Shown one piece after another: positions 1 to 64,000 of a stretch of 64,000 nucleotides of DNA. Made by a program: the position numbers and the translations under genes. Numbering within the stretch: the first letter of the stretch is position 1; the number at the start of each line of letters is the position of its first letter. The stretch spans positions 1-64,000 of the forward strand of contig JALOOL010000001.1 of NCBI GenBank assembly GCA_025454425.1, written 5' to 3'. The stretch is from Hydrococcus sp. Prado102 (GTDB lineage: Bacteria; Cyanobacteriota; Cyanobacteriia; Cyanobacteriales; Microcystaceae). Below the pieces are notes generated by a model. The model saw only the letters and a list, made by a program, of their open reading frames with translations, searched no databases and was not told where the DNA came from.

Positions 1-411
1 ATGAGAGTTAGTCTCAATAAGCTGCCATTTTATCAAAAAGGTCTAAGGGCTATGAATATTATACAGCAAGCTTTCTAGCTACCTTGTCACCCCGTCAGCG
101 AAAGCGCCCTGGAATGTTATGAATAAATTGATAGTCCATCTGCATACTGTAGCAGTGCTTTTTGACACTCCACCGAGTCTTTGGGGCACTAACTTTTCAA
201 AACTAGACTTTAACTTTTTTATTAAAACAGGAGTTGTATGTTTCTTCTAGATCGATCGTACAACAAACGGACTTCGCACATATATATGCAAAAGAGAAAA
301 TTTTATTAAGCATAGCGATCGCACTGTCATAATTCTTCTTCAATGGCTGCCACAATTAAAACGCCGATTTTGGCTAAAGTTGTAGAATCATTGTCCTACA
401 CCTGAAAAAGC
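1..411. other. Left-edge non-coding region
   Basis: No convincing gene is visible here. The frame starting at base 1 stays open for 25 codons and stops at TAG 76-78, so it could be the tail of a gene that begins outside the window, but it is too short to judge. The rest is AT-rich and contains one GCGATCGC octamer near 318. It presumably holds the promoter of the AraC-type regulator, but I see no clear -35/-10 pair. Confidence 0.4.
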
Positions 412-1344
412 TTGAAAATAAAGCATCCAATGACAAAAAAGCAAGATTCTACGAGCGGCATAGCCCCAATAAAGAATGTAGCAGACAAGATCTTGCCCGT
501 CGCACCACTTTTATCGAGCCATAAAGCAGAGTGGCACAACATTTTTCTTGCCTATTATCAACTACCTGCTTGTGAAATTCCCAAGCACTATCTCAGTCAA
601 CATACATTTACAATCTGTAGTGAATTAGGCAGCCCATCTTTAATCGAATGTAGTTTGGATAATCGGCTTAAACGTTATTATTTCCAAAGTGGAGATATTA
701 TCTTTTGTCCCGCAGATGTTGGCAAATCGTTAGTTTGGGAACAAAAAAACAGTTGTATACTGCTTGCACTCGAACCTCAATTGGTCGAAAAAATTGCTTA
801 TGAATCGCTCGTTCCAAAACATATTGAATTTGCGCCGCAATTTAAGTTCGTCGATCCATTAATTCAACATCTTGCATGGGCGCTTAAGTCCGAACTTGAG
901 TCGGGTTGTCTATCGGGTCGTCTTTATGCAGAGTCAGCAGCAGCAATGCTTGCAGTGCATTTACTCAAAATCAACTCACCTCTAAAACAATCCATTCAAG
1001 AGTATAAAGGTGGATTGCCTGCGCACAAACTGGATCGGGCGATCGCGTATATTAACGAATATCTTGCTCAAAATATAGGGCTGTCTGAATTGGCTCAAGT
1101 TTTGGATATGAGTCAATACCATTTTGCTCGGCTATTTAAGCAGTCAGTGGGTATTACTCCCCATCAATACTTAATTAAACAACGTGTGGAACGAGCAAAG
1201 CAGCTACTGCAACAGCGCGATGTAAGTATCGCTGATATTGCGCTTCAATGTGGATTTGCTAACCAAGGGCATCTGAGCTATCACTTCAAACGTCTACTAA
1301 ACATCACGCCAAAAGCCTTTGTAAATAGCAGCAAGAATCTGTAA
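412..1344 (+). CDS. AraC family transcriptional regulator
   Basis: A DNA-binding transcription factor of the AraC/XylS family. The C-terminal 100 residues carry the double helix-turn-helix: LDRAIAYINEYLAQNIGLSE, then SQYHFARLFKQSVGITPHQY, then a second helix pair around ISDIALQCGF-like sequence (here VSIADIALQCGFANQGHLSYHFKR split over 20 residues), ending ITPKAF. The N-terminal 190 residues are a cupin-like sensing region without a recognisable ligand signature. The frame opens at TTG 412; ATG at 430 is an equally possible start and neither has a strong ribosome site. The next gene, RidA-like, lies 145 bp downstream on the same strand and could be a target, but this is inference. Confidence 0.85.
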   Translation: MKIKHPMTKKQDSTSGIAPIKNVADKILPVAPLLSSHKAEWHNIFLAYYQLPACEIPKHYLSQHTFTICSELGSPSLIECSLDNRLKRYYFQSGDIIFCPADVGKSLVWEQKNSCILLALEPQLVEKIAYESLVPKHIEFAPQFKFVDPLIQHLAWALKSELESGCLSGRLYAESAAAMLAVHLLKINSPLKQSIQEYKGGLPAHKLDRAIAYINEYLAQNIGLSELAQVLDMSQYHFARLFKQSVGITPHQYLIKQRVERAKQLLQQRDVSIADIALQCGFANQGHLSYHFKRLLNITPKAFVNSSKNL

Positions 1345-1489
1345 AAAGAGCAATAACCTGTAAGACCGCCAACTAAGCAAATCTATATCCTTAAGCCAAG
1401 GTTGAGTTGCCTAAGCGCAGTAGGCAAGTTACTTTGATTCAACTCAATACTTCCAGTTATTTGTACATCCTTTAAAAAGGTGGTTCGGT

Positions 1490-1894
1490 ATGCCAAAAGA
1501 ATGCGTCAATCCAGCATCCTTATTTTCGGGCTTAAAATATGGCTTCTCTCAAATCGTTACTAGTGTCGGCGGACGGACAGTATATTTATCCGGTCAGACT
1601 CCATTTAATGATCGAGAACAAATTGTCGGTTCCACTCGTTCTGAGCAGATGCGCCAATGTTTAAGCAATATTCAATCGGCAATGGAAGCTATCGGTGGGT
1701 CGCTTAAAGATGTCGTGTCATTGCGTATATACATGGTTGACTACGACCCAGACACAGAGATCGATATAATTGCTGATGGTCTTAAAGAGTTTTTTGCTGA
1801 TGGTAATCCACCTGCAACCACTTGGATTGGTATTTCTTCTCTTGCTGTTAAAGGTTTTTTAATAGAAATTGAGGCAACAGCGGTTTTGGAGTAA
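1490..1894 (+). CDS. RidA/YjgF/YER057c family protein
   Basis: A small cytosolic protein of the Rid family, whose archetype hydrolyses reactive enamine/imine intermediates. The family fold is seen in the order VYLSGQTPF (residues about 30-38), the central helix with MRQCLSNIQSAMEAIGGSLKD, VVSLRIYMVD, and the terminal IEIEATAVL. At 134 residues the length is normal. In RidA proper the end carries a conserved arginine after Pro-Ala; here the corresponding stretch reads PPATTWIG, so that arginine is missing. It is therefore more likely a non-deaminating Rid subgroup member. ATG 1490 follows an AAAGGTGG ribosome site. It sits between the AraC regulator and a kinase-like gene. Confidence 0.8.
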   Translation: MPKECVNPASLFSGLKYGFSQIVTSVGGRTVYLSGQTPFNDREQIVGSTRSEQMRQCLSNIQSAMEAIGGSLKDVVSLRIYMVDYDPDTEIDIIADGLKEFFADGNPPATTWIGISSLAVKGFLIEIEATAVLE

Positions 1895-2094
1895 CAAATC
1901 GCACTAACCGAAACGAAACAATAATTATCTTCCATCTGGTTAGCCCAGTCGTTCGATCGCGATCGCTATTACATTGGGAATTAAATAGAAAATATCAGGA
2001 TAATAAGTGGTTAGCTTGCTGAGCCGTCGGAAAACACTACATATGCAGTATGGGATGTTACACTACGAAAGATTATTGAGTGTAGTGAAAATCC

Positions 2095-3111
2095 ATGCAA
2101 GTTTTATCACCTTATGGAAAAGATGTTCTTACCGAGCTAAAAGACATTTATGGCTTCAATTCAGTCGAAGCAGCAGCAGAATTTGTCATTCATCATATAA
2201 AGCAGCAGTACCAGTTTCAAGTAGTTTCAGTTGAAACATTACATATTGCTTATGGGCTGGTTGCAAAGCTCAAGGCTGATGGCGAGATTTATCATCTCAA
2301 ATTTGCTTCGCATTCGATGCAAGAAAATCCAGACCAACTATTTCCGTGGCTGGATTACGCACGAAAGCAAGGAATTTTTCTGCCTGAAATCATTCGTGCG
2401 ACTAATGGCAAATGGTATTTATCGCCATTGAAGAATGTAGAGTCAGATTATGATGTCGTTTATCTAATGCGTGACGTTCCTGGAAAACCAATGGAGCGAG
2501 CCAGCAAACAATTATTAAAGCAGTATGCCGAAGCAATGGCTCAGTTTCATCGGGTTGGGTTTGAGTATGCACATCCAGTCTTGGGGGCTGATGATTGGAC
2601 TTGGGAAAGCCAGTGGGAAGATCGCCACGACCTACGGAACGATCTCAAAGATTGCCCTCTCATCTCACAAGAGCTTGTCACAGAATCGATGCGCGCGATC
2701 GAAGAAACGGAAGTTTGCGTTTTGCCCCAAACAGTTATTCACAGGGACTTTCGATTTTGCCATGTCTTCTTTCAGGATGATTCCTTGAGCGGCGTTATTG
2801 ATGTCGACCAGTCAACACAGGGTGAGCGATTGCTCGACTTATGTATTGGACTAGCTAGCAGTTCGTCACCAGTAGGAGGAAGCTTTTTGACATTCGAGCA
2901 ACTTCAGGACACTTTATCGATGTACCACCGATGTTTATCATTGAATGAGTCTGAGAAATCAGTCTTCAAGGGAGTCCTTGTTTATGCCTTTCTTGAAACA
3001 CTTAACGATCTGTCTCAAGAGAACGCTAGCGAGCAAGATATTAATATGACGCAAATCCTCTTGCGCTCAATTCTTAAAGCTTCAGAGAAAGAGTTACTCG
3101 GTAGTCTGTAG
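2095..3111 (+). CDS. APH-fold phosphotransferase family protein
   Basis: A 338-residue protein of the aminoglycoside/choline/homoserine kinase superfamily, which transfers phosphate from ATP to small molecules. The catalytic loop VIHRDFRFCHVFF (about residue 215) and the metal-binding IDVDQ segment that follows match the superfamily layout. The usual Asn of the HxDxxxxN loop is His here. The end of the protein (LLDLCIGL) is the typical substrate-side helix. The substrate cannot be told from sequence; an antibiotic resistance role is not supported. ATG 2095 was chosen because the alignable N-terminus begins soon after it. Confidence 0.7.
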   Translation: MQVLSPYGKDVLTELKDIYGFNSVEAAAEFVIHHIKQQYQFQVVSVETLHIAYGLVAKLKADGEIYHLKFASHSMQENPDQLFPWLDYARKQGIFLPEIIRATNGKWYLSPLKNVESDYDVVYLMRDVPGKPMERASKQLLKQYAEAMAQFHRVGFEYAHPVLGADDWTWESQWEDRHDLRNDLKDCPLISQELVTESMRAIEETEVCVLPQTVIHRDFRFCHVFFQDDSLSGVIDVDQSTQGERLLDLCIGLASSSSPVGGSFLTFEQLQDTLSMYHRCLSLNESEKSVFKGVLVYAFLETLNDLSQENASEQDINMTQILLRSILKASEKELLGSL

Positions 3112-3141
3112 TTGAGGCAAGCTAAGAGTTCAAATGCAACA

Positions 3142-4332
3142 TCAGTTAGTGCTTGTGTTTGAATCTTCTTGCTCTGGGTTTGTGAGATCGCCCGATTCTA
3201 CATCTTCAACACCCGCCTCGCCGCTACTTACTTCTTTACTAAACTGCCAATCTGTCTTTTTCCCTACAACCATGCCAATTTTTCTGCCAATATCCTTACC
3301 TTTTGGCCCTAATACGGCTCCCCCTACGACACCGCCAATGACAGCAGTACCAGTCTCGCCGATAAACTTACTGGTTGTATTTCCCAACCAAGTTCCCGTC
3401 GCCGGATCGGAAGCTGAGGGCGATTTTGCCGATTCTTTTTGGTTGAGTTGATGGGCTGCGTCTTCGCCTAGTTGTCCGCCAATCGCCTGTCCTACTACCG
3501 AGCCGAATACCGTGCCAGCAGGCCCTAAAACAATGCGACCCGCTACCCCGCCAGCAACACCTCCAACTGCTTCCCCAACGATTTCACCGCCTCGTCTTTG
3601 CAGTTTGGATTGAAGTTTTTGCCCTAGCGGTTCGTCACTTTCTTGAGGTTGGTTTGCTTGACGGATCGCCTCCTCACCGAGTTGCGATCCAAGGGTAAAC
3701 CCGACTACACCCCCGATCTGTGCGCCTAAAGGTACCCCAAGAGGGCCCATGACTAACCCAGCAGCAACGCCGCCAACCGAGCCGCCAACAACTTCCCCAA
3801 CGCCTGCTCCGATCAGGCTTCCCCCAAGTTCTTGCAGCTTATTTTGTGATTCTGGAATGCTGATGTTACCGCCCACATAAACGACGGACTGAGCGACTAC
3901 CTGACCTGCTTGAGCGGTTGAAGTGCCGATCGCGTCTCCAATGCTAACAGTCGTATCTGCAACTATTTTACCTGCTTGAGACGTGACGGTTCCAATAGCC
4001 ATTCCTAAATTAGTAACTGTTTGCGACCATGAATTTAAGTGTGGTTTTTCCTTGGCGATCGCTTCTCCGGTATCGGCAGCAGTCTGGGCAACGGCTTTCC
4101 CAACCTCTAATGCGGCTGTGGCGATCGCGGCTCCTAAGTTAGCGGTGGTTTCTGTGAAGGTTTTTCCTGTGTGGGAAGTCGCCTCTTCTATTGCTTGTCC
4201 TAAGCCAGCAGCAATAGCAGCAAAAAATCCTTGTTGTTCGCTCGTCTGAGATTTTGGAGATGAAGGGTTGCTCTTTGAATGCGTTGGCTCGTCTAAAGAT
4301 TGCGCTTCATTCTTGACAGTGAGATCTGACAT
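3142..4332 (-). CDS. Glycine-zipper repeat protein
   Basis: A protein of unknown function made of two parts. The first 150 residues repeat a degenerate unit of about 20 residues (LGxAIxxxTxxxGKxxxxT). The rest is three glycine-zipper blocks such as GGSVGGVAAGLVMGPLGV and GGVAGGVAGRIVLGPAG. Glycine zippers of this kind insert in, or pack against, membranes. There is no clear signal peptide. I start at ATG 4332 because GAGGA lies seven bases upstream. The frame stays open to an ATG at 4446, but that extension resembles intergenic repeat DNA (GATTGGTGACTGGCGATTGG) and has no ribosome site. Confidence 0.6.
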   Translation of the reverse strand: MSDLTVKNEAQSLDEPTHSKSNPSSPKSQTSEQQGFFAAIAAGLGQAIEEATSHTGKTFTETTANLGAAIATAALEVGKAVAQTAADTGEAIAKEKPHLNSWSQTVTNLGMAIGTVTSQAGKIVADTTVSIGDAIGTSTAQAGQVVAQSVVYVGGNISIPESQNKLQELGGSLIGAGVGEVVGGSVGGVAAGLVMGPLGVPLGAQIGGVVGFTLGSQLGEEAIRQANQPQESDEPLGQKLQSKLQRRGGEIVGEAVGGVAGGVAGRIVLGPAGTVFGSVVGQAIGGQLGEDAAHQLNQKESAKSPSASDPATGTWLGNTTSKFIGETGTAVIGGVVGGAVLGPKGKDIGRKIGMVVGKKTDWQFSKEVSSGEAGVEDVESGDLTNPEQEDSNTSTN

Positions 4333-4823
4333 AGAAAAGTCCTCAAACGGTGATTGGTGACTGGCGATTGGGCTATTTCCCAATCTATTAGTTAAGGCAG
4401 GGGAATTTCGAGGTCTGACTTGTTGGCTCGGATAAAATCTTGACATTTACATGCTTTTATGATAGAGAAGACAATAAATTATCGAACGGCAAGACAATAG
4501 TATTGCGATCGAGGATGAAAGTTTTATCCAAAAAAGCAATGAGTGCTAATTATGAAAGCGCCATTAAAATCGCGAGTTGAAGGCTTTCAACCCACATAAT
4601 TTTTAAGTAATATGTCTGAAAGCCGTATAAGTTTTGCTGGTTGATTTTTCCGTTTTTAGGAAAGCTTTGTCGCTATTTCGCACAATTATATATTATCGTT
4701 TTGCTTCTCACAAAGCTAGTTTTGCTTGTATTAGAAATTCTTGGAGTATTGATAATAAGCAAAGCAAATCAAGGAGAGCGATCGCTTCTATTACCTTAAC
4801 TCAATGTAAAATTCAATTATTTT
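4333..4823. other. Intergenic region between two minus-strand genes
   Basis: No gene is supported. The part next to the glycine-zipper gene holds a dispersed GATTGG-type repeat (about 4352-4375). Around 4587-4614 there is a short inverted repeat, GGCTTTCA and TGAAAGCC, with a loop of roughly 25 bases. The remainder is AT-rich. Confidence 0.4.
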
Positions 4824-6569
4824 TTATCTAAGAATTTCTTCTAATTGATGTTGCTGCCAAAGCGACTGGTATAATCCCGATCGCGTAACTAATTCGCCAT
4901 GAGTGCCGATTTGCACGATTGCTCCTTTGTCCATCACAAAAATTCGATCCGCTTTCGCCGCTGCTGAGAGTTGATGAGAGATAAAAATTACCGTTTTTTC
5001 TTGGGTTGAAGACAGATTTTGCAAAATTTGCGTGGCGGTTTGATTGTCTACGCTAGAGAGGGCATCGTCCAAAATTAACACGGGTGCATTGGTTAGTAAT
5101 GCCCTTGCCAAAGCAGTACGCTGTCTTTGCCCGCCTGAAAGAGTAATACCGCGCTCTCCAACAACAGTTTCGTATTCTCTGGGAAAATTAAGGATTTCGG
5201 GATGTATTTGCGCAATTTTTGCTGTATATTCGACTTCGGAACGCTCTTTTAGCGGGTCGCCGTAGCGAATATTATCTTGAATGGTACTGCTAAAAAGAAA
5301 ACTGTCTTGGGGAACATAGGCGATCGCCCGTCGCAAATCCGATAATTGAATTTGGGTAATATCCCAACCATCTAAAAATAACTGTCCTGAAGAGATATCG
5401 AGCAAGCGAGGAATCGTATTGGCTAAGGTTGATTTACCCGAACCAATCGAACCGACAACAGCAATAGTTTCGCCAGCTTTGATGCTAAAGTTGAGATCGC
5501 TTAAGGCGGGCATTGTAGAGCCAGGGTAAGTATAACTTAGATGACGCGCTTCGATCGCGCCTTTGACTTGCTCTAGGGGTAAAGAGATGCTTTCAGGCGT
5601 ATTTTGAATTTTAGGTTGTGCTTGAAAAATTGCTTCCACGCGATCGATACTAACTTCTCCGCGTTGATAAGCGGTAATGGTAAAACCGAGCAAAGCTGTC
5701 GGAAAAACTAATTGTTCGACTAATATTAATAAAGCGACAAAATCCCCAACTGTAATTTCTCCACGAGCGATCGCTCTCGTTCCAAAAGCAAGCAAAACTA
5801 AAAAACTGACGTAAGATAAAGCTTCTATAAGGGGAAAAAGTGCGTTGCGGGTTTGCGCCAGCTTTAAATTTGCCCTCAGCAATTGTTGATTTTGTTTGCG
5901 AAAGGCGAGACGTTCGTTTTCTTCTTGGGCATAGATTTTAATCAATGCCATGCCGCTTGTATCTTCTTGGATTAATTCGCTAAGATCGGAAAGTTTTTCT
6001 TGAACGGTTCGCTGTTGTTCTTGCAAGCGCTTGCTGAATAGTTGTACTACTAGTAACATGAGCGGATAAACCGCAACAGCGGCGATCGTTAAAGGAACGT
6101 CAATGCCTAACATTACTGGCAGTCTCATGCCATAAGCAAAAAAAGTATTAGCTAAACTCAAGATGGCAAATCCCACCAAGCGACGAATACTATCCACATC
6201 GCTAGTGGCGCGGTTCATTAAATCTCCCGACGTATTGAGAGAAAAATAGGCGGGTTCGAGGGTGAGGAGATGTTGAAAAATGCTTTGTTTGAGTTCGTAT
6301 TCTACCTGACGACCAACCCCAAAAAGGGCAACGCGGGAAGTCATGCGAATAACCCAGACAATTGAAGACAGAAGGATTATTTGCCAAACATAATGCCAGA
6401 TTTGTGCGAAGGTAAAAGCTTGACGCAAGCTATCGACGCTATCTCGAATGAGTAAGGGAATATACACGCCAAGGGCATTAACTACTAATAATGCTACGAC
6501 ACCTAGTAGCATCGATCGCCAGTGAGGACGTAAATATGCCCCTAATTTTTTGAGTCGAGAATTTGCCAT
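4824..6569 (-). CDS. ABC exporter, fused permease and ATPase (MdlB/MsbA type)
   Basis: A half-transporter of 581 residues with six membrane segments in the first 310 residues and one ATPase domain after them. Visible motifs are Walker A GSIGSGKST, signature LSGGQRQRTALARAL, Walker B LILDDALSSVD and the switch His in FISHQLS. It would work as a homodimer, or as a heterodimer with a partner not in this window, in the plasma membrane. The exported substrate is not predictable; lipids or drugs are usual for the family. The C-terminal sequence GTHGELVTRSGLYQSLWQQ is typical of the group. No partner gene or operon is present. Confidence 0.9.
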   Translation of the reverse strand: MANSRLKKLGAYLRPHWRSMLLGVVALLVVNALGVYIPLLIRDSVDSLRQAFTFAQIWHYVWQIILLSSIVWVIRMTSRVALFGVGRQVEYELKQSIFQHLLTLEPAYFSLNTSGDLMNRATSDVDSIRRLVGFAILSLANTFFAYGMRLPVMLGIDVPLTIAAVAVYPLMLLVVQLFSKRLQEQQRTVQEKLSDLSELIQEDTSGMALIKIYAQEENERLAFRKQNQQLLRANLKLAQTRNALFPLIEALSYVSFLVLLAFGTRAIARGEITVGDFVALLILVEQLVFPTALLGFTITAYQRGEVSIDRVEAIFQAQPKIQNTPESISLPLEQVKGAIEARHLSYTYPGSTMPALSDLNFSIKAGETIAVVGSIGSGKSTLANTIPRLLDISSGQLFLDGWDITQIQLSDLRRAIAYVPQDSFLFSSTIQDNIRYGDPLKERSEVEYTAKIAQIHPEILNFPREYETVVGERGITLSGGQRQRTALARALLTNAPVLILDDALSSVDNQTATQILQNLSSTQEKTVIFISHQLSAAAKADRIFVMDKGAIVQIGTHGELVTRSGLYQSLWQQHQLEEILR

Positions 6570-6950
6570 TTGTCTTTTTTACTTTTTCCTTTGTCCCTGG
6601 CTATTGGTTGGGGTTTCTAAAGTTTAACGAAAAGTTTCGCTCTCGACTTCTGACTCTTGAATCTTTTCTTGGGTTGAAATTTATGTAATAAGCTAACAGG
6701 CATTCAAATTGGTGACAAATTTTAGGGAATAGGGAGTAGGGAAAGTCGAAAGTCGAAACTCGAAACTCGAAAGTATTGATGAAGTCGGAATTAAATTTAC
6801 TACTAAACTACTGTAAAGACGAGGCATGGGGGCTGTAAAGACGCGATATATCGCGTCTCTACTTCCGCCCATTGAATGCCGTCGCGATTATATTGCGTCT
6901 CTACGTTGAACGTTGAATTTTGGATCTCGGTTGAACTTTTCTAAAAGCGA
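6570..6950. repeat. Intergenic region with dispersed repeats
   Basis: No gene is visible. Around 6742-6773 the unit AAGTCGAAAGTCG/AAACTCG repeats in tandem; the same unit is found inside the P-type ATPase gene at 43.3 kb. At 6835-6862 lies a near-palindrome, GTAAAGACGCGATATATCGC continuing into GTCTCTAC, followed by a degenerate second copy of its right arm near 6880-6903. Both are families of short intergenic repeats common in cyanobacteria. Confidence 0.6.
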
Positions 6951-7859
6951 TTACATTTGAGCGACGATTTCAGTAAGCGCAGGTTTAAGCGTTGGATACT
7001 GGTATTGAAATCCAATTGCTTGAGTCGCTTTTGGCAAGACTTGTTGACCTTCTAAAACAACTTTGGCACTTTCTCCCAATAAAAGTTCTAGCGCAAAATC
7101 GGGCACGGGCAACCAAGAAGGACGATTAATGACTTCTCCTAGCGTTTGACATAACTGACTCATGCGAACGGGATTTGGGGCTGTTGCGTTGTAAGTTCCC
7201 TCTATTTCGGGACGTTTTAGCGCTTGTATTATCAAATTTACCAAGTCTTCTCGGTGAATCCAAGAAAACCACTGACGACCGTTTCCTAACGGGCCTCCTG
7301 CAAAGATTTTAAAGGGAGGAACCATTTTTGCTAAAGCTCCTCCATTGCCTAAAACAATCCCAATGCGTACAATAACTAATCGAACGCCTGCTTCTTTAAC
7401 TTTTTTGGCTTCTGTTTCCCAAGCTTGGCATACTTGAGCGAGAAAATCACTTCCTGGAGCGCTATTTTCATCGAAGGTTGCTGTTTCGCTCGTTCCATAA
7501 TAGCCAATGGCTGAGGCATTGACGAGTACGCTAGGTTTGGGATTAGCCATTGCGATCGCTTCAACTAATTTTTGAGTTCCCAGTTGACGACTTTCAAGAA
7601 TTGCTTTTTTGTGTTCTGGAGTCCAACGTTCTGCGATCGGTTCTCCTGCTAAATTTACTACTCCATCGCACCCAGCAATTTTTTGTTGCCAATCTCCCGA
7701 TTCAGTAGGTTGATAAACGACAATTTCTACATTGTGAAATATTCGTTGAGCGCGTTCTAAATTACGAGTGAATACTAAGATTTGATGCCCTTCCGCTTTT
7801 AGTTTTTCTACCAAGCGACTGCCAACAAATCCACTGGCTCCAGTAATTGCAATTTTCAT
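6951..7859 (-). CDS. TIGR01777 family epimerase-like oxidoreductase
   Basis: An NAD(P)-binding Rossmann protein of the extended SDR type. The dinucleotide site [16 protein letters not shown] is at the very N-terminus, VVNLAGEPI and [10 protein letters not shown] follow in the middle, and the C-terminal region carries the family block [18 protein letters not shown]. At 302 residues it is the usual length. The family includes the SulA-like epimerases; the substrate is unknown. It begins 25 bp after psb28-2 on the same strand, so the two are probably co-transcribed. Confidence 0.88.
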
Positions 7860-7884
7860 TGTTATTAGTCCTTAGTTAAAATTT

Positions 7885-8253
7885 TTATTTATCTTGATAT
7901 CCCATACCATTCGTTTCAGCATAGCGGTGCATGAAACGCATAAACCTATCCCAATGTTCGTCGCGATCGATTTCAAAACCGCATTCAACTCTCAGGATTT
8001 CGTCTCCTTCATCGCCTCCAAAAATAAATTTTAGCGAAGATGGTTCTACACTAATTTGTCCTTCTGAATCGATTAGACGTAAATCTCCATAAGTTCGTTT
8101 GGTAAAACTTTGAAATCTTTCTATAGCTTTTAAAGTCTTAAAAGTCATTAAAACGCTGCGTAAACCCGTATTTTTTTCTTTGCGCAAGCTCACGTTGGTC
8201 AACTCTTCAGAAAGACCGACAAAAAATTCTATTGATGGATTGGCAGAAGACAT
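7885..8253 (-). CDS. psb28: Photosystem II assembly protein Psb28 (Psb28-2 type)
   Basis: A small soluble protein that binds photosystem II assembly intermediates on the cytoplasmic side of the thylakoid. The family ending is clear: HWDRFMRFMHRYAETNGMGY. The N-terminus PSIEFFVGLSEELTNVSLRKEK and the central TYGDLRLIDSEGQISVEP fit the family. The length of 122 residues and the divergent middle suggest the second paralogue, Psb28-2, rather than Psb28-1; this is a judgement, not certain. It is transcribed ahead of the TIGR01777 oxidoreductase. Confidence 0.85.
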   Translation of the reverse strand: MSSANPSIEFFVGLSEELTNVSLRKEKNTGLRSVLMTFKTLKAIERFQSFTKRTYGDLRLIDSEGQISVEPSSLKFIFGGDEGDEILRVECGFEIDRDEHWDRFMRFMHRYAETNGMGYQDK

Positions 8254-8317
8254 TTTAAATGAATTTGATTAATCTATTTTTTAAAAACTTTTTTAAAACA
8301 TTTATTTTTGATAAATT

Positions 8318-8355
8318 GAAGCCTGAAGTGTGTATAAACTCACTCTTCAAGCTTC
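8318..8355 (-). terminator. Hairpin terminator after petM
   Basis: A 15-bp imperfect stem: GAAGCCTGAAGTGTG at 8318-8332 and CACTCTTCAAGCTTC at 8341-8355, two mismatches, eight-base loop. It starts 13 bases after the petM stop codon on the minus strand. The following tail is AT-rich but is not a clean run of T. Confidence 0.6.
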
Positions 8356-8367
8356 AAGTCCCAGGAA

Positions 8368-8481
8368 TTATTCTGGTTCGCCACCTTGGATTTTAAGTAG
8401 GAGAAATCCCCAAGATAAACCGACAAGAGTTAATACAATAGATAGGATTGCTCCGTTAAAAAGCATACTTTCAGCAGTCAC
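8368..8481 (-). CDS. petM: Cytochrome b6f complex subunit PetM
   Basis: A 37-residue single-span membrane protein of the cytochrome b6f complex, which carries electrons between the photosystems. The reading is GTG-started, then [18 protein letters not shown], then [18 protein letters not shown]. The hydrophobic helix followed by LLKIQG is the PetM hallmark. The GTG start at 8481 has AGGAG seven bases upstream, which settles the start. It is followed by a hairpin terminator, so it is a monocistronic unit. Its small size is normal for the family. Confidence 0.92.
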
Positions 8482-8590
8482 GTCTATTTCTCCTTTGTTT
8501 CCAAGAAAAATTGCTATTTTTTTTGATTAAATTGCTTAAAAGACGCTCGACTACGGTTGAGCCAAGCGAATTTGCAGCTAATTTTTAGTC

Positions 8591-8596
8591 ATTATA
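8591..8596 (-). promoter_or_regulatory. Candidate -10 box for petM
   Basis: On the minus strand this reads TATAAT, a perfect -10 hexamer, about 110 bases before the petM start. No good -35 hexamer is present at 17 bp. Confidence 0.4.
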
Positions 8597-8657
8597 GGTA
8601 TTGTAGAGCATCGCTCCTCTTTCTTCCTACTCACTAGAATTAAACTGACGAGAAAAA

Positions 8658-9731
8658 ATGGTGTCCCAATCAACTACAAACCCTTCACAACAGCTTCGTT
8701 TGGCGATCGCAATGGGCGATCCAGCAGGAATCGGCGCGGAAGTTATCCTCAAAGCACTGGCAGATTCATCGCTCAAAGATAAATGTCAATTAACCGTCAT
8801 AGGCACTAGATCGCTCTTAGAGCAAGCTTACAAGCGTTTGCGACAACTTCCTACAATAAATGAAAATGACCTCGCCAATCCCGACGAATTTACGATTCGC
8901 AACGTATCGATTGAAAAAACAACAGCCGCACAAATTGCGATTGGCAATGGGAATGCAGCTAGCGGAGAAGCAAGTTTTGCGTATTTAGAAGAAGCGATCG
9001 CCCTGACTCAGAAAGGAGAATTTCAAGGAATTGTCACCGCACCGATCGCGAAATCGTGTTGGAAAGCAGCAGGTCACGATTTTCCAGGACAAACAGAAGT
9101 GTTGGCGCATCGTGCGGGAGTCGAGAAATTTGGGATGTTATTTGTAGCGCGATCGCCTCACACGAATTGGACGTTGCGTACCCTGCTAGCAACAACGCAT
9201 ATTCCTCTCAATCGAGTTGCGACTACTCTCAATCGGGAACTGATGACCTTGAAACTCGATTTATTAATCGATTGTCTGAGTAAAGATTTTGGCATCGATC
9301 GTCCTCAAATTGCGATCGCGGGTTTAAATCCCCACAGCGGCGAACAAGGACAACTAGGAACCGAAGAACGAGATTGGTTAATGCCCTGGTTGGAAGCAGA
9401 ACGAGAAAAACGCCCTAAAATAAAGCTTATCGGGCCGATTCCTCCCGATACGATGTGGGTAACGCCCGGTCAAGCTTGGTATGGCGATCGTTCCCAGAAT
9501 GCTGCGGACGCTTATTTAGCCCTGTATCACGATCAGGGATTAATACCAGTTAAATTAATGGCATTCGATAGGGCAATTAATACTACTATTGGACTGCCAT
9601 TTGTTCGGACTTCTCCCGATCACGGTACGGCTTTTGATATTGCACAAAAAGGAGTGGCTAACGCTAGTAGTATGAAAGCCGCGATCGAATTGGCGGCTGA
9701 GTTAGTTCAACAAAGAAGAAATGCTGAGTGA
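8658..9731 (+). CDS. pdxA: 4-hydroxythreonine-4-phosphate dehydrogenase
   Basis: NAD-dependent enzyme of the DXP-dependent vitamin B6 (pyridoxal phosphate) pathway, oxidising 4-phosphohydroxy-L-threonine for the PdxJ condensation. The protein begins with the family block [22 protein letters not shown] (split here over two helices). The metal-binding histidines are seen in [10 protein letters not shown] and [12 protein letters not shown], with AGLNPHSGE between them and [15 protein letters not shown] near the end. At 357 residues it is full length. It stands alone, divergent from petM. Confidence 0.95.
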
Positions 9732-9976
9732 GTTTGAGTTAGATTTTGTTATGTCTAGCGTAATATCTTTAGCTAAAAATTTTATCGCGATCGCTATAAC
9801 GCGATATCTTTATGCCAAAAAAAGTTTTGGCAGTTATCTATGCTATTGCTAATTTTTTTCGGTATCTTATCCTGTGTAATTAGTTCTCAAGCAGATAATT
9901 CAAGAACGTCTAAATTATAAAATAGTTCCGGTGAAAAAAGTTCGCGGATTATCAAAATTAGAAAAGTTAATTTAGT

Positions 9977-10678
9977 TTACACTGCCAAAAATTGCTGAAT
10001 TACATCTTGACTTAACTCATCGGTAGAACCAGAAGCAACAATTCCTCCCTTTTGCATGGCATAATATTTATCAGCTTGGCGAACGAAATGTAAATGCTGT
10101 TCTACTAATAAAACAGATATTCCTGTCGCTTCAATAATACGACGAACAGCCGCTTCAATTTCTAGAATAATTGAAGGTTGAATTCCTTCAGTTGGTTCGT
10201 CTAAAAGAAGTAATTGAGGTTCGCCCATCAAAGCGCGTGCTATTGACAATTGTTGCTGTTGTCCGCCGCTTAAATCGCCTCCCATGCGAGATAACATTGT
10301 TTTTAAAACTGGGAAAAGTTGAAAAATTTCTTCAGGAATTCGTTCGTTTCCTTTTCTTCCGTTTGAACGTGCTTCTACCCCTAATAATAAGTTTTCTTTT
10401 ACCGTCAGACGAGGAATAATTTCTCGTCCTTGAGGAACGTATCCAATTCCCATTCTTGCACGTTTGTCAGTTGAAATTCCTGTTAGAGAATGTCCCTCAT
10501 AAATAATTTCTCCAATTCGAGGTTTTAGCAATCCCATAATCGTTTTTAACAGCGTTGTTTTACCTACGCCATTGCGTCCTATTAAACAAACCATTTGTCC
10601 TTTTGGTACGCTTAAATCGACATTACGAAGAATATGGCTTTCGCCGTAATAAACATTTAAATTAGAAATTTGTAGCAT
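9977..10678 (-). CDS. urtE: Urea ABC transporter ATP-binding subunit UrtE
   Basis: One of the two ATPases of the high-affinity urea importer. Walker A GRNGVGKTT, signature LSGGQQQQLSIARAL, and Walker B LLLLDEPTEGIQPSI are present, and the last is characteristic of the LivF/UrtE branch. It is 233 residues long, as usual. It is the last gene of ureG-urtABCDE and lies 74 bp after urtD. Confidence 0.93.
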   Translation of the reverse strand: MLQISNLNVYYGESHILRNVDLSVPKGQMVCLIGRNGVGKTTLLKTIMGLLKPRIGEIIYEGHSLTGISTDKRARMGIGYVPQGREIIPRLTVKENLLLGVEARSNGRKGNERIPEEIFQLFPVLKTMLSRMGGDLSGGQQQQLSIARALMGEPQLLLLDEPTEGIQPSIILEIEAAVRRIIEATGISVLLVEQHLHFVRQADKYYAMQKGGIVASGSTDELSQDVIQQFLAV

Positions 10679-10752
10679 TGGTGACTGGGAATTGGGGATT
10701 GGTAAGATTAAGGAAAGGATAAAATATAAATTTACAGTTCATAATTCATAAT

Positions 10753-11502
10753 TCATAATTCCTCCTGATGTCCTAAATACACCTCAATTACGCGAGGATC
10801 GTTTTGAATTTCATCCATATTTCCTTCGCACAAAACCGAACCTTGATGCAAAACAGTGACTCGACGAGCAATTTGTCGAACGAATTCCATATCGTGTTCG
10901 ATAACAATAATTGAATGACGTTCTGCTAGCGCTAATAACAAGTTACCGACATTTTCTGTTTCTTCGTCGGTTAAACCCGCTACGGGTTCATCTACTAATA
11001 ATAATTCGGGCGACTGCGCGACTAACATTCCAATTTCTAAGCGTTGTTTTTCTCCATGAGAAAGCAACGCTGCTTTTAATTCCGCTTTTGCATACAAACC
11101 AACAGTTTCTAATAAACTTGCGACATTTTTGCTTTCAGAAGTAGAAGAACGACCAAATAAAGTTGCAAAAACGTTTTTGTTACTATTACAAACTAAATCT
11201 AAATTTTCTCGCACGGTAAGATTTAGATAAACTCGTGGCGTTTGAAATTTGCGTCCGACTCCCATACGAGCAATACTATGTTCGGGGATACGTTTGGTAT
11301 TGCGTCCTTTAAATAATACTCTTCCTTCGGTTGGTTGAACTTTTCCCGTGATGATATCGAGAAAGGTTGTTTTTCCCGCACCATTAGGGCCGATAATTAC
11401 GCGCAATTCTCCAGTATCGAGACTGAAATTTAACTGATTGAGTGCTTTAAAACCGTCAAAACTAACTGTAAGATTTTCTATTTCTAGGATTTTTTCATTC
11501 AT
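10753..11502 (-). CDS. urtD: Urea ABC transporter ATP-binding subunit UrtD
   Basis: The LivG-type ATPase of the urea importer, 249 residues. It shows Walker A GPNGAGKTT, the signature LLSHGEKQRLEIGMLVAQ (with SHGEKQ replacing the usual SGGQ, as in this branch), and Walker B LLLVDEPVAGLTDEE. Its start overlaps the end of urtC by 8 bases, which supports translational coupling. Confidence 0.93.
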   Translation of the reverse strand: MNEKILEIENLTVSFDGFKALNQLNFSLDTGELRVIIGPNGAGKTTFLDIITGKVQPTEGRVLFKGRNTKRIPEHSIARMGVGRKFQTPRVYLNLTVRENLDLVCNSNKNVFATLFGRSSTSESKNVASLLETVGLYAKAELKAALLSHGEKQRLEIGMLVAQSPELLLVDEPVAGLTDEETENVGNLLLALAERHSIIVIEHDMEFVRQIARRVTVLHQGSVLCEGNMDEIQNDPRVIEVYLGHQEEL

Positions 11503-12646
11503 GAGTTTTGCATTGCTTGGGAACTATTTCTTCTCGTTCTTTTAGTATTTCTGGGTCTTCTTCTACACTAGGATAGGTAACAAGACGGGGACGAAATAAG
11601 CGCGATCGCAATTTCTGAATCCCTCCCACAATACCTTCTGGCAATACAGTAACGACAATTAAGAATAATGCGCCTTGGAAAAATACCCAAACATCGGGAA
11701 ATTCTTCGCTCAAGAATGTCTGCGCCCATCTAACTAAAACCGTACCGATAATTGCTCCAAATAATGTCGCTCGTCCTCCTACAGCTACCCAAATTACCAT
11801 TTCAATTGAAAAGGCAACGCTTAAGGCATTACTAGGCGTAATAATGCCTGTTTGTACGGTATAAAGTGCCCCAGAAATTCCAGCAATCGCCCCCGAAATT
11901 GCAAAAACTAATACTTTAAATCCTGTCGGATCGTAACCGGAAAAACGTACTCGCATTTCATCGTCTCGAATGGCAACTAATAATCGTCCAAAACGTCCAA
12001 TAGTTAACCAGCGACACAAGAAATAGGTTAAGACTAATAAAACTATAGTAGTTAGATAAAAGCCTCTTTGTGCCTCAGCAGAACTAGCAAGAAATCCAAA
12101 AATAGGTTGGGTGTCAGTTTTTAATCCATTCGTCCCATTAATTAACTTTTGCTGTCCGTTAAAGAAGTTAAAGAAAACCAATAAAGCGGCTTGCGTTAAA
12201 ATTGAAAAATAAACGCCTTTAATGCGATTGCGGAAGATTAAATATCCTAACAATCCAGCAATGATTCCTGGGACAACAATAATAGCGACAATGGTTAATG
12301 GAAAAGAATAAAAAGGCTTCCATACCCAAGGTAATTCGCTAACTCCGTAGAGGCTAAAAAACTCTGGTAATTGTCCTGGCGGCAGTTGCAAATTAAGATA
12401 CATGGCAAACGCATAACCGCCGAGGGCAAAAAAGATACCGTGCCCCAAACTTAGCAGACCGGTATAACCCCAAATTAGATCGATTCCCAATGCCGCGATC
12501 GCCAGCGATAAGATTCTTCCTAATATTTTTAGGCGAAAGGCTGGTAATAATAATGGCATCGCGATCGCTAAAATTAAAGCAACGCCAACTACAATTTGTC
12601 CTTCAATTAACAAGTTTTTTCGCTTTCTAATGTCTTGAAGTCCCAT
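11495..12646 (-). CDS. urtC: Urea ABC transporter permease UrtC
   Basis: A LivM-like membrane permease, 383 residues with about ten hydrophobic segments. Family landmarks are IDLIWGYTGLLSLGHGIFFALGG (read in two parts), LINGTNGLK and VAVGGRATLFGAIIGT. It pairs with UrtB to form the membrane channel. The gap to urtB is only 10 bp, and it overlaps urtD by 8 bp. Confidence 0.93.
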   Translation of the reverse strand: MGLQDIRKRKNLLIEGQIVVGVALILAIAMPLLLPAFRLKILGRILSLAIAALGIDLIWGYTGLLSLGHGIFFALGGYAFAMYLNLQLPPGQLPEFFSLYGVSELPWVWKPFYSFPLTIVAIIVVPGIIAGLLGYLIFRNRIKGVYFSILTQAALLVFFNFFNGQQKLINGTNGLKTDTQPIFGFLASSAEAQRGFYLTTIVLLVLTYFLCRWLTIGRFGRLLVAIRDDEMRVRFSGYDPTGFKVLVFAISGAIAGISGALYTVQTGIITPSNALSVAFSIEMVIWVAVGGRATLFGAIIGTVLVRWAQTFLSEEFPDVWVFFQGALFLIVVTVLPEGIVGGIQKLRSRLFRPRLVTYPSVEEDPEILKEREEIVPKQCKTHE

Positions 12647-12656
12647 AATTTATTAT

Positions 12657-13823
12657 CTAAATTTCAGCAGTACGTCCTTTAGGCGGAAATAATCCAGCGG
12701 GTTTAACTTGCAGGAAGGCAATAATTAAAGCAAATACCATCACCTTTGCCATGCTGCTATCAGCGAAGAAGAGAAAGAAATCCGTTAAGGGCTTGAGCCA
12801 GGTAACGGGCGATAATATTAATGCCAGAGTTCCGCTACCGATAAGGTAATTGATAATTCCAATTCCCATAGCCGCCACAATCGTTCCCACGAGATTGCCG
12901 ACTCCGCCGACGACAACTACCATAAAAGTATCGACAATATAGGCTTGTCCGGTATTAGGGCCAACAGAACCCAATAAACTAATCGCACATCCCGCAATGC
13001 CTGCCAGTCCAGAACCCAACACAAAAGTGAGGGCATCGACTTTGGCGGTAGGAATGCCCAAACACGCACTCATAGAACGATTTTGCGTTACCGAACGAAT
13101 GCGCAATCCCCAAGTCGAACGGTTCAAAAACCAGTAAGTACCGAGAAGACAAAGAATCGTCAAAGCGATGATAAAAATTCGCGCATAGGGCATCTGAACT
13201 CCTAAAATTGCAAACCCGCGTCGCAACCAAGCTGGTGCGGTTACGTCAACGTTTCTGGCACTAAACCAGGGTCGAATTAAAGCGGTTTGCTTGCTTTGTG
13301 CAATTAAAAATCCCGCTCCGGTTGCGATCGCGCCCGATAAAACGAGTAAAATTGCAATAGCCCATCCGCGTATTCTTTCCCAATTAATGCGGCGACTAAG
13401 AACGGCTAAAGCGCCAAAGTAAAACAGGCAGAAGACTCCTATGCTAATAACCAGAAGCCAACTGACGCTGCGGACGAATTGTTGCAAGATTAAACTCACG
13501 CCCCAAGTTGCCAGTAGCGTTTCTAACGGTCGTCCGTAGAGAAAGCGAATTACGCCCCTCTCCAAAGCTAACCCTGCTAAACCCGCAACTAAAAACGCGA
13601 TCGGCAGAGAAACGATAATATAGAAACTAAACCAAGGTTCGCCCAAGGGTTTGAAGACGTTTTGCACGACAAAGGTAGTATATGCGCCTAACATCATTAA
13701 TTCGCCGTGGGCGAGGTTAATTACCCCCATCAATCCAAACACAATTGCTAACCCCAGCGCGGCAATTAGCAATACCGAACCAATACTAATGCCGTTAAAT
13801 AATCCTTCTAGTAATGCAGACAC
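12657..13823 (-). CDS. urtB: Urea ABC transporter permease UrtB
   Basis: A LivH-like permease, 388 residues. It shows the start block GISIGSVLLIAALGLAIVFG, LMGVINLAHGELMMLGAY, and the loop VTQNRSMSACLGIPTAKVD typical of UrtB, with VVVGGVGNLVGT near the end. About eight to ten membrane segments are present. It follows urtA after a 313-bp spacer, longer than other gaps in the operon and holding repeat DNA. Confidence 0.93.
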   Translation of the reverse strand: MSALLEGLFNGISIGSVLLIAALGLAIVFGLMGVINLAHGELMMLGAYTTFVVQNVFKPLGEPWFSFYIIVSLPIAFLVAGLAGLALERGVIRFLYGRPLETLLATWGVSLILQQFVRSVSWLLVISIGVFCLFYFGALAVLSRRINWERIRGWAIAILLVLSGAIATGAGFLIAQSKQTALIRPWFSARNVDVTAPAWLRRGFAILGVQMPYARIFIIALTILCLLGTYWFLNRSTWGLRIRSVTQNRSMSACLGIPTAKVDALTFVLGSGLAGIAGCAISLLGSVGPNTGQAYIVDTFMVVVVGGVGNLVGTIVAAMGIGIINYLIGSGTLALILSPVTWLKPLTDFFLFFADSSMAKVMVFALIIAFLQVKPAGLFPPKGRTAEI

Positions 13824-14136
13824 TTGTTTCTGTTATTGGTGATTGGCGATTGGCGATCGGGTATTAGTGAATGGGATTGTTTACTACTCGCTATTTATAT
13901 TCCCCAATCATCCAGTATCCCGATATTCCATTCACCAGTTATTGTAGGGGCGCATGGCGTGCGCCCTCAGTTATCAGTTAGAGCAAATAACAAGCTGTGA
14001 AAAAAGTGATAGACTTCTTGACAATGCTCGCCATTTAATATTCATCGATTAATCGTTGAAAACCTCGTATACAAAATACAAGGCTTACGGAGCGGTTACT
14101 GTTTGCAATGAACTTTATGCGCGATCGCAGTAGTTT
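13824..14136. repeat. urtA-urtB spacer with dispersed repeats
   Basis: No gene. Close to urtB is a GATTGGCGATTGGCGATCGG repeat (about 13840-13859). At 13943-13966 is a 24-bp element containing the hairpin GGGCGCA-TGGCG-TGCGCCC; an identical 24-mer occurs at 52729-52752. An AGTTATCAGTTA repeat follows. Whether the hairpin reduces read-through from urtA into urtB is an open question. Confidence 0.6.
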
Positions 14137-15468
14137 TTATGCCTTATATTTACCGCCTTTGTTAGGATCTGTCCAATCACAGGCATACCCTTTAGTATCG
14201 GGAACAAACTGATTCCAGGGTAGAGGTTCGACGGCTTTGGGAGTAGACCAAACGATGTCAAACAGACCGTCCTCTCTAACTTGACCGATACGTACCGTTT
14301 TGGAAATGTGATGGTTGACAGCCATTTTAACCGGGCCTTCAGGTGCGGCAAATTCCTGACCGACAGCAGCAGCGCGAACTTTCTCTAAGTCATCTGCCGT
14401 ACCTGCTTTCTCGACTGCCTGCTTCCACAGGTAAACCATGATATAGGCAGCTTCCATCGGGTCGTTGGTTACGCGGTCTTCGCCGTATTCTTTTTTGAAA
14501 GCAGCGACCCACTTTTGATTTTCTGGCGTATCTACCGTTTGGAAATAGTTCCAAGCAGCATAGTGACCGATGAGATATTCTTTCCCAATTTGTCTGACTT
14601 CCTCCTCAGCAACGCTGACCGACATCGTAGGATACTTATCGGGTGTCAATCCTGCTGCTTGAATTTGTTTAAAGAAAGCCACGTTGCTATCGCCATTTAG
14701 CGTATTAAAGATTACGCCGCCATCGGGTAAAGCTTGCTTGATTTTGGTAATGATAGCAGTTACTTCGGTATTGCCCAAAGGAAGATAGTCTTCCCCTACT
14801 GTTTCGCCGCCTTTCGCCTTTAACTGTTCTTTGATGATAGTGTTGGCAGTACGGGGGAAAACATAATCAGAACCAACGAGATAGAATCTTTTACCCTTAT
14901 TTTGTAACAGCCAATCTACGGCAGGTTCGATTTGTTGATTGGGGGCTGCACCTGTATAGAAAATGTTTTTAGAACATTCCTGTCCTTCGTATTGAACGGG
15001 ATACCAAAGCATATGGTTTTTGGACTCAAAAACAGGCAAAACTGCTTTGCGACTCGCTGAAGTCCAGCAACCAAAAACGGTAACAACTTTATCTTCGTCG
15101 ATTAGCTTAGTTGCTTTTTCTGCAAAGGTAGGCCAATCAGAAGCGCCATCTTCTTCAACCGCTTCGATTTGTTTTCCAAGAACGCCACCTGCTGCATTAA
15201 TTTCTTTGATAGCAAGTTTCTCTGCATCTACAACAGTTGTCTCGCTAATTGCCATTGTACCGCTCAAGGAATGGAGAATTCCTACTTTAATGGTATCGCC
15301 GCTAGCCGCAGCTACAGGACTCGCAGCAGGACTAGCCCCCGTTGTTGGCGTTGTTGGGGCGGTTGTGGTCGTATCGCCGCCTCCGCTGCAAGCTTTTAAC
15401 AATAAGCTAGTTCCTAATGTTGCAGAACCGTAAATTAAAAACTTCCGTCGTCCAAATCGCTTTTTCAT
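14137..15468 (-). CDS. urtA: Urea ABC transporter substrate-binding protein UrtA
   Basis: The solute-binding protein of the urea importer, 443 residues. The N-terminus has a twin-arginine motif (RRKFLIYG) and a lipobox-like LLLKAC followed by a Gly/Thr/Pro/Ala-rich linker, so it is probably a Tat-exported lipoprotein. Family sequences include [35 protein letters not shown] and [20 protein letters not shown] (20 residues). An NtcA-type promoter lies 87-128 bases upstream. Transcription would therefore rise under nitrogen limitation. Confidence 0.95.
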
Positions 15469-15554
15469 AGAGAGATTTTGATTATCCTTGTTTAGAATTA
15501 AGTTGAAGCTAAATATTCGGCGAGACTATAACGCGATATTTAAATCAACCGAGA

Positions 15555-15596
15555 ATAGTAGAGCTAGGCGATCTCTCAAATTGTATTTTTCTATAC
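15555..15596 (-). promoter_or_regulatory. NtcA-activated promoter of urtA
   Basis: On the minus strand the NtcA consensus GTA-N8-TAC is exact (15583-15596, GTATAGAAAAATAC). It is followed by exactly 22 bases and then TACTAT (15560-15555), which fits the -10 form TAN3T. GTAN8TAC-N22-TAN3T is the canonical arrangement of class II NtcA-activated promoters in cyanobacteria. It lies in the 142-bp gap between ureG and urtA. Confidence 0.9.
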
Positions 15597-15610
15597 ATTT
15601 TTATACTGGT

Positions 15611-16228
15611 TTAAGATTTGGTTAATACCCGATCTCCCATGTGAAGTTTGATGAAGTTTTTAATGGTTTCTAACCCTTCTTTGGTTTTTAAATTTGTGAA
15701 AACAAATGGTCGATCGCCGCGCATTTTTTTTGCATCTCTTTCCATTACATTAAGATCGGCTCCGACAAAAGGTGCTAGATCGATTTTATTAATTACTAAA
15801 AGATCTGATTTAGTAATACCCGGCCCGCCTTTGCGGGGAATTTTATCGCCTGCTGCAACGTCGATAACATAGATAGTTAGATCGACGAGTTCGGGGCTAA
15901 AAGTTGCCGCTAAATTATCGCCCCCGCTTTCTAAAAATACTAAGTCTAGATTGGTAAAATGGGTTTCTAATTGTTCGATCGCGGCTAAATTCATCGACGC
16001 ATCTTCTCTAATAGCAGTATGAGGACAACCGCCCGTTTCTACCCCTAAAATACGATTGGGTTCTAATGCCTGAGAACGAACTAAAAATTGCGCGTCTTCT
16101 TGGGTATAAATATCGTTAGTAACGACAGCAATTTGATAGCTATCTCGCAGAGATTTACATAAAGCGTCTAGCAAGGCAGTTTTTCCCGAACCAACTGGGC
16201 CGGCTATACCAACTCGAAAAGAAATCAT
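15611..16228 (-). CDS. ureG: Urease accessory GTPase UreG
   Basis: A SIMIBI-class GTPase that delivers nickel to apo-urease with UreD/F/H/E. It shows P-loop [12 protein letters not shown], the switch region [12 protein letters not shown], the metal-binding CPH in [15 protein letters not shown], and the guanine-specificity stretch [13 protein letters not shown]. The length of 205 is normal. AAGGAGG lies upstream of ATG 16228. The other urease genes are not in the window; ureG heads the urt gene row, tying urea uptake to urease maturation. Confidence 0.95.
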
Positions 16229-16463
16229 AACGCAATTCGCCTCCTTAACAGTTATCAGTGACCAGTTATTAGTTATCAGTTCACTGTTCGCCGCTCTAAA
16301 ACAAAAAGATATTTAAATATTAATTTTAAATTCGGTTTTGCGATCGCAACTCTTAAATCCAGATGTTACTTTAGAGTTAACCTAGGAATCTTACGTGTCT
16401 ACCTAGGGCGCGTGCGAACAAAGTTTTTAGCTAATTAAAGACTAAAAAATCGGAAATTTCATC

Positions 16464-17165
16464 ATGACAGTTGAAATCGACAAAGTAACGACAGGTCAAA
16501 TTCTCATTTCAATCATCTGGATGCTTATATTTCCAACATTAGTTCTTTTTCTTTCAGGAGATTGGTTTTGGGTTGAAGGCTGGATTTTTGATATTTGGTT
16601 TATTGTACTGGGCTTTTCAACCATTATTTACGTATATCGAAAAGACCCAGCCTTACTTGCAGAAAGATTTAGAAGTCCAGGAACAGGAAATCAAAAAGGA
16701 TGGGATCTATATTTTTACTATGTAGAGGTAATAGCATTTTTTGCTTTTTTTATCATTATGCCTTTGGATGCTAAACGATATGAATGGACTACTGATTTTC
16801 CCTTATGGCTAAAAATTTTAGGAGGAATTGGATTATTAAAATCTTTTTTCTTTTTATATCGAGCTTATACTGACAATACCTTTTTGTCTCCCTTAGTCAG
16901 AATCCAAACGGAACGAAAGCAAAAAGTTATTTCAGAAGGAGTTTATGGCTTTGTAAGACATCCAATGTATCTTGGAGCTATCTTACTATTCTTAGGAACT
17001 CCTATGTTACTCAGTTCTAAATACGGTATCGTTCTCGGTATACTCATGTCTTTGCTTTTAGTAGCAAGAATATTCGGAGAAGAAAAAATGCTAGTTGAAG
17101 AATTGGAAGGATACGAAGATTACAAAACTAAAGTTAAATATAGATTAATTCCTTTTGTGTGGTAA
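16464..17165 (+). CDS. Isoprenylcysteine carboxyl methyltransferase-like membrane protein
   Basis: A 233-residue membrane protein with about five hydrophobic segments. The C-terminal part matches the ICMT/PEMT (NnrU-like) fold: VISEGVYGFVRHPMYLGAIL, in which RHPMY is the conserved cofactor-side motif, then EEKMLVEELEGYEDYKTKVKYRLIPFVW (the EE and Y..Y signature) at the end. This family methylates lipids or other membrane-borne groups using S-adenosylmethionine. The substrate is unknown. It is divergent from ureG and stands alone. Confidence 0.75.
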   Translation: MTVEIDKVTTGQILISIIWMLIFPTLVLFLSGDWFWVEGWIFDIWFIVLGFSTIIYVYRKDPALLAERFRSPGTGNQKGWDLYFYYVEVIAFFAFFIIMPLDAKRYEWTTDFPLWLKILGGIGLLKSFFFLYRAYTDNTFLSPLVRIQTERKQKVISEGVYGFVRHPMYLGAILLFLGTPMLLSSKYGIVLGILMSLLLVARIFGEEKMLVEELEGYEDYKTKVKYRLIPFVW

Positions 17166-17331
17166 AAAGAATAAATTATTGATGTTGGGTTTCGTTTCTC
17201 AACCCAACCTACAGAACTAAGGTAATCTTTCTACAATATTCATGATTCATTTAGACTCGCTATAGAGACGATCGCGACGATTGGCAGTAAAATAGATTCG
17301 TTATTTCACCATACTTAAAAGAGGCGATCGC

Positions 17332-18297
17332 TTGAGTCAAAAAATTATTGGGATGCTTAGTAGTTATAAAGAAGTAAATTCCCAAGCTGATTGGCTGTGG
17401 AAGCAAACCCCCAATTCCTTTGGCGTATGGGAAAATATACAAATGCAAGCACAGGCGGAAAAGCCCGATTTTTTGCTCCTTTATCAATTTGATTTTTTTC
17501 GCCCATCTCAACCAAAATCTTTACCCTGGTGGAAACGCTGGCAAGTTAAGAAAGAAAAACCAACTCTACCAGACTTTACTTCCCAGTTTAGAGGCGTTCC
17601 CAAAGAACGAATTATTTATCTTTTAAGAGAACCGCCCTTAGAAGAAATTCTTGCAGTTAATAAACGCAATTATCAATCAGCAACTCGCTATTGCGGCTAT
17701 GTTTCGGGGCCAGATAATTTTGCTCCTCACCCAGATTATATGCCTGCTATCTGGTATGTAAATAATTCTTTTCGCGAATTAAACGAAATGAATCCGCCAG
17801 AGAAAACCCGTCCTTGCAGTTGGATTACTTCTGGCATCAATCGCACGGAAAATCATCGCAAGCGGTTAGACTTCCTCAAACTTCTAAGAGAAAATGCCAT
17901 AGATTTCGATTTGTACGGACGACGCTTGCCAAATTGGGCAAATGCTTTGGGTAGCGTTAATAATAAATGGAGTGCAATGGCTCCTTATTATTACAATCTC
18001 GCGATCGAAAATTATGCAGATAACGATTTATATGCTAGCGAAAAGCTGTGGGATGCCTTGTTAACTTGGTGTTTGCCAATTTATTACGGTGGGGGAGCAA
18101 TAGATAAATTATTGCCGCCAGGAAGCTTTTTGCGATTGCCAAGTCTCGATGAAAAGGGGATGGCTTACATTAAAGATGTAACATCGAATTTAGATGCTTG
18201 GCACGAAGCTAAAGACGCGATCGCCGAAGCTAGACAAGTTATTCTGCATAAACTTAATTTATTAGCATGGTTATCTGATTTCGCGAACAAATTTTGA
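17332..18297 (+). CDS. Glycosyltransferase family 10-like (fucosyltransferase-type)
   Basis: A 321-residue cytosolic enzyme. The C-terminal half carries the GT10 donor-binding region: LAIENYADNDLYASEKLWDA, then CLPIYYGGGAIDKLLPPGSF. In characterised members this region binds GDP-fucose. The middle has SWITSGINRTENHRKRLDFL, comparable to the family's SxxxxxxR.R.....L motif. It uses a TTG start at 17332 with AGAGG seven bases before it. It precedes two glycosyltransferase-like paralogues on the same strand, which suggests a small surface-glycan locus. Confidence 0.7.
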   Translation: MSQKIIGMLSSYKEVNSQADWLWKQTPNSFGVWENIQMQAQAEKPDFLLLYQFDFFRPSQPKSLPWWKRWQVKKEKPTLPDFTSQFRGVPKERIIYLLREPPLEEILAVNKRNYQSATRYCGYVSGPDNFAPHPDYMPAIWYVNNSFRELNEMNPPEKTRPCSWITSGINRTENHRKRLDFLKLLRENAIDFDLYGRRLPNWANALGSVNNKWSAMAPYYYNLAIENYADNDLYASEKLWDALLTWCLPIYYGGGAIDKLLPPGSFLRLPSLDEKGMAYIKDVTSNLDAWHEAKDAIAEARQVILHKLNLLAWLSDFANKF

Positions 18298-18344
18298 TGA
18301 ACGAATTAGCTAAACTAAACTGGGGGACTTATATTTAAAATTTT

Positions 18345-19349
18345 ATGGATGGAATTTGTACCCTAGCTAACGATCGCGTTTACGACCAACTTATTGCTTT
18401 ACTCAACAGTATCGAAGCCGTTTTAGGTTCGGATACTCCTGTTTGCATCTATCCTTACGATAACAATACCGAACGAATTGCCGACGCAATAGCCAAGCGT
18501 CCTAACGTACAACTTTATTGCGATCGCGATTCTATGCAAAAATGGGATAGTTTCGCGCGATCGACTTGGGATATTCACCCTACTGCACGCCAACGCTTAG
18601 GTTTAGAAGAAAGTCAAGGATATCATCGTTTTGGAACTCATCGCCGCTATTGTGCTTTCGACGGCCCTTTCGATCGCTTTCTTTACATGGATGCCGATAC
18701 GTTATTGATGAGAGCAGTCGAGCCAATCTTTGCTCAATTAGAGCAAAATGATTGTATCGTATATGATTTTCAGTATAAAGATCTAACTCACGTTTATGAA
18801 GTTTCTTCGCCTAAACTAACAAAAGTCTTTTCAAACAAACGTCTTAAATCCGAAATTTTTTGTTCGGGATTTTATGCTTCAAAGAAAGATTTATTTGATG
18901 AGGAAAAAAGAAATTGGTTGCTCGATTGTTTGCGATCGCAAGAAGCAGAAATTCTTTATCCGATGGCTCCCGATCAAACTTTAATAAATTATATGATGAT
19001 GCGATCGAACTGTTCTATTTATAATTTTTCTCTTCAGTTACCTAAAGAAAAAAGAACGGGATGTAGCGTTACTTCTAAACATTTCCAAGAACGAGATAAC
19101 ATTCTCTACGACAAAGGCAATCGCTTGACTTATCTACACTATATCGGTATTTCTTCTTCTTTGTTTAAGCGAATCTGTTCGGGAGAAAATATTGAGTTCC
19201 CCTATCGAGATATTTTCTTGTACTATCGCTATCTTCACGAACCCGAACAACGTCCTATTTTTCAAGATAAGCCAAAGCCTTATCAAAAACCTTCTAGTTT
19301 TGCTAATAAATTATTCAAAAAATTAGGATTGAGTGTTGGGGGAAAATAA
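18345..19349 (+). CDS. Glycosyltransferase-like protein, Npun_R2821/R2823 type
   Basis: A 334-residue protein with a GT-A-like layout. It opens with GICTLANDRVYDQLIALLNS and contains FLYMDADTLLM, whose DAD resembles the metal/nucleotide-sugar-binding DxD of GT8-type enzymes, then a conserved SKHF block and YLHYIGI. The resemblance to the cyanobacterial group annotated as Npun_R2821/Npun_R2823 is from memory. The next gene is a paralogue that starts at the base after this stop, so the pair is one transcription unit. The sugar is unknown. Confidence 0.65.
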   Translation: MDGICTLANDRVYDQLIALLNSIEAVLGSDTPVCIYPYDNNTERIADAIAKRPNVQLYCDRDSMQKWDSFARSTWDIHPTARQRLGLEESQGYHRFGTHRRYCAFDGPFDRFLYMDADTLLMRAVEPIFAQLEQNDCIVYDFQYKDLTHVYEVSSPKLTKVFSNKRLKSEIFCSGFYASKKDLFDEEKRNWLLDCLRSQEAEILYPMAPDQTLINYMMMRSNCSIYNFSLQLPKEKRTGCSVTSKHFQERDNILYDKGNRLTYLHYIGISSSLFKRICSGENIEFPYRDIFLYYRYLHEPEQRPIFQDKPKPYQKPSSFANKLFKKLGLSVGGK

Positions 19350-20282
19350 ATGAATCGCGGAATATACATCGTCGCTAATAATAAAGTACTCGAAAACGCG
19401 ATCGCACTGCTCAATAGCATTCGCTACTATGACCCAGACGTTACCATTTTTTTAATTCCCTTCAACGAACAATATCAAGAAGTTGCTAAAGTTCTCAAAC
19501 AAAAACACAACGTAGAAGTTTTTCCCGATTTAGAATTGGTCGAACGCATAACAAAAAGAGTTGGAGAAATATTCGATCGCGATTTTTTATCTACTCCTAA
19601 TAAAATGCGTAAATTAGTTCAGTGGTTTGGCCCGCTCGATGAATTTCTCTACATTGATACCGATATTCTCGTTTTTGAAAAAATTGCTGAGGTTCTAAAT
19701 TATTTATCAGAATATGATTTTATTTGCTGTGATTACCACTACAAAAAAAGAAAATTAATTGATATATTTTCTCCCTTAGTTAAAGAAAAAGGAATTTTTA
19801 GCGATCGCGAATTAGAAGATGTTTTTAATAGCGGTTTTTGGGCATCGAAAAAAGGCATATTTTCTGAAGAAAACCTCTATGAAATATTGACAGAATGCGC
19901 CCAGAATCGAGAATATTTTGACTTTTCTTCTAAGACAACCGATCAACCAATTCTCAACTATATAATTCTTAAAAGCACTCAAAAACGATTAAACCTCGTC
20001 AAAATTTCCGAGCGAGAATCGGGGAGTTGGGCAGGTTCTAAACATTTTATCGAAAAAGATCGTATTCTTTATGATGGTGAGAAGCGTTTAAGATATTTGC
20101 ATTGGGCTGGAATGCCTATGATTGAAGGTGGTGCCTATCGAGAACTCTGGGAATACTATCGCTATCTAGGAGAAACTAAACCCCCTAAAATCGTTCCGCC
20201 ACCTCAACAAAAAAGCCAGTTAGAAAACTTTATCGCTCGACTCAAAAAACAAATTAAAAAAGCGATCGGAAAAGGAAAATAA
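19350..20282 (+). CDS. Glycosyltransferase-like protein, paralogue of the preceding gene
   Basis: A 310-residue protein sharing the whole plan of its neighbour: IYIVANNKVLENAIALLNSI at the start, FLYIDTDILVF with a DTD in place of DAD, DQPILNYIILKS, GSKHFIEKDRILYDGEKRL (19 residues) and YLHWAGMP near the end. The C-terminus is a basic tail (RLKKQIKKAIGKGK). Its ATG directly abuts the previous stop codon. The two genes probably arose by tandem duplication and may add successive sugars; that is inference. Confidence 0.65.
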   Translation: MNRGIYIVANNKVLENAIALLNSIRYYDPDVTIFLIPFNEQYQEVAKVLKQKHNVEVFPDLELVERITKRVGEIFDRDFLSTPNKMRKLVQWFGPLDEFLYIDTDILVFEKIAEVLNYLSEYDFICCDYHYKKRKLIDIFSPLVKEKGIFSDRELEDVFNSGFWASKKGIFSEENLYEILTECAQNREYFDFSSKTTDQPILNYIILKSTQKRLNLVKISERESGSWAGSKHFIEKDRILYDGEKRLRYLHWAGMPMIEGGAYRELWEYYRYLGETKPPKIVPPPQQKSQLENFIARLKKQIKKAIGKGK

Positions 20283-20309
20283 AAGAATATATCTTCTTCT
20301 CAAAAAGTT

Positions 20310-20663
20310 TTATTCTTCGTACAAAACCTCTTCAAAACAAGATTCTCCTACTGAGGTTAGCGTCTCGGCTGCTGTTGAATTATTTTTAGATTTTTGTACT
20401 AAAGCTCTAAATTCGTCAATGCTATATTGAGAGCGAAATTGATTAATCGTACAATTGCATAAATCTTGCGCGACATCTTGCGGTAACTTTTCATTAGTAG
20501 CTCGTTGCAAGCATTCTTTTTTGTAATCCTCAAAAGAATATTGAGCTATCGGTTGAGATTTTAGAGAAGCAGTTGCATTAACTAATAAAAGACTTGACGT
20601 TGAAGAGGATAAGGTTAAGTCTAGGTGGCTGAAAAGAAAAAGTGAATATAATAGTGTTTTCAT
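20310..20663 (-). CDS. Small secreted protein of unknown function
   Basis: I do not recognise this 117-residue protein. It has a signal-peptide-like N-terminus (MKTLLYSLFLFSHLDLTLSS) followed by a polar domain with three cysteines, in YKKECLQRA, LCNCTI and GESCFEE. The spacing ...C...CxC...C and the helical D-V-A-Q-D-L-C-N-C-T pattern resemble small periplasmic helical proteins of cyanobacteria. It converges with the glycosyltransferase pair, and its 3' end is 27 bp from theirs. Confidence 0.55.
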   Translation of the reverse strand: MKTLLYSLFLFSHLDLTLSSSTSSLLLVNATASLKSQPIAQYSFEDYKKECLQRATNEKLPQDVAQDLCNCTINQFRSQYSIDEFRALVQKSKNNSTAAETLTSVGESCFEEVLYEE

Positions 20664-20889
20664 AAAATTTAACTATAAAAAATTATTTGTCTTTCAAGAA
20701 TAGTTTAATAGCTAGCTAAAATCTAGTCAATTTACTTATTCTTGCTTGAGTAATTGTTAGTTTAAAAAGTAAAGTTATTATTTTTTCCTTATTTAAGGTC
20801 ATGTGACTTGTCCAGACAAATCAAACTGAGCTAGTTGAAACCGAAAACACTTAGGAGTTTTACAGAATGGTAATTGATGCAAAAAATTT

Positions 20890-20918
20890 TTGGTGGAAAC
20901 AAAAGCTTTTGCTATACT
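20890..20918 (+). promoter_or_regulatory. Promoter of tRNA-Cys
   Basis: TTGGTG (20890-20895) and TATACT (20913-20918) are separated by exactly 17 bases. The predicted start is about 10 bases before the tRNA. The -10 matches five of six positions. Confidence 0.65.
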
Positions 20919-20935
20919 AATAAAAGTCTAAATCT

Positions 20936-21006
<71 letters not shown>

Positions 21007-21036
21007 TTAAGCAATTCAGCTTCTAGAAAGCTTTTG

Positions 21037-21064
21037 AGAAGGTCGTTTCGGAAAGTGACCTTCT
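21037..21064 (+). terminator. Terminator after tRNA-Cys
   Basis: A perfect 8-bp stem, AGAAGGTC and GACCTTCT, around GTTTCGGAAAGT, which can itself pair further. AATTTTT follows directly. This ends the tRNA transcript before the integrase gene. Confidence 0.8.
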
Positions 21065-21100
21065 AATTTTTGGGTCTAATCAGATCGATTTAGCTCAAAA

Positions 21101-21443
21101 ATGGGGGTAAATTGGGGGTAAAAAATAGCTACGATAAAGGTTATTACACCATAAAAATTGGAGAAGAAGCCGTGTACTCTCAAAATGCTAAGAGTAGAGC
21201 CAGCAAAGGTTCTGTAGGTATCAAGGTTTCTAATGGAATATTGCAGCTTAGATTCCGTTACGGAGGCAAACGGCATTATCTGAGCTTAGGACTTTCCGCA
21301 GATGATAAGCGCAACTGGAAAGCCGCAGAACGCAAGGCAGCTATTATCGAAGACGATATTTTAAAAGAGCGTCTGGATATGACGCTAGCCAAATATAAGC
21401 CTCAGTCAGCGCTCGCCACTTTTACCCCCGTTTTTACCCCCAT
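21101..21443. repeat. TTTACCCCC motif copies around the integrase start
   Basis: Two tandem 11-bp copies of (A/T)TGGGGGTAAA lie at 21101-21111 and 21112-21122. Two copies in the opposite orientation, TTTACCCCC(G/A), lie inside the integrase gene at 21421-21430 and 21433-21443. A fifth copy is inside tRNA-Cys at 20976-20985. Arm-type binding sites of tyrosine integrases are arranged in similar short clusters; this function is inference. Confidence 0.45.
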
Positions 21444-22383
21444 TACATCACCAAAGCCAGACCTAGCAGAGCTTTGGAAACAATATGAGGCATTCAAGAA
21501 ACCCTTAGTCAGCCAAACAACTTATGCGGTTGACTACCGTAAGTATCGAAACCACATTGCTAAACTACCAACCCAAAATATTGAAGAAGCGATCGCCATT
21601 CGAGACTATTTGGTCGCCAATCTAACTCCAAATACAACCAAGCGAGTTTTAACTAATCTTTGTGCCTGTTGTGATTGGGCAGTTGAATCGGGGCTAATTA
21701 CTTCTAATCCATTTCAAGGAATGGCGGCCAAAATTCAGCTTCCTAAAGCAGAACGCGGGGAGGAATACGATATCGACTGCTTTAGTCGTGCCGAACGAGA
21801 CATTATTATTGAGGCATTTGAGGAAAGCAAGCATTACAGATATTATGCGCCTTTGGTCAAAACTTTATTTTTCACTGGCATGAGGCCGAGTGAGGCGATC
21901 GCGCTGCAATGGAAACATATTGGAGATAAATTTATCGCGATCGCGCAGAGTATCACCATCAGCGAAAATGGGCACAAATTGAAAGATGGATTGAAGACTC
22001 AGGAACAGCGTCGATTTTCAATTAACGACCAGCTACGAAACATCCTAAATAGTATTAGACCCGAAAATGCTAAAGACTCAGACTTCATTTTTCTGAGCAA
22101 AACCGGAAAGTTTATCGATTTTGGAGATTTTCTCAATCATGCCTGGAGAGGCTATAAAAATCGTCATGGGCGATTTATCGAAGGGATTGTAACCCGTTTA
22201 GTTCGAGAAGGTAAAGTCGAGCGATACAGAAGACCATACCAATGCAGACATACCTTTATTAGCCTGTGTCTTGAGAGTGGGATCGATTCTAAAGATATCT
22301 CTGGATGGACTGGCAATTCATCAGAAACTATTTATCGTTACTACGCGAGTAACCAACGTAATTTGCAAGTTCCCGAACTCTAG
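21172..22383 (+). CDS. Tyrosine-type site-specific integrase
   Basis: A phage/ICE-type integrase of about 403 residues. The N-terminus is an arm-DNA-binding-like domain (ILQLRFRYGGKRHYLSLGLS), a SAM-like core-binding domain follows, then the catalytic domain with the first Arg in FFTGMRPSEAIALQWKHI, RPYQCRHTFISLCLESGID (His-x-x-Arg box variant, CRHTF) and the nucleophile Tyr in SSETIYRYYA. I prefer the GTG start at 21172, which has GGAGAAG just upstream; the frame is open back to TTG 21112. It lies directly after tRNA-Cys, as expected for an element integrated there. Confidence 0.9.
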   Translation: MYSQNAKSRASKGSVGIKVSNGILQLRFRYGGKRHYLSLGLSADDKRNWKAAERKAAIIEDDILKERLDMTLAKYKPQSALATFTPVFTPITSPKPDLAELWKQYEAFKKPLVSQTTYAVDYRKYRNHIAKLPTQNIEEAIAIRDYLVANLTPNTTKRVLTNLCACCDWAVESGLITSNPFQGMAAKIQLPKAERGEEYDIDCFSRAERDIIIEAFEESKHYRYYAPLVKTLFFTGMRPSEAIALQWKHIGDKFIAIAQSITISENGHKLKDGLKTQEQRRFSINDQLRNILNSIRPENAKDSDFIFLSKTGKFIDFGDFLNHAWRGYKNRHGRFIEGIVTRLVREGKVERYRRPYQCRHTFISLCLESGIDSKDISGWTGNSSETIYRYYASNQRNLQVPEL

Positions 22384-22446
22384 AACATTAGTTAAAATTG
22401 ATTATGTTCAGCTCCCATTAGCTCGTTAAAGTAAGCGTTTGTCTAA

Positions 22447-23163
22447 TTGGGGGAACAAAAAATTTCTTTAGATCTTATGTTTGAGCACATATACGAGCAA
22501 AGTCGTCTTACCCCAAATTCTTGGCTCGATGACATTGCAGCACAATTTAAGGAAACTAAAAAACTTTCTACACTTTTAGATCGATATGGATTAGACCCGT
22601 CTAAGACAGAAAGCACTTGTCGATTAATTGATGAATGGAAGACTTCTAATCTAATAAAAGGTCAAAAGTTAGTTAAAAGCAATCTCACTCCTTATGATAT
22701 CTCAAGAAATATAATTCCTCAAATAATTACTCAAATAGAATCACCACTAAAAAATTTCCAAAAATTAGTTCAAAGCAATCTCATTCCTTATGGAATCTCA
22801 AGAAGCCTAATTTCTCAAATAGAATCATTGCTGAAAACTTCACGAAATAACTCATATTATTCTTACTATTCAGGAACAAACAGAAATTATTATCGAGGTC
22901 GAGGAACATCTTCTACTCGAAGTAACGATTCTCCAAGCCAAGAGCGAACTTCTTCTCAAACTGCAAGCAAATCACAGACTAAAGAGCAGAATTCTTCTTC
23001 TCAAGTTACTAATAAGTACAAGAAAAGTGCAGCACCAAAAAATAAAGTAGTTAAACTTAGACGTAATGCAACGGCTCAATTCAAGGTTTTAGATGAGATT
23101 AATTCGCGTGTGATTAATAATAATAACAACCCCGTGGAGTGGAGAAGGAAGAAGAATAACTGA
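22447..23163 (+). CDS. Element-encoded protein of unknown function, probably frameshifted
   Basis: I do not recognise this protein. The first 85 residues look helical, then there is a duplicated segment (LVKSNLTPYDISRNIIPQI and LVQSNLIPYGISRSLISQI), a Ser/Tyr/Gln-rich linker, and a terminal block beginning AQFKVLDEINSRVI that looks like the first helix of a winged helix. The reading stops right there, and the missing rest of a winged helix continues in another frame to 23338. The start TTG 22447 is weak; ATG 22477 is an alternative. It belongs to the mobile element. Confidence 0.5.
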   Translation: MGEQKISLDLMFEHIYEQSRLTPNSWLDDIAAQFKETKKLSTLLDRYGLDPSKTESTCRLIDEWKTSNLIKGQKLVKSNLTPYDISRNIIPQIITQIESPLKNFQKLVQSNLIPYGISRSLISQIESLLKTSRNNSYYSYYSGTNRNYYRGRGTSSTRSNDSPSQERTSSQTASKSQTKEQNSSSQVTNKYKKSAAPKNKVVKLRRNATAQFKVLDEINSRVINNNNNPVEWRRKKNN

Positions 23164-23338
23164 TAGAGATCAGTCTAAATATCACAATTCCCTAACAAAA
23201 CTAATTAACAACGGATGGGTAAAACAAGAAAAACCCACTCAATTTCCTACAAATACAGGTAATGCGCCCACTTATGTTTCGTTGACTAGAGAAGGGATCT
23301 TAGCGCTTGAGCAATTTAAAAATGGTAAACATTTCTAA
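23114..23338 (+). pseudogene. Out-of-frame winged-helix tail of the preceding gene
   Basis: In the +1 frame relative to the preceding gene, an open stretch from 23114 to TAA at 23336-23338 encodes RDQSKYHNSLTKLINNGWV and later YVSLTREGILALEQFKNG. This is the helix-wing pattern of a winged helix, and it matches the truncated helix at the end of the preceding ORF. A one-base shift between 23114 and 23160, perhaps in the CCCCGTGGAGTGG segment, would join them. Confidence 0.45.
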
Positions 23339-23477
23339 CTTTGGAATGTTCACCGATAAATTAACTAGAAATTTATTAACGTTTCTAGCCTTCTTTATTA
23401 TTCAAAACTGATGAAGATTGCAAAAAATTAATTGATCGATTAGAAGTAGTTTTATAACTCTCTAATCGATTTAATTA

Positions 23478-23786
23478 ATGATGAGAATCTCAAGAAAACC
23501 GTGGACGATTCCAGGCTTTGATATCTATTCCCAACAAAGCTACAAAAAGCTTAGACTTGGTTTTTACAATCACAAAGGCGAATTTGTTCCTCCAGAATTA
23601 ACGCAAGGCTGGGAATGGGATTACTATAACTCTCGCGTATGTGTTTACAATCTCGATCTTTTGGAGTCTTTTTTTAAAAATAGACAGAATCCAGAACGCC
23701 ACGTAGAAAACGTTCGGGCGTATCTAGCCGACCAACAGAGATCGAAGCGCGGTAGAAAACCTTCTTCTCCTACAAACGTTGCTTAG
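23478..23786 (+). CDS. Small basic element-encoded protein
   Basis: A 102-residue protein I do not recognise. It is rich in aromatic and basic residues (RKPWTIPGFDIYSQQSYKK, GWEWDYYNSRVCVYNLD) and ends in a basic tail (RSKRGRKPSS) that could touch DNA. The next gene follows after 12 bp, and a GGAGGG ribosome site for it overlaps this end, so it is part of the replication-gene operon. Confidence 0.5.
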   Translation: MMRISRKPWTIPGFDIYSQQSYKKLRLGFYNHKGEFVPPELTQGWEWDYYNSRVCVYNLDLLESFFKNRQNPERHVENVRAYLADQQRSKRGRKPSSPTNVA

Positions 23787-23798
23787 GAGGGTAGGGAA

Positions 23799-24011
23799 AT
23801 GAGCGTCAATAAAGATCGAGGCGATCGCGCCTTTACCCAGGAATGCGATCGCCCCTCAGAAATTTTCTCTGACCCCTATGATACTGCGCTATCTAACAGA
23901 AAAACAAGCTGTTGTTGTTGGGAGGGATGTCTTGAGACAACCACTTGGGTAGACTCCTCAAATCGCTGGTATTGCGATCGCCACACACCGATGGAGGTCT
24001 TCCAGCGATGA
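23799..24011 (+). CDS. Small Cys-rich zinc-ribbon-like protein
   Basis: A 70-residue protein with CCCWEGC at about residues 38-44 and WYCDRH at about 57-62. The pairs of Cys and Cys/His at 15-20 residue spacing suggest a single zinc-binding ribbon. It has the ribosome site GGAGG upstream and its stop overlaps the primase-helicase start as ATGA. The coupling suggests a role with that protein, for example as an accessory DNA-binding factor; this is inference. Confidence 0.55.
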   Translation: MSVNKDRGDRAFTQECDRPSEIFSDPYDTALSNRKTSCCCWEGCLETTTWVDSSNRWYCDRHTPMEVFQR

Positions 24012-26596
24012 TAAATTTAGCGATCCTTGAAGAACTTCGGAATCTACCGTTAAATTGGCGGTTTACACCAGTTAACGGAAATAAAGCACCTTATCTATCT
24101 GGCTGGCAGCAAATTCCTCTCACCTTCCAGGAACTCATCGACAGACACGCATCAGATCGCCGCACTCATGCAGTGGGATTGTTAACTGGTGCAGTCTCTA
24201 ACGGTATTCTCGCGGTTGACCATGATGGCTCTAGCTGTGACACCTTAATTGAGAAATTATCTAAGCTTGCCTTGAATAAAGCGTTGCCTAAAACAGTTGG
24301 ATTTAGTAGTAGCAAGCCAGGTAGATATCAACTGCTTTATCAAGTGCCCCAATTATTTTGGGAATACATCAGCAACAAAACTATTTTGACCGGAGCAAAG
24401 GATACAGAGGGGAAAGACGAACAGATCGATTTTCGATGGAATGAAAAGCAATCCGTCATTCTAGGCAAACATCCCGATACTGGAGCTTATCACTGGCTAG
24501 AAGGATGTTCGCCTTCTCAAGTCGAGGTAGCCCAGTGTCCTAAGTGGATAATTCGGCAAATACTTACTTTCAGACATTTGCTACCGAAGACATCTAAGCG
24601 AAAGTGGAGCGATCGCGACTGGGCGTTAGAGTATCTAGGTTGGATTACAAATCAGGATTTGGAGTGGCATCAATGGCGGGACATCTTACTGGCACTGCAT
24701 CATTCTGGAGTTGAAGAAGAAATTACTCGAATTTGGTCAGCTAGCTGTGATAAGCACACTAATAAAGGTTTTGAAGATGTCTGGCGGCACATTAAAGATG
24801 ATAAGCCAGAAGGCGAAAACCTAACGGTTGCTTACTTGGGTCAGTTAGCAATGGAAAATGGCAGACGTACTCATTCGGTTTCAGGAAAACATATTAAATC
24901 GTCCGAACCGAATCCCGATGATGAGTCGGATGAAGAGTTACGAGTTGATACCGAACGACTATTAACTCAAGCAAATCAAGATTTTGATATTTATCAGTTA
25001 TTACATCCAAAATTAGCCAAGCCACTGATTGAAATTTCGGCGATATTCAACCAGTCAGCAACGGTAGCAGTTGCGTGTTTGTTAGCGATCGCTGCATCGC
25101 TTTTAAAGGCAGATACTTGCATCCGAATAGCAGAGCGAAGCGACTACGAACAACCTCCCGTTCTTTGGGTGTGTTTACCAGGAGATTCTGACGCGGGTAA
25201 GAGTCCGATTATTGGAATTTTAAAGAAACCACTAAGTTCGCTTCAGTTGCAATCCTACCAAAACTACCAACACCGTAAAGCTGATTATGAATTGGAACTG
25301 TCCCAGTGGGAAGCAGAGACGAAAAAGGATCGAGGAGCGAAACCCGAACTAACTCCCATGCGACAGTTAATCTTTGATGATTTCACTACAGAAGCGATCG
25401 CCGATTCGCTTAGACATTATCCCGAACATGGAGCTTTAGTTTGTGTTGATGAGTTAGCTAGTCTTCTGTATGGATTCAACCAATATAAAAAGCGCGGCAA
25501 CGATCGGCAGCGATGGCTGACTCTCTATGACGGTGGAGATTTGAATATTGCCCGCAAAACTCAAGAATCTGTTTATCTACCAAAAACCAATTTACCTATT
25601 CTAGGTGGGATTCAGCCATGCGTTCTTCGAGAGATTATGGGCGATCTCGATTATGTAGATGGTTTCTGGACTCGATTCTTGTATGTCAGTCTGCGGCATT
25701 CTATAATGCCCGCGATTGACTGGGATAACGATCGCGATACAGGGCTGAATGAAATTCTAATGAAAGCATACCAAGCATTAGATGAACTTTCGGCTACAAT
25801 CTATCAATTATCTAGAGAATGTCGTCCAATTTGGGACGAGTGGCATGATTGGACTGAGCGCGAACGATTTAATGAAAACCATCCTGCGTTGAAAGCAGTA
25901 TATCGTAAGGCACGAGCTAGAGCAGCTAGAGTTGCCCTTATAATTCACTGCTTAAATGCAGTTATTGAAGGCTCGACCCCCACAGAAAAAATCTCTCCAG
26001 TTACTCTCAAAGCTGCTATAGCATTCACTAGGTATGGTATCGATCAAATTCGTAGCATTTATGCTGATTTTGGTGTAGTTGATAATCTTCAAGCCGTTAG
26101 AATTGCCCGTTTTGTAGAACGTTTCCGAGGTTTTGGCTGGATGTCAGCTAGGCAAGTAACTCACTGGTATCCAACAAAAGAAAAGCCGAACGCAGAGCAG
26201 GCGCGTAAGTTTATGAAAACGGTCATTTCGCTTGGGTATGCAAAAGATAACGGGCAACAAGACAAACATTACAAAATTCAGATTCTTGATTTTGGTAATA
26301 ACAGTAGTTACAAACAGCCTCAAAACTACTCCGACAAGGAGTTAGAAATGTTACTAGCGGGTAGTAACAAACTTCACAACGATAGTAACCAATCTGAGGA
26401 GATGCCAGAATTAGCGAACGCCAAGGGCGCGGCGAAGCCGAACGCAAAAATCAGAGATGTTACTCCCTGTAAGGAAAACGTTACGAAGGATGTTACTACT
26501 GTTGTTACGACACAAGAATCTTTACAGAAAGAAGATTCTGACGGATTTGTTACTGCTGTTACTACCGATCTAGAAATTGAAAATTGCAAAATTTAG
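24008..26596 (+). CDS. Primase-helicase of a mobile element (PrimPol-like plus DUF3987-type ATPase)
   Basis: A replication protein of about 862 residues. The N-terminal 200 residues resemble bifunctional primase/polymerase domains (WRFTPVNGNKAPYLSGWQ, GLLTGAVSNGILAVDHDG). A primase C-terminal-like helical part with DWALEYLGWI follows. The helicase-like ATPase has a Walker A variant CLPGDSDAGKSPIIG and Walker B ALVCVDELASLL. I start at ATG 24008, which overlaps the previous stop, rather than the open frame at 23945. The last 100 residues are a variable tail rich in Val-Thr and Ser-Asn, encoded by a cluster of GTTAC repeats. It also holds a 32-bp in-frame repeat (26414-26445). Confidence 0.8.
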   Translation: MINLAILEELRNLPLNWRFTPVNGNKAPYLSGWQQIPLTFQELIDRHASDRRTHAVGLLTGAVSNGILAVDHDGSSCDTLIEKLSKLALNKALPKTVGFSSSKPGRYQLLYQVPQLFWEYISNKTILTGAKDTEGKDEQIDFRWNEKQSVILGKHPDTGAYHWLEGCSPSQVEVAQCPKWIIRQILTFRHLLPKTSKRKWSDRDWALEYLGWITNQDLEWHQWRDILLALHHSGVEEEITRIWSASCDKHTNKGFEDVWRHIKDDKPEGENLTVAYLGQLAMENGRRTHSVSGKHIKSSEPNPDDESDEELRVDTERLLTQANQDFDIYQLLHPKLAKPLIEISAIFNQSATVAVACLLAIAASLLKADTCIRIAERSDYEQPPVLWVCLPGDSDAGKSPIIGILKKPLSSLQLQSYQNYQHRKADYELELSQWEAETKKDRGAKPELTPMRQLIFDDFTTEAIADSLRHYPEHGALVCVDELASLLYGFNQYKKRGNDRQRWLTLYDGGDLNIARKTQESVYLPKTNLPILGGIQPCVLREIMGDLDYVDGFWTRFLYVSLRHSIMPAIDWDNDRDTGLNEILMKAYQALDELSATIYQLSRECRPIWDEWHDWTERERFNENHPALKAVYRKARARAARVALIIHCLNAVIEGSTPTEKISPVTLKAAIAFTRYGIDQIRSIYADFGVVDNLQAVRIARFVERFRGFGWMSARQVTHWYPTKEKPNAEQARKFMKTVISLGYAKDNGQQDKHYKIQILDFGNNSSYKQPQNYSDKELEMLLAGSNKLHNDSNQSEEMPELANAKGAAKPNAKIRDVTPCKENVTKDVTTVVTTQESLQKEDSDGFVTAVTTDLEIENCKI
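26307..26562. repeat. Cluster of GTTAC motifs, possible iterons
   Basis: Eight GTTAC copies begin at 26307, 26350, 26459, 26480, 26492, 26504, 26549 and 26558, and two inverted copies (GTAAC) at 26364 and 26385. The longer consensus is TGTTACTAC. About 0.5 copies would be expected by chance in 256 bp. They lie at the 3' end of the primase-helicase gene. Origins inside or next to initiator genes often have such repeats, but the function here is inferred. Confidence 0.5.
26414..26445. repeat. In-frame GC-rich repeat insertion in the primase-helicase gene
   Basis: GCGAACGCCAAGGGCGCGGC followed by GAAGCCGAACGC encodes ANAKGAAKPNA. The composition is unlike the AT-rich surroundings and matches a type of short cyanobacterial repeat that can sit in coding DNA without breaking the frame. 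Confidence 0.5.
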
Positions 26597-28290
26597 ATAT
26601 CGAAACTACTGGACTAGATTTCGATCGCGATCGCATTTTACTGGTTGGCTTTCGGAATGAACGCGGGCAAGTCACCATTTTTGATGATGCGGATGAGAAA
26701 ATCCTGCTGACAAAAACCTGGCAATTTATCCGAGACAATAAACCCGAATTATTGGTAGGGCATAACTTGTTTAATTTTGACTTGCCCTTTTTAATAAAGC
26801 GCTGTAAGCATTATTGCGTCAAGCATTATTTCAGGGAGGATAACGAGAGTAGGAGAATATCAGCCAGTAGCTTTTATGGAAAGCCGATTGAATTTACACC
26901 AATTCGATTATCAGGAACGAATATCATCGATACGTTCCAGCAGGTGTGTATTTGGGATAAGTCAGCAGCCAAGCTAACTAGCTATGGTTTGAAATCTTCA
27001 GTAAAAGCATTGGGATTGAGAACAGACGAACGATTAGAGTTAACTGCTCAACAAATACAAGAGTATGCAGCCGATAACAATCTCGATCCAGTTAAGACAT
27101 ATTTGGAAGCCGATTTAAAAGACACACAATTGTTAGCCGATTTTTTGTTACCAGTGGTGTACTATCAGCGCTCGATAGTTCCTTACTTGAGTTTTCAAGA
27201 TTTAGCTGTAGCGTCTCCGGCTTTAAAAGCTCAAAAGATACACGAATCACTTTCTAATGGCGAGAAAACTAGAGCCGATCGCCCATTAAAGTATGAAGGT
27301 GCTGCGATCGCCTGTTATCAAAGCGGACTACATAGCAATGTTGCCAAAATCGATGTTAGTTCTCTGTATCCTTCTATCATGCTTCGCTATGGCATCTGTA
27401 GCCACAAAGATAACCAGCATCGCTTTCTAGGGGTAATGCAGTATATGAGAGAGGAGCGTTTCAAATTAAAAGCTTTAGCCAAATCGGGAGATATTCAAGC
27501 AAATCACCAACAGAATGCTCTAAAAATTCTGATTAATGGCAGTTATGGTTTTTTAGGGACGGGTGGGTATTCGTTCAATGACTACTCAGCAGCAGCTTTA
27601 GTCACCGCTTACGGACGCAAGATTTTGAGACTAATGGAATCGGTTGCAATCGAGCATAAAGCTGTTCTAATTGAATCTGACACTGACGGGATATTATTTA
27701 GCCATCCTCAACCGGAAACAGTCTGTGAAGCGATATCTAAAACACTACCGGAAGGCATTCAAGCGGAGTTAGAGTTTTCTGGCTGTGGTTTGTTTATCCC
27801 AAAGGCAAAAACCTATGTCATTGTCTATCCCGATGGGGAAACGACTGTTAAAGGACTTTTCCGAAAGCGCGATCGCTACCCATTACAAAATGAATTTCCG
27901 ATTGAGTTCGTTAAGCGCTATTTTACCCAGAACCCCGATCTAGCAGGTCAATACTACCAACAAATTAGGGAATCTCTGCTTAAGCGGTCTATTCCGATAG
28001 AGCAGCTAACTATCCGTCGCAAGATAGGAAAAGGGGAAAAAAGATTAGTCGAGCGAGGTTTAGGACAACCAGGCGAAATCGTTAGCTACTATTATATGGA
28101 GCAGAAACGGTTTCATTCTCAAAACGGAAAACCGCTTTCAAGTACGACTGTAGAAACTAATAGCGGCGATTATTGGATCGATTATTATCTACGAGAGTTA
28201 GATAGCCAGTATCGAGAAATTACTGGGGAATCTATGTTCCAAGAAAACACTCGCCAGCTTGGATTATGGGAGAGCGATCGCAATGAGTGA
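26584..28290 (+). CDS. Family B DNA polymerase with proofreading exonuclease
   Basis: A compact 568-residue PolB. Exonuclease motifs are ExoI DIETTG (residues 5-10), ExoII HNLFNFD (60-66) and ExoIII LEADLKD (174-180). Polymerase motif A is KIDVSSLYPS (255-264), motif B is KILINGSYG (314-322) and motif C is ESDTDG (364-369), followed by KTYVIV, the KxY-type element. Motifs A and B are only about 50 residues apart, which leaves no room for the large TPR1 insertion of protein-primed polymerases, so a conventional primed enzyme is likely. TTG 26584 overlaps the primase-helicase by 13 bp and sits just before ExoI. Cyanobacterial chromosomes replicate with family C enzymes, so this PolB belongs to the element. 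Confidence 0.88.
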   Translation: MQNLDIETTGLDFDRDRILLVGFRNERGQVTIFDDADEKILLTKTWQFIRDNKPELLVGHNLFNFDLPFLIKRCKHYCVKHYFREDNESRRISASSFYGKPIEFTPIRLSGTNIIDTFQQVCIWDKSAAKLTSYGLKSSVKALGLRTDERLELTAQQIQEYAADNNLDPVKTYLEADLKDTQLLADFLLPVVYYQRSIVPYLSFQDLAVASPALKAQKIHESLSNGEKTRADRPLKYEGAAIACYQSGLHSNVAKIDVSSLYPSIMLRYGICSHKDNQHRFLGVMQYMREERFKLKALAKSGDIQANHQQNALKILINGSYGFLGTGGYSFNDYSAAALVTAYGRKILRLMESVAIEHKAVLIESDTDGILFSHPQPETVCEAISKTLPEGIQAELEFSGCGLFIPKAKTYVIVYPDGETTVKGLFRKRDRYPLQNEFPIEFVKRYFTQNPDLAGQYYQQIRESLLKRSIPIEQLTIRRKIGKGEKRLVERGLGQPGEIVSYYYMEQKRFHSQNGKPLSSTTVETNSGDYWIDYYLRELDSQYREITGESMFQENTRQLGLWESDRNE

Positions 28291-28675
28291 AACACGTCTT
28301 TCCTATAGATTTACTCCTCAACTAAGCTTCACTCTTACTGGTCGAGTAGTACCCAAAGCCAGATCTCGACACAATGGAGATCGATCTTATCTGCCTGTCC
28401 GTTATCGACAATGGAAAGTTAATACTGTCCGAGAACTCAAATCGTTAATAGCTGGGTTCGACTTAACCGAACTGCCCATCCAACAAGCGAGTATAGAAAT
28501 AACCCTCATGGGCGATCGTAGAGGAGATGCCAATAACCTTGCTGGGGCATTACTCGACTGTCTGGTAAGTGCAGGAATATTATATGACGATCGCCTTGCT
28601 TGCATTCCTCAACTATCCGTAAATCATTGTCCCGGCAAGAGGAGTAGCACTCAGATCGATATTAAACCTCTTTAA
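28283..28675 (+). CDS. RusA-like Holliday junction resolvase
   Basis: A 130-residue endonuclease of the RusA family, which cuts four-way junctions. It shows GRVVPKARSR near the start and the acidic cluster RRGDANNLAGALLDCLVSAG, then IL-YDDRL, matching the family's D-x-D-N-L...D-x-L...D-D metal site. The first acidic residue is in GDANN. The ATG at 28283 overlaps the polymerase stop by 8 bases. It completes a replication/recombination set with the primase-helicase and PolB. Confidence 0.82.
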   Translation: MSETRLSYRFTPQLSFTLTGRVVPKARSRHNGDRSYLPVRYRQWKVNTVRELKSLIAGFDLTELPIQQASIEITLMGDRRGDANNLAGALLDCLVSAGILYDDRLACIPQLSVNHCPGKRSSTQIDIKPL

Positions 28676-28689
28676 CAAGGAGAATTCTG

Positions 28690-29685
28690 ATGGTTATTAG
28701 TCCAGCCAAACTTGAAGCTAATCGGCGTAACGCCACTAAAAGCACGGGGCCGCGATCGCCAAGAGGAAAAGCCATTGTATCCAAGAATGCGACTAAACAC
28801 GGTTTACTTTCCCAAAATCCCCCTTTACTTGCAAAGGAAGACTTAGAGACGTTTCAAGGACTAGTTCAAAGCTTGGTGGATGACTATCAACCTCAAACTC
28901 CCGTAGAATGGCATCTGTTACAAACCATTGCTATGTGTATTCAGAGACAGCATCGGTTATGGCAAGCGGAAGCATCGATACTAAACGAGCAGATGTTACC
29001 TGTGATTCCTCGACCCGACATTGATGAAAAATATCCGTGGAAAATCGAACGAGAAGACAAAGATAACGATGAGTGGAGTTGTTATCACCCTACAAATTTG
29101 AAGCGAGAACGCCGGATTCTGGAATGGGCGTTGGAACATCTGCAACCCGAAGATGTTCCAAATAAAAGAAAAATGCGTAAATATTGGGATAATATCTGGA
29201 CTGATTGGAAAAACTGTACATTAGAACGGTTGGAATACATCCTGACTTGCTATCCTCATAAAGGATTTCCAGAGTACCCTTCTGAAACCTCATTATTAGT
29301 TAGCGAGGTTTACAAGTCGAGCAAAAGTCGATATGTCTGGTGGATGCGAAATTTATCAAAACAGGGACATCCCTACCCTCTCTTTGTGTACTTTAAAAGC
29401 TCGCTTGAGAGTAATAATGGAAGTCTTGTTAACCACTACCGTGAAAACATTGAGGAAATTTGTAATTCCTGTCAGGAGCGAATTTTAGAAATTGAGAAAA
29501 TTGAACAGGAGCGTTTTCAAGCGCAACAGCAGTACGAGCAACAATTACAACAACGCAGAGAATTGACGGCTATGAGGCTTCCTGAAAAGATTCATCTTTT
29601 GGGAGCGTATGAAACCCGCATCAATCGTCAACTTTATGAAGCAATAGATAGGCTTGAAATGCTGCGTTCTCAACGCAATGAATAG
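28690..29685 (+). CDS. Element-encoded protein with N-terminal 'NATKSTGPRSPRGK' motif
   Basis: A 331-residue protein starting 14 bp after RusA. The first 40 residues follow a motif widespread in mobile and repeat-associated bacterial proteins of unknown function: NATKSTGPRSPRGKAIVSKN, then ATKHGLLS. The remainder is highly charged and Trp-rich with a long helical stretch near residues 85-100, and ends in a coiled-coil with ERFQAQQQYEQQLQQRRE. I cannot assign a role. It ends the gene row of the element. Confidence 0.55.
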   Translation: MVISPAKLEANRRNATKSTGPRSPRGKAIVSKNATKHGLLSQNPPLLAKEDLETFQGLVQSLVDDYQPQTPVEWHLLQTIAMCIQRQHRLWQAEASILNEQMLPVIPRPDIDEKYPWKIEREDKDNDEWSCYHPTNLKRERRILEWALEHLQPEDVPNKRKMRKYWDNIWTDWKNCTLERLEYILTCYPHKGFPEYPSETSLLVSEVYKSSKSRYVWWMRNLSKQGHPYPLFVYFKSSLESNNGSLVNHYRENIEEICNSCQERILEIEKIEQERFQAQQQYEQQLQQRRELTAMRLPEKIHLLGAYETRINRQLYEAIDRLEMLRSQRNE

Positions 29686-30131
29686 GGTTACGTGGGTTTG
29701 TTTGTCAAAAAATGGACGCACTCAATTGCAATCTCCAGAAAACTAGGATGCGATCGCTTTTAGTATTGTGTTCCGCGCGATCGCGTCTGTTTTCTAATCT
29801 TGAAATTGAATTAAGCGAGAAAACTATTAAAAAAGATCGCTAAATTAATTGCCTACAATTAGAGCCTGTTTCTTGATAGCCCAACTTTTAGAAATTACCT
29901 AAGTATTCCTAATATCTATCTTAGGGTTATCTTTTCTAAAAATTTTAAAAAGTTAAGCATAGCAATAAGTATAGAGGTTTCAAGAAAATTTACTAAATAT
30001 TAGCAATGCAGAAAAATAATTGTTTTTAAGTGAAAACACTGATGCTGCGATCGCCGTCACAAAAGAGCTTGTTTAAGAACAATATGAAGGGTTGATCTGA
30101 GACATCGAAGCTAGTTGAAAAATCGACGATT
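29686..30131. other. Non-coding region after the mobile element genes
   Basis: No gene is supported over 446 bp. It is AT-rich with several GCGATCGC-type octamers (about 29751, 29778 and 30047). I looked for a second copy of the tRNA-Cys 3' end (the T arm and acceptor arm) as the right attachment site and found none. The right boundary of the element therefore stays open. Confidence 0.4.
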
Positions 30132-30173
30132 TTGATTATAGAAACTCAACTTTTTATAATTAATTTCTCGGCA

Positions 30174-32563
30174 ATGGTAGCACAGCTAGTCAGTTTTAAT
30201 CAAGCTCAGTCTGAAGATAATCAAATTGAAATTATCCGACAATTCCTAAATTATCCAATCAAACAACGCGACTCTTTTGGCGCTCGATTCTGGCTGTTGC
30301 GCCCAGGAAAAAACGAAGAAGAAGCAAGAGAAACTTGTCCCATAGCCGTTAGTTTTTCTTCAGAATTAGAGCGTAAAACAGATAAAGAACTCAGACAATT
30401 TTTAACCTCAGACGAACAAGATAAAGAAATTCGCGGGCACTACACTAAGCGAACTGGGGAAGATCAACCCGTCATGTATTTATTGCTGCCTACCAATACA
30501 AGTCAAGGCAGAGTGGCTTTTCTTCTTCCTACAGAAGGAAAGCTTCGCCAACGCAGCATTCAAACGTTTACTTGGGATGATAAAGAGCTAACTGCTAGAT
30601 TTGAACGCCTCAAACAGGAATCTCTAGAAACGGCTGACAAAATCGTTGAGAAAGCTTTAAACTTTGTTCCTCAAGTTGACTGGATTTTTTATAAAAGCGT
30701 TCGGACTGCTAAAGAGTTAGCGCAGGAGTTAGCGCAAGTAACATTGCGTTTAGAACAGGCAATTCCTCGAATTTATAAAAATGAAGGGAAAGATGGTTAT
30801 TTGCACAAACTTTTTAAAAGCTTTCAAGATGAATTATTACCCAACCTCCAATTAGCCTCTGATAATGCCAAAGATTATAGTTTTGCCGATATTTACGCGC
30901 AAACCATCAGCTATGGATTGTTTACTGCGAGAGTATTTGGCTATCAAAATGATATTCTTACTGATCAACCAACAAGTAATTATTTTGAAGTTGATGGAAA
31001 ACCTTTAAATGAAAGAAAGCATTGGCTGAATGATGACTATGTAAAGTTTATTCGCTTCGGGCAGTGGCGGATTGAAAAAACTGGTTATGGCGTTTTGACA
31101 TTTGTTACCAATCACGGTTATCTTGACAATCCTACTTTTCGCGGGATGCGTCAAAGTTTAATGAAAACGTTTGATGATATATACGTGCTAGATTTGCATG
31201 GCAACAGCAAAAAGAAAGAATGCTGTGCTGATGGATCGAAGGATGAGAATGTCTTTGATATTCAGCAAGGCGTATCTATCTGTTTGTTTGTCAAAAAGTT
31301 AGGTGGTAATCAAGAGTTAGCTAATGTCTATCATGCCGATCTATATGGGATGCGAGATTTTAAGTACAATTGGCTGGGACAGAATAGTATTACAACTACT
31401 CAGTGGGAAAATCTAACACCACAATCACCCTTCTATTTATTTGTACCGCAAAATACAGATAACTTATCTGAGTACGAACAAGGATGGAAAGTAACAGATA
31501 TTTTCCCAGTTAATAGCACTGGGATTGTTACTGCAAGAGATTCTTTTGTTATCGATATTGAGCCTAAACTCCTCTTACAGAGGATAAAAGATTTAATAAA
31601 TACCCAGCTTTCTGACCAAGAGATACGTAATAAATATTTTGCAGGTAAAGGTTCATCAAAATATCCAAATGGCGACACTAGGGGATGGAAGTTACCAGAA
31701 GCGAGAAGGAAATTGCGTGCTGATAATAATTGGGATAAGAGAGTAGCTCAAATCTTGTATCGCCCATTTGATAATCGTTCTATCTATTACACCGATTCAA
31801 TGGTTGATTGGTCTCGGCGTGAGGTGATGCAGCATATGCTGGCGGGAGAAAATTTAGGGTTAATTACTGCCAGAAGTAATAAATCAGAGGAAATGAACCA
31901 TTTTTTCTGCTCTAGCTCAATTACAGAGACAAAATGTGGAGAATCTACTACTCAATCTTGTTTAATTCCCCTCTATCTCTACCCCAAAGCAATGGGCATG
32001 AAAAAACGCCCCAACCTTTCTCAAGAATTCCTCAACGCCATCACCGAAAAACTCGGCTACACGCCTACGCCAGAAGCCATCTTTTACTACATATACGCCA
32101 TCTTTCACTCTCCCACTTATCGCACCCGTTACGCGGAATTCCTCAAAATCGATTTCCCCCGCGTCCCCTTAACCAGCAATGACAAACTCTTCCGCCAACT
32201 CGCAGAATACGGCGAACAATTAGTTCAACTTCACCTGATGACTTCTCCCAAACTCGACAACTTTATCACTGAGTTTGTAGAAGAAAAGGGAAATTGCACT
32301 GTAGACCCAGGACATCCAAAATACGATCGCGGTGCAGTAATCATCAACAAAAAGGCGACAAATTCACCGGAGTTTCCGAAGAAGTTTGGAACTTTTATAT
32401 TGGTGGCTATCAACCCTGCCAAAAATGGCTCAAAGACCGCAAAGGTCGCCGCCTCAGCGATGAAGATATCCTGCACTATCAAAAAATAGTCATTTCTCTT
32501 AAAGAAACCATTGAACTAATGGCTAAAATTGATGAAGCCATTCCAGGATTTCCGATTGAGTAG
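30174..32563 (+). pseudogene. Type ISP-like restriction-modification protein, core deleted and frameshifted
   Basis: The gene resembles large single-chain restriction-modification/DISARM-like methyltransferase proteins. The upstream part (AQTISYGLFTARVFGYQND) and the downstream part (YFEVDGKPLNERKHWLNDDY, then VKFIRFGQWRIEKTGYGVL and LDLHGNSKKKE) are family-like. They are joined directly, whereas family members carry the whole methyltransferase core (DPATGTGTF and NPPY motifs) between them. Near the 3' end, AACAAAAAGGCG (A-run 32349-32353) shifts the frame. The true C-terminus (GDKFTGVSEEVWNFYIGGYQ) continues in the next frame to TAG 32561-32563. One extra A would restore it. ATG 30174 is chosen over an upstream weak start. 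Confidence 0.7.
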
Positions 32564-32570
32564 AAGGGAC

Positions 32571-33059
32571 ATGATTGAGCAAATTAAACTATACCTAGAT
32601 GTTTGCTGCCTCAATCGCCCCTTTGATGATTGGACACAGCCCCGTATTCGTTTAGAAGCCGAAGCTGTTCTTGCCATCATCGATCGCTGTCAAGCAGGTG
32701 AGTGGTTGATGGTTGTCAGTACAGCCCTTGAATCAGAAATCGCTCAGACACCCGAATCTACTAAAAGACAACAGGTAATGGACTTACTAGCTGTAGCTAA
32801 GATCGATATGCGGGTCACAGAAGAACACATTAGGCGGGCAAAAGATCTGCAATCTTTCGGTTACAAACCTTTTGATGCTTTGCATATTGCTTGTGCTGAA
32901 GCTGCCAGAGTCGATGCCTTTCTTACGACAGACGATCGCTTACTTCGTAAGGCGACTACCCAATCTGAGCGTTTGAGAGTACGAGTTGCTAATCCCGTAG
33001 TCTGGATAATGGAAAACAATTTTGCAGGAGAAGGAGAAAACGATGATTCCTCCAATTGA
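32571..33059 (+). CDS. PIN-domain toxin, VapC-like
   Basis: A 162-residue PIN-fold ribonuclease. Acidic residues are in YLDVCCLNRPFDD (residues 8-20) and in FDALHIACAEAARVDAFLTT (the second and third acidic positions), with DDRLLRKA at the end. Such proteins cleave RNA and are held in check by a co-encoded antitoxin. ATG 32571 follows AAGGGA. The following small gene overlaps it by 17 bp and probably encodes the antitoxin; toxin-first order is less common for VapBC. Confidence 0.72.
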   Translation: MIEQIKLYLDVCCLNRPFDDWTQPRIRLEAEAVLAIIDRCQAGEWLMVVSTALESEIAQTPESTKRQQVMDLLAVAKIDMRVTEEHIRRAKDLQSFGYKPFDALHIACAEAARVDAFLTTDDRLLRKATTQSERLRVRVANPVVWIMENNFAGEGENDDSSN

Positions 33060-33267
33060 ATTAACTCGTAAAGGATTTAAAGCTTTAATTGATGCTCTTG
33101 GATATGTTGATGCCATTCGGTTTATCAAACAATTTGACCTTGGCGATGGAGACTATACCAAAGAACGCCAGCAATGGCTAGGTCAGTTAAGCCTGGAAGA
33201 TATTTGGACAGACATTCAGCAACGCCAAAGTCAAGCAGAAAATGGAGATAACAACGATCTCAAATGA
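33043..33267 (+). CDS. Small protein overlapping the PIN toxin, putative antitoxin
   Basis: A 74-residue acidic/amphipathic protein starting at ATG 33043 (MIPPIELTRKGFKALIDALG), with GGAGAAGGAGAA upstream inside the toxin gene. It has no recognised DNA-binding fold. The overlap, the size and the partner point to an antitoxin. The C-terminal part (LGQLSLEDIWTDIQQRQSQA) could be a toxin-binding helix. Function is inferred from context only. Confidence 0.55.
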   Translation: MIPPIELTRKGFKALIDALGYVDAIRFIKQFDLGDGDYTKERQQWLGQLSLEDIWTDIQQRQSQAENGDNNDLK

Positions 33268-33302
33268 CTTGAGAAAAAAATACAAGCTTTGAGGATTAAC
33301 TT

Positions 33303-33629
33303 ATGCAACTAGAAGACTATTTCAACTTTTTATCGAACAACGATATTCGCCTAAAAGACTCTCGGATTGGCATCGAAACCATCTTACACGAATACATTTA
33401 TCGCGCTCGGACTCCTGAAGAAATAATCCAACTTTACCCCACCATAACTTTAGAACAAGTCTATGCCACAATTCTTTATTACTTACACAACAAAGACGCT
33501 ATTTCTAAATACATGGCAGACTGGTTAGATTATTGTTTGCGCTCGGCTAGAGAACAAGATGAAAATCCACCCAAACATATTGTTAAACTTCGTCAACTAA
33601 AAACCGAAAAAATTGCAAATAAATTATGA
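33303..33629 (+). CDS. DUF433 domain protein
   Basis: A 108-residue protein with the DUF433 core: SRIGIETILHEYIYRARTPE, then EIIQLYPTITLEQVYATILY. DUF433 proteins are small HTH-type proteins frequent in toxin-antitoxin loci, where some act as antitoxins. It overlaps the next gene by 4 bp, so the three genes 33303-34440 probably form an operon. Confidence 0.72.
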   Translation: MQLEDYFNFLSNNDIRLKDSRIGIETILHEYIYRARTPEEIIQLYPTITLEQVYATILYYLHNKDAISKYMADWLDYCLRSAREQDENPPKHIVKLRQLKTEKIANKL

Positions 33630-33973
33630 CTATTAAAGAACTTTTATTTCAAGAAATCGAATCAACTTCAGAAGAACTTCTCGAAGAAACTTTAGACTTT
33701 TTGAGATTTTTAAAGACCAAGAATATTAAAGCTCAAACACATACAGAAACGGATATTAATTCGTCTGTCCAATCTACAAAACACTTAGCTTTACAAGCGG
33801 CTGCTGTTTCAGATGATACTAATCAACCCATTCAATCGACAGGGCGATCGCTCCTAGAACATCTAAAAACTATTGGTACATGGGAAGGTGATGATGCTGA
33901 AGAATGTTTAAAGAGGGTATATAGCACTCGTGGCAAAGCCCAATTCGATGAGTTCAATCCTTTTGACGAGTGA
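33626..33973 (+). CDS. Putative antitoxin before a PIN toxin
   Basis: A 115-residue protein. The start MTIKELLFQEIESTSEELLE and LDFLRFLKTKN resembles the DUF2281-type antitoxin N-terminus found upstream of PIN toxins. The last part (SLLEHLKTIGTWEGDDAEEC) is like the toxin-binding tail of VapB proteins. Its ATG overlaps the DUF433 stop by 4 bp, and its TGA overlaps the PIN start by one base. Confidence 0.65.
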   Translation: MTIKELLFQEIESTSEELLEETLDFLRFLKTKNIKAQTHTETDINSSVQSTKHLALQAAAVSDDTNQPIQSTGRSLLEHLKTIGTWEGDDAEECLKRVYSTRGKAQFDEFNPFDE

Positions 33974-34440
33974 TGTATTTATTGGATACAAACCATTGCA
34001 GTCGTGCGATTCTGGGCGATTCCGTCATCCTCGACCGTCTTGCCGCTATTAACGATACCTTAGTTGCAACTTGTGTAATCGTGCAAGGAGAACTAATCGA
34101 TATGGCAGAACGTTCTCAGCGCAAGCGGAATAATCTAATCTTAATACAGAGCTTTCTTCAAGGGATTTTCGTTTACAACATTGATGGGACAACGGCTACT
34201 CTTTACGGACAACTCAAAGCCGAACTATTTAAACAGTTCGCCCCCAAAGAAAAAAGCAAACGCAGAAAAACAAAAATGACCGAGCTTGGTTTTGATGAAA
34301 ATGATTTGTGGATTGCTGCGATCGCGAAGCGTCTCCGAAGGAGAATCGCACTACAACACAATCTCACAATAGTCTCAGCAGACAGCGATTTTCAAAGGAT
34401 TCATCAAGTTCAAGCATTGTCTGTTGAATCTTGGGTTTGA
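33973..34440 (+). CDS. PIN-domain toxin with in-frame repeat insertion
   Basis: A 155-residue VapC-like protein. Acidic PIN residues are visible: LLDTNHCSRAI at the start, the Glu of VIVQGELIDMAERSQRKRN, FDENDLWIAAIA, and VSADSDF. Between AIA and LQHNL a 24-bp repeat adds KRLRRRIA. Without it the reading AAIALQHNLTIVSAD would be the normal PIN helix. The insertion keeps the frame but puts five positive charges into a helix that carries an active-site Asp, so the activity may be lost. ATG 33973 overlaps the upstream stop. Confidence 0.68.
   Translation: MYLLDTNHCSRAILGDSVILDRLAAINDTLVATCVIVQGELIDMAERSQRKRNNLILIQSFLQGIFVYNIDGTTATLYGQLKAELFKQFAPKEKSKRRKTKMTELGFDENDLWIAAIAKRLRRRIALQHNLTIVSADSDFQRIHQVQALSVESWV
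34326..34349 (+). repeat. 24-bp palindromic repeat inserted in the PIN gene
   Basis: The inserted unit GAAGCGTCTCCGAAGGAGAA plus TCGC holds the inverted repeat TCTCC-GAA-GGAGA. It sits behind GCGATCGC and ends with a copy of ATCGC, so its removal restores GCGATCGCACTAC. The insertion is exactly eight codons. Confidence 0.7.
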
Positions 34441-34470
34441 ATTTTTAAAATACTCCTGTTGCAGACCATC

Positions 34471-34956
34471 ATGTTAGAAAACGTCATCTCCGATCTCATT
34501 CGCAAACAACGCCCCTACTTTATTATTCAGGGAAATCCCATCAAAGGCACGGGCGATCGCATTTGGCTGGTTTTCAAACATCGAGATGCTGACAATCTGT
34601 TGCGTAATATCGTTACTTTTCTGGGATTAAAAGGCAAGCAGGTTACTCACAAACTGCTGTGTATCGACCCAAAAACCGCTAAAGTTTTTGAATACGGCCC
34701 CCGTCGTCCGGGCAATCTTCCCTCTGCTATCCTGCTGAGGACGGGCAACCTCAAGGCGATTGACAATTTTCTCAACCTTGAAGGCACGGCTACAGAAAAA
34801 GCACTACTAGCAGGCAGTTTTCGCGAACTCGGAAGGCAGCGACGCAAATTTAGCCTACCTGACGAACTCGATAAGTACAACCAACTGTTTGTTAAATGTC
34901 TAGAACGCGCCGTTATTTACCGCCGTTCCAACGAGACGATCTCAGCTTCGAGTTAA
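34471..34956 (+). CDS. Hypothetical protein
   Basis: A 161-residue protein I do not recognise. It starts MLENVISDLIRKQRPYFIIQ, has an alpha/beta-looking core with KGTGDRIWLVFKHRDADNLL and a basic tail (ELGRQRRKFSLPDELDKYNQ). The frame also opens at TTG 34459. It follows the PIN toxin after a 30-bp gap and overlaps the next gene by 61 bp, which is unusual, so one of the two may not be translated as drawn. Confidence 0.45.
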   Translation: MLENVISDLIRKQRPYFIIQGNPIKGTGDRIWLVFKHRDADNLLRNIVTFLGLKGKQVTHKLLCIDPKTAKVFEYGPRRPGNLPSAILLRTGNLKAIDNFLNLEGTATEKALLAGSFRELGRQRRKFSLPDELDKYNQLFVKCLERAVIYRRSNETISASS

Positions 34957-35195
34957 CGCAAGAATTTTTGCAGCAAGTTCTCATAGAAAGGGAACGCCGC
35001 GCCACACAAAAACAACCTGTAATTGATTCGATTACCCCTGGCGAATTTCCTGCTGGAGAAACAACACCCGTAGAAATTCGGGGACGAAATTTAGAACGAG
35101 TAGAAATAATAGAAGTTAGCGAGGATAACTTAGTCGAAGTCGTTATCGATCGCAAAGAACCAGATCTTATTACCAACGCCCAAAAGCTTTATTAA
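34896..35195 (+). CDS. Hypothetical protein with IPT/TIG-like segment
   Basis: A 99-residue protein. The first 45 residues are basic and helical (FELTQEFLQQVLIERERRAT). The second half, PVIDSITPGEFPAGETTPVE followed by IRGRNLERVEIIEV, resembles the first strands of an IPT/TIG immunoglobulin-like domain, which would make it a truncated or minimal domain. The 61-bp overlap with the previous gene in another frame is noteworthy. Confidence 0.45.
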   Translation: MSRTRRYLPPFQRDDLSFELTQEFLQQVLIERERRATQKQPVIDSITPGEFPAGETTPVEIRGRNLERVEIIEVSEDNLVEVVIDRKEPDLITNAQKLY

Positions 35196-35226
35196 GTGCA
35201 ACTTCATAGAGTGATTTTAAGAATCT

Positions 35227-35251
35227 GTAGGGCGGGCAATGCCCGTCCTAC
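35227..35251. repeat. Palindromic intergenic element
   Basis: GTAGGGCGGGC and GCCCGTCCTAC form an 11-bp inverted repeat with a single mismatch and a short loop. It lies between two converging genes and may act as a bidirectional transcription stop. Confidence 0.6.
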
Positions 35252-35327
35252 AAGTGTTTTAAGCTTTATGCCGAGTTAGCGGGATGTGTAATTAATTTTG
35301 CCTAGCCACTTATTAACTAACCTAAAT

Positions 35328-35858
35328 TTACTTTTGTTCTCCACTCAAACAGTAAATACCGAACAGGATAAGAGGCCATCCAGGAACTATCGGAACTGGA
35401 ACTAATACGATCCCAACCGCCAAACTCGCTACACCCATAATATTTTTGAGTGCATCAGAAAACCAGTCCCAAAAACCAACGATTTCTTCTTCTAATTCTT
35501 CAAAAATAGCGCTTGGCAAAAGGACAACTTGTTCTGCACCGCGAATAGCTGCAAAAATTAACTGCTGGATTTGCGTTTGTGAGGTTTCATTCCCTTCATA
35601 ATCGATCGCGACGCATTTAGCTGCTAGATTGATGCGAACATTAGTGACAAAACTAAGAGATTTGAGGACATGAATGAGTTTATCTGCATATTCTTCATCG
35701 CTAGCGAGTCTGGCAATGCCTATCCGAATGCGTCCTACCGTCGAATGCAGAATTTCATAAACAGTCTCTTTGTGAGGAACTAAGGTCGAGTTGATATGAG
35801 GCGCGATCTCTGGATTCCAAGCATTTACTACTTCAGATGTTGCTAGTGCTAAAGTCAT
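35328..35858 (-). CDS. HMA-like (heavy-metal-associated) domain protein with membrane anchor
   Basis: A 176-residue protein. The first two thirds look like a HMA2-type ferredoxin-like domain (YEILHSTVGRIRIGIARLAS, then VTNVRINLAAKCVAIDYEGN), but the metal-binding CxxC is absent. The C-terminus is a hydrophobic segment with Pro (GIVLVPVPIVPGWPLILFGI). Such domains occur in small proteins linked to P-type ATPases. I start at the ATG 35858 with GGAAA upstream; an upstream in-frame start at 35912 is less likely. Confidence 0.55.
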   Translation of the reverse strand: MTLALATSEVVNAWNPEIAPHINSTLVPHKETVYEILHSTVGRIRIGIARLASDEEYADKLIHVLKSLSFVTNVRINLAAKCVAIDYEGNETSQTQIQQLIFAAIRGAEQVVLLPSAIFEELEEEIVGFWDWFSDALKNIMGVASLAVGIVLVPVPIVPGWPLILFGIYCLSGEQK

Positions 35859-36093
35859 AATAGTTTTCCACGACAGGACAATATGGTTGCAGATTATGGA
35901 GATTTGAACCAACCTTTAAGCGAATTTTTCTAAATCATTAAGTTTTCTATAAGAATTTTACAAAAGTTCTTACGCTATAAAGATTAAATTTACTAAATAA
36001 TTAGATAGTTAAAACAAATTTGTTATGCCTCATGTAAGATGACGAACTCTATTGAAAAGCTAGACTAAAAATGTAGGCTTTAGGGAATCAAAT

Positions 36094-36993
36094 ATGCTCG
36101 AACCAATCGGCGTAGAAAGAAATTCTATTGTCACATCTCTCGGAACGATGGTCTATTATACGCCATCCTTACCTCCTTGGCGAGAGAAAGACGAAATCGA
36201 AAGTGACATCCCTACTCTCATTTTTTTGCACGGTTTTGGTGGCGGCTCTTCGGCTTATGAATGGTCAAAAGTCTATCCCGCCTTTGCAAGCGATTATCGC
36301 GTTTTAGCGCCGGATTTAATTGGTTGGGGACGTTCGGAACATCCCGATCGCAATTATCGACCCGAAGATTATATCGACACGATTATCGAGTTTATCGAAA
36401 AAACTTGCGATCGCCCCACACCTGTTATCGCTTCATCGCTGACAGCAGCATTGACTATTCGTTGTGCGATCGCGCGTCCAGATTTATTTAAATCTTTAAT
36501 CCTAACAACTCCCGCAGGATTATCGGATTTTGGAGAAGATTATACTCGCAGCATTTTTGCTCAAATCATCAAAGTTCCGATTCTCGATAAATTTATTTAT
36601 AGTAGCGGAGTAGCAACAGAAGGCGGAATTTCTAATTTCTTACAAAATCGTCAATTTGCACGTCCAGAACGAATTTATCCAGAAATTACCGAGGCGTATC
36701 TACAATCCTCTCGACAACCCAATGCAGAATACGCGGCGCTGTCCTTTGTCAGAGGAGATTTGTGCTTCGATCTCTCAACCTACATGACGCAACTCAGTAC
36801 CCCTACCGCTATAATCTGGGGTCAAAAATCGCAATTTACAGCACCCGAAATAGGAAGGCGTTTAGCGGCGTTGAACCCCGAAGCCGTTAAAGTATTTTTA
36901 GAAATAGAAGATGTTGGATTAACACCCCAGCTTGAATTGCCTGGGGTTACGATTGGATTAATCCGTAAATATTTGAAATTGCTCGATCAGTGA
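36094..36993 (+). CDS. Alpha/beta hydrolase fold protein with unusual triad positions
   Basis: A 299-residue protein of the alpha/beta hydrolase fold. The oxyanion region FLHGFGGGSSAYEW and LAPDLIGWGRSEH are canonical. The nucleophile elbow reads VIASSLTAAL. The acid strand reads WGQKSQF where Asp is usual, and the terminal His loop reads EDVGLTPQLELP with Leu where a His is usual. Two of the three catalytic residues therefore look absent, so it may be a non-catalytic member or use a shifted triad. It is a single gene, probably soluble. Confidence 0.75.
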   Translation: MLEPIGVERNSIVTSLGTMVYYTPSLPPWREKDEIESDIPTLIFLHGFGGGSSAYEWSKVYPAFASDYRVLAPDLIGWGRSEHPDRNYRPEDYIDTIIEFIEKTCDRPTPVIASSLTAALTIRCAIARPDLFKSLILTTPAGLSDFGEDYTRSIFAQIIKVPILDKFIYSSGVATEGGISNFLQNRQFARPERIYPEITEAYLQSSRQPNAEYAALSFVRGDLCFDLSTYMTQLSTPTAIIWGQKSQFTAPEIGRRLAALNPEAVKVFLEIEDVGLTPQLELPGVTIGLIRKYLKLLDQ

Positions 36994-37093
36994 CCGAAAA
37001 TAAGGGATTTAAAGCTATTAGCTTGGATTGCGGCACGAAACCCGACATTGATTTCCCGATCGCCAATAGTTTACTCGATCTTTGACTGGGCGC

Positions 37094-37624
37094 TTACTTA
37101 ATTCTTAGATCGATAACAGTTGCGTTGAAATTGTAGTTGAAGCCTTCTAATTCAACTGGTACGCCTATTTTAACTTTACTGCTGCCCAAGACTGGCCCAT
37201 CTTTAGTGACTTGTGCTGTTCCACCTAATGTTAGTAGCAGATCGCTACTATATGTATCTATTCTAGGATCGGGAACTGCTCTAGCAGAACCATCGGTAAA
37301 AGGAACGACAACTGTTCTGGGTAACTGTTTGACAGAAAGAATGTCAACCTGACCGGAGGGTTGATTGCGAATAATAAAATTGGCTTTTTTGGATTCGTTA
37401 AACTCCGTAAGTAAAACTTGAGGATCGCGAATACTCAAACCTCGCACGATCGCATCGACTTCAATTTGTTTCGTTCCTGTCTTGCTATCGCCCGCAATTC
37501 CACCTCCCATCGACCCAGGAAAGAAAAAGATACCGAGAATAACTAAAACAATAACGCAAGCCGCGCCTAAATCTAAAATACTGATAATTCCGAATAAACG
37601 TCCTTTAGAATCTAAAAACTTCAT
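37094..37624 (-). CDS. DUF4330 domain protein
   Basis: A 176-residue membrane-anchored protein of the cyanobacterial DUF4330 family. The start MKFLDSKGRLFGIISILDLG is the family block; one transmembrane segment follows (CVIVLVILGIFFFP), then an extracytoplasmic domain with VDAIVRGLSIRDP and ending VPVELEGFNYNFNATVIDLR. The molecular role is unknown. It is a single gene divergent from speA. Confidence 0.82.
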   Translation of the reverse strand: MKFLDSKGRLFGIISILDLGAACVIVLVILGIFFFPGSMGGGIAGDSKTGTKQIEVDAIVRGLSIRDPQVLLTEFNESKKANFIIRNQPSGQVDILSVKQLPRTVVVPFTDGSARAVPDPRIDTYSSDLLLTLGGTAQVTKDGPVLGSSKVKIGVPVELEGFNYNFNATVIDLRIK

Positions 37625-37848
37625 TTTTGATAGTCCTCGGTCATTATTGATTAATCGTTAATCGTTAAACTTTTGGTAAAAACCTCTCTGTATTTCTTAC
37701 TCTGTGTTTGTGCGTCTGGAATGCGAGATAAAAAAAATGTCTTCCGTCCGAAGAAATTGTATCATCATAGCCTTTTGTTAACCCAGTTCAATTAACAGAG
37801 AAGTTAAGATAAGAGACGATCGCAATTTATTTTAAGTTATCAACTGAA

Positions 37849-39894
37849 ATGGGAGCAAAAATCAAAGCGCTACAGGAAACCGATTTACAAAAACTAGAGA
37901 ACAAACAACGGCTCGACACTCCAGAAGACGGCAAAACCGAAGAGAAAGTTGCTACTTGGACGATAGAAGATAGCGAGAACCTGTATCGTATCCCAGGATG
38001 GGGAGAACCCTATTTTTCAATTAATGCTGCGGGTCATATAACGGTTTCTCCAAAAGGCGATCGCGGCGGGTCTTTGGACTTGTACGAGTTGGTAGAAGCG
38101 TTACGTCAAAGGAATATCGGACTTCCTCTGCTGATTCGTTTTTCCGATATCCTAGAAGATAGAATCGAACGCCTCAATGCTTCTTTTGCTCGCGCGATCG
38201 CTCGTTACAACTATCCCAACCTTTATCGAGGCGTTTTTCCGATCAAATGCAACCAACATCGCCACATCGTCGAGTCTCTCGTCCGTTATGGTAAACCTTA
38301 CCAATTTGGGTTAGAAGCCGGGTCAAAACCGGAACTGATGATTGCTCTGGCGACCTTAGAACCCAGTTCGAGCAAAGAAGAGTCATCGGGAACCTTATTG
38401 ATTTGCAACGGCTACAAAGACAAGGAATACATCGAAACGGCACTTTTAGCGAGACGATTGGGACATCAAACCATCGTCGTTATCGAACAACTAGAAGAAC
38501 TCTACATCGCACTAGAAATTAGCCAGCAGTTGGGAATCGAACCCGTTTTAGGCGTTAGGGCAAAATTAAGTACGAAAGGCGTAGGACGTTGGGGAGGTTC
38601 TACCGGCGATCGCGCTAAATTCGGTTTGACGGTTCCAGAAATTCTCGAAGTTGTCAACCAATTGCAAGCAAGAAAAATGCTTCATTGTCTGCAACTATTG
38701 CACTTCCATATCGGTTCGCAAATTTCTTCTATAACTTATATCAAAGATGCAATTCGAGAAGCAGGTCAAATCTACGTGCAACTGACCAAAGCAGGGGCAA
38801 ATATGCGCTATCTCGATGTCGGCGGCGGTTTGGGCGTTGACTACGATGGCTCGAAAACCAATTTCTACGCCTCGAAAAATTACAATATGCAAAATTACGC
38901 CAACGATATTGTAGCAGCCATTAAAGACGCTTGTACCCAAGGACAAGTGCAAGCGCCCATTTTAGTCAGCGAAAGCGGACGCGCGATCGCATCTCACCAA
39001 TCGGTTTTGATTTTTGATGTGTTGGGAACGAGCGTAGTTCCCTGTCAATCGCAACAACCGATCGAAGAATCCGAGCATTTGATTTTGCGAAATCTTTGGG
39101 AAACTTACACGTCAATCGACGAAAAGAATTACCAAGAAACTTATCACGATGCCATTCAATTTAAAGAAGAAGCGATCGGCTTATTTAACTTTGGTTATTT
39201 AAGTTTAAAAGAAAGAGCCAGAGCAGAGCAATTATATTGGGCGTGTTGCAGTAAAATTCTCAATATTGCTCGTCGCGAAGACTACGTTCCCGACGATTTG
39301 GAAGATTTAGAAAAGATAATGGCTTCCATTTATTATGTCAATTTATCGGTTTTTCAATCCGCACCGGATTCTTGGGCGATCGATCAACTGTTTCCAATAA
39401 TGCCGATTCATCGATTGAATGAAGAACCGAGTCAACGAGGAATTTTAGCAGATCTTACCTGCGATAGCGATGGCAAAATCGACCAATTTATCGATTTAAA
39501 AGATGTTAAATCCGTCCTTGAATTGCACCCTCTCAAACAACAAAAGAACCAACAATTATCCTACGAACCTTATTATTTAGGAATGTTCTTGGTGGGTGCC
39601 TATCAAGAAATTATGGGAAACTTACACAATCTGTTTGGCGATACGAATGTCGTCCATATTCAAATGACTCCAAAAGGCTATCAAATTGAATATTTAGTCA
39701 AAGGAGATACGATCTCAGAAGTGTTAAGCTACGTGCAATATAAAGCAGAAGATTTACTCGAAAATCTTCGCCGCCAAACCGAACAAGCTTTGCAAGAAAA
39801 TCGTATTACGCTCAAAGAATCTAAACTTTTACTCAACGATTACGAACGTAGCTTGAGTCGCTATACTTATTTAGTTGGGGAAATTGGGGATTAG
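37849..39894 (+). CDS. speA: Biosynthetic arginine decarboxylase
   Basis: A PLP-dependent decarboxylase that converts arginine to agmatine, the first step of polyamine synthesis. The lysine that binds PLP is in YRGVFPIKCNQHRHIVESL. Other landmarks are LGVRAKLSTKGVGRWGGSTG, LLHFHIGSQIS and YLDVGGGLGVDYDGS, and ILVSESGRAIASHQSVLIFD (20 residues). It is 681 residues long, as in SpeA proteins. It faces the FecCD-type permease tail to tail. Confidence 0.95.
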   Translation: MGAKIKALQETDLQKLENKQRLDTPEDGKTEEKVATWTIEDSENLYRIPGWGEPYFSINAAGHITVSPKGDRGGSLDLYELVEALRQRNIGLPLLIRFSDILEDRIERLNASFARAIARYNYPNLYRGVFPIKCNQHRHIVESLVRYGKPYQFGLEAGSKPELMIALATLEPSSSKEESSGTLLICNGYKDKEYIETALLARRLGHQTIVVIEQLEELYIALEISQQLGIEPVLGVRAKLSTKGVGRWGGSTGDRAKFGLTVPEILEVVNQLQARKMLHCLQLLHFHIGSQISSITYIKDAIREAGQIYVQLTKAGANMRYLDVGGGLGVDYDGSKTNFYASKNYNMQNYANDIVAAIKDACTQGQVQAPILVSESGRAIASHQSVLIFDVLGTSVVPCQSQQPIEESEHLILRNLWETYTSIDEKNYQETYHDAIQFKEEAIGLFNFGYLSLKERARAEQLYWACCSKILNIARREDYVPDDLEDLEKIMASIYYVNLSVFQSAPDSWAIDQLFPIMPIHRLNEEPSQRGILADLTCDSDGKIDQFIDLKDVKSVLELHPLKQQKNQQLSYEPYYLGMFLVGAYQEIMGNLHNLFGDTNVVHIQMTPKGYQIEYLVKGDTISEVLSYVQYKAEDLLENLRRQTEQALQENRITLKESKLLLNDYERSLSRYTYLVGEIGD

Positions 39895-39919
39895 AGATTG
39901 ATGACATGTTAAGCAACTG

Positions 39920-40954
39920 TTAAAACGATCGCCGATAAAGCAACCAAACAAACAACGGCGAACCGAGTAACGCAGTCACCGCACCGACGGGTAACTCGAC
40001 AGATCCAAGACGAGAAAGAAGATCGGCGATCGATAAAACTAAAGCGCCACCCGCCGCAGACAGGGGAATCAACCAACGATAATCGTTTCCTCCCAATAAT
40101 AAACGCATTCCGTGGGGAACGATCAAACCGACAAAGCCGATTAATCCTGCCATGCTAACCGCACTAGCAGCAAGTAAAGTAGCGGTTGCGCCGATGAGTA
40201 AGCGCGATCGCCCTAAATTAATTCCCAACCCGACAGCTAACTCGTCCCCCAAGTTGAGGACGTTGAGATAGCGCCCCAACCAACAAGCACCGATTAAAGC
40301 CAGGAGAATGTAAGGACTTGCCATACTTACTTCCCTCCATCCCCGTCCGTTGAGGCTGCCTACAATCCAATTGAGAGCCGTTTGGATGCGTCCTTCTTCT
40401 GCTAGTAGTAATAATGTGGTTTGAATTGCCCCAAAAAGAGAGGAAACAGCAACTCCGCCTAAAATGAGGCGTTCGAGCGCGATTTCATTGCCAGTTCGCG
40501 CTAAAAAGTATACGATCGCAGTAGTTATAATTGCGCCTAACCATGCCCCAAAAGGAATCCAAGCTTGTAAGCTACCCAGCGTTACCATCACAATAACAAC
40601 CAAACCCGCTCCGGCTGAGATTCCCAGCAAAAAAGGCTCGGCGAGAGGATTGCGCAACATTCCTTGCAACAAAGCGCCAGAAGTGCCCAGCGCCGAACCA
40701 ACCGCGATCGCAGCAACGACGCGAGGTAAGCGCAAATCCCAAAGAATGGTTTGATTGACGGGATCGCCTTGATGCCAAAGTGCTTGCCACAATTGGGATA
40801 CGTTCAGATGAACGGCTCCTAATGACAGAGAAATACCAAACGTTAATATGAGAGATATGCTGACGAAAAGAATCGTCAGCCCCAGGCGATAGCGTTGTCC
40901 TGTCGATTGCTGTTTTTGACGAGAGGATAAATTTAAAGGGTTGCTAGTCTTCAC
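39920..40954 (-). CDS. FecCD family iron/cobalamin ABC transporter permease
   Basis: A 344-residue inner membrane permease with about nine to ten hydrophobic segments. Family sequences: LRLPRVVAAIAVGSALGTSG, ALLQGMLRNPLAEPFLLGIS (20), and GLIGFVGLIVPHGMRLLLGGNDYRW (the EAA-type ATPase contact, split). Such proteins pair with a FecE/BtuD ATPase and a binding protein to import siderophores, haem or B12. No partner genes lie in this window. The substrate cannot be named. Confidence 0.88.
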   Translation of the reverse strand: MKTSNPLNLSSRQKQQSTGQRYRLGLTILFVSISLILTFGISLSLGAVHLNVSQLWQALWHQGDPVNQTILWDLRLPRVVAAIAVGSALGTSGALLQGMLRNPLAEPFLLGISAGAGLVVIVMVTLGSLQAWIPFGAWLGAIITTAIVYFLARTGNEIALERLILGGVAVSSLFGAIQTTLLLLAEEGRIQTALNWIVGSLNGRGWREVSMASPYILLALIGACWLGRYLNVLNLGDELAVGLGINLGRSRLLIGATATLLAASAVSMAGLIGFVGLIVPHGMRLLLGGNDYRWLIPLSAAGGALVLSIADLLSRLGSVELPVGAVTALLGSPLFVWLLYRRSF

Positions 40955-40982
40955 AAGATAGAACGGATAAAGAAAATCTTAA

Positions 40983-41927
40983 TTAGGATAATAGTTCCAA
41001 TAGCGTACATTCCCATACCAAACGCGGTTGCACGTAATTAAGAAGGTATTGACGCGCTTTCTCCAACAGTTCTAAAAAGTTTTTTTGTCGGCGATTTTGC
41101 CAATAGATATATTGGAGATAATCGAGCAACCAGATTTGAGAAGGTGTATCTAATTCGCGATCGATGGTTTTGGCGAGTTCGATCGCGTCAAGGGGACTCT
41201 TAGGTAACTCTAGGATTCTTTGGCGTAAAGCTTCTGGAATGGCTTGCAGTCGCTCGAAAGATGCGATCGCTTCCCCTGGACTTCCTTGTGCGATCGCCCC
41301 AATTTCTGCATGAGCTAAGATCTCCTCATGACCGTTACGACGCAAAACTTCTTCCATATCTTCTAGAGAAAGTCGAGAAAAAGGGATGCACTGACAGCGA
41401 GAAACGAGGGTTGGCAGTAGAGAATCGGTGCTGGGAGCGATTAAAATAAGAGTAGCTCGTCCGGGTTCTTCTAGGGTTTTGAGCAAGGCATTAGCTGCGG
41501 CTTCCGTCATTGCCTGCGCCTCTTCAATAATAACTAGCGATCGCGAAGCTTCTAAAGGAGGACGGCTCAAAAACTCAGCAATTTCTCGAATTTGTTCGAT
41601 ACGGATGGGAAGCGTGCCTTTGCGTTTGATTCCGGCGGTTTCTGCTTCTTTTGCAGTCAAATATTGACCCTGATGTTGAACGGTTGGTTCTACCCACAAC
41701 AAATCGGGATGATTTCTTGCTAAGACTCGTTTGTGCGCCATGGCGCGCGTTTCGGGAGCGAGATCCAAACACAGCAAAAGCTTGGCGAAACATTTTGCAG
41801 CTAGCGATCGTCCTATGCCAGCAGCACCGACAAATAAGTAAGCTGGAGCAATACGGTTACGCGCTACTGCTTGTTGAAGCAACTCAACTGCTTTATCTTG
41901 TCCGATGAGTTGAGAAAAATAATTCAT
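40983..41927 (-). CDS. holB: DNA polymerase III subunit delta prime
   Basis: A clamp-loader subunit, 314 residues. The AAA+ domain has APAYLFVGAAGIGRSLAAKC with Arg where a Walker A Lys is usual, as expected for the delta-prime stator. The sequence LVIIEEAQAMTEAAANALLK, followed by TLEEPGRATLILIAPSTDSL and LLPTLVSRCQCIPF is the classic sensor-1/SRC region. It lies 28 bp upstream of the permease gene on the same strand, but the two are functionally unrelated. Confidence 0.92.
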   Translation of the reverse strand: MNYFSQLIGQDKAVELLQQAVARNRIAPAYLFVGAAGIGRSLAAKCFAKLLLCLDLAPETRAMAHKRVLARNHPDLLWVEPTVQHQGQYLTAKEAETAGIKRKGTLPIRIEQIREIAEFLSRPPLEASRSLVIIEEAQAMTEAAANALLKTLEEPGRATLILIAPSTDSLLPTLVSRCQCIPFSRLSLEDMEEVLRRNGHEEILAHAEIGAIAQGSPGEAIASFERLQAIPEALRQRILELPKSPLDAIELAKTIDRELDTPSQIWLLDYLQYIYWQNRRQKNFLELLEKARQYLLNYVQPRLVWECTLLELLS

Positions 41928-42018
41928 CGATCCTCGTTGATTGTATTGTGTAGCGCGAGTCTTCTGCCTACATTAAGATAAAAAAGTCAAGCAATCGAAA
42001 CCTTTGACTAGTTAAATT

Positions 42019-42366
42019 ATGGCTCGTTATACTTGTTCGTACCGCGTCAAAGTTTCCTTAGATCGACTAAGACCTCTTCTGAGTGAAATTCTGCAAGCTT
42101 GTTATTTCGATCTAACCTACCAAGCTTCCGATTACATGATGGCGCGAGAAACTCCTGGGAAAACTCCATTTTCTAAATTGGTGACGGTGGAAGTACTAAT
42201 CGATAGTACAACGGCTACCGAAGATGAGGTGCAGGTGAATTTAGTTGTTAAGAATGATGAACTTCCTTTACAAAAGGATAATCATTGCCATCAATTATTT
42301 GAGCTATTGCAAGAAGCGATCGCGCAAAACCAAAAATGGAAACTCATCGAAAACGTGACTAGTTGA
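42019..42366 (+). CDS. Conserved cyanobacterial protein of unknown function
   Basis: A 115-residue protein, probably alpha/beta: MARYTCSYRVKVSLDRLRPL, LSEILQACYFDLTYQASDYM, VTVEVLIDSTTATEDEVQVN and LFELLQEAIAQNQKWKLIEN are its main segments. No signal peptide or membrane segment is visible. It is divergent from holB and ends 4 bp from the FHA gene, tail to tail. Confidence 0.6.
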   Translation: MARYTCSYRVKVSLDRLRPLLSEILQACYFDLTYQASDYMMARETPGKTPFSKLVTVEVLIDSTTATEDEVQVNLVVKNDELPLQKDNHCHQLFELLQEAIAQNQKWKLIENVTS

Positions 42367-42370
42367 GCGA

Positions 42371-42847
42371 CTAACTTTTACGTTGCTCTTGTTCTTTGAC
42401 AGCATCTGTTGCTTCTTCGCCATTTTCCATCATGGCGGGGTTGATTAAGGTAATGTCAAAGGGGTCGTTGTAGGGAGTGGTGGGAAATTCATCGCGTTGC
42501 CGATAGTGATAAATTGCAATTACTTGAGGCCCAAAAACAACTTCATCGCCGTCTTTGAGATCGTAAATTGGGACTTTACGACCATTCACCAACATTCCAT
42601 TAGCGCTAACTTTTCCCGCCGCATCGCCATCAACGATACGATAGTAACTCGCTCCGTTTTCCCGTTCGCATCTAAACAAAGTAGCATGATGGCGCGAGAC
42701 AAATTGCGATCGCAAACGTATATCGCAGGTTTGCGCTCGACCTAACGAATACATCGGATCGTTTAAGAGGATTTCTTGTCGTCCTTTGTCATCCTCAACG
42801 ATTAAAAAATGCTCTTTTTGTGGGAGTACGGGCTTACCAGTCATCAC
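42371..42847 (-). CDS. FHA domain protein
   Basis: A 158-residue protein with one forkhead-associated domain, which binds phosphothreonine peptides. The domain reads YSLGRAQTCDIRLRSQFVSR, HHATLFRCERENG, then VSANGMLVNGRKVPIYDLKD and GDEVVFGPQ. The conserved Gly-Arg, Ser-Arg-His and Asn-Gly positions are all present. The C-terminal 30 residues are acidic and unstructured. A Ser/Thr kinase partner is not in the window. Confidence 0.9.
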   Translation of the reverse strand: MMTGKPVLPQKEHFLIVEDDKGRQEILLNDPMYSLGRAQTCDIRLRSQFVSRHHATLFRCERENGASYYRIVDGDAAGKVSANGMLVNGRKVPIYDLKDGDEVVFGPQVIAIYHYRQRDEFPTTPYNDPFDITLINPAMMENGEEATDAVKEQEQRKS

Positions 42848-42928
42848 ACTATCCTAACCGTTAAATCGCGATCGCGAAGTTTAGATTGGCAAAACCGAAG
42901 TGAATCGATAATCTTAATTGTAAATATT

Positions 42929-45508
42929 TCACCTTGAAACTTGAAATTGACGACGCAACAAAAGAGAGTTGGTTACAACTGTGACAGAGCTAAATGCCAT
43001 TAGTGCCCCAGCTAGTGCTGGACTCAAGAGTAACCCAAAACTGGGAAGTAAGATACCAGCAGCGACAGGGATGGCAAAAGTATTATAGCCCAAAGCCCAG
43101 AAGAGATTTTGGCGAATTTTGTCAAACGTCGCTCGACTTAGCGCGATCGCAGCAACTACATCCAATAAGCGATCGCGCATCAAAACAATACCAGCCGTTT
43201 CAATCGCAACCTCGGTTCCTCCATGTAAAGAAATGCCAATATCTGCTTGTGCTAAAGCTGGAGCATCATTAATTCCGTCTCCTACCATTGCAACTGTCTT
43301 TAAAAGTCGAAAGTCGAAAGTCGGAAGTCGGAAGTTGGAGGTTGAAAGTCGAAAGTTGGAAGTATATATTTCTCCTTGTCCCCCTTGTCTTCCTTGTCTT
43401 TCTTGTCCCCCAAGTCCTTCTTTTACTTTCGACTTTCGACTTTCGACTTCCGACTTTTCTTGTCCCCCAAGTCCTTCTTTTACTTTCGACTTTCGACTTT
43501 CGACTTTCGACTTTTCTCGTCTTTCTCCTTCTTGTAGTTCTTTAATAATCTCAGCCTTCCGATGGGGGGGGATTGAGGCATAAACTTGAGTAATACCGAC
43601 TTGGGTTGCGATCGCGTTGGCAACTTCCGCTCGATCTCCGCTTGCTAAAATAACTTGCAATCCCATTTTTTGCAGGCTTTCTACCGTTTCTTTGGCATCG
43701 GGACGCAGGGGATCTTGTAGGGCAATGAGTCCGGCGACTTTGTTGGAAAGTGCTAAATAAACAACTGTTTTACCCGTTTTTGCGAGTTCTGACGCTTTCC
43801 TTTGAGTATTTTCGTCGATCGATACGCCTCGATCGCTAAGCCATTCAGCATTCCCTAACAAAATCTCTTCTCCTTCAACCTTAGCCGATACGCCGAGTCC
43901 GGCTTGGGTGTAAAAGTTGGTAACTTCTAGTAAAGGTAATGCTCGTTTTTGAGCGGTTTCGACAATTGCCGTAGCGAGGGGATGATTGGTTCCGCTTTCA
44001 ACGGTTGCAGCTAATTGTAAGAGGCGATTGGGATCGATTTCTGTAATGGCAATACAATCGGTGACGGTAGGATGACCAATAGTGAGCGTTCCCGTTTTAT
44101 CAAAAACGATCGCGTCTAATTGATGAACTTTCTCTAAAATATCGCCGCCTTTGATTAATAATCCCCGTTCTGCGCCGATTCCCGTACCTACTAATATAGC
44201 AGTGGGCGTAGCTAATCCGAGGGCGCAAGGACAAGCAATTACAAGGACTGCGATCGCGAGTTTTAAACTCAACAGCAACGGAGAGGGAGATATCATCATT
44301 TCATGACCCATATCATGAGACATTCGAGTCATTAATACGTCTGGATACAATCGAGTTCCGATGAAGTTCCAGAACAAAAAGGTTAGCGAAGCAACCGCCA
44401 TTACCCCAAAAGCAAAATAGCCTGCTACAGTATCGGCTAGCTGTTGTATGGGCGCTTTCCGGGTTTGCGCGTCTTCTACCGAAGCGATAATTTTAGCTAA
44501 AGTCGTGTCTTTGCCAATACGAGTTGCTTTAATTGCGATCGCGCCAGATTGATTAATTGTTCCAGCGGTAACAAGATTTCCTGGCTGTTTGGATACGGGT
44601 ATGGATTCTCCTGTCAGCATCGATTCATCGACAGAAGTTTCTCCCGTTACTATTTCTCCATCGACGGGGATCTTTTCTCCGGGTAATACCCAAACCCATT
44701 CTCCGACTCGGACTTGTTCGACGGGAATTTCGATTCCTGAAGGTTCTGAGGTATTGGGATCGCCGATTAATCGGGCAATAGGCGACTGCAAGGCGACGAG
44801 AGTACAAAGAGCAAAACGAGCGCGATTTCTGGCTCTTGCTTCGAGGGTGCGTCCTAGTAAAATAAATCCCAATAGCATGACGGGTTCGTCAAAAAAGCAT
44901 TCCCATCCCAGTTGAGGAAAGACGAGTGCAATGCAACTAGCTAGATAAGCGCTAAGCGTTCCTAACCCGACGAGGGTATTCATATTAGGCATTCCATGCC
45001 ACAAGCTGCGCCAACCATCAATCAGGAGCGAGCGCCCTGGAAATAAGAGTGCTAGGGTAGCTAGTCCCCAATGCAGCCAAATATTGCTCAAAGCGGGAAT
45101 TGCAGGAACGCCAATATGGTCTAAATGACCCAGGCAAGAGAAGATTAATAGGATAGACGCGATCGCTAAATTCCTAAGTTGCTGTCGCGCTTCGATTTGT
45201 CGTCGTTCGGTTGGAGAGGGCAACGATTCGCTAGTTTGTCCGGGTGTTGAGGAGCGCAGTTGCGAAGGAAATCCCGTCTGAGTTAGCTTTTGAGCTAGCG
45301 TTTCCGGTTGTAGGGTTTCTGGAGAATACCGAACGACAGCTACTTCTGTCACGAGATTGACGCAGGCAGAAACTACTCCTGGATTTTGAGCGAGTTGGCG
45401 TTCTACTGCTTTAACGCAACCAGCACATTTCATCCCAGTCACGTCTAGCGTAGCGGTTTTTAGAGCGGTTTCAATAGTTGTTTCTTCAACTTGTGGGGCG
45501 ATGGTCAT
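42929..45508 (-). CDS. Copper-type heavy-metal P-type ATPase with in-frame repeat insertion
   Basis: A P1B ATPase exporting or delivering monovalent copper. The N-terminal HMA domain has [14 protein letters not shown]. It also shows the TGES loop (MLTGESIPV), the membrane CPC ([16 protein letters not shown]), phosphorylation site DKTGTLTIG, the HP motif (NHPLATAI) and [12 protein letters not shown]. At 859 residues it is about 85 residues longer than usual. The extra part is a repeat block inserted between KELQEG and TVAMVGDG, in the P domain close to the nucleotide-binding hinge. The frame stays open throughout. It stands apart from other metal genes. Confidence 0.92.
43297..43530. repeat. 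Repeat block inside the P-type ATPase gene
   Basis: The block is made of two direct 57-bp copies beginning at 43401 and 43458, which encode [19 protein letters not shown] (19 residues) and [19 protein letters not shown]. On both sides lie GTCGAAA-type tandem units in opposite orientation (left arm AAAGTCGAAAGTCG, right arm CGACTTTCGACTTT), so the DNA can fold into a long hairpin. Similar AAGTCGAAAGTCG units occur between genes near 6750, and CTTGTCCCCCTTGTCT-type units near 60590. Confidence 0.8.
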
Positions 45509-45819
45509 CGATCTTCGGTTGTTGTAAGTTAATTGGTCGAGCGCTATCGCTCGCTTACGAGAAAATCAAAACTTATTTCCTTGAGTTTAAGCCTTCAAAG
45601 CTTGCTTGGTCGCTGTTTAAAGTTTCCTCTTTATTCCGATCTTGCCTTATTTATTCCTATTTTTGGTACTTTCAGATTTTGTATTTTTTCTTAATTTTTT
45701 GAAGAATGGTGAGACGAGCGATTAATTTTTGCCAATGCCCTTTCTAATATAAAATCGCGAAACCCAACACAGACAGAAGTTGGATAATCGCGATCGCTCA
45801 AAATGATTTTATTGCGTAT
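45509..45819. other. Intergenic region
   Basis: No gene is supported in these 311 bp. Near the ATPase start lies GCGCTATCGCTCGC, a small palindrome. The rest is AT-rich and pyrimidine-rich on the plus strand. Confidence 0.4.
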
Positions 45820-47826
45820 TTATGCCGAAACAAAAATATCTGCACTAGTGAGGGCGACTCCAGGCGTAAGAGTTACGATCGCAACCCTTGCAAAAGCTGT
45901 TCCACTTCCATCGGCATCAAAAAATAACCCGCCGCTGGTTCGATTATAAATAAAGCGATCGTTCGCATCAAGAGCCGCAGTGCCCAAACGAAACTGCGAT
46001 GGTGCGAGGGTTCTACCTCCTACTAATCCGCCGCCAAATCCTCTGGCAGAGATCGCGATAAAATCGTTAACGGGGTTAAAGTCTGTGATGCGATCCACCC
46101 CTTGAGTTCGAGATGAGAATAAAAAGCGATCGCTTCCCGCCCCACCAATAAGCGTATCGTCGCCCAAACCACCAACTAAAGTATCGTTGCCTGCTAAACC
46201 ACCAAGCAAGTCATCTCCATTACCTCCGCTGATGAGATTATTGCCTGCATTACCTTGAATGGTGTTGTTGCTATTGTTACCTATACCGCTAATTGAAGCA
46301 TTGCCAATTAGAAATAATCTTTCTACATTCGCTCCTAAACGGTAAGAGATTACAGAGGCAACGCTGTCTATTTCTCCAGGAAGAGTAGAGGTTTCGACTA
46401 CGACATCGGTAGGACTGCCCACAGAATAAGCATCGTTGCCAATTCCACCAATCATTCTGTCGCTTCCGGCTCCCCCAACAAGGCTGTCGTTGCCTGCGTT
46501 ACCGAAAAGAATATCGTTGTCGAAGTCGCCTAGAAGGGTATCGTTGCCCAATCCTCCATTCATGAGATCGTTGCCTGCCTCGCCGAATAGATAGTCATTT
46601 CCCCCCAACCCATTGAGGGTGTCGTTGTTAAATGTGCCACTCAGATAGTCATCGAAATTAGATGGGGTAGCTACCCTGGCTGACATCGCTAATTTATAAC
46701 TGCTATTGTATTGTTCTCGGTCGGGAAATACTTGGACAAAATAAGTTCCCGCTCCTAGTGACTGGTTGATAACGCGATCGCTAGTCGAAAAACCATCTCC
46801 GTCGCCCAACCTAACAATATCTTCATTCCTATCCCACAAACCGTTGTTATTTCTATCTAAAATTAATGCTACGGCTATATCATCGTTCAAATTGGTTAGA
46901 CGCACATTGACAAAACTATTTCGCGTCAAGTTAAAACGATACACATCGGCTTGGTCGGTCGTGCCAACGACATTGGTAAATGTACGAGGAGCGCTGAGAT
47001 TGCCAACTCGCAACCCCGTATTTAATGTATTGCCTGGGTCGATGCTCGGAGTTTGTACTAGGGAACGTGCCGATAACGACAAACTGTAGCTGCTATTGTA
47101 TTCTTCTCGGTCGGGGAAGACCCAGACAAAATATGTTCCCGCTGCTAATTGCTTGCTGATGGCGCGATCGCTAGTCGAATAACCATCTCCGTCACCCAGT
47201 GTAACGATATCTTCATTCCTATCCCACAGACCGTTGCCATTGCTGTCTACAATTAATCCTACGGCTATGTCATCGTTCAAATTTCCTAAAGTTAGGTTGA
47301 ACTGACTATCGCTCGTCAAATTAAAACGATAGACATCGGCTAGATCGGTTGTGCCGACCAAATTAGTAAATCTGCGGGAACCGACGAGATTGCCAAGTCG
47401 CAGCCCCGTATTTAATGTGTTACCTGGGTCGATAGGGGGGTTTTGCAGCAGGGGGCGAGCCGATAATGATAAAGTGTAGTTGCTATTGTATTCTTCTCGG
47501 TCGGGGAAGACCCAGACAAAATAATTTCCTGTTGCTAATTGCTTGCTGATGGCGCGATTGGTAGTCGAATAACCATCTCCGTCACCTACTGTAACGATAT
47601 CTTCATTCCTATCCCACACGCCATTACTATTGCTGTCTACAATTAATCCTACGGCTATATCGTCTCCCAAACCCGTTAACGATAGGTTGAAAAGGCTATC
47701 GCGCGTCAAATTAAAACGGTATACATCGGCTAGGTCGTTTGTGCCAACAAAATCTCTAAATATACGAGGACTACTGAGATTGCCAATACGTAAAGCTGTC
47801 AGTAGCGTATTTCCTGCATCAACCAT
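45820..47826 (-). CDS. Secreted protein with three PPC-like repeats and RTX calcium-binding repeats
   Basis: A 668-residue protein. Residues 3-132, 133-262 and 263-385 are three copies of a 130-residue beta-rich unit of PPC type (DLADVYRFNL, VDSNxNGxWDRNEDIV, FPDREEYNS). The first two copies are almost identical over long stretches. Then come RTX nonapeptides (GGNDYLFGEAGNDLMNGG and following, residues about 408-470), then a linker, and a second RTX block (GGNGDDLLGGLAGNDTLVGG). There is no N-terminal signal peptide, as expected of type I secretion substrates. The role is probably adhesion or an S-layer-like surface function. Confidence 0.8.
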   Translation of the reverse strand: MVDAGNTLLTALRIGNLSSPRIFRDFVGTNDLADVYRFNLTRDSLFNLSLTGLGDDIAVGLIVDSNSNGVWDRNEDIVTVGDGDGYSTTNRAISKQLATGNYFVWVFPDREEYNSNYTLSLSARPLLQNPPIDPGNTLNTGLRLGNLVGSRRFTNLVGTTDLADVYRFNLTSDSQFNLTLGNLNDDIAVGLIVDSNGNGLWDRNEDIVTLGDGDGYSTSDRAISKQLAAGTYFVWVFPDREEYNSSYSLSLSARSLVQTPSIDPGNTLNTGLRVGNLSAPRTFTNVVGTTDQADVYRFNLTRNSFVNVRLTNLNDDIAVALILDRNNNGLWDRNEDIVRLGDGDGFSTSDRVINQSLGAGTYFVQVFPDREQYNSSYKLAMSARVATPSNFDDYLSGTFNNDTLNGLGGNDYLFGEAGNDLMNGGLGNDTLLGDFDNDILFGNAGNDSLVGGAGSDRMIGGIGNDAYSVGSPTDVVVETSTLPGEIDSVASVISYRLGANVERLFLIGNASISGIGNNSNNTIQGNAGNNLISGGNGDDLLGGLAGNDTLVGGLGDDTLIGGAGSDRFLFSSRTQGVDRITDFNPVNDFIAISARGFGGGLVGGRTLAPSQFRLGTAALDANDRFIYNRTSGGLFFDADGSGTAFARVAIVTLTPGVALTSADIFVSA

Positions 47827-48048
47827 AACTAAAACCCAGATTTAACTAAGATAAAAATAGTCAAATCACAAGAATATCCGAACAGGTTTAGCTCGTCAAT
47901 GATATTTCAACGGATTGTGGCAATATTTACAAAATCTTCTTATTTTTATGTTATTAGGTAGGTTTTTTTGTTCGTTATCTCAATTTTAAATAGTCGAACA
48001 TCTTATCCTTCTGCCTTCTGCCTTCTGCCTTCAAACACTGATAACTGA

Positions 48049-48954
48049 TTACTGTTTACTGATAACTGTATTAGTCATCTCAAACAAATTTTTAGCTTGT
48101 GCGTTGAGAAATCCTTGAAATAACTCAGTTTTACCCGGCGAAATTTCGATCGCATTGCGTTCGGCTATCTCATAATAAGCATAAGTCCAAGGAATCTCAG
48201 TTAGTTCGCCTTTTTCCTCATCCCAGACGGAAACCATTTCTGTAACAGCTTGAGTGGCGGTTTGACGCAATCCACTTCCTAAGCTCCCTTCGATCGCGGC
48301 TTTCATCGGGATGCCTCGTCGTGCTAAGCTGCTGGCAGTACTTTCAATGTCGGGATAAGTTGGAGTATTTTGACGGTTGATGTAGCCTGTAAAGTGATTG
48401 ACCCCGTAGCCGTGAAGTAAAACCCAAGCCCCATATTGAGAAACTTGGTTAACTGATTCGACGAGCGATCGCGTTGGAGGTTTCCAAGGACGAGTAAAAG
48501 CAGTTTGCAAAACTGAGGCGCTAAGGTTCTCTTTTAGAGAATTTAAATCAAAAAACTCGCCAGAATTAACCGTTTGCTCGATTTGTCGAACGATAGAATT
48601 AGGTAAAGCTTCTAAGATTAATTCGCTAATAAATAATTTGGGAAGATCGTATCTATCTTGTTCGGGATGGCTATAGTGTCGCGCATATAAATGTTGGTCG
48701 GGAAATTCGTATTCTCCTGCTGCTTCGTAGCCCAAGGCTTCTACAATACTAGCTAAATAGGGAATGCCTAAGTCTATTGTTCCATTAATAGTATCTAGGG
48801 TGAGGCGTAGAGAACGAAAGGCAATATGATCGTTTGCGATCGCGCCGCCTGCTTCTTCTATCATTTGTTGATAAATACGCGCATATTCGACGCGACGGCT
48901 ATAATCTTCCCAAAGACCATCCCATAATTGACGGGCAATTTCTGCTTGTTTCAT
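48049..48954 (-). CDS. DUF1338 family protein (2-oxoadipate dioxygenase/decarboxylase-like)
   Basis: A 301-residue protein with the DUF1338 layout: an N-terminal IANDHIAFRSLRL, a metal-binding His in that block, LYARHYSHPEQDRYDLPKLF in the middle, and VNHFTGYINR later. Characterised members (HglS/YdcJ) are iron-dependent and convert 2-oxoadipate to 2-hydroxyglutarate in lysine catabolism. It overlaps the aminotransferase start by 4 bp. This pairing suggests a transaminase that makes the oxo acid followed by this enzyme, which is inference. Confidence 0.8.
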   Translation of the reverse strand: MKQAEIARQLWDGLWEDYSRRVEYARIYQQMIEEAGGAIANDHIAFRSLRLTLDTINGTIDLGIPYLASIVEALGYEAAGEYEFPDQHLYARHYSHPEQDRYDLPKLFISELILEALPNSIVRQIEQTVNSGEFFDLNSLKENLSASVLQTAFTRPWKPPTRSLVESVNQVSQYGAWVLLHGYGVNHFTGYINRQNTPTYPDIESTASSLARRGIPMKAAIEGSLGSGLRQTATQAVTEMVSVWDEEKGELTEIPWTYAYYEIAERNAIEISPGKTELFQGFLNAQAKNLFEMTNTVISKQ

Positions 48955-50255
48955 GGAATTTCCCCCAATAATTGAGCGAGAATATCTAAAGCGACTTGTA
49001 TTTGTTCGCTAGTAATAATTAATGGCGGACAAAATCGAATAGCTGCTTTGCCACAACCGAGAAGCAATAACCCTCGATAAAATGCTTCATCTACTATCCA
49101 ATTTCGTCGGTTAGGATCGAGTTTTCTATCAACATCATAAAGATCGATCGCAACCATCAATCCTTTCCCACGAGGGTTAGAAATGCAATCAAATTTCTCT
49201 GCCAGTTGTTGCAATCCAGCGATTAATTCTTCTCCTCGCTGACGTGCATTTTCAAGTAATTCTGTCTCCAATAGCTGTAGCGTTACTTTTGCCGCGGCGC
49301 AAGCAACGGGATTGCCGCCAAAGGTTGTAGCATGAGATCCAGGCGGCCACGTCATCAACTCAGATCGCGCTAAGATAGCTCCTAGAGGCAACCCGCTGGC
49401 AATACCTTTGGCAAGGGTCATAATGTCGGGCATAACTCCCCAATGTTCGATCGCAAAGACTTTTCCCGTGCGCCCTATTCCCGATTGCACTTCATCGACT
49501 ATCATCAGTATGCCGTAGCGATCGCAGATTTGACGAATGCGTTCTAAAAATCCTTCTTCTGGCACGATATAACCGCCTTCGCCTTGAATGGGTTCGACGA
49601 TAATGGCGGCGACTTCTTCTGGCGGTACGATTGAAGTAAAAAGCGATTTTTCGAGATTGTCTAAACTGGCGTGAGTACCGTAGGGAATATGGGTTACGCC
49701 TGGAAGTAGGGAACCGAATCCTTGACGCTGAACTGCTTTAGAACCCGTAAGAGACATTGCCCCATAGGTGCGTCCGTGAAATGCTCCCAGAAAGGCGATT
49801 AAGCGATCGCGTTTTGTATAATAACGAGCTAGTTTAATTGCGCCTTCTGTCGATTCAGTTCCAGAATTGGTAAAAAAGATACGACCGGATTGGGGAAAGG
49901 GAGCCAGTTTGACTAGCATTTCGCCTAATTCTACCATTGGGGGATAGTAAAAATCCGTCCCCGACATATGGATAAGCTGGCTAGCTTGTTCTTGAATTGC
50001 CCGAACGATTTGGGGATGAGAATGTCCCGTAGCGGTTACGGCAATTCCCGCTGTCATGTCTAAGAAAAGATTGCCATCGACATCTTCAATCGTGCAACCT
50101 TCTCCTCTGGCAACTGCTAAAGGATAGCCGCGAGTGTAGGATGGAGAAGAGACAGCGCGATCGCGATCGATCAGTTCTTTAGCGCGCGGCCCTGGTAAAT
50201 CGGTAATAATTCGAGGAATTTGAGACAAAGCGCGATCGTTTGGGGTACTAAGCAT
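48951..50255 (-). CDS. Class III aminotransferase (acetylornithine/4-aminobutyrate type)
   Basis: A PLP enzyme of 434 residues. It shows FFTNSGTESTEGAIKLARYY, AIIVEPIQGEGGYIVPEEGF, the PLP-binding DEVQSGIGRTGK and the Schiff-base lysine in MTLAKGIASGLPLGAIL. It has no obvious specificity residues; the class includes acetylornithine, GABA, lysine and aminoadipate aminotransferases. Because the DUF1338 enzyme overlaps it, a role in lysine or aminoadipate breakdown is plausible. Confidence 0.85.
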   Translation of the reverse strand: MLSTPNDRALSQIPRIITDLPGPRAKELIDRDRAVSSPSYTRGYPLAVARGEGCTIEDVDGNLFLDMTAGIAVTATGHSHPQIVRAIQEQASQLIHMSGTDFYYPPMVELGEMLVKLAPFPQSGRIFFTNSGTESTEGAIKLARYYTKRDRLIAFLGAFHGRTYGAMSLTGSKAVQRQGFGSLLPGVTHIPYGTHASLDNLEKSLFTSIVPPEEVAAIIVEPIQGEGGYIVPEEGFLERIRQICDRYGILMIVDEVQSGIGRTGKVFAIEHWGVMPDIMTLAKGIASGLPLGAILARSELMTWPPGSHATTFGGNPVACAAAKVTLQLLETELLENARQRGEELIAGLQQLAEKFDCISNPRGKGLMVAIDLYDVDRKLDPNRRNWIVDEAFYRGLLLLGCGKAAIRFCPPLIITSEQIQVALDILAQLLGEIP

Positions 50256-50364
50256 TGAACGATAACCAATGTCAAGACATTGTTAAAAGATACTTTAATT
50301 TTGACGTATTAAAACTAAAATATGCTTCTTTAAAAGTTAAGGAATTGAGACTTTTCTCAACCAA

Positions 50365-50390
50365 TAAAAAACTCTGCTGTTTAGCAGAGT
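50365..50390 (-). terminator. Rho-independent terminator closing the peptide array
   Basis: On the minus strand, ACTCTGCT-AAAC-AGCAGAGT (50390-50371) is followed by TTTTTAT. It is a textbook intrinsic terminator. It sits 34 bp after the last small ORF of the array, so that ORF is likely part of the same transcript. Confidence 0.92.
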
Positions 50391-50423
50391 GCGAGAGCAA
50401 AAGGAAAATAGAGACTGGTTCTT

Positions 50424-50606
50424 TTAGCGAATATTTCTTTGAACGTAGGAAGCGACACCAACGTCGAGATAGCGTCCGTAGCTATCAAATCTGTCTTGTT
50501 GGGCAATTCTATAAGGACAATTACAAATATCTGCGAGTCCCATGCTAAAGAATGTGACGGAGCTTAATACAATTAAAAATAATGCGATAGTTTTCTGGAT
50601 CGACAA
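50424..50606 (-). CDS. Small exported/membrane peptide ORF at the end of the array
   Basis: A 60-codon frame starting with TTG 50606, with a hydrophobic segment (IALFLIVLSSVTFFSMGLA) that looks like a signal peptide or anchor, then DICNCPYRIAQQDRFDSYGR and YLDVGVASYVQRNIR. I do not recognise it. The upstream 16 codons of the shared array leader read into it in another frame, so its start may derive from a recombination. It is followed by the terminator. No ribosome site is visible before the TTG. Confidence 0.4.
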   Translation of the reverse strand: MSIQKTIALFLIVLSSVTFFSMGLADICNCPYRIAQQDRFDSYGRYLDVGVASYVQRNIR

Positions 50607-50655
50607 AAAGCTCTGAACCAGTCGAACGCAGATCGGAAATTGAAATGTTAGCCAT
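50545..50655 (-). pseudogene. Broken double-glycine leader
   Basis: ATG 50655 opens the array leader, MANISISDLRSTGSELFVDP, then the frame goes into ENYRIIFNCIKLRHIL and stops. The conserved acidic/GG part and any core are missing. It has GGAGA upstream as the other precursors do. It looks like a degraded precursor, or the 5' part of a recombined gene joined to the 50424-50606 ORF out of frame. Confidence 0.65.
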
Positions 50656-50771
50656 TGAAAGTCTCCTTGTTTGTATTGATTAGATAGTTGGAATATAAAG
50701 CGATCGCCCTCAATAATTTCTTACATTATTGATTGATGGTTGATGTGGCGATCGCTACTAATAAAACTGCT

Positions 50772-50984
50772 CTAATCTAGTACTAAGACATCGCCACGCA
50801 AGGATGGAATAAGATATAAAGTATTTCCTGTCGCTTCAACAGTTGTTGGAATATTGCCAGGATTACCATATTTACCTCCTTCTATCCTCATTTCATTATC
50901 AGTTAACTCATTCATGAAACTTTCAGAATCTATAAATAAGACTGACCCAGAAAGATTGAGATCTGCAATTGAAATATTAGCCAT
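50772..50984 (-). CDS. Double-glycine leader peptide 1 (polar core)
   Basis: A 70-residue precursor. The leader is MANISIADLNLSGSVLFIDS-ESFMNELTDNEMRIEGG; cleavage after GG (residue 37) would release KYGNPGNIPTTVEATGNTLY-LIPSLRGDVLVLD. The core is polar at the start and hydrophobic at the end, with no Cys. It is one of eleven minus-strand genes with this leader. Presumed exporter: the C39-type transporter at 57.5 kb. Confidence 0.8.
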   Translation of the reverse strand: MANISIADLNLSGSVLFIDSESFMNELTDNEMRIEGGKYGNPGNIPTTVEATGNTLYLIPSLRGDVLVLD

Positions 50985-51087
50985 TTAAAAACTCTCGACT
51001 TGTGTTGATTAAATGATTTAGATTTAAGGCGATCGCAACTAAAAATTAATGAAGTTTTATAGCGCGATTGCTCTCTTGAAAACTAGC

Positions 51088-51300
51088 CTATCTTTTTACT
51101 TCGACAGGCATAGGCGGACAAACGATCGTGCGAACTCCAACAGGATTTGTTTCCTTATCTCTAAAAATTGGATCGCAGGCGCACAGACCACCATTAATAT
51201 TACCTAAATCGTTTTCAGCTAAAGCTGTCATAAAACTTTCTGTATCGCTGAATAATTCAGCCCCAAGAAATTGTAAATTATCGATTGAAATGTTAGCCAT
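51088..51300 (-). CDS. Double-glycine leader peptide 2 (Cys-containing core)
   Basis: A 70-residue precursor with leader MANISIDNLQFLGAELFSDT-ESFMTALAENDLGNINGG. The core LCACDPIFRDKETNPVGVRT-IVCPPMPVEVKR has three cysteines, two of them in CAC right after the cleavage point and one near the end, so a disulfide or another modification is possible. AAGGAGACTTATC precedes the ATG. Confidence 0.8.
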   Translation of the reverse strand: MANISIDNLQFLGAELFSDTESFMTALAENDLGNINGGLCACDPIFRDKETNPVGVRTIVCPPMPVEVKR

Positions 51301-51379
51301 GATAAGTCTCCTTCGATTGCTTAAAAATTAACTGAGTTTGATGTTAGAAATCGGTTCTAAGCAAAAACTAAATTGTTGC

Positions 51380-51589
51380 CTAGAAAGTTGGCGGGAAAGG
51401 TTGGGGTGGAGGGCTAGGAGGAAAGCCAAGAAAGATTACAGGTATAAGTGTAACTCCATTAGGAAGAAGGACTGGTTCGCCGAGTTTAAATGCTGCAACA
51501 GTACCACCAGAAATCTTGAGTTGTTCGTTTTGCTCTAATTGTTGTATCTGAGTTTCGGGATTCAGATTTTTGATGTGAATTTTAGTCAT
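51380..51589 (-). CDS. Divergent double-glycine peptide with Pro-rich core
   Basis: A 69-residue precursor, started at the ATG 51589. The leader MTKIHIKNLNPETQIQQLEQ-NEQLKISGG shares only the KI-I-NL-x start and the GG end with the others. The core is TVAAFKLGEPVLLPNGVTLI, then PVIFLGFPPSPPPQPFPPTF, unusually rich in Pro and Phe at the end. It interrupts the series of standard leaders, so it is probably exported by the same machinery, but this is less certain than for the others. Confidence 0.65.
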   Translation of the reverse strand: MTKIHIKNLNPETQIQQLEQNEQLKISGGTVAAFKLGEPVLLPNGVTLIPVIFLGFPPSPPPQPFPPTF

Positions 51590-51766
51590 TTTAGAAATCC
51601 TGTTCAATTCCTAATTCTATTATTAACATTTGCTTTTGAAAAAGAGAGGTTTTTGCTATTGTTTTTCAGACATAATTTTCTAACTAAACCAGTCATTTTT
51701 TTATTAAAATAAAATCGCGATCGATAATTAAATTAAACGATCGCGATCGCGCCTCGAATTGCTTGC

Positions 51767-51943
51767 CTAAACTATCCACGACATGATTTCTGGATCGCTT
51801 GGTTGGGTTGGAATCACACTTCCACCAAGACCGCCATTAATAGTTCCTAACTCATTAGCAACTAGATCGTTCAAATAACTTTCCGAATCGAAAAACAACT
51901 CAAAACCTGAAGATTGTAAGTCGTAAATACTAATAGTAGCCAT
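51767..51943 (-). CDS. Double-glycine leader peptide 3 (short core)
   Basis: A 58-residue precursor, start ATG 51943. The leader is MATISIYDLQSSGFELFFDS-ESYLNDLVANELGTINGG and the core is LGGSVIPTQPSDPEIMSWIV, only 20 residues. The frame runs further upstream without a conserved leader, so I use the ATG with the leader motif. Confidence 0.78.
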   Translation of the reverse strand: MATISIYDLQSSGFELFFDSESYLNDLVANELGTINGGLGGSVIPTQPSDPEIMSWIV

Positions 51944-51974
51944 CTTTTTTCCTCTACATAAACGACAATAAAGT

Positions 51975-52637
51975 TTATTGGATCGCAACGCCATTTTCAG
52001 TAAGGCGAATCTGATTGAATGGAACGCCCGCAAAGGATTCCAGATTGTTTTGTGCGGCTTGACGAAGTTGAGTTTGTGTATCGACATCTCCCTGCTGTTG
52101 TGCGTATTGAAAGGCGAGATACATCATTGCACCCATTGTTCCCAAACCTTCCGCTATCGATTGTTGCTCCCCCGCACTTGCTGTCTGAAACTGACCGTTT
52201 TGAGTCAGTAACTGACTGAATTGGTTGTAGATTGCCCTGCTGACAGAATCGGGAGGTTCTTCGCTTTGTCCAGTCGCGATCGCATAGTTGACAATGGTAA
52301 AAAAAGTCATCGCAGTGGCGAGATCGCTAGCAGGTAAAGCTACTGATGCAGATGCTTCTTTGTATGCTTGCAATGCCAGATCGTACTCTTCATCAGAGAT
52401 GGCAGGACTGGGACTGCTATTATTTATTTCTGAATCGAAAGATTCTTCTGTGGGTTCCTCGTATTCTTCGCTTCGAGATTCAACTTCGCCACCATTAATA
52501 ATTTGTCGCCTCATAACGCCGTAGTCATACCAACTAGGCATAGCAAACGGGCTATATTGAGCTAATGTTGGCAGTGCAAAACTTATCGGCAATGCAACCG
52601 CAGAAACCACTGCAACGATTGTTAATCCTCTTTTCAT
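51975..52637 (-). CDS. Secreted protein within the peptide array
   Basis: A 220-residue protein with a Sec signal peptide (MKRGLTIVAVVSAVALPISF, then ALPTLAQ). After a Glu-rich linker (SRSEEYEEPTEESFDSE) comes a helical domain with YDLALQAYKEASASVALPAS and LGTMGAMMYLAFQYAQQQGD, ending RLTENGVAIQ. I cannot name the family; it resembles secreted cyanobacterial proteins labelled DUF6683, from memory and uncertain. It lies between precursors 3 and 4 on the same strand; the start ATG 52637 is chosen from the signal peptide. Confidence 0.6.
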   Translation of the reverse strand: MKRGLTIVAVVSAVALPISFALPTLAQYSPFAMPSWYDYGVMRRQIINGGEVESRSEEYEEPTEESFDSEINNSSPSPAISDEEYDLALQAYKEASASVALPASDLATAMTFFTIVNYAIATGQSEEPPDSVSRAIYNQFSQLLTQNGQFQTASAGEQQSIAEGLGTMGAMMYLAFQYAQQQGDVDTQTQLRQAAQNNLESFAGVPFNQIRLTENGVAIQ

Positions 52638-52728
52638 CCACAACACCTAGACACGATATCTGTATTACGATTGACAAGTGCGATCGGATTTCAATTAGTA
52701 GTTTGCGAGTTAATGAAGTAAAGTCACC

Positions 52729-52752
52729 TGTAGGGGCGCATGGCGTGCGCCC
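52729..52752. repeat. Copy of the 24-bp hairpin element
   Basis: Identical over 24 bases to the copy at 13943-13966 (TGTAGGGGCGCATGGCGTGC, then GCCC). The hairpin stem is GGGCGCA/TGCGCCC. Confidence 0.8.
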
Positions 52753-52774
52753 GATATTTGTATTTCATTTTTCT

Positions 52775-52963
52775 CTAATGAAGCCGAATTGGTATATACG
52801 AACGCACTAAAAATTGACAAGCTTGGGAAGATGTAAAATAAGACATATCTTCTCCACCTTGAACTTTTAATTCATCATTGGATAGATCTTGCAAGAAACT
52901 TTCGGAATCGATAAATAATTCAGTACCAGCACCATTGAGGTTTGAAATAGAAATTTTAGCCAT
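52775..52963 (-). CDS. Double-glycine leader peptide 4
   Basis: A 62-residue precursor, ATG 52963. The leader is MAKISISNLNGAGTELFIDS-ESFLQDLSNDELKVQGG and the core EDMSYFTSSQACQFLVRSYI-PIRLH has a single Cys. The core has an amphipathic middle. An upstream-open frame adds no conserved sequence, so it is not used. Confidence 0.78.
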   Translation of the reverse strand: MAKISISNLNGAGTELFIDSESFLQDLSNDELKVQGGEDMSYFTSSQACQFLVRSYIPIRLH

Positions 52964-53060
52964 TAGAAAATCTTTGATTGATATTGAGTAAATTGTTGAC
53001 GATCGAAGCGATCGCGATCGCCCCAAGACATCACCTAATGCTAAAAAGCATTAGATTCAA

Positions 53061-53258
53061 TTACCGCACGGTAGGTTGAATTGTACAAAATGGAGAATCA
53101 ATTGCTGTAATAACTCCTATTTCGTGCATGATTCCAATCCCGCCTCGAATTCTATTAGCGAATAAATCTTTATTAGAAAGTTCGCGCATATAACTTTCTG
53201 AGTCGGCAAATAACTCAGTACCAGTTACGTGCAAATTAGAAATTGAAATGTTAGCCAT
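53061..53258 (-). CDS. Double-glycine leader peptide 5
   Basis: A 65-residue precursor. The leader is MANISISNLHVTGTELFADS-ESYMRELSNKDLFANRIRGG, slightly longer than the others before GG. The core IGIMHEIGVITAIDSPFCTI-QPTVR is mixed polar/hydrophobic with one Cys. AAAGGAGATTC precedes the ATG. Confidence 0.8.
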   Translation of the reverse strand: MANISISNLHVTGTELFADSESYMRELSNKDLFANRIRGGIGIMHEIGVITAIDSPFCTIQPTVR

Positions 53259-53433
53259 AATGAATCTCCTTTGATGTCCTGAAAATGATGTGTAATGACA
53301 ATATTTGTGTTAAGTGGATAGGTTTGAAGTGAGAGCGATCGCAACTCAAATTAACTTTTGTATCAGTAAATAATCGACAATATATCGAGAAGATGAATTG
53401 AGTAAACTGTCGCGATCGCACTACAATTTCTTG

Positions 53434-53643
53434 TTAACAATCTTCTGGAGCAAAACAGATTATCGGATCATCAGGAATCAAAACAATGGGTGCAGTAACT
53501 ACAGGAACTGATTCAGCTTTAATTTGCATTCCACCATTAATAAATGCTAGTTCGTTATTAGTTAATTCACCCATAAAACTTTCTGAATCTGTCAATAATC
53601 CAGAACCATTTAGATTGAGGTCAAAAATTGAAATGTTAGCCAT
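53434..53643 (-). CDS. Double-glycine leader peptide 6
   Basis: A 69-residue precursor. The leader is MANISIFDLNLNGSGLLTDS-ESFMGELTNNELAFINGG and the core MQIKAESVPVVTAPIVLIPD-DPIICFAPEDC is acidic and ends in two Cys six residues apart (CFAPEDC), which could form a small disulfide loop. Confidence 0.8.
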   Translation of the reverse strand: MANISIFDLNLNGSGLLTDSESFMGELTNNELAFINGGMQIKAESVPVVTAPIVLIPDDPIICFAPEDC

Positions 53644-53765
53644 GATAAAACCCTTGGTTAGAAATGAATCAACAAGTTAAAAAATTGCATCAAACAGATA
53701 CTGTATTAGATATACGAACAAGAGGTTAAATTGGATTTTAGGATCTAATATTCAAGTTATTCCGC

Positions 53766-53969
53766 TTACATGATGATTTCAACAATGACTACAGCTAGCG
53801 TAATACCAGCACTTACAGCAGTAGCATAAATCAGTGAAGCTAGTGGAGTACCGTTCCCATAAACCATAGATGCGAATTCCACATCTGTAAGCTCGTATAG
53901 ATAGCTTTCATCATCAGCAAACAGATTAGAGCCGGCTATGGTCAAATCAGAAATTGAGATATTAGCCAT
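53766..53969 (-). CDS. Leader peptide 7 without canonical GG (hydrophobic core)
   Basis: A 67-residue precursor. The leader begins normally (MANISISDLTIAGSNLFADD-ESYLYELTDVEFASMVYG), but the GG is replaced by GN (MVYGNGTP). The core TPLASLIYATAVSAGITLAV-VIVEIIM is strongly hydrophobic, with small residues in a GxxxA-like pattern. The GN would slow or prevent cleavage by a C39 peptidase if GG is really required. Confidence 0.75.
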   Translation of the reverse strand: MANISISDLTIAGSNLFADDESYLYELTDVEFASMVYGNGTPLASLIYATAVSAGITLAVVIVEIIM

Positions 53970-54087
53970 GAGAATTACATCTTTTATTGATGTCAGTTAG
54001 AAAGGATTTAATCTGAATCTGCGATCGCAATCTTGAGTGAGAAGATTGCTAGACAACGCGATCGCAGCTATTGAGATTATTCGTTAG

Positions 54088-54291
54088 CTAGTTGTGAATC
54101 TGGGTAAGGGCAAACCCTACACAACCACTTGCTATTGCAGTAGCAACATAAAGAACACAAAAAGGTGAAGTACCACCTTGAATTTTGTTAAGCACAAAGT
54201 CGGATTCAGAAAGTTCATGCAGATAGCTCTCATTATCAATAAATAAATTAGAGCCAGCAGGATAAAGATCGGAAATTGCAATTGTAGCCAT
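54088..54291 (-). CDS. Double-glycine leader peptide 8 (hydrophobic core)
   Basis: A 67-residue precursor. The leader is MATIAISDLYPAGSNLFIDN-ESYLHELSESDFVLNKIQGG and the core TSPFCVLYVATAIASGCVGF-ALTQIHN is hydrophobic, with two Cys 12 residues apart and small-residue spacing (A-x-A-S-G). The core is similar in length and composition to leader peptides 7, 9, 10 and 11. Confidence 0.8.
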   Translation of the reverse strand: MATIAISDLYPAGSNLFIDNESYLHELSESDFVLNKIQGGTSPFCVLYVATAIASGCVGFALTQIHN

Positions 54292-54339
54292 TAAAATTTT
54301 CTCCCAGAATAGCTATAAGTTAAATCAACACTAATCTCA

Positions 54340-54528
54340 TTACCAATGGCGATAGATTTCACCAGCAACAACGCTTGCTAAGAAACTTACTGCCACAAAA
54401 CAAGGAAGAGTGCTACCACCTTGAGTTGTAGTAAACTCTATGTCTGAAAGCTCCCTTAAATAACTTTCATTGTCTGAGATAAGTTGAAAACCACTTGGAC
54501 GAAGATCGGAAATTGCAATATTAGCCAT
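54340..54528 (-). CDS. Double-glycine leader peptide 9 (hydrophobic core)
   Basis: A 62-residue precursor, ATG 54528 after GGGAGAAATTCTC. The leader is MANIAISDLRPSGFQLISDN-ESYLRELSDIEFTTTQGG and the core is STLPCFVAVSFLASVVAGEI-YRHW. The open frame continues upstream into a duplicated non-coding block, so it is not used as N-terminus. Confidence 0.8.
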   Translation of the reverse strand: MANIAISDLRPSGFQLISDNESYLRELSDIEFTTTQGGSTLPCFVAVSFLASVVAGEIYRHW

Positions 54529-54575
54529 GAGAATTTCTCCCAATTGTAAGTACAAAAAATTGAAAATATTTTTAT

Positions 54576-55034
54576 CTTGGCGATCGCCAAATAACAAATG
54601 CGAGAAAAACTTCTCTGAAATTATTGTTAAATCAGAGCATTTTTTAAGCATTCACTGCTATAAACATCCGTGTTTACCTGAATAATACCCAATACCAAAT
54701 GTTATTAGTGCTACACAAGCGGATGCTATACATAGACCGGAAGTTCCGCCATTGATTTTACTAAACTCAAAGTCTCCATCGGAAAGCTCTCGCATATAAC
54801 TTTCATCATCGCTAAATAGCTCAGAACCTGTCAAACGCAGATCGAAAATTGCAATATTAGCCATTGATTTTCTCCTAATTTAAGGAAGACCAATTGAAAG
54901 TGTTTTTATCTTGGAGATCGCCAAGTAACAAATACGAGAAAAACATCTCTGAAATTATTGTTAAATCAGAGCATTTTTCAAGCGTTCACTGCTATATACA
55001 TCCATGTTTACCTGAATAATACCCAATCGCTAAA
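54576..55034. repeat. 334-bp tandem duplication unit within the hydrophobic peptide group
   Basis: About 125 bp starting at 54576 (CTTGGCGATCGCCAA...) is repeated with few changes from 54910 (CTTGGAGATCGCCAA...), a period of 334 bp. The copies include the 3' ends of leader peptides 10 and 11 and the intergenic sequence after them (CTCTGAAATTATTGTTAAAT and then CAGAG, which itself can form a CTCTGA/TCAGAG hairpin). Confidence 0.8.
54658..54864 (-). CDS. Double-glycine leader peptide 10 (hydrophobic core, GYYSGKHGC end)
   Basis: A 68-residue precursor. The leader is MANIAIFDLRLTGSELFSDD-ESYMRELSDGDFEFSKINGG. The core TSGLCIASACVALITFGIGY-YSGKHGCL has four Cys in total and ends in GYYSGKHGCL. 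This ending recurs in leader peptide 11, so it is conserved while the middle differs. AGGAGAAAATCA precedes the ATG. Confidence 0.82.
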   Translation of the reverse strand: MANIAIFDLRLTGSELFSDDESYMRELSDGDFEFSKINGGTSGLCIASACVALITFGIGYYSGKHGCL

Positions 55035-55192
55035 AGACATATTCCTGTTGCTACACAAGCAATAGAAGTACCTCCTTTTATATAATTAATATGATTCGAC
55101 TCAAGATCGGAAAGTTCTTGTAAATAGCTTTCGTCATCACTAAATAGTTCGGAACCTGTAAAATAGAGATCTGAAATCGCAATATTAGCCAT
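54992..55192 (-). CDS. Double-glycine leader peptide 11 (hydrophobic core, GYYSGKHGC end)
   Basis: A 66-residue precursor, the first gene of the array in transcription order. The leader is MANIAISDLYFTGSELFSDD-ESYLQELSDLESNHINYIKGG and the core TSIACVATGICLLAIGYYSG-KHGCI has three Cys. It is the duplicate of leader peptide 10 with a shifted core. Any promoter for the whole array should lie in the 500 bp upstream. Confidence 0.82.
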   Translation of the reverse strand: MANIAISDLYFTGSELFSDDESYLQELSDLESNHINYIKGGTSIACVATGICLLAIGYYSGKHGCI

Positions 55193-55693
55193 TGATTTTT
55201 ATGCGGTTAATCATTTTTTAGTTAGGTAAATTGTTCTCAAAGTTGTTGAAGTAAACCTTCGCTTTGAATCACTCGATACCATGTCTTTATCTTGGCGAAC
55301 AAAAACCCGATTCGTCAATGGCTAAACGCTAGTTTCTCCGACATAATTTTGTAATCTTAGAGCTAAAAAATACGATGCGATCGCCACGTTAAACCCTAAA
55401 AAGCACAGTCGCGATCGCACTTAATAAATTGCTCGTATTGAGTTCGCTATTTACTCAGCTAGCATCAAAGATTCTCTTAAGCAAATTTTAAGGTTGCGAG
55501 TGAATGTTTGTTTGTCAACTTAAAACCTTCAAAGATAAAAACGACTTAATTATCGAGATAGTTATTGATGCGATCGCGTAATTCTTTTTAGTTTCAACGA
55601 TTGCAAAAGCGATCGCAGCTTGAGTTGACAGCAAAATTTAGTGCCATTTTGTCACCAAGTACACTAGAATCGTGACAGAGTTATTGAAGCCTT
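55193..55693. other. Intergenic region upstream of the peptide array and of tacA
   Basis: No gene is visible in 501 bp between the divergent array and the TacA-TacT pair. It holds at least four HIP1-like GCGATCGC or GCGATCGCG sites and long AT-rich tracts. It must contain the promoters of both units; I could not identify a clear -10/-35 for the array. Near 55650, GTGCCATTTTGTCACC is an interrupted palindrome that could be an operator of the TacA regulator, which is inference. Confidence 0.4.
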
Positions 55694-55981
55694 ATGAGCA
55701 AACGACTAAAAAATGATGAGCGAGTCACGGCGAGGATTAGCACATCAGTCAAAGAAACCTTGCAACAAGCGGCTGACTTGTCCGGTGCGACCTTAAATCA
55801 GTTTCTCGTCCAATCTGCCTTAAAGGAAGCGCAAAGAATTTTGGAAGCGGAAAGAACGATTGTTTTATCGCAACAAGATGCAAATAAAATCTTCGCTCTA
55901 ATTGAAAATCCTCCAATTGTTCGAGACAAGCTGAAAGCAGCATTTGAGAAACACGAGCAATTTTTCCGTGAAGATCGTTGA
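55694..55981 (+). CDS. DUF1778 antitoxin, TacA-like
   Basis: A 95-residue ribbon-helix-helix protein. Its N-terminus (RVTARISTSVKETLQQAADL, then SGATLNQFLVQSAL) is the RHH DNA-binding fold of the DUF1778 family, and the C-terminal part (FALIENPPIVRDKLKAAFEK) is the toxin-binding tail. It represses its own operon and neutralises the acetyltransferase toxin. The toxin gene overlaps it by 14 bp. Confidence 0.88.
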   Translation: MSKRLKNDERVTARISTSVKETLQQAADLSGATLNQFLVQSALKEAQRILEAERTIVLSQQDANKIFALIENPPIVRDKLKAAFEKHEQFFREDR

Positions 55982-56483
55982 ATTACTAAAAAAATCTCAC
56001 AATCGCTCTCAATTCGATTGCGGCAATTCTGCACTCAACCAATTTCTTTCTCAGACAGCAAGACAACACATTCAGAAAGGCATTTCTCGGACATGGGTTT
56101 TGATTGATAGTGCCCGTCCCTCCGAGATTATTGGTTTTTTCACTCTAACGCTATGTGAAATCAGAGTGGAAGCACTACCGCCCCAGTGGGCTAAAAAATA
56201 TCCTTCTCAAATCCCTGGGGTAAAACTAGCTCGTTTGGCAGTAGATAAAAACTGGCAACGTCAGGGAATAGGGGAAATCCTGATAGTCGAGGCGATGCAG
56301 CGATCGCAAATAGTAGCAGAAAACGCAGGTGGCATTGGTTTGTTTGTCGATGCTAAAAATGAAGTAGCCCAATCCTATTACTTGCGTTATGGTTTCGAGA
56401 GTCTGGAAAGTTCTCCATTACAAATGTTTCTTCCTTTCCAAACAATTGCAGCACTTTTAAAAAGGCTTCCCGAATCAGAATAA
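55968..56483 (+). CDS. GNAT acetyltransferase toxin, TacT-like
   Basis: A 171-residue GNAT enzyme. TacT-type toxins acetylate aminoacyl-tRNA and block translation. It shows FDCGNSALNQFLSQTARQ near the start and the acetyl-CoA site VKLARLAVDKNWQRQGIGEI, then GLFVDAKNEVAQSYYLRYGF and the tail ESSPLQMFLPFQTI. I start at GTG 55968 inside the antitoxin frame; the open frame upstream is not conserved. It is placed between the peptide array and the exporter genes. Confidence 0.85.
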   Translation: MKIVELLKKSHNRSQFDCGNSALNQFLSQTARQHIQKGISRTWVLIDSARPSEIIGFFTLTLCEIRVEALPPQWAKKYPSQIPGVKLARLAVDKNWQRQGIGEILIVEAMQRSQIVAENAGGIGLFVDAKNEVAQSYYLRYGFESLESSPLQMFLPFQTIAALLKRLPESE

Positions 56484-56875
56484 TAAATCTGTTAATTTGC
56501 TATTTACTCAGTTAATTTTAAGGATTCTCTCAGCAAATTTTAAGGTTGCGATCGCATTTTGCTTTTTACATTCATAGCGGTTTTCGCCCCCTAGCCCCCC
56601 AAAACTGGGGGGAACCTCTCAAAGTCCCCCATGATTGGGGGATGAGAGGGGGCAGAACCTCTAGTCTACCCAACTGAAAATCGCTATCAAAATCTTCAAA
56701 AATGCAACAGACATAATTATCGCGTCCCCGAAAGACTTTTTTAAAACTGTAATCTTTGCTGGAAAAGAAATACAAGCATTTTGTTCCAGCGCGATCGCAA
56801 AAAACTTATCGGTGAATAAATCCAATTCGACACAACCCTCGTATACATACAAAAGGTTTTTAAGGAGTAACTGCG
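56484..56875. other. Intergenic region with left direct repeat
   Basis: No gene. It holds the left copy of a 115-bp repeat (see 56573-56688) and, near 56862, the ribosome site TAAGGAGTAACTGCG used by the TTG start of the next gene. Confidence 0.5.
56573..56688. repeat. Left copy of a 115-bp direct repeat
   Basis: ATAGCGGTTTTCGCCCCCTA, then GCCCCCCAAAACTGGGGGG, and ending CTACCCAACTGAAAATCGCT. It is matched in the same order and direction at 57430-57543, on the other side of the HTH gene. The centre of each copy carries inverted CCCCC/GGGGG pairs, so each copy can fold. Confidence 0.75.
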
Positions 56876-57406
56876 TTGAAAAAGCAAGGTCAATACCTAA
56901 CGTTATTTCAGCGAAAGCTATTGCTAAAAGCACTACAAAGTGAATCTCGTCCCCAATACCGCCAAAGAATAGAGATAATGCTCCTAGCAGACAAAGGATA
57001 CTCAGCGACACAAATATGCAACGAACTAGGGTGCGCTCAAGAAACCGCTCGTTATTGGCTGGAAATGGCGCGTTCTGGCTTAATACATCAGTGGAATCAA
57101 CATAACATCGGTCGCCCCAAGAGAGTGAGTGAAGAGTATTGCGATCGCTTGCACGAGTTAGTCACCCATAGTCCTCGCCAGTATGGTTATTGTTTCGATC
57201 GCTGGACGGCGGGATGTTTGAGCAAACATCTGGCAAAAGAATTTGCCATTGAAGTTAGCGAACGCCATATCAGCAGATTACTAAAAGAAATGGGACTTTC
57301 TACCCGTCAAAAAGTTAATAAGCGAATGGGGATTGCGATTGATGACTTGTCACCTAATCAATCGAACGAACCTTATTATTTTTTGAATTTAATGTCAATT
57401 TCGTAA
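56876..57406 (+). CDS. Helix-turn-helix protein (IS630/homeodomain-like), possible regulator
   Basis: A 176-residue protein. The N-terminal half has an HTH (YSATQICNELGCAQETARYW, then LEMARSGLI) similar to the DNA-binding part of IS630-type transposases. The second half has another HTH-like segment (YGYCFDRWTAGCLSKHLAKE, then FAIEVSERHISRLLKEMGLS). No DDE catalytic domain follows. TTG 56876 has AAGGAG nine bases upstream. It precedes the C39 exporter and may control it; alternatively it is a remnant of an insertion sequence. Confidence 0.65.
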   Translation: MKKQGQYLTLFQRKLLLKALQSESRPQYRQRIEIMLLADKGYSATQICNELGCAQETARYWLEMARSGLIHQWNQHNIGRPKRVSEEYCDRLHELVTHSPRQYGYCFDRWTAGCLSKHLAKEFAIEVSERHISRLLKEMGLSTRQKVNKRMGIAIDDLSPNQSNEPYYFLNLMSIS

Positions 57407-57429
57407 CGATTACCAATCGTTCAGATTTT

Positions 57430-57543
57430 TATAGCGTTTTTGCCCCCCTACCCCCCAATTCTGGAGGGAAAATTCTTAAAGTCCCCCAAGATTGGGGGAT
57501 TTAGGAGGCATACCGATAATCTACTCAACTGAAAATTGTTATT
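57430..57543. repeat. Right copy of the 115-bp direct repeat
   Basis: ATAGCGTTTTTGCCCCCCTA, then CCCCCCAATTCTGGAGGG, AAAGTCCCCCAAGATTGGGG, and ending CTACTCAACTGAAAATTGTT. It corresponds to the left copy at 56573-56688 with roughly one change in five. It ends directly at the exporter's ATG. Confidence 0.75.
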
Positions 57544-60537
57544 ATGGTTGTTTCACATCAAAATTTAAATACGCCTTTAATTCAAGCTTTTGGCGAAGAA
57601 TTCGCTAATTATTCTCAGCTTCTACAAACCCAAGAATTTCCACCAGGTAAACCATTCTGGAATGCAGCAGATGCTAAACCAGGAATTTATCTCGTTCTTT
57701 CAGGTAAAGTAAGATTATTAGATGCAAGCGATCGCCCGATCGTCTCTTTAGATGCTGGAAAGTCTTTTGGAGAGATGACCCTATTTCCCGAAGCATCCTG
57801 TCAACCCTACAGTGCTAGAGCGTCTTTTAAGCTAAAGTTGGGCTATCTTTCAGGAAAAGATTTAGAAACGATCCTGCGCAAACATCCCACTATTCGCGAT
57901 CGCTTTTATCAACGCGCGATCGAGCAAGACTTATTAGTATTGTGCCGTCAAATCGATACACTGCAAGAAGTTTCTTCAGAAGCGATATTACAGATGTTGC
58001 CTCTACTGGAGAAGCAAACATTCCCCACTGGAAAACTATGTTTGTTGCGCCAAGGCGAAGCAATAAATTCATCTGGAGAGAAATTCATAGCGGGTAGATT
58101 TTATCCCAGTCAGTTACTACAAAACGATCCCACAAATGAGACAGAACTTTATTGTCTCAGCGAAGAAAATTGGCAAAAAGCACTCGAATATGTTCCCCAA
58201 TTAGCAAATTTGGTCGAACATAACGCCACTTCTACCATCAATTATCCTCCTGCGGGTAGCGTTACCAAAGAAGTTATCAGATCCCCCGAACCCCTTCCCA
58301 GCAAAGAACCGCCAAAAGCCAAAATCCGCAAAGCTTATTTTCCCAGTCCAAGCATTAGAGTCAATCATGTATGGCAGCGATTTACGCGACGCTACCCTTA
58401 TTTTGAACAACAAAGTGCCTCCGATTGCGGTGCAGCATCGTTAGTCATGGTGGGACGTTATTGGGGGAAACGATTTAGCGTCAATCGCTTGCGAGAACTG
58501 GCAAATGTCGATCGCAGCGGTGCATCATTGCGAGGACTAGCAGAAGCAGCAGAAAGTATCGGTTTCTCCACTCGTCCGGTGAAAGCGGGTTTGAAGAAAC
58601 TAGCAGAACAAAACTTACCTGCGATCGCACACTGGGAAGGCAAGCATTATATAGTAGTGTATGAAATTACAAAAGATCGCGTCATTGTTTGCGATCCTGC
58701 GATCGGACAGCGCAATCTCACTCACGATGAATTTAAAGAAGGATGGACGGGATACACTTTACTGCTACAACCCACCGCCTTACTACAAGATGCGCAAGAA
58801 GAACGCCAACCTTTCTGGCAATTCTTTGAATTAGTAAAACCTCACGGACTCGTTTTATTTGAAGTCTTAATTTCCTCAATCCTGATTCAGATTTTGGGAT
58901 TGGTGACACCCTTATTTACACAACTACTCTTAGATCGCGTCGTCGTTCAACGCAGTAACTTAACCTTAACCGCGATTGGAATAGGAATGTTACTCTTTGG
59001 ACTCTTTCGAGTTGCGATCGTGGGATTGCGACAGTATCTACTGGATCACACCGCACAAAAGGTTGACACGGCATTAATTATCGGATTTATCAGTCACACC
59101 TTTCGCTTACCCCTAAAATACTTTGAATCTCGCTATGTAGGCGACATCATTTCTAGAGTCCAAGAAAACCGTAAAATCCAACGTTTTTTAACCGGAGAAG
59201 CACTTTCAATCTTTCTCGACTTGCTGACAGTGTTTATCTATGTTGGGTTAATGTTCTGGTATAGCTGGCAGATGGCATTACTAACCTTAGTGGTCGTACC
59301 TCCCTTTGCAATACTAACCCTCGTGGCGACTCCCTTTCTCAAACGAATTTCGCGAGAGATTTTTGCAGCCATTACCGTTGAAAGTAGCTATCTCATTCAA
59401 TCTCTTACAGGCATTCGCACTGTTAAATCCATGTCAATCGAACAAAGCGTTCGCTGGCATTGGGAAGAGTTGTTAAGTAAATCTGTAAAAACTAGCTTCG
59501 GCGGACAAGTGATTGGCAATCGCTTGCAAATTTTTAGCGGTGTAATCCAAACGGTTGTAACCACGGGATTGTTATGGTTCGGTGCATGGCAAGTCATTCA
59601 AAATCAACTCACCGTCGGACAATTGGTAGCTTTTAATATGTTGTTGGGCAATGTTATCAGTCCATTTCAACGTTTAACAGTTCTCTGGAACGACTTACAA
59701 GAAGTCTTAATCGCTGTGGAACGAATTAACGATGTTATCGATGCCGAACCCGAAGAAGACTTACACAAACAAGTCCGTCAGTCTTTACCACCCGTTAAAG
59801 GCAATATTCGCTTCGAGCAAGTCACCTTTCGCTACAATCCCGATAGCGATGCCAACACCCTCGAAAACATTAGCTTCGAGGTTAAACCAGGAGAAATGGT
59901 AGCACTGGTAGGGCGTAGCGGTTCTGGGAAAACCACCATTTCTAAACTACTGCTGGGACTATATACGCCAACACAGGGCAAAATTTTAATCGATGGATAT
60001 GAAGTAGAAAGTCTTTCACTGCGATCGCTGCGCCAACAAATCGGAGTCGTCGATCAAGATACCTTTATGTTTGGCGGTACGATTCGAGAAAACATCAGCG
60101 TCGGCTATCCTAGTGCCAGTTTAGATGAAGTCATCGTCGCCGCACAACTCGCAGGCGCACATCAATTCATTCAAGAATTGCCGATGGGATACGAAACCCA
60201 AATGGGAGAAGGCGGCGGCTTACTTTCTGGAGGACAAAGACAGCGAATTGCGATCGCCCGTGCCCTACTAGGAAATCCTCGTATATTAATCCTAGACGAA
60301 GCCACTAGCAGCCTCGATGCCGAATCGGAACGCATCATTCAAAACAATCTCACTACCATTCTGCGCGGTCGCACGACATTTGTAATCGCCCATCGTCTCT
60401 CAACCGTGCGTAACGCCAACAAAATCCTCGTTCTCGACAGAGGCGTACTCATCGAATCGGGTTCTCACGAAGAACTGATGGCAAAACGAGGACATTACTT
60501 CTACCTCAACCAACAACAGCTAACCAGCGTAGGCTAA
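57544..60537 (+). CDS. C39-peptidase ABC exporter with N-terminal cyclic-nucleotide-binding-like domain
   Basis: A 997-residue peptide-processing exporter (PCAT). Residues about 20-130 are a cyclic-nucleotide-binding-like domain (LVLSGKVRLLDASDRPIVSL, SFGEMTLF); a second, degenerate one may follow at 150-230. The C39 peptidase (about 283-410) has its catalytic Cys at about 295 in QQSASDCGAASLVMVGRYWG, the His in HWEGKHYIVVYE and the Asp in VIVCDPAIG. The ABC part has about six spans, then Walker A GRSGSGKTT, signature LSGGQRQRIAIARAL, Walker B ILILDEATSSLD. Members of this family cut leaders after GG and export the cores. It is the likely exporter of the array at 50.5-55.2 kb. Confidence 0.95.
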   Translation: MVVSHQNLNTPLIQAFGEEFANYSQLLQTQEFPPGKPFWNAADAKPGIYLVLSGKVRLLDASDRPIVSLDAGKSFGEMTLFPEASCQPYSARASFKLKLGYLSGKDLETILRKHPTIRDRFYQRAIEQDLLVLCRQIDTLQEVSSEAILQMLPLLEKQTFPTGKLCLLRQGEAINSSGEKFIAGRFYPSQLLQNDPTNETELYCLSEENWQKALEYVPQLANLVEHNATSTINYPPAGSVTKEVIRSPEPLPSKEPPKAKIRKAYFPSPSIRVNHVWQRFTRRYPYFEQQSASDCGAASLVMVGRYWGKRFSVNRLRELANVDRSGASLRGLAEAAESIGFSTRPVKAGLKKLAEQNLPAIAHWEGKHYIVVYEITKDRVIVCDPAIGQRNLTHDEFKEGWTGYTLLLQPTALLQDAQEERQPFWQFFELVKPHGLVLFEVLISSILIQILGLVTPLFTQLLLDRVVVQRSNLTLTAIGIGMLLFGLFRVAIVGLRQYLLDHTAQKVDTALIIGFISHTFRLPLKYFESRYVGDIISRVQENRKIQRFLTGEALSIFLDLLTVFIYVGLMFWYSWQMALLTLVVVPPFAILTLVATPFLKRISREIFAAITVESSYLIQSLTGIRTVKSMSIEQSVRWHWEELLSKSVKTSFGGQVIGNRLQIFSGVIQTVVTTGLLWFGAWQVIQNQLTVGQLVAFNMLLGNVISPFQRLTVLWNDLQEVLIAVERINDVIDAEPEEDLHKQVRQSLPPVKGNIRFEQVTFRYNPDSDANTLENISFEVKPGEMVALVGRSGSGKTTISKLLLGLYTPTQGKILIDGYEVESLSLRSLRQQIGVVDQDTFMFGGTIRENISVGYPSASLDEVIVAAQLAGAHQFIQELPMGYETQMGEGGGLLSGGQRQRIAIARALLGNPRILILDEATSSLDAESERIIQNNLTTILRGRTTFVIAHRLSTVRNANKILVLDRGVLIESGSHEELMAKRGHYFYLNQQQLTSVG

Positions 60538-60682
60538 AACTTTATAGTTCAAAGTTCAAAGTTCAAAAATCATTATTCTTTACTTGTCCCCCTTGTCTAC
60601 CTTGTCTCCCCTCTCTCTCCTCTCTCTGCGCCTCTGCGTCTCTGCGTGAGATCTAAAAAACCTCGTATAAAGCCAAAAGACC

Positions 60683-62245
60683 ATGCCAAACCTCCCCGAC
60701 ACCCAACTCAAATCCATCCCAGAAACAACCGACTACGACATTGTAGAACCGACTCCCGAACCTTCCCCAACCGACGAACTAATCCTTCCTAGCGTACAGC
60801 CAACGCGAACCGAGGATCGCGATTGGTCGCATTCCGCCCAAGACTTACTCGATGGACTGCCTCGCGTCTGGACGAGGGGATTATTGTATATGTTAATTGG
60901 ATTTGCCGCGATCGCGATTCCTTGGGCATCTATCTCAAAAGTAGACGAAACCGGAAGCGCCAGAGGACGATTAGAACCGAAAGGCATGGTCTATCGACTC
61001 GATTCACCCGTTACGGGGGGAGTCGCCCAGATTCGAGTCAAAGAAGGACAAACCGTTAAAGCGGGACAAGTTTTAATTGAGTTAGACTCGGAAATCGTTC
61101 GGACTGACTTGCAACAAGCTGAAGAAAAGCTACAAGGACAAGTCGCTCAATTGTCCCAATTAAATCTCCTCAAAGACCAGTTATTTATAGCACTAGCAAC
61201 TCAACGACAGCAAACGCAAGCACAAGATTTAGAAGTTCAGGCGCAAATCGAACAGACCCAACAAAATCTCAACACCCTCAAAACCTCCTTTTTTCTACAA
61301 AAAGAAGAAAAATTAATACAAGTCAACCAAGCACGAAAAGCGATCGAACACGCTCAAACTACTAGTAGATTAACCGCTCTCAGCGTAGATGTCGCTCAAC
61401 GAGAAGTCGAACGCTTTCAAAAAGCCTTTCAAGAGGGAATTGTCACCCAGGTTAACGCTGTAGAAAAGCAAGAGATCTTGCAAGAAAGACAGAGAACATT
61501 GGCGCAATCGCAAGCTGATATCGAACAAGCACAATTGAGTTTAGCAGAACAAGAAAGCAGCTACCAACGAACGATTCAACAAGCAGAAGCCGATATCGAA
61601 CAAGAAAAGTTGCGTCTCAAAGAAAAAGAAAAGAACTATCAAAGCTGGATTAATTCTGCCAAACTTGCCATTCTCAAAAGCGAAGAAGAATTGAAAAATC
61701 GGGAACGAGAAGTCACGGGACTTAAAGCAGAAATCGCCCAAAGTAGAAGTCAAATTGCTTCGCTCAAACTTCAGTTAGGGCAAAGAATGATAAAAGCGCC
61801 CGTCAATGGTACGGTTTTTGAATTGGCGATCGCGCGTACTGGTGCAGTGGTACAACCCGCCCAAACCATTGCTCAAATTGCCCCAGAAAATACGCCACTC
61901 GTACTGAGGGCACAAATGCCCAGTCAAGAAACGGGTTTTCTGCGTTTAGGAATGCCTGTCAAGCTCAAATTTGATGCTTATCCTTTTCAAGATTTCGGAG
62001 TGGTTGAAGGTCAGCTTACCAAGATTTCTCCAGATTCTAGAATGCAAGAAACGCCTCAAGGACAAATAGAAGTATTTGAAATAGAAGTTACTTTAGATCG
62101 CTCCTACATTCAAACTCAAAATAAACGAGTTACCCTAACCGCAGGACAAACAGCAACAGCAGAAGTTATTATCCGACAGCGCCGCATTATCGATTTTATT
62201 CTCGATCCGCTTAAAAGGTTACAAGAAGGCGGTTTGGAACTTTAA
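60683..62245 (+). CDS. HlyD family membrane fusion protein
   Basis: A 520-residue periplasmic adaptor linking the exporter to an outer-membrane channel. It has one transmembrane segment near residue 75 (LLYMLIGFAAIAIPWASISK), a lipoyl-type half-motif (VTGGVAQIRVKEGQTVKAGQ, then VLIELDSEIVRTDL), a coiled-coil hairpin of over 200 residues rich in Gln/Glu, and the return motif (MIKAPVNGTVFELAIARTGA). The N-terminal 70 residues are acidic and Pro-rich. It lies 145 bp after the exporter, separated by short repeats. Confidence 0.93.
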   Translation: MPNLPDTQLKSIPETTDYDIVEPTPEPSPTDELILPSVQPTRTEDRDWSHSAQDLLDGLPRVWTRGLLYMLIGFAAIAIPWASISKVDETGSARGRLEPKGMVYRLDSPVTGGVAQIRVKEGQTVKAGQVLIELDSEIVRTDLQQAEEKLQGQVAQLSQLNLLKDQLFIALATQRQQTQAQDLEVQAQIEQTQQNLNTLKTSFFLQKEEKLIQVNQARKAIEHAQTTSRLTALSVDVAQREVERFQKAFQEGIVTQVNAVEKQEILQERQRTLAQSQADIEQAQLSLAEQESSYQRTIQQAEADIEQEKLRLKEKEKNYQSWINSAKLAILKSEEELKNREREVTGLKAEIAQSRSQIASLKLQLGQRMIKAPVNGTVFELAIARTGAVVQPAQTIAQIAPENTPLVLRAQMPSQETGFLRLGMPVKLKFDAYPFQDFGVVEGQLTKISPDSRMQETPQGQIEVFEIEVTLDRSYIQTQNKRVTLTAGQTATAEVIIRQRRIIDFILDPLKRLQEGGLEL

Positions 62246-62360
62246 TTAATACCATTTTGCAAAAGTAGCAACCAAACCGAGCTTATTGATGTTGGGTTTC
62301 GTTACTACTACAACTCCTAATTTTCATAATTCATAATTCATCATTCATCATTTCCCAATC

Positions 62361-63104
62361 ATGTTAAAAACGTTTTCAATTTCCCAAGCAGAAATTATTC
62401 ATCAAATTAAACTTTCTTGCCAAGTTCCTATTTTAATTGAAGGAATTATTGCTCGCAAAATTATTGCTTCGACAGCACAAGAATTGGGCATTAAAGTAGA
62501 AACTGATGAACTTCAACAAGCAGCCGATCGCATTCGCTTGCTCAACCGACTCGAAAAATCTGAAGATACTTGGTCGTGGCTGCAAAAACATCATTTGTCG
62601 CTCGATGAATTCGAGGAATCCATCTATGCCAGTACGCTCGCTACTAAACTAGCACAACATTTATTTGGCGATCGCGTCGAACTTTTCTTTGCCGAACGCA
62701 TCCTAGATTATACCCAAGCCGTTCTCTACGAAGTTGTTTTGGATGACGAAGACTTGACAATGGAGTTATTTTATGCACTACAAGAAGAAGAACTCACTTT
62801 TCCTGAAGTTGCCCATCAATACATCCAAGAACCAGAATTGCGGCGGGTTGGAGGCTATCGCGGCACGCTGCGCCGTAGCGAACTCAAACCAGAGATTTCT
62901 GCGGCTGTTTTTGCTGCTAAGCCGCCTCAAATTCTCAAGCCAATTAAGACTTCTAAGGGCATTCATTTAATTCTAGTCGAAGCAATTATTCAACCAACAT
63001 TAGATACTGCCTTGAGTTATAAGATTTTAAACGATCTATTTTCTGCATGGCTCAAGCAACAAATCGCGCAAGTTGAAATCGCGATCGATCTTGTTACATC
63101 GTGA
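62361..63104 (+). CDS. Parvulin-type peptidylprolyl isomerase of the exporter cluster
   Basis: A 247-residue protein of SurA/PpiC type. The N-terminal half is helical (SQAEIIHQIKLSCQVPILIE; ELQQAADRIRLLNRLEKSED). The parvulin domain (about 130-225) contains LTFPEVAHQYIQEPELRRVGGYRGTLRR (split over two parts) and ends PIKTSKGIHLILVEAI, which is the PPIC signature. No signal peptide is seen. Isomerases of this type accompany C39 exporters in cyanobacteria and may chaperone the peptides or the export complex. Confidence 0.8.
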   Translation: MLKTFSISQAEIIHQIKLSCQVPILIEGIIARKIIASTAQELGIKVETDELQQAADRIRLLNRLEKSEDTWSWLQKHHLSLDEFEESIYASTLATKLAQHLFGDRVELFFAERILDYTQAVLYEVVLDDEDLTMELFYALQEEELTFPEVAHQYIQEPELRRVGGYRGTLRRSELKPEISAAVFAAKPPQILKPIKTSKGIHLILVEAIIQPTLDTALSYKILNDLFSAWLKQQIAQVEIAIDLVTS

Positions 63105-63379
63105 CCTCCTTCCAACACCAAGCTACAAGAGCGTCGGCTATGGCGACTGCCAAAGTGAAAAAAATATAGAGAGCGATCGCTCATTACTAGCTTTTCTTGC
63201 CACGATATTTTATGTAAATTGCCGCGCGAGCGATCCTTGCCTAGAGAAACAAAGAGCGCTAAACTAACCAAAATGCTTTTAAAACTAAGTAGCGAATAAG
63301 CGAGTAAATTCTCAAAAAATGAAGATTAGCTTGTCGCTAAATTGTCTCTAACGCTTTAAAAACTAAATACTAAATAACG

Positions 63380-64000
63380 ATGGAGAAAATAAAACTGGCA
63401 AAATGGCGAGGATTATCTCGCTCTTTACTGTTTAGCGTCTCTTCGATCGCCGCTAGTATGGCGATCGCATCTTCTCCCGTTCTGGCTGCCACTCTAGCTA
63501 GTTCCCAAGCCCAATTTCAGTTAGATAATTTTAGTCAAAGACCCGATACAACTTCTACTTTCACCGATATTGATTCTTTTAGCACTGTCTCGGTACGAGG
63601 AGAGGTCAAAACCTCGGCTCGACCTTCGGCATTTTTTAGCGACGCACCCCTTGAAAACTTATCTGCTTTGGGCAATTCCTCGACTCTAGCAACGGGTAAA
63701 GGAAATAACTATTTTGGAGAAGTGCAAAGCGAGGCTGACGTTTTTGGCACCTTTGCGATCGAAGAAGCAGAATCTTTTTCTTTTGATTTTGCTAGTTTTC
63801 TAGACCTAGAAACTTCGATTCAAAATACTCGCTCCGAAAGTGCCACTGCTGTTGGAGATATATCTATCTTCTTACTCGACAGCACCGATAGCAATAATGT
63901 AGCTATTTTAGATTTCTTTTTTCTGAGTGGAAATTTATCAACGCCAGACGATAGCAGCGATTTTCTGGTCTTCGACAATAGCAACAACGTGACGTTAACT
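63380..64000 (+). CDS. Secreted protein, 3' end outside the window
   Basis: The frame from ATG 63380 is open for 207 codons to the end of the window. It starts with a typical signal peptide (MEKIKLAKWRGLSRSLLFSV, then SSIAASMAIASSPVLAATL, cleavage after VLA), followed by a Ser/Asp/Phe-rich beta-strand domain. The layout resembles cyanobacterial PEP-CTERM secreted proteins, whose sorting signal would lie beyond the edge. ATG 63380 is preceded by an AT-rich stretch without a strong ribosome site. Confidence 0.65.
   Translation, partial: MEKIKLAKWRGLSRSLLFSVSSIAASMAIASSPVLAATLASSQAQFQLDNFSQRPDTTSTFTDIDSFSTVSVRGEVKTSARPSAFFSDAPLENLSALGNSSTLATGKGNNYFGEVQSEADVFGTFAIEEAESFSFDFASFLDLETSIQNTRSESATAVGDISIFLLDSTDSNNVAILDFFFLSGNLSTPDDSSDFLVFDNSNNVTLT

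What the first reader, a model, noticed from the sequence alone, without database searches (positions are those of the whole stretch)
50545..55192. Array of at least eleven paralogous double-glycine peptides with unrelated cores
Eleven minus-strand genes share a leader (MA(N/T/K)I(S/A)I..L...G..L..D.ES(F/Y)(M/L)..L...GG) of 37-41 residues, but their cores are unrelated except for peptides 10 and 11. Seen directly: shared 5' ends, changing 3' ends, own ribosome sites, one terminator at the end. Known: C39 exporters cut after GG and export cores. Inference: a diversified cocktail of secreted peptides (bacteriocins or signals) made by 5'-conserving, 3'-diversifying duplication. The leader does not match the Nif11-type or nitrile-hydratase-type leaders I know, and there is no YcaO, lanthipeptide synthetase or radical-SAM gene in the window, so the peptides may be unmodified. 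This looks like a poorly described peptide family.
Basis: partly seen in the sequence, partly recalled or inferred. Interest (0 to 1): 0.9.

Follow-up and report, generated by a model that had tools for sequence, protein, structure and literature searches.

The report
Cyanobacterial class V lanthipeptide-type precursor array
This is a row of eleven small genes whose products carry the same export tag but different payloads; it belongs to an already reported, biochemically untested family of cyanobacterial secreted peptides whose partner modifying enzymes, missing here, sit elsewhere in the same genome.

Summary
Eleven intact minus-strand genes (50772-55192) share a 37-41 residue double-glycine leader and, except for the first two, have unrelated cores. 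There is also a truncated twelfth leader (50587-50655) and a GG peptide with a different leader (51380-51589). A divergent operon, HTH gene - long-type C39 exporter - HlyD - SurA (56876-63104), lies next to them. The family is not undescribed. Of 73 named cyanobacterial loci with this leader, 60 also encode an LxmK-like kinase and a HopA1 lyase, the class V lanthipeptide dehydratase pair. In 390 sampled genomes the leader and HopA1 co-occur (55 of 57 leader genomes, 55 of 68 HopA1 genomes). This matches 'Family 1A' of Eyles et al. 2021 and 'type-B' LanA of Liang et al. 2022. The window lacks the pair, but the same genome has three copies, each beside more peptides with this leader. In relatives with this gene order the pair lies just downstream of the peptides, exactly where homology to the nearest species begins (50577) behind the truncated copy. 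Most likely this is a class V-type precursor array that lost its dehydratase and is matured in trans, or exported unmodified. It is a new member of a known kind.

The parts
54992..55192 (-). precursor P1: leader 41 aa, core TSIACVATGICLLAIGYYSGKHGCI
54658..54864 (-). precursor P2: core TSGLCIASACVALITFGIGYYSGKHGCL, tandem relative of P1
54340..54528 (-). precursor P3: core STLPCFVAVSFLASVVAGEIYRHW
54088..54291 (-). precursor P4: core TSPFCVLYVATAIASGCVGFALTQIHN
53766..53969 (-). precursor P5: GG replaced by YG|NG; hydrophobic core
53434..53643 (-). precursor P6: acidic, Pro-rich core
53061..53258 (-). precursor P7
52775..52963 (-). precursor P8
51975..52637 (-). DUF6683 protein with an apparent signal peptide, interrupting the array; no relative found in 73 related loci
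51767..51943 (-). precursor P9
51380..51589 (-). GG peptide with a different leader (MTKIHIKNLNPETQIQQLEQNEQLKISGG), Pro-rich core
51088..51300 (-). precursor P10
50772..50984 (-). precursor P11
50587..50655 (-). truncated twelfth leader (about 23 aa), broken at the junction with sequence of the nearest species
50577..50578 (.). breakpoint: homology to nearest congeneric genome (G411) begins at 50577; the small gene there has lost its start
50371..50390 (-). terminator-like hairpin with T run after the array
56876..57406 (+). transposase-derived HTH protein; directly upstream of the exporter in many relatives, probable regulator
57544..60537 (+). long-type peptidase-containing ABC exporter (cNMP-binding + C39 + ABC)
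60683..62245 (+). HlyD-type adaptor
62361..63104 (+). SurA-like PPIC rotamase

Best explanation
The array encodes precursor peptides of the cyanobacterial HopA1/phosphotransferase-associated RiPP family, the putative cyanobacterial branch of class V lanthipeptides. One conserved leader serves recognition by the dehydratase pair LanK/LanY and by the C39 exporter. The cores are free to diverge after duplication. The long-type C39 exporter with HlyD and SurA cleaves after Gly-Gly and secretes the cores (inferred by homology). In this genome the local cluster has lost its LanK/LanY genes: the array is cut inside a twelfth leader at exactly the place where relatives carry them. Maturation, if any, must come from one of three LanK/LanY pairs elsewhere in the genome, acting in trans on the shared leader. 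Shown: leader family, gene content, genomic linkage, breakpoint, enzyme pairs in the same genome. Inferred: dehydration of Ser/Thr, cleavage and export. The biological role (antagonism, signalling or matrix) is unknown.
For: Leader linkage to the enzyme pair: 60 of 73 named loci hold both the LxmK-like kinase and HopA1 within about 10 kb. 55 of 57 leader-bearing genomes carry HopA1 against 13 of 333 without the leader (Fisher p about 1e-51), and 44 of 60 leader clusters lie within 10 kb of HopA1. Same genome: all three HopA1 genes lie beside an APH kinase and beside peptides of this leader; the two kinases tested weakly match NCBIfam LxmK. Exporter linkage. The window PCAT has cNMP, C39 and ABC domains and keeps the C39 Cys and His (sequence). 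Six of seven relatives with the window's divergent exporter-peptide layout have the kinase/HopA1 directly downstream of the last peptide; the seventh contig ends there. In the window that spot is the 50577 breakpoint. Core Ser+Thr is 20% against 12% in long ORFs of the same loci. Literature: PMC8153245, PMC9486802, PMC3140520.
Against: No LanK/LanY match was found in the window and no YcaO or SPASM enzyme among the larger window genes scanned. Trans maturation is untested. Three window cores have no Cys, so they could not form lanthionines, and window cores are only mildly Ser/Thr-rich (15%). P5 lacks the GG site. A deletion is inferred from comparison, and an insertion or transfer of a partial cluster would look the same. 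Identity with 'Family 1A'/'type-B' rests on matching descriptions, not on comparing their supplementary sequences.
Confidence: 0.72

Rival explanations
1. The peptides are exported unmodified by the neighbouring C39-HlyD-SurA system and act like EbfG1-4 of Synechococcus elongatus (small GG proteins secreted by the C39 transporter PteB that build a biofilm matrix) or like class II bacteriocins.
For: The exporter is adjacent and the window has no maturation enzyme. 16 of 60 leader clusters in sampled genomes lie away from HopA1. EbfG secretion and amyloid formation are experimentally known (PMC4997328, PMC9981879). Some family cores look beta- or amyloid-like, and one is a LysM domain.
Against: Leader and HopA1 co-occur almost perfectly across genomes and enzyme pairs are present in this genome. 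For bacteriocins: window cores have charge -4 to +1 and there is little room for immunity genes between peptides.
Confidence: 0.2
2. The array is a decaying remnant: LanK/LanY were deleted, P5 lost its GG, copy 12 is truncated, and foreign genes (TacA/GNAT pair, DUF6683) have inserted; few or no products are made.
For: Truncated copy and breakpoint. The array is absent from three congeneric genomes. TacAT and DUF6683 have no counterpart in 73 related loci.
Against: Eleven leaders are intact with pN well below pS, the exporter, adaptor and SurA are intact, and most genes have plausible ribosome sites.
Confidence: 0.2
3. The peptides are intercellular signals analogous to a C39-exported pheromone family.
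For: Long-type exporters with a cNMP domain include HetC, required for heterocyst differentiation (PMC10986499).
Against: Eleven unrelated cores in one array is unlike pheromone systems; no receptor gene was recognised nearby.
Confidence: 0.07

Closest known systems
Cyanobacterial HopA1-associated 'Family 1A' precursor peptides (Eyles et al. 2021, PMC8153245) / 'type-B' class V LanA (Liang et al. 2022, PMC9486802)
   Same: Restricted to cyanobacteria, conserved GG leader, hypervariable cores, several non-identical precursors per cluster, associated with a HopA1 and phosphotransferase pair
   Different: In this window the enzyme pair is absent from the cluster and found only elsewhere in the genome; their supplementary sequences could not be compared directly
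Group I/II cyanobacterial bacteriocin clusters (Wang, Fewer and Sivonen 2011, PMC3140520)
   Same: Long-type CAP_ED-C39-ABC exporter, HlyD and SurA with dense precursor arrays (one to sixteen copies)
   Different: Their named precursor families are NHLP, N11P, HetP and DUF37; the window peptides would fall in the unnamed 'Other' class
Characterised class V lanthipeptides (cacaoidin, lexapeptide, pristinin A3)
   Same: APH-like kinase LanK plus HopA1-like lyase LanY act on a leader-core precursor
   Different: Actinobacterial type-A precursors with conserved C-terminal Thr/Cys; no double-glycine leader with C39 export that I know of; the cyanobacterial kinase scores far below the LxmK cut-off
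Prochlorosins
   Same: Conserved leader with hypervariable cores matured by a promiscuous enzyme in marine picocyanobacteria
   Different: Nif11-type leader and LanM-type enzyme (ProcM); the window leaders do not match the Nif11 model
EbfG1-4 / PteB of Synechococcus elongatus (PMC4997328, PMC9981879)
   Same: Small GG proteins exported by a C39 transporter
   Different: No lanthipeptide-type enzymes reported there; matrix function; sequences not compared here

Membership tests
Cyanobacterial HopA1-associated RiPP precursors (Family 1A / type-B LanA) | Conserved leader ending in double glycine with highly variable core | tested here: met
   ten of eleven window peptides have GG
Cyanobacterial HopA1-associated RiPP precursors (Family 1A / type-B LanA) | Family encoded near a HopA1 and phosphotransferase pair | tested here: met
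   60 of 73 loci, 55 of 57 genomes; in own genome at C51, C62, C456
Cyanobacterial HopA1-associated RiPP precursors (Family 1A / type-B LanA) | This very array has the enzyme pair in its own cluster | tested here: not met
   No HopA1 or LxmK-like kinase match in the window. This is a property of the cluster, not of the precursor family
Cyanobacterial HopA1-associated RiPP precursors (Family 1A / type-B LanA) | Leader sequence identical in type to the published logo | not testable with these tools
   Supplementary figures not held
Class V lanthipeptides | Thioether rings/dehydroamino acids made by LanK/LanY | not testable with these tools
   Needs mass spectrometry
Class V lanthipeptides | Kinase passes the LxmK equivalog cut-off | tested here: not met
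   73-76 bits against cut-off 315; so I claim it works like a class V system, not that the product is a class V lanthipeptide
C39-exported double-glycine peptides | Adjacent exporter with C39 domain and catalytic Cys/His | tested here: met
   PF03412 at 4e-40; SASDCGAAS and GKHYIV motifs in the domain
C39-exported double-glycine peptides | Linkage of leader family and C39 exporters across genomes | tested here: met
Nif11 or NHLP leader families | Match to NCBIfam leader models | tested here: not met
   No match at E up to 1 for all eleven apart from a chance-level bacteriocin IIb hit; a Nif11 peptide elsewhere in the genome does match its model
Class II LanM lanthipeptides | LanM dehydratase domain in genome | tested here: inconclusive
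   PF13575 not found, but the control genomes did not ring either

The most novel reading that the evidence does not exclude
The leader is a general cargo tag shared by several genomic precursor arrays of one cell: peptides encoded at an exporter-only locus are dehydrated in trans by LanK/LanY pairs encoded elsewhere and then exported, giving a dispersed combinatorial class V-type system in which unrelated cargo can be attached to the tag (including, in one Nostoc, a LysM domain).
Probability: 0.35. Interest if true: 0.55.

Novelty: new member of a known kind. Interest (0 to 1): 0.38.

Why it matters
It corrects a tempting misreading. Judged from the window alone, the peptides look like an undescribed unmodified family; judged across genomes, they belong to a large, biochemically untested cyanobacterial branch of class V-type RiPPs. 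The split between an exporter-only locus and remote enzyme pairs makes it a convenient place to test whether one leader directs both dehydration and C39 export, and how tolerant the enzymes are to unrelated cores.

Tried and rejected
Pfam and NCBIfam matches of the peptides themselves: none meaningful. Plasmid collection: one weakly similar Nostoc plasmid only. Literature search for leader motif strings: nothing. LanM search: uninformative because the control did not ring. I first took the HTH gene at 56876-57406 for an insertion-sequence fragment and rejected this: a relative lies directly upstream of 27 of 46 C39 exporters. The MvdD-type ATP-grasp gene beside the C51 peptides is in only 1 of 73 related loci, so I treat it as a neighbour. 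An APH-family kinase at window 2095-3111 did not match the LxmK-like kinases and is 48 kb away, so I do not count it. The wide alignment A2 could not seed the genome-contig scan, so a five-sequence alignment was used, which favours close leaders. Structure prediction was not used: the open question is chemistry, not fold.
Full report
Observation. The eleven genes are real. They share an N-terminal leader of 37-41 residues with eleven invariant positions through L27 and, in ten of eleven, a Gly-Gly end (P5 at 53766-53969 reads YG|NG). At the DNA level all 55 gene pairs are alike over the leader, but only two pairs over the core. Mean pS is 0.67 and mean pN 0.29 over the leader. This means old duplicates with purifying selection on the leader, not a recent 5'-copying event. 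Only the two 5'-most cores are related by BLASTP. A genome search finds a truncated twelfth copy at 50587-50655 and about seven further confident members on other contigs.

Surroundings. Divergent from the array lie an HTH gene (56876-57406), a long-type exporter with cNMP, C39 and ABC domains (57544-60537), HlyD (60683-62245) and a SurA-like rotamase (62361-63104). This is the group I/II layout of Wang et al. 2011 (PMC3140520), who already reported dense arrays of up to sixteen precursors. The HTH gene has a relative directly upstream of 27 of 46 exporters, so it is probably part of the exporter operon and not mobile debris. A TacA/GNAT pair (55694-56483) and a DUF6683 gene (51975-52637) have no counterpart in 73 related loci and look like local insertions.

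Distribution. The leader model matches 57 of 390 sampled cyanobacterial genomes of the class and 73 named loci, from Nostoc, Calothrix, Microcystis, Chamaesiphon, Moorena, Fischerella and others. C39 exporters lie in 43 of 73 loci, and in 32 of 42 loci with about 20 kb of sequence. In sampled genomes 32 of 60 leader clusters lie within 20 kb of a C39 gene against about 4% expected. That last count is a lower bound, because contigs are short and weak C39 hits were not listed.

What the family is. The other leader loci of this genome (C51, C62, C456) each carry an APH-family kinase followed by a HopA1-domain protein. The two kinases tested have LxmK of class V lanthionine synthetase as their best NCBIfam match, below its cut-off. 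Across 73 loci, 60 have both genes. Across 390 genomes, 55 of 57 with the leader have HopA1 and 13 of the other 333 do. The published facts fit. Eyles et al. 2021 (PMC8153245) describe Family 1A: 570 peptides in 183 clusters, exclusive to cyanobacteria, conserved leader with double glycine, highly variable C-termini, several per cluster. Liang et al. 2022 (PMC9486802) describe cyanobacterial type-B LanA and show that the homologous CaoK and CaoY phosphorylate and then eliminate to dehydrate Ser/Thr. I therefore file the window peptides in that family by description and linkage; direct comparison with the supplementary sequences was not possible.

Why the window looks enzyme-free. In seven loci with the same divergent exporter/peptide layout, six have the kinase and/or HopA1 genes downstream of the last peptide, and in the seventh the contig ends there. 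In the window that position is a breakpoint. Homology with the nearest congeneric genome (G411) starts at 50577, directly behind the truncated twelfth leader, and the small gene that is whole in G411 has lost its start. Three congeneric genomes have no leader peptide at all, and in G410 dnaG occupies this side of the conserved flanking genes. The simplest reading is that the cluster lost its LanK/LanY half at this junction (or arrived without it). The flanks do not allow me to tell deletion from partial insertion.

How it works. By homology: leader recognition by LanK/LanY (in trans here), Ser/Thr phosphorylation and elimination, possible thioether formation with Cys (8 of 11 window cores have Cys), C39 cleavage after Gly-Gly, and export through the PCAT-HlyD pathway. 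Core Ser+Thr is enriched in the family (20% against 12%), moderately so in the window (15%). Cores P1 to P4 begin with a [ST][ST].{1,2}C motif seen in 23 of the family's cores, a plausible ring site. None of these steps has been shown for this family in what I could read. Function remains open; family cores range from hydrophobic helices and Thr-Val repeats to Cys-rich, Lys/Ser-rich and LysM cargo.

Limits. The genome is a 533-contig assembly (91.9% complete). The linkage sets come from searches with this leader and favour close leaders.

Noticed in passing
window 21112-34956: Block with a phage-type integrase, Prim-Pol/DUF3987 primase, a family B DNA polymerase and a Type ISP restriction-modification protein: looks like an integrated mobile element.
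   Followed up: no
window 51380-51589: A GG peptide with a second, unrelated leader and a Pro-rich core inside the array.
   Followed up: partly
window 55694-56483: TacA-like antitoxin and GNAT toxin-like gene pair between array and exporter, not found in 73 related loci.
   Followed up: partly
window 56876-57406: Transposase-derived HTH protein conserved directly upstream of long-type C39 exporters (27 of 46), a candidate regulator.
   Followed up: yes
L061: A family leader fused to a LysM domain (core GSWETVLKGDSLFLLADIF...LIHPGQRLYIPCA), evidence that the leader can carry an ordinary protein domain.
   Followed up: partly
L018:6810-9827 (own genome C48): A lone peptide of this leader next to two Nif11-class peptides and a nif11-class radical SAM maturase 3.
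   Followed up: partly
L017:270-1843 (own genome C51): MvdD-family ATP-grasp ligase directly beside two peptides of this leader.
   Followed up: partly
window 52734-52752: Palindromic GGGCGCACGCCATGCGCCC repeat between P8 and the DUF6683 gene.
   Followed up: no
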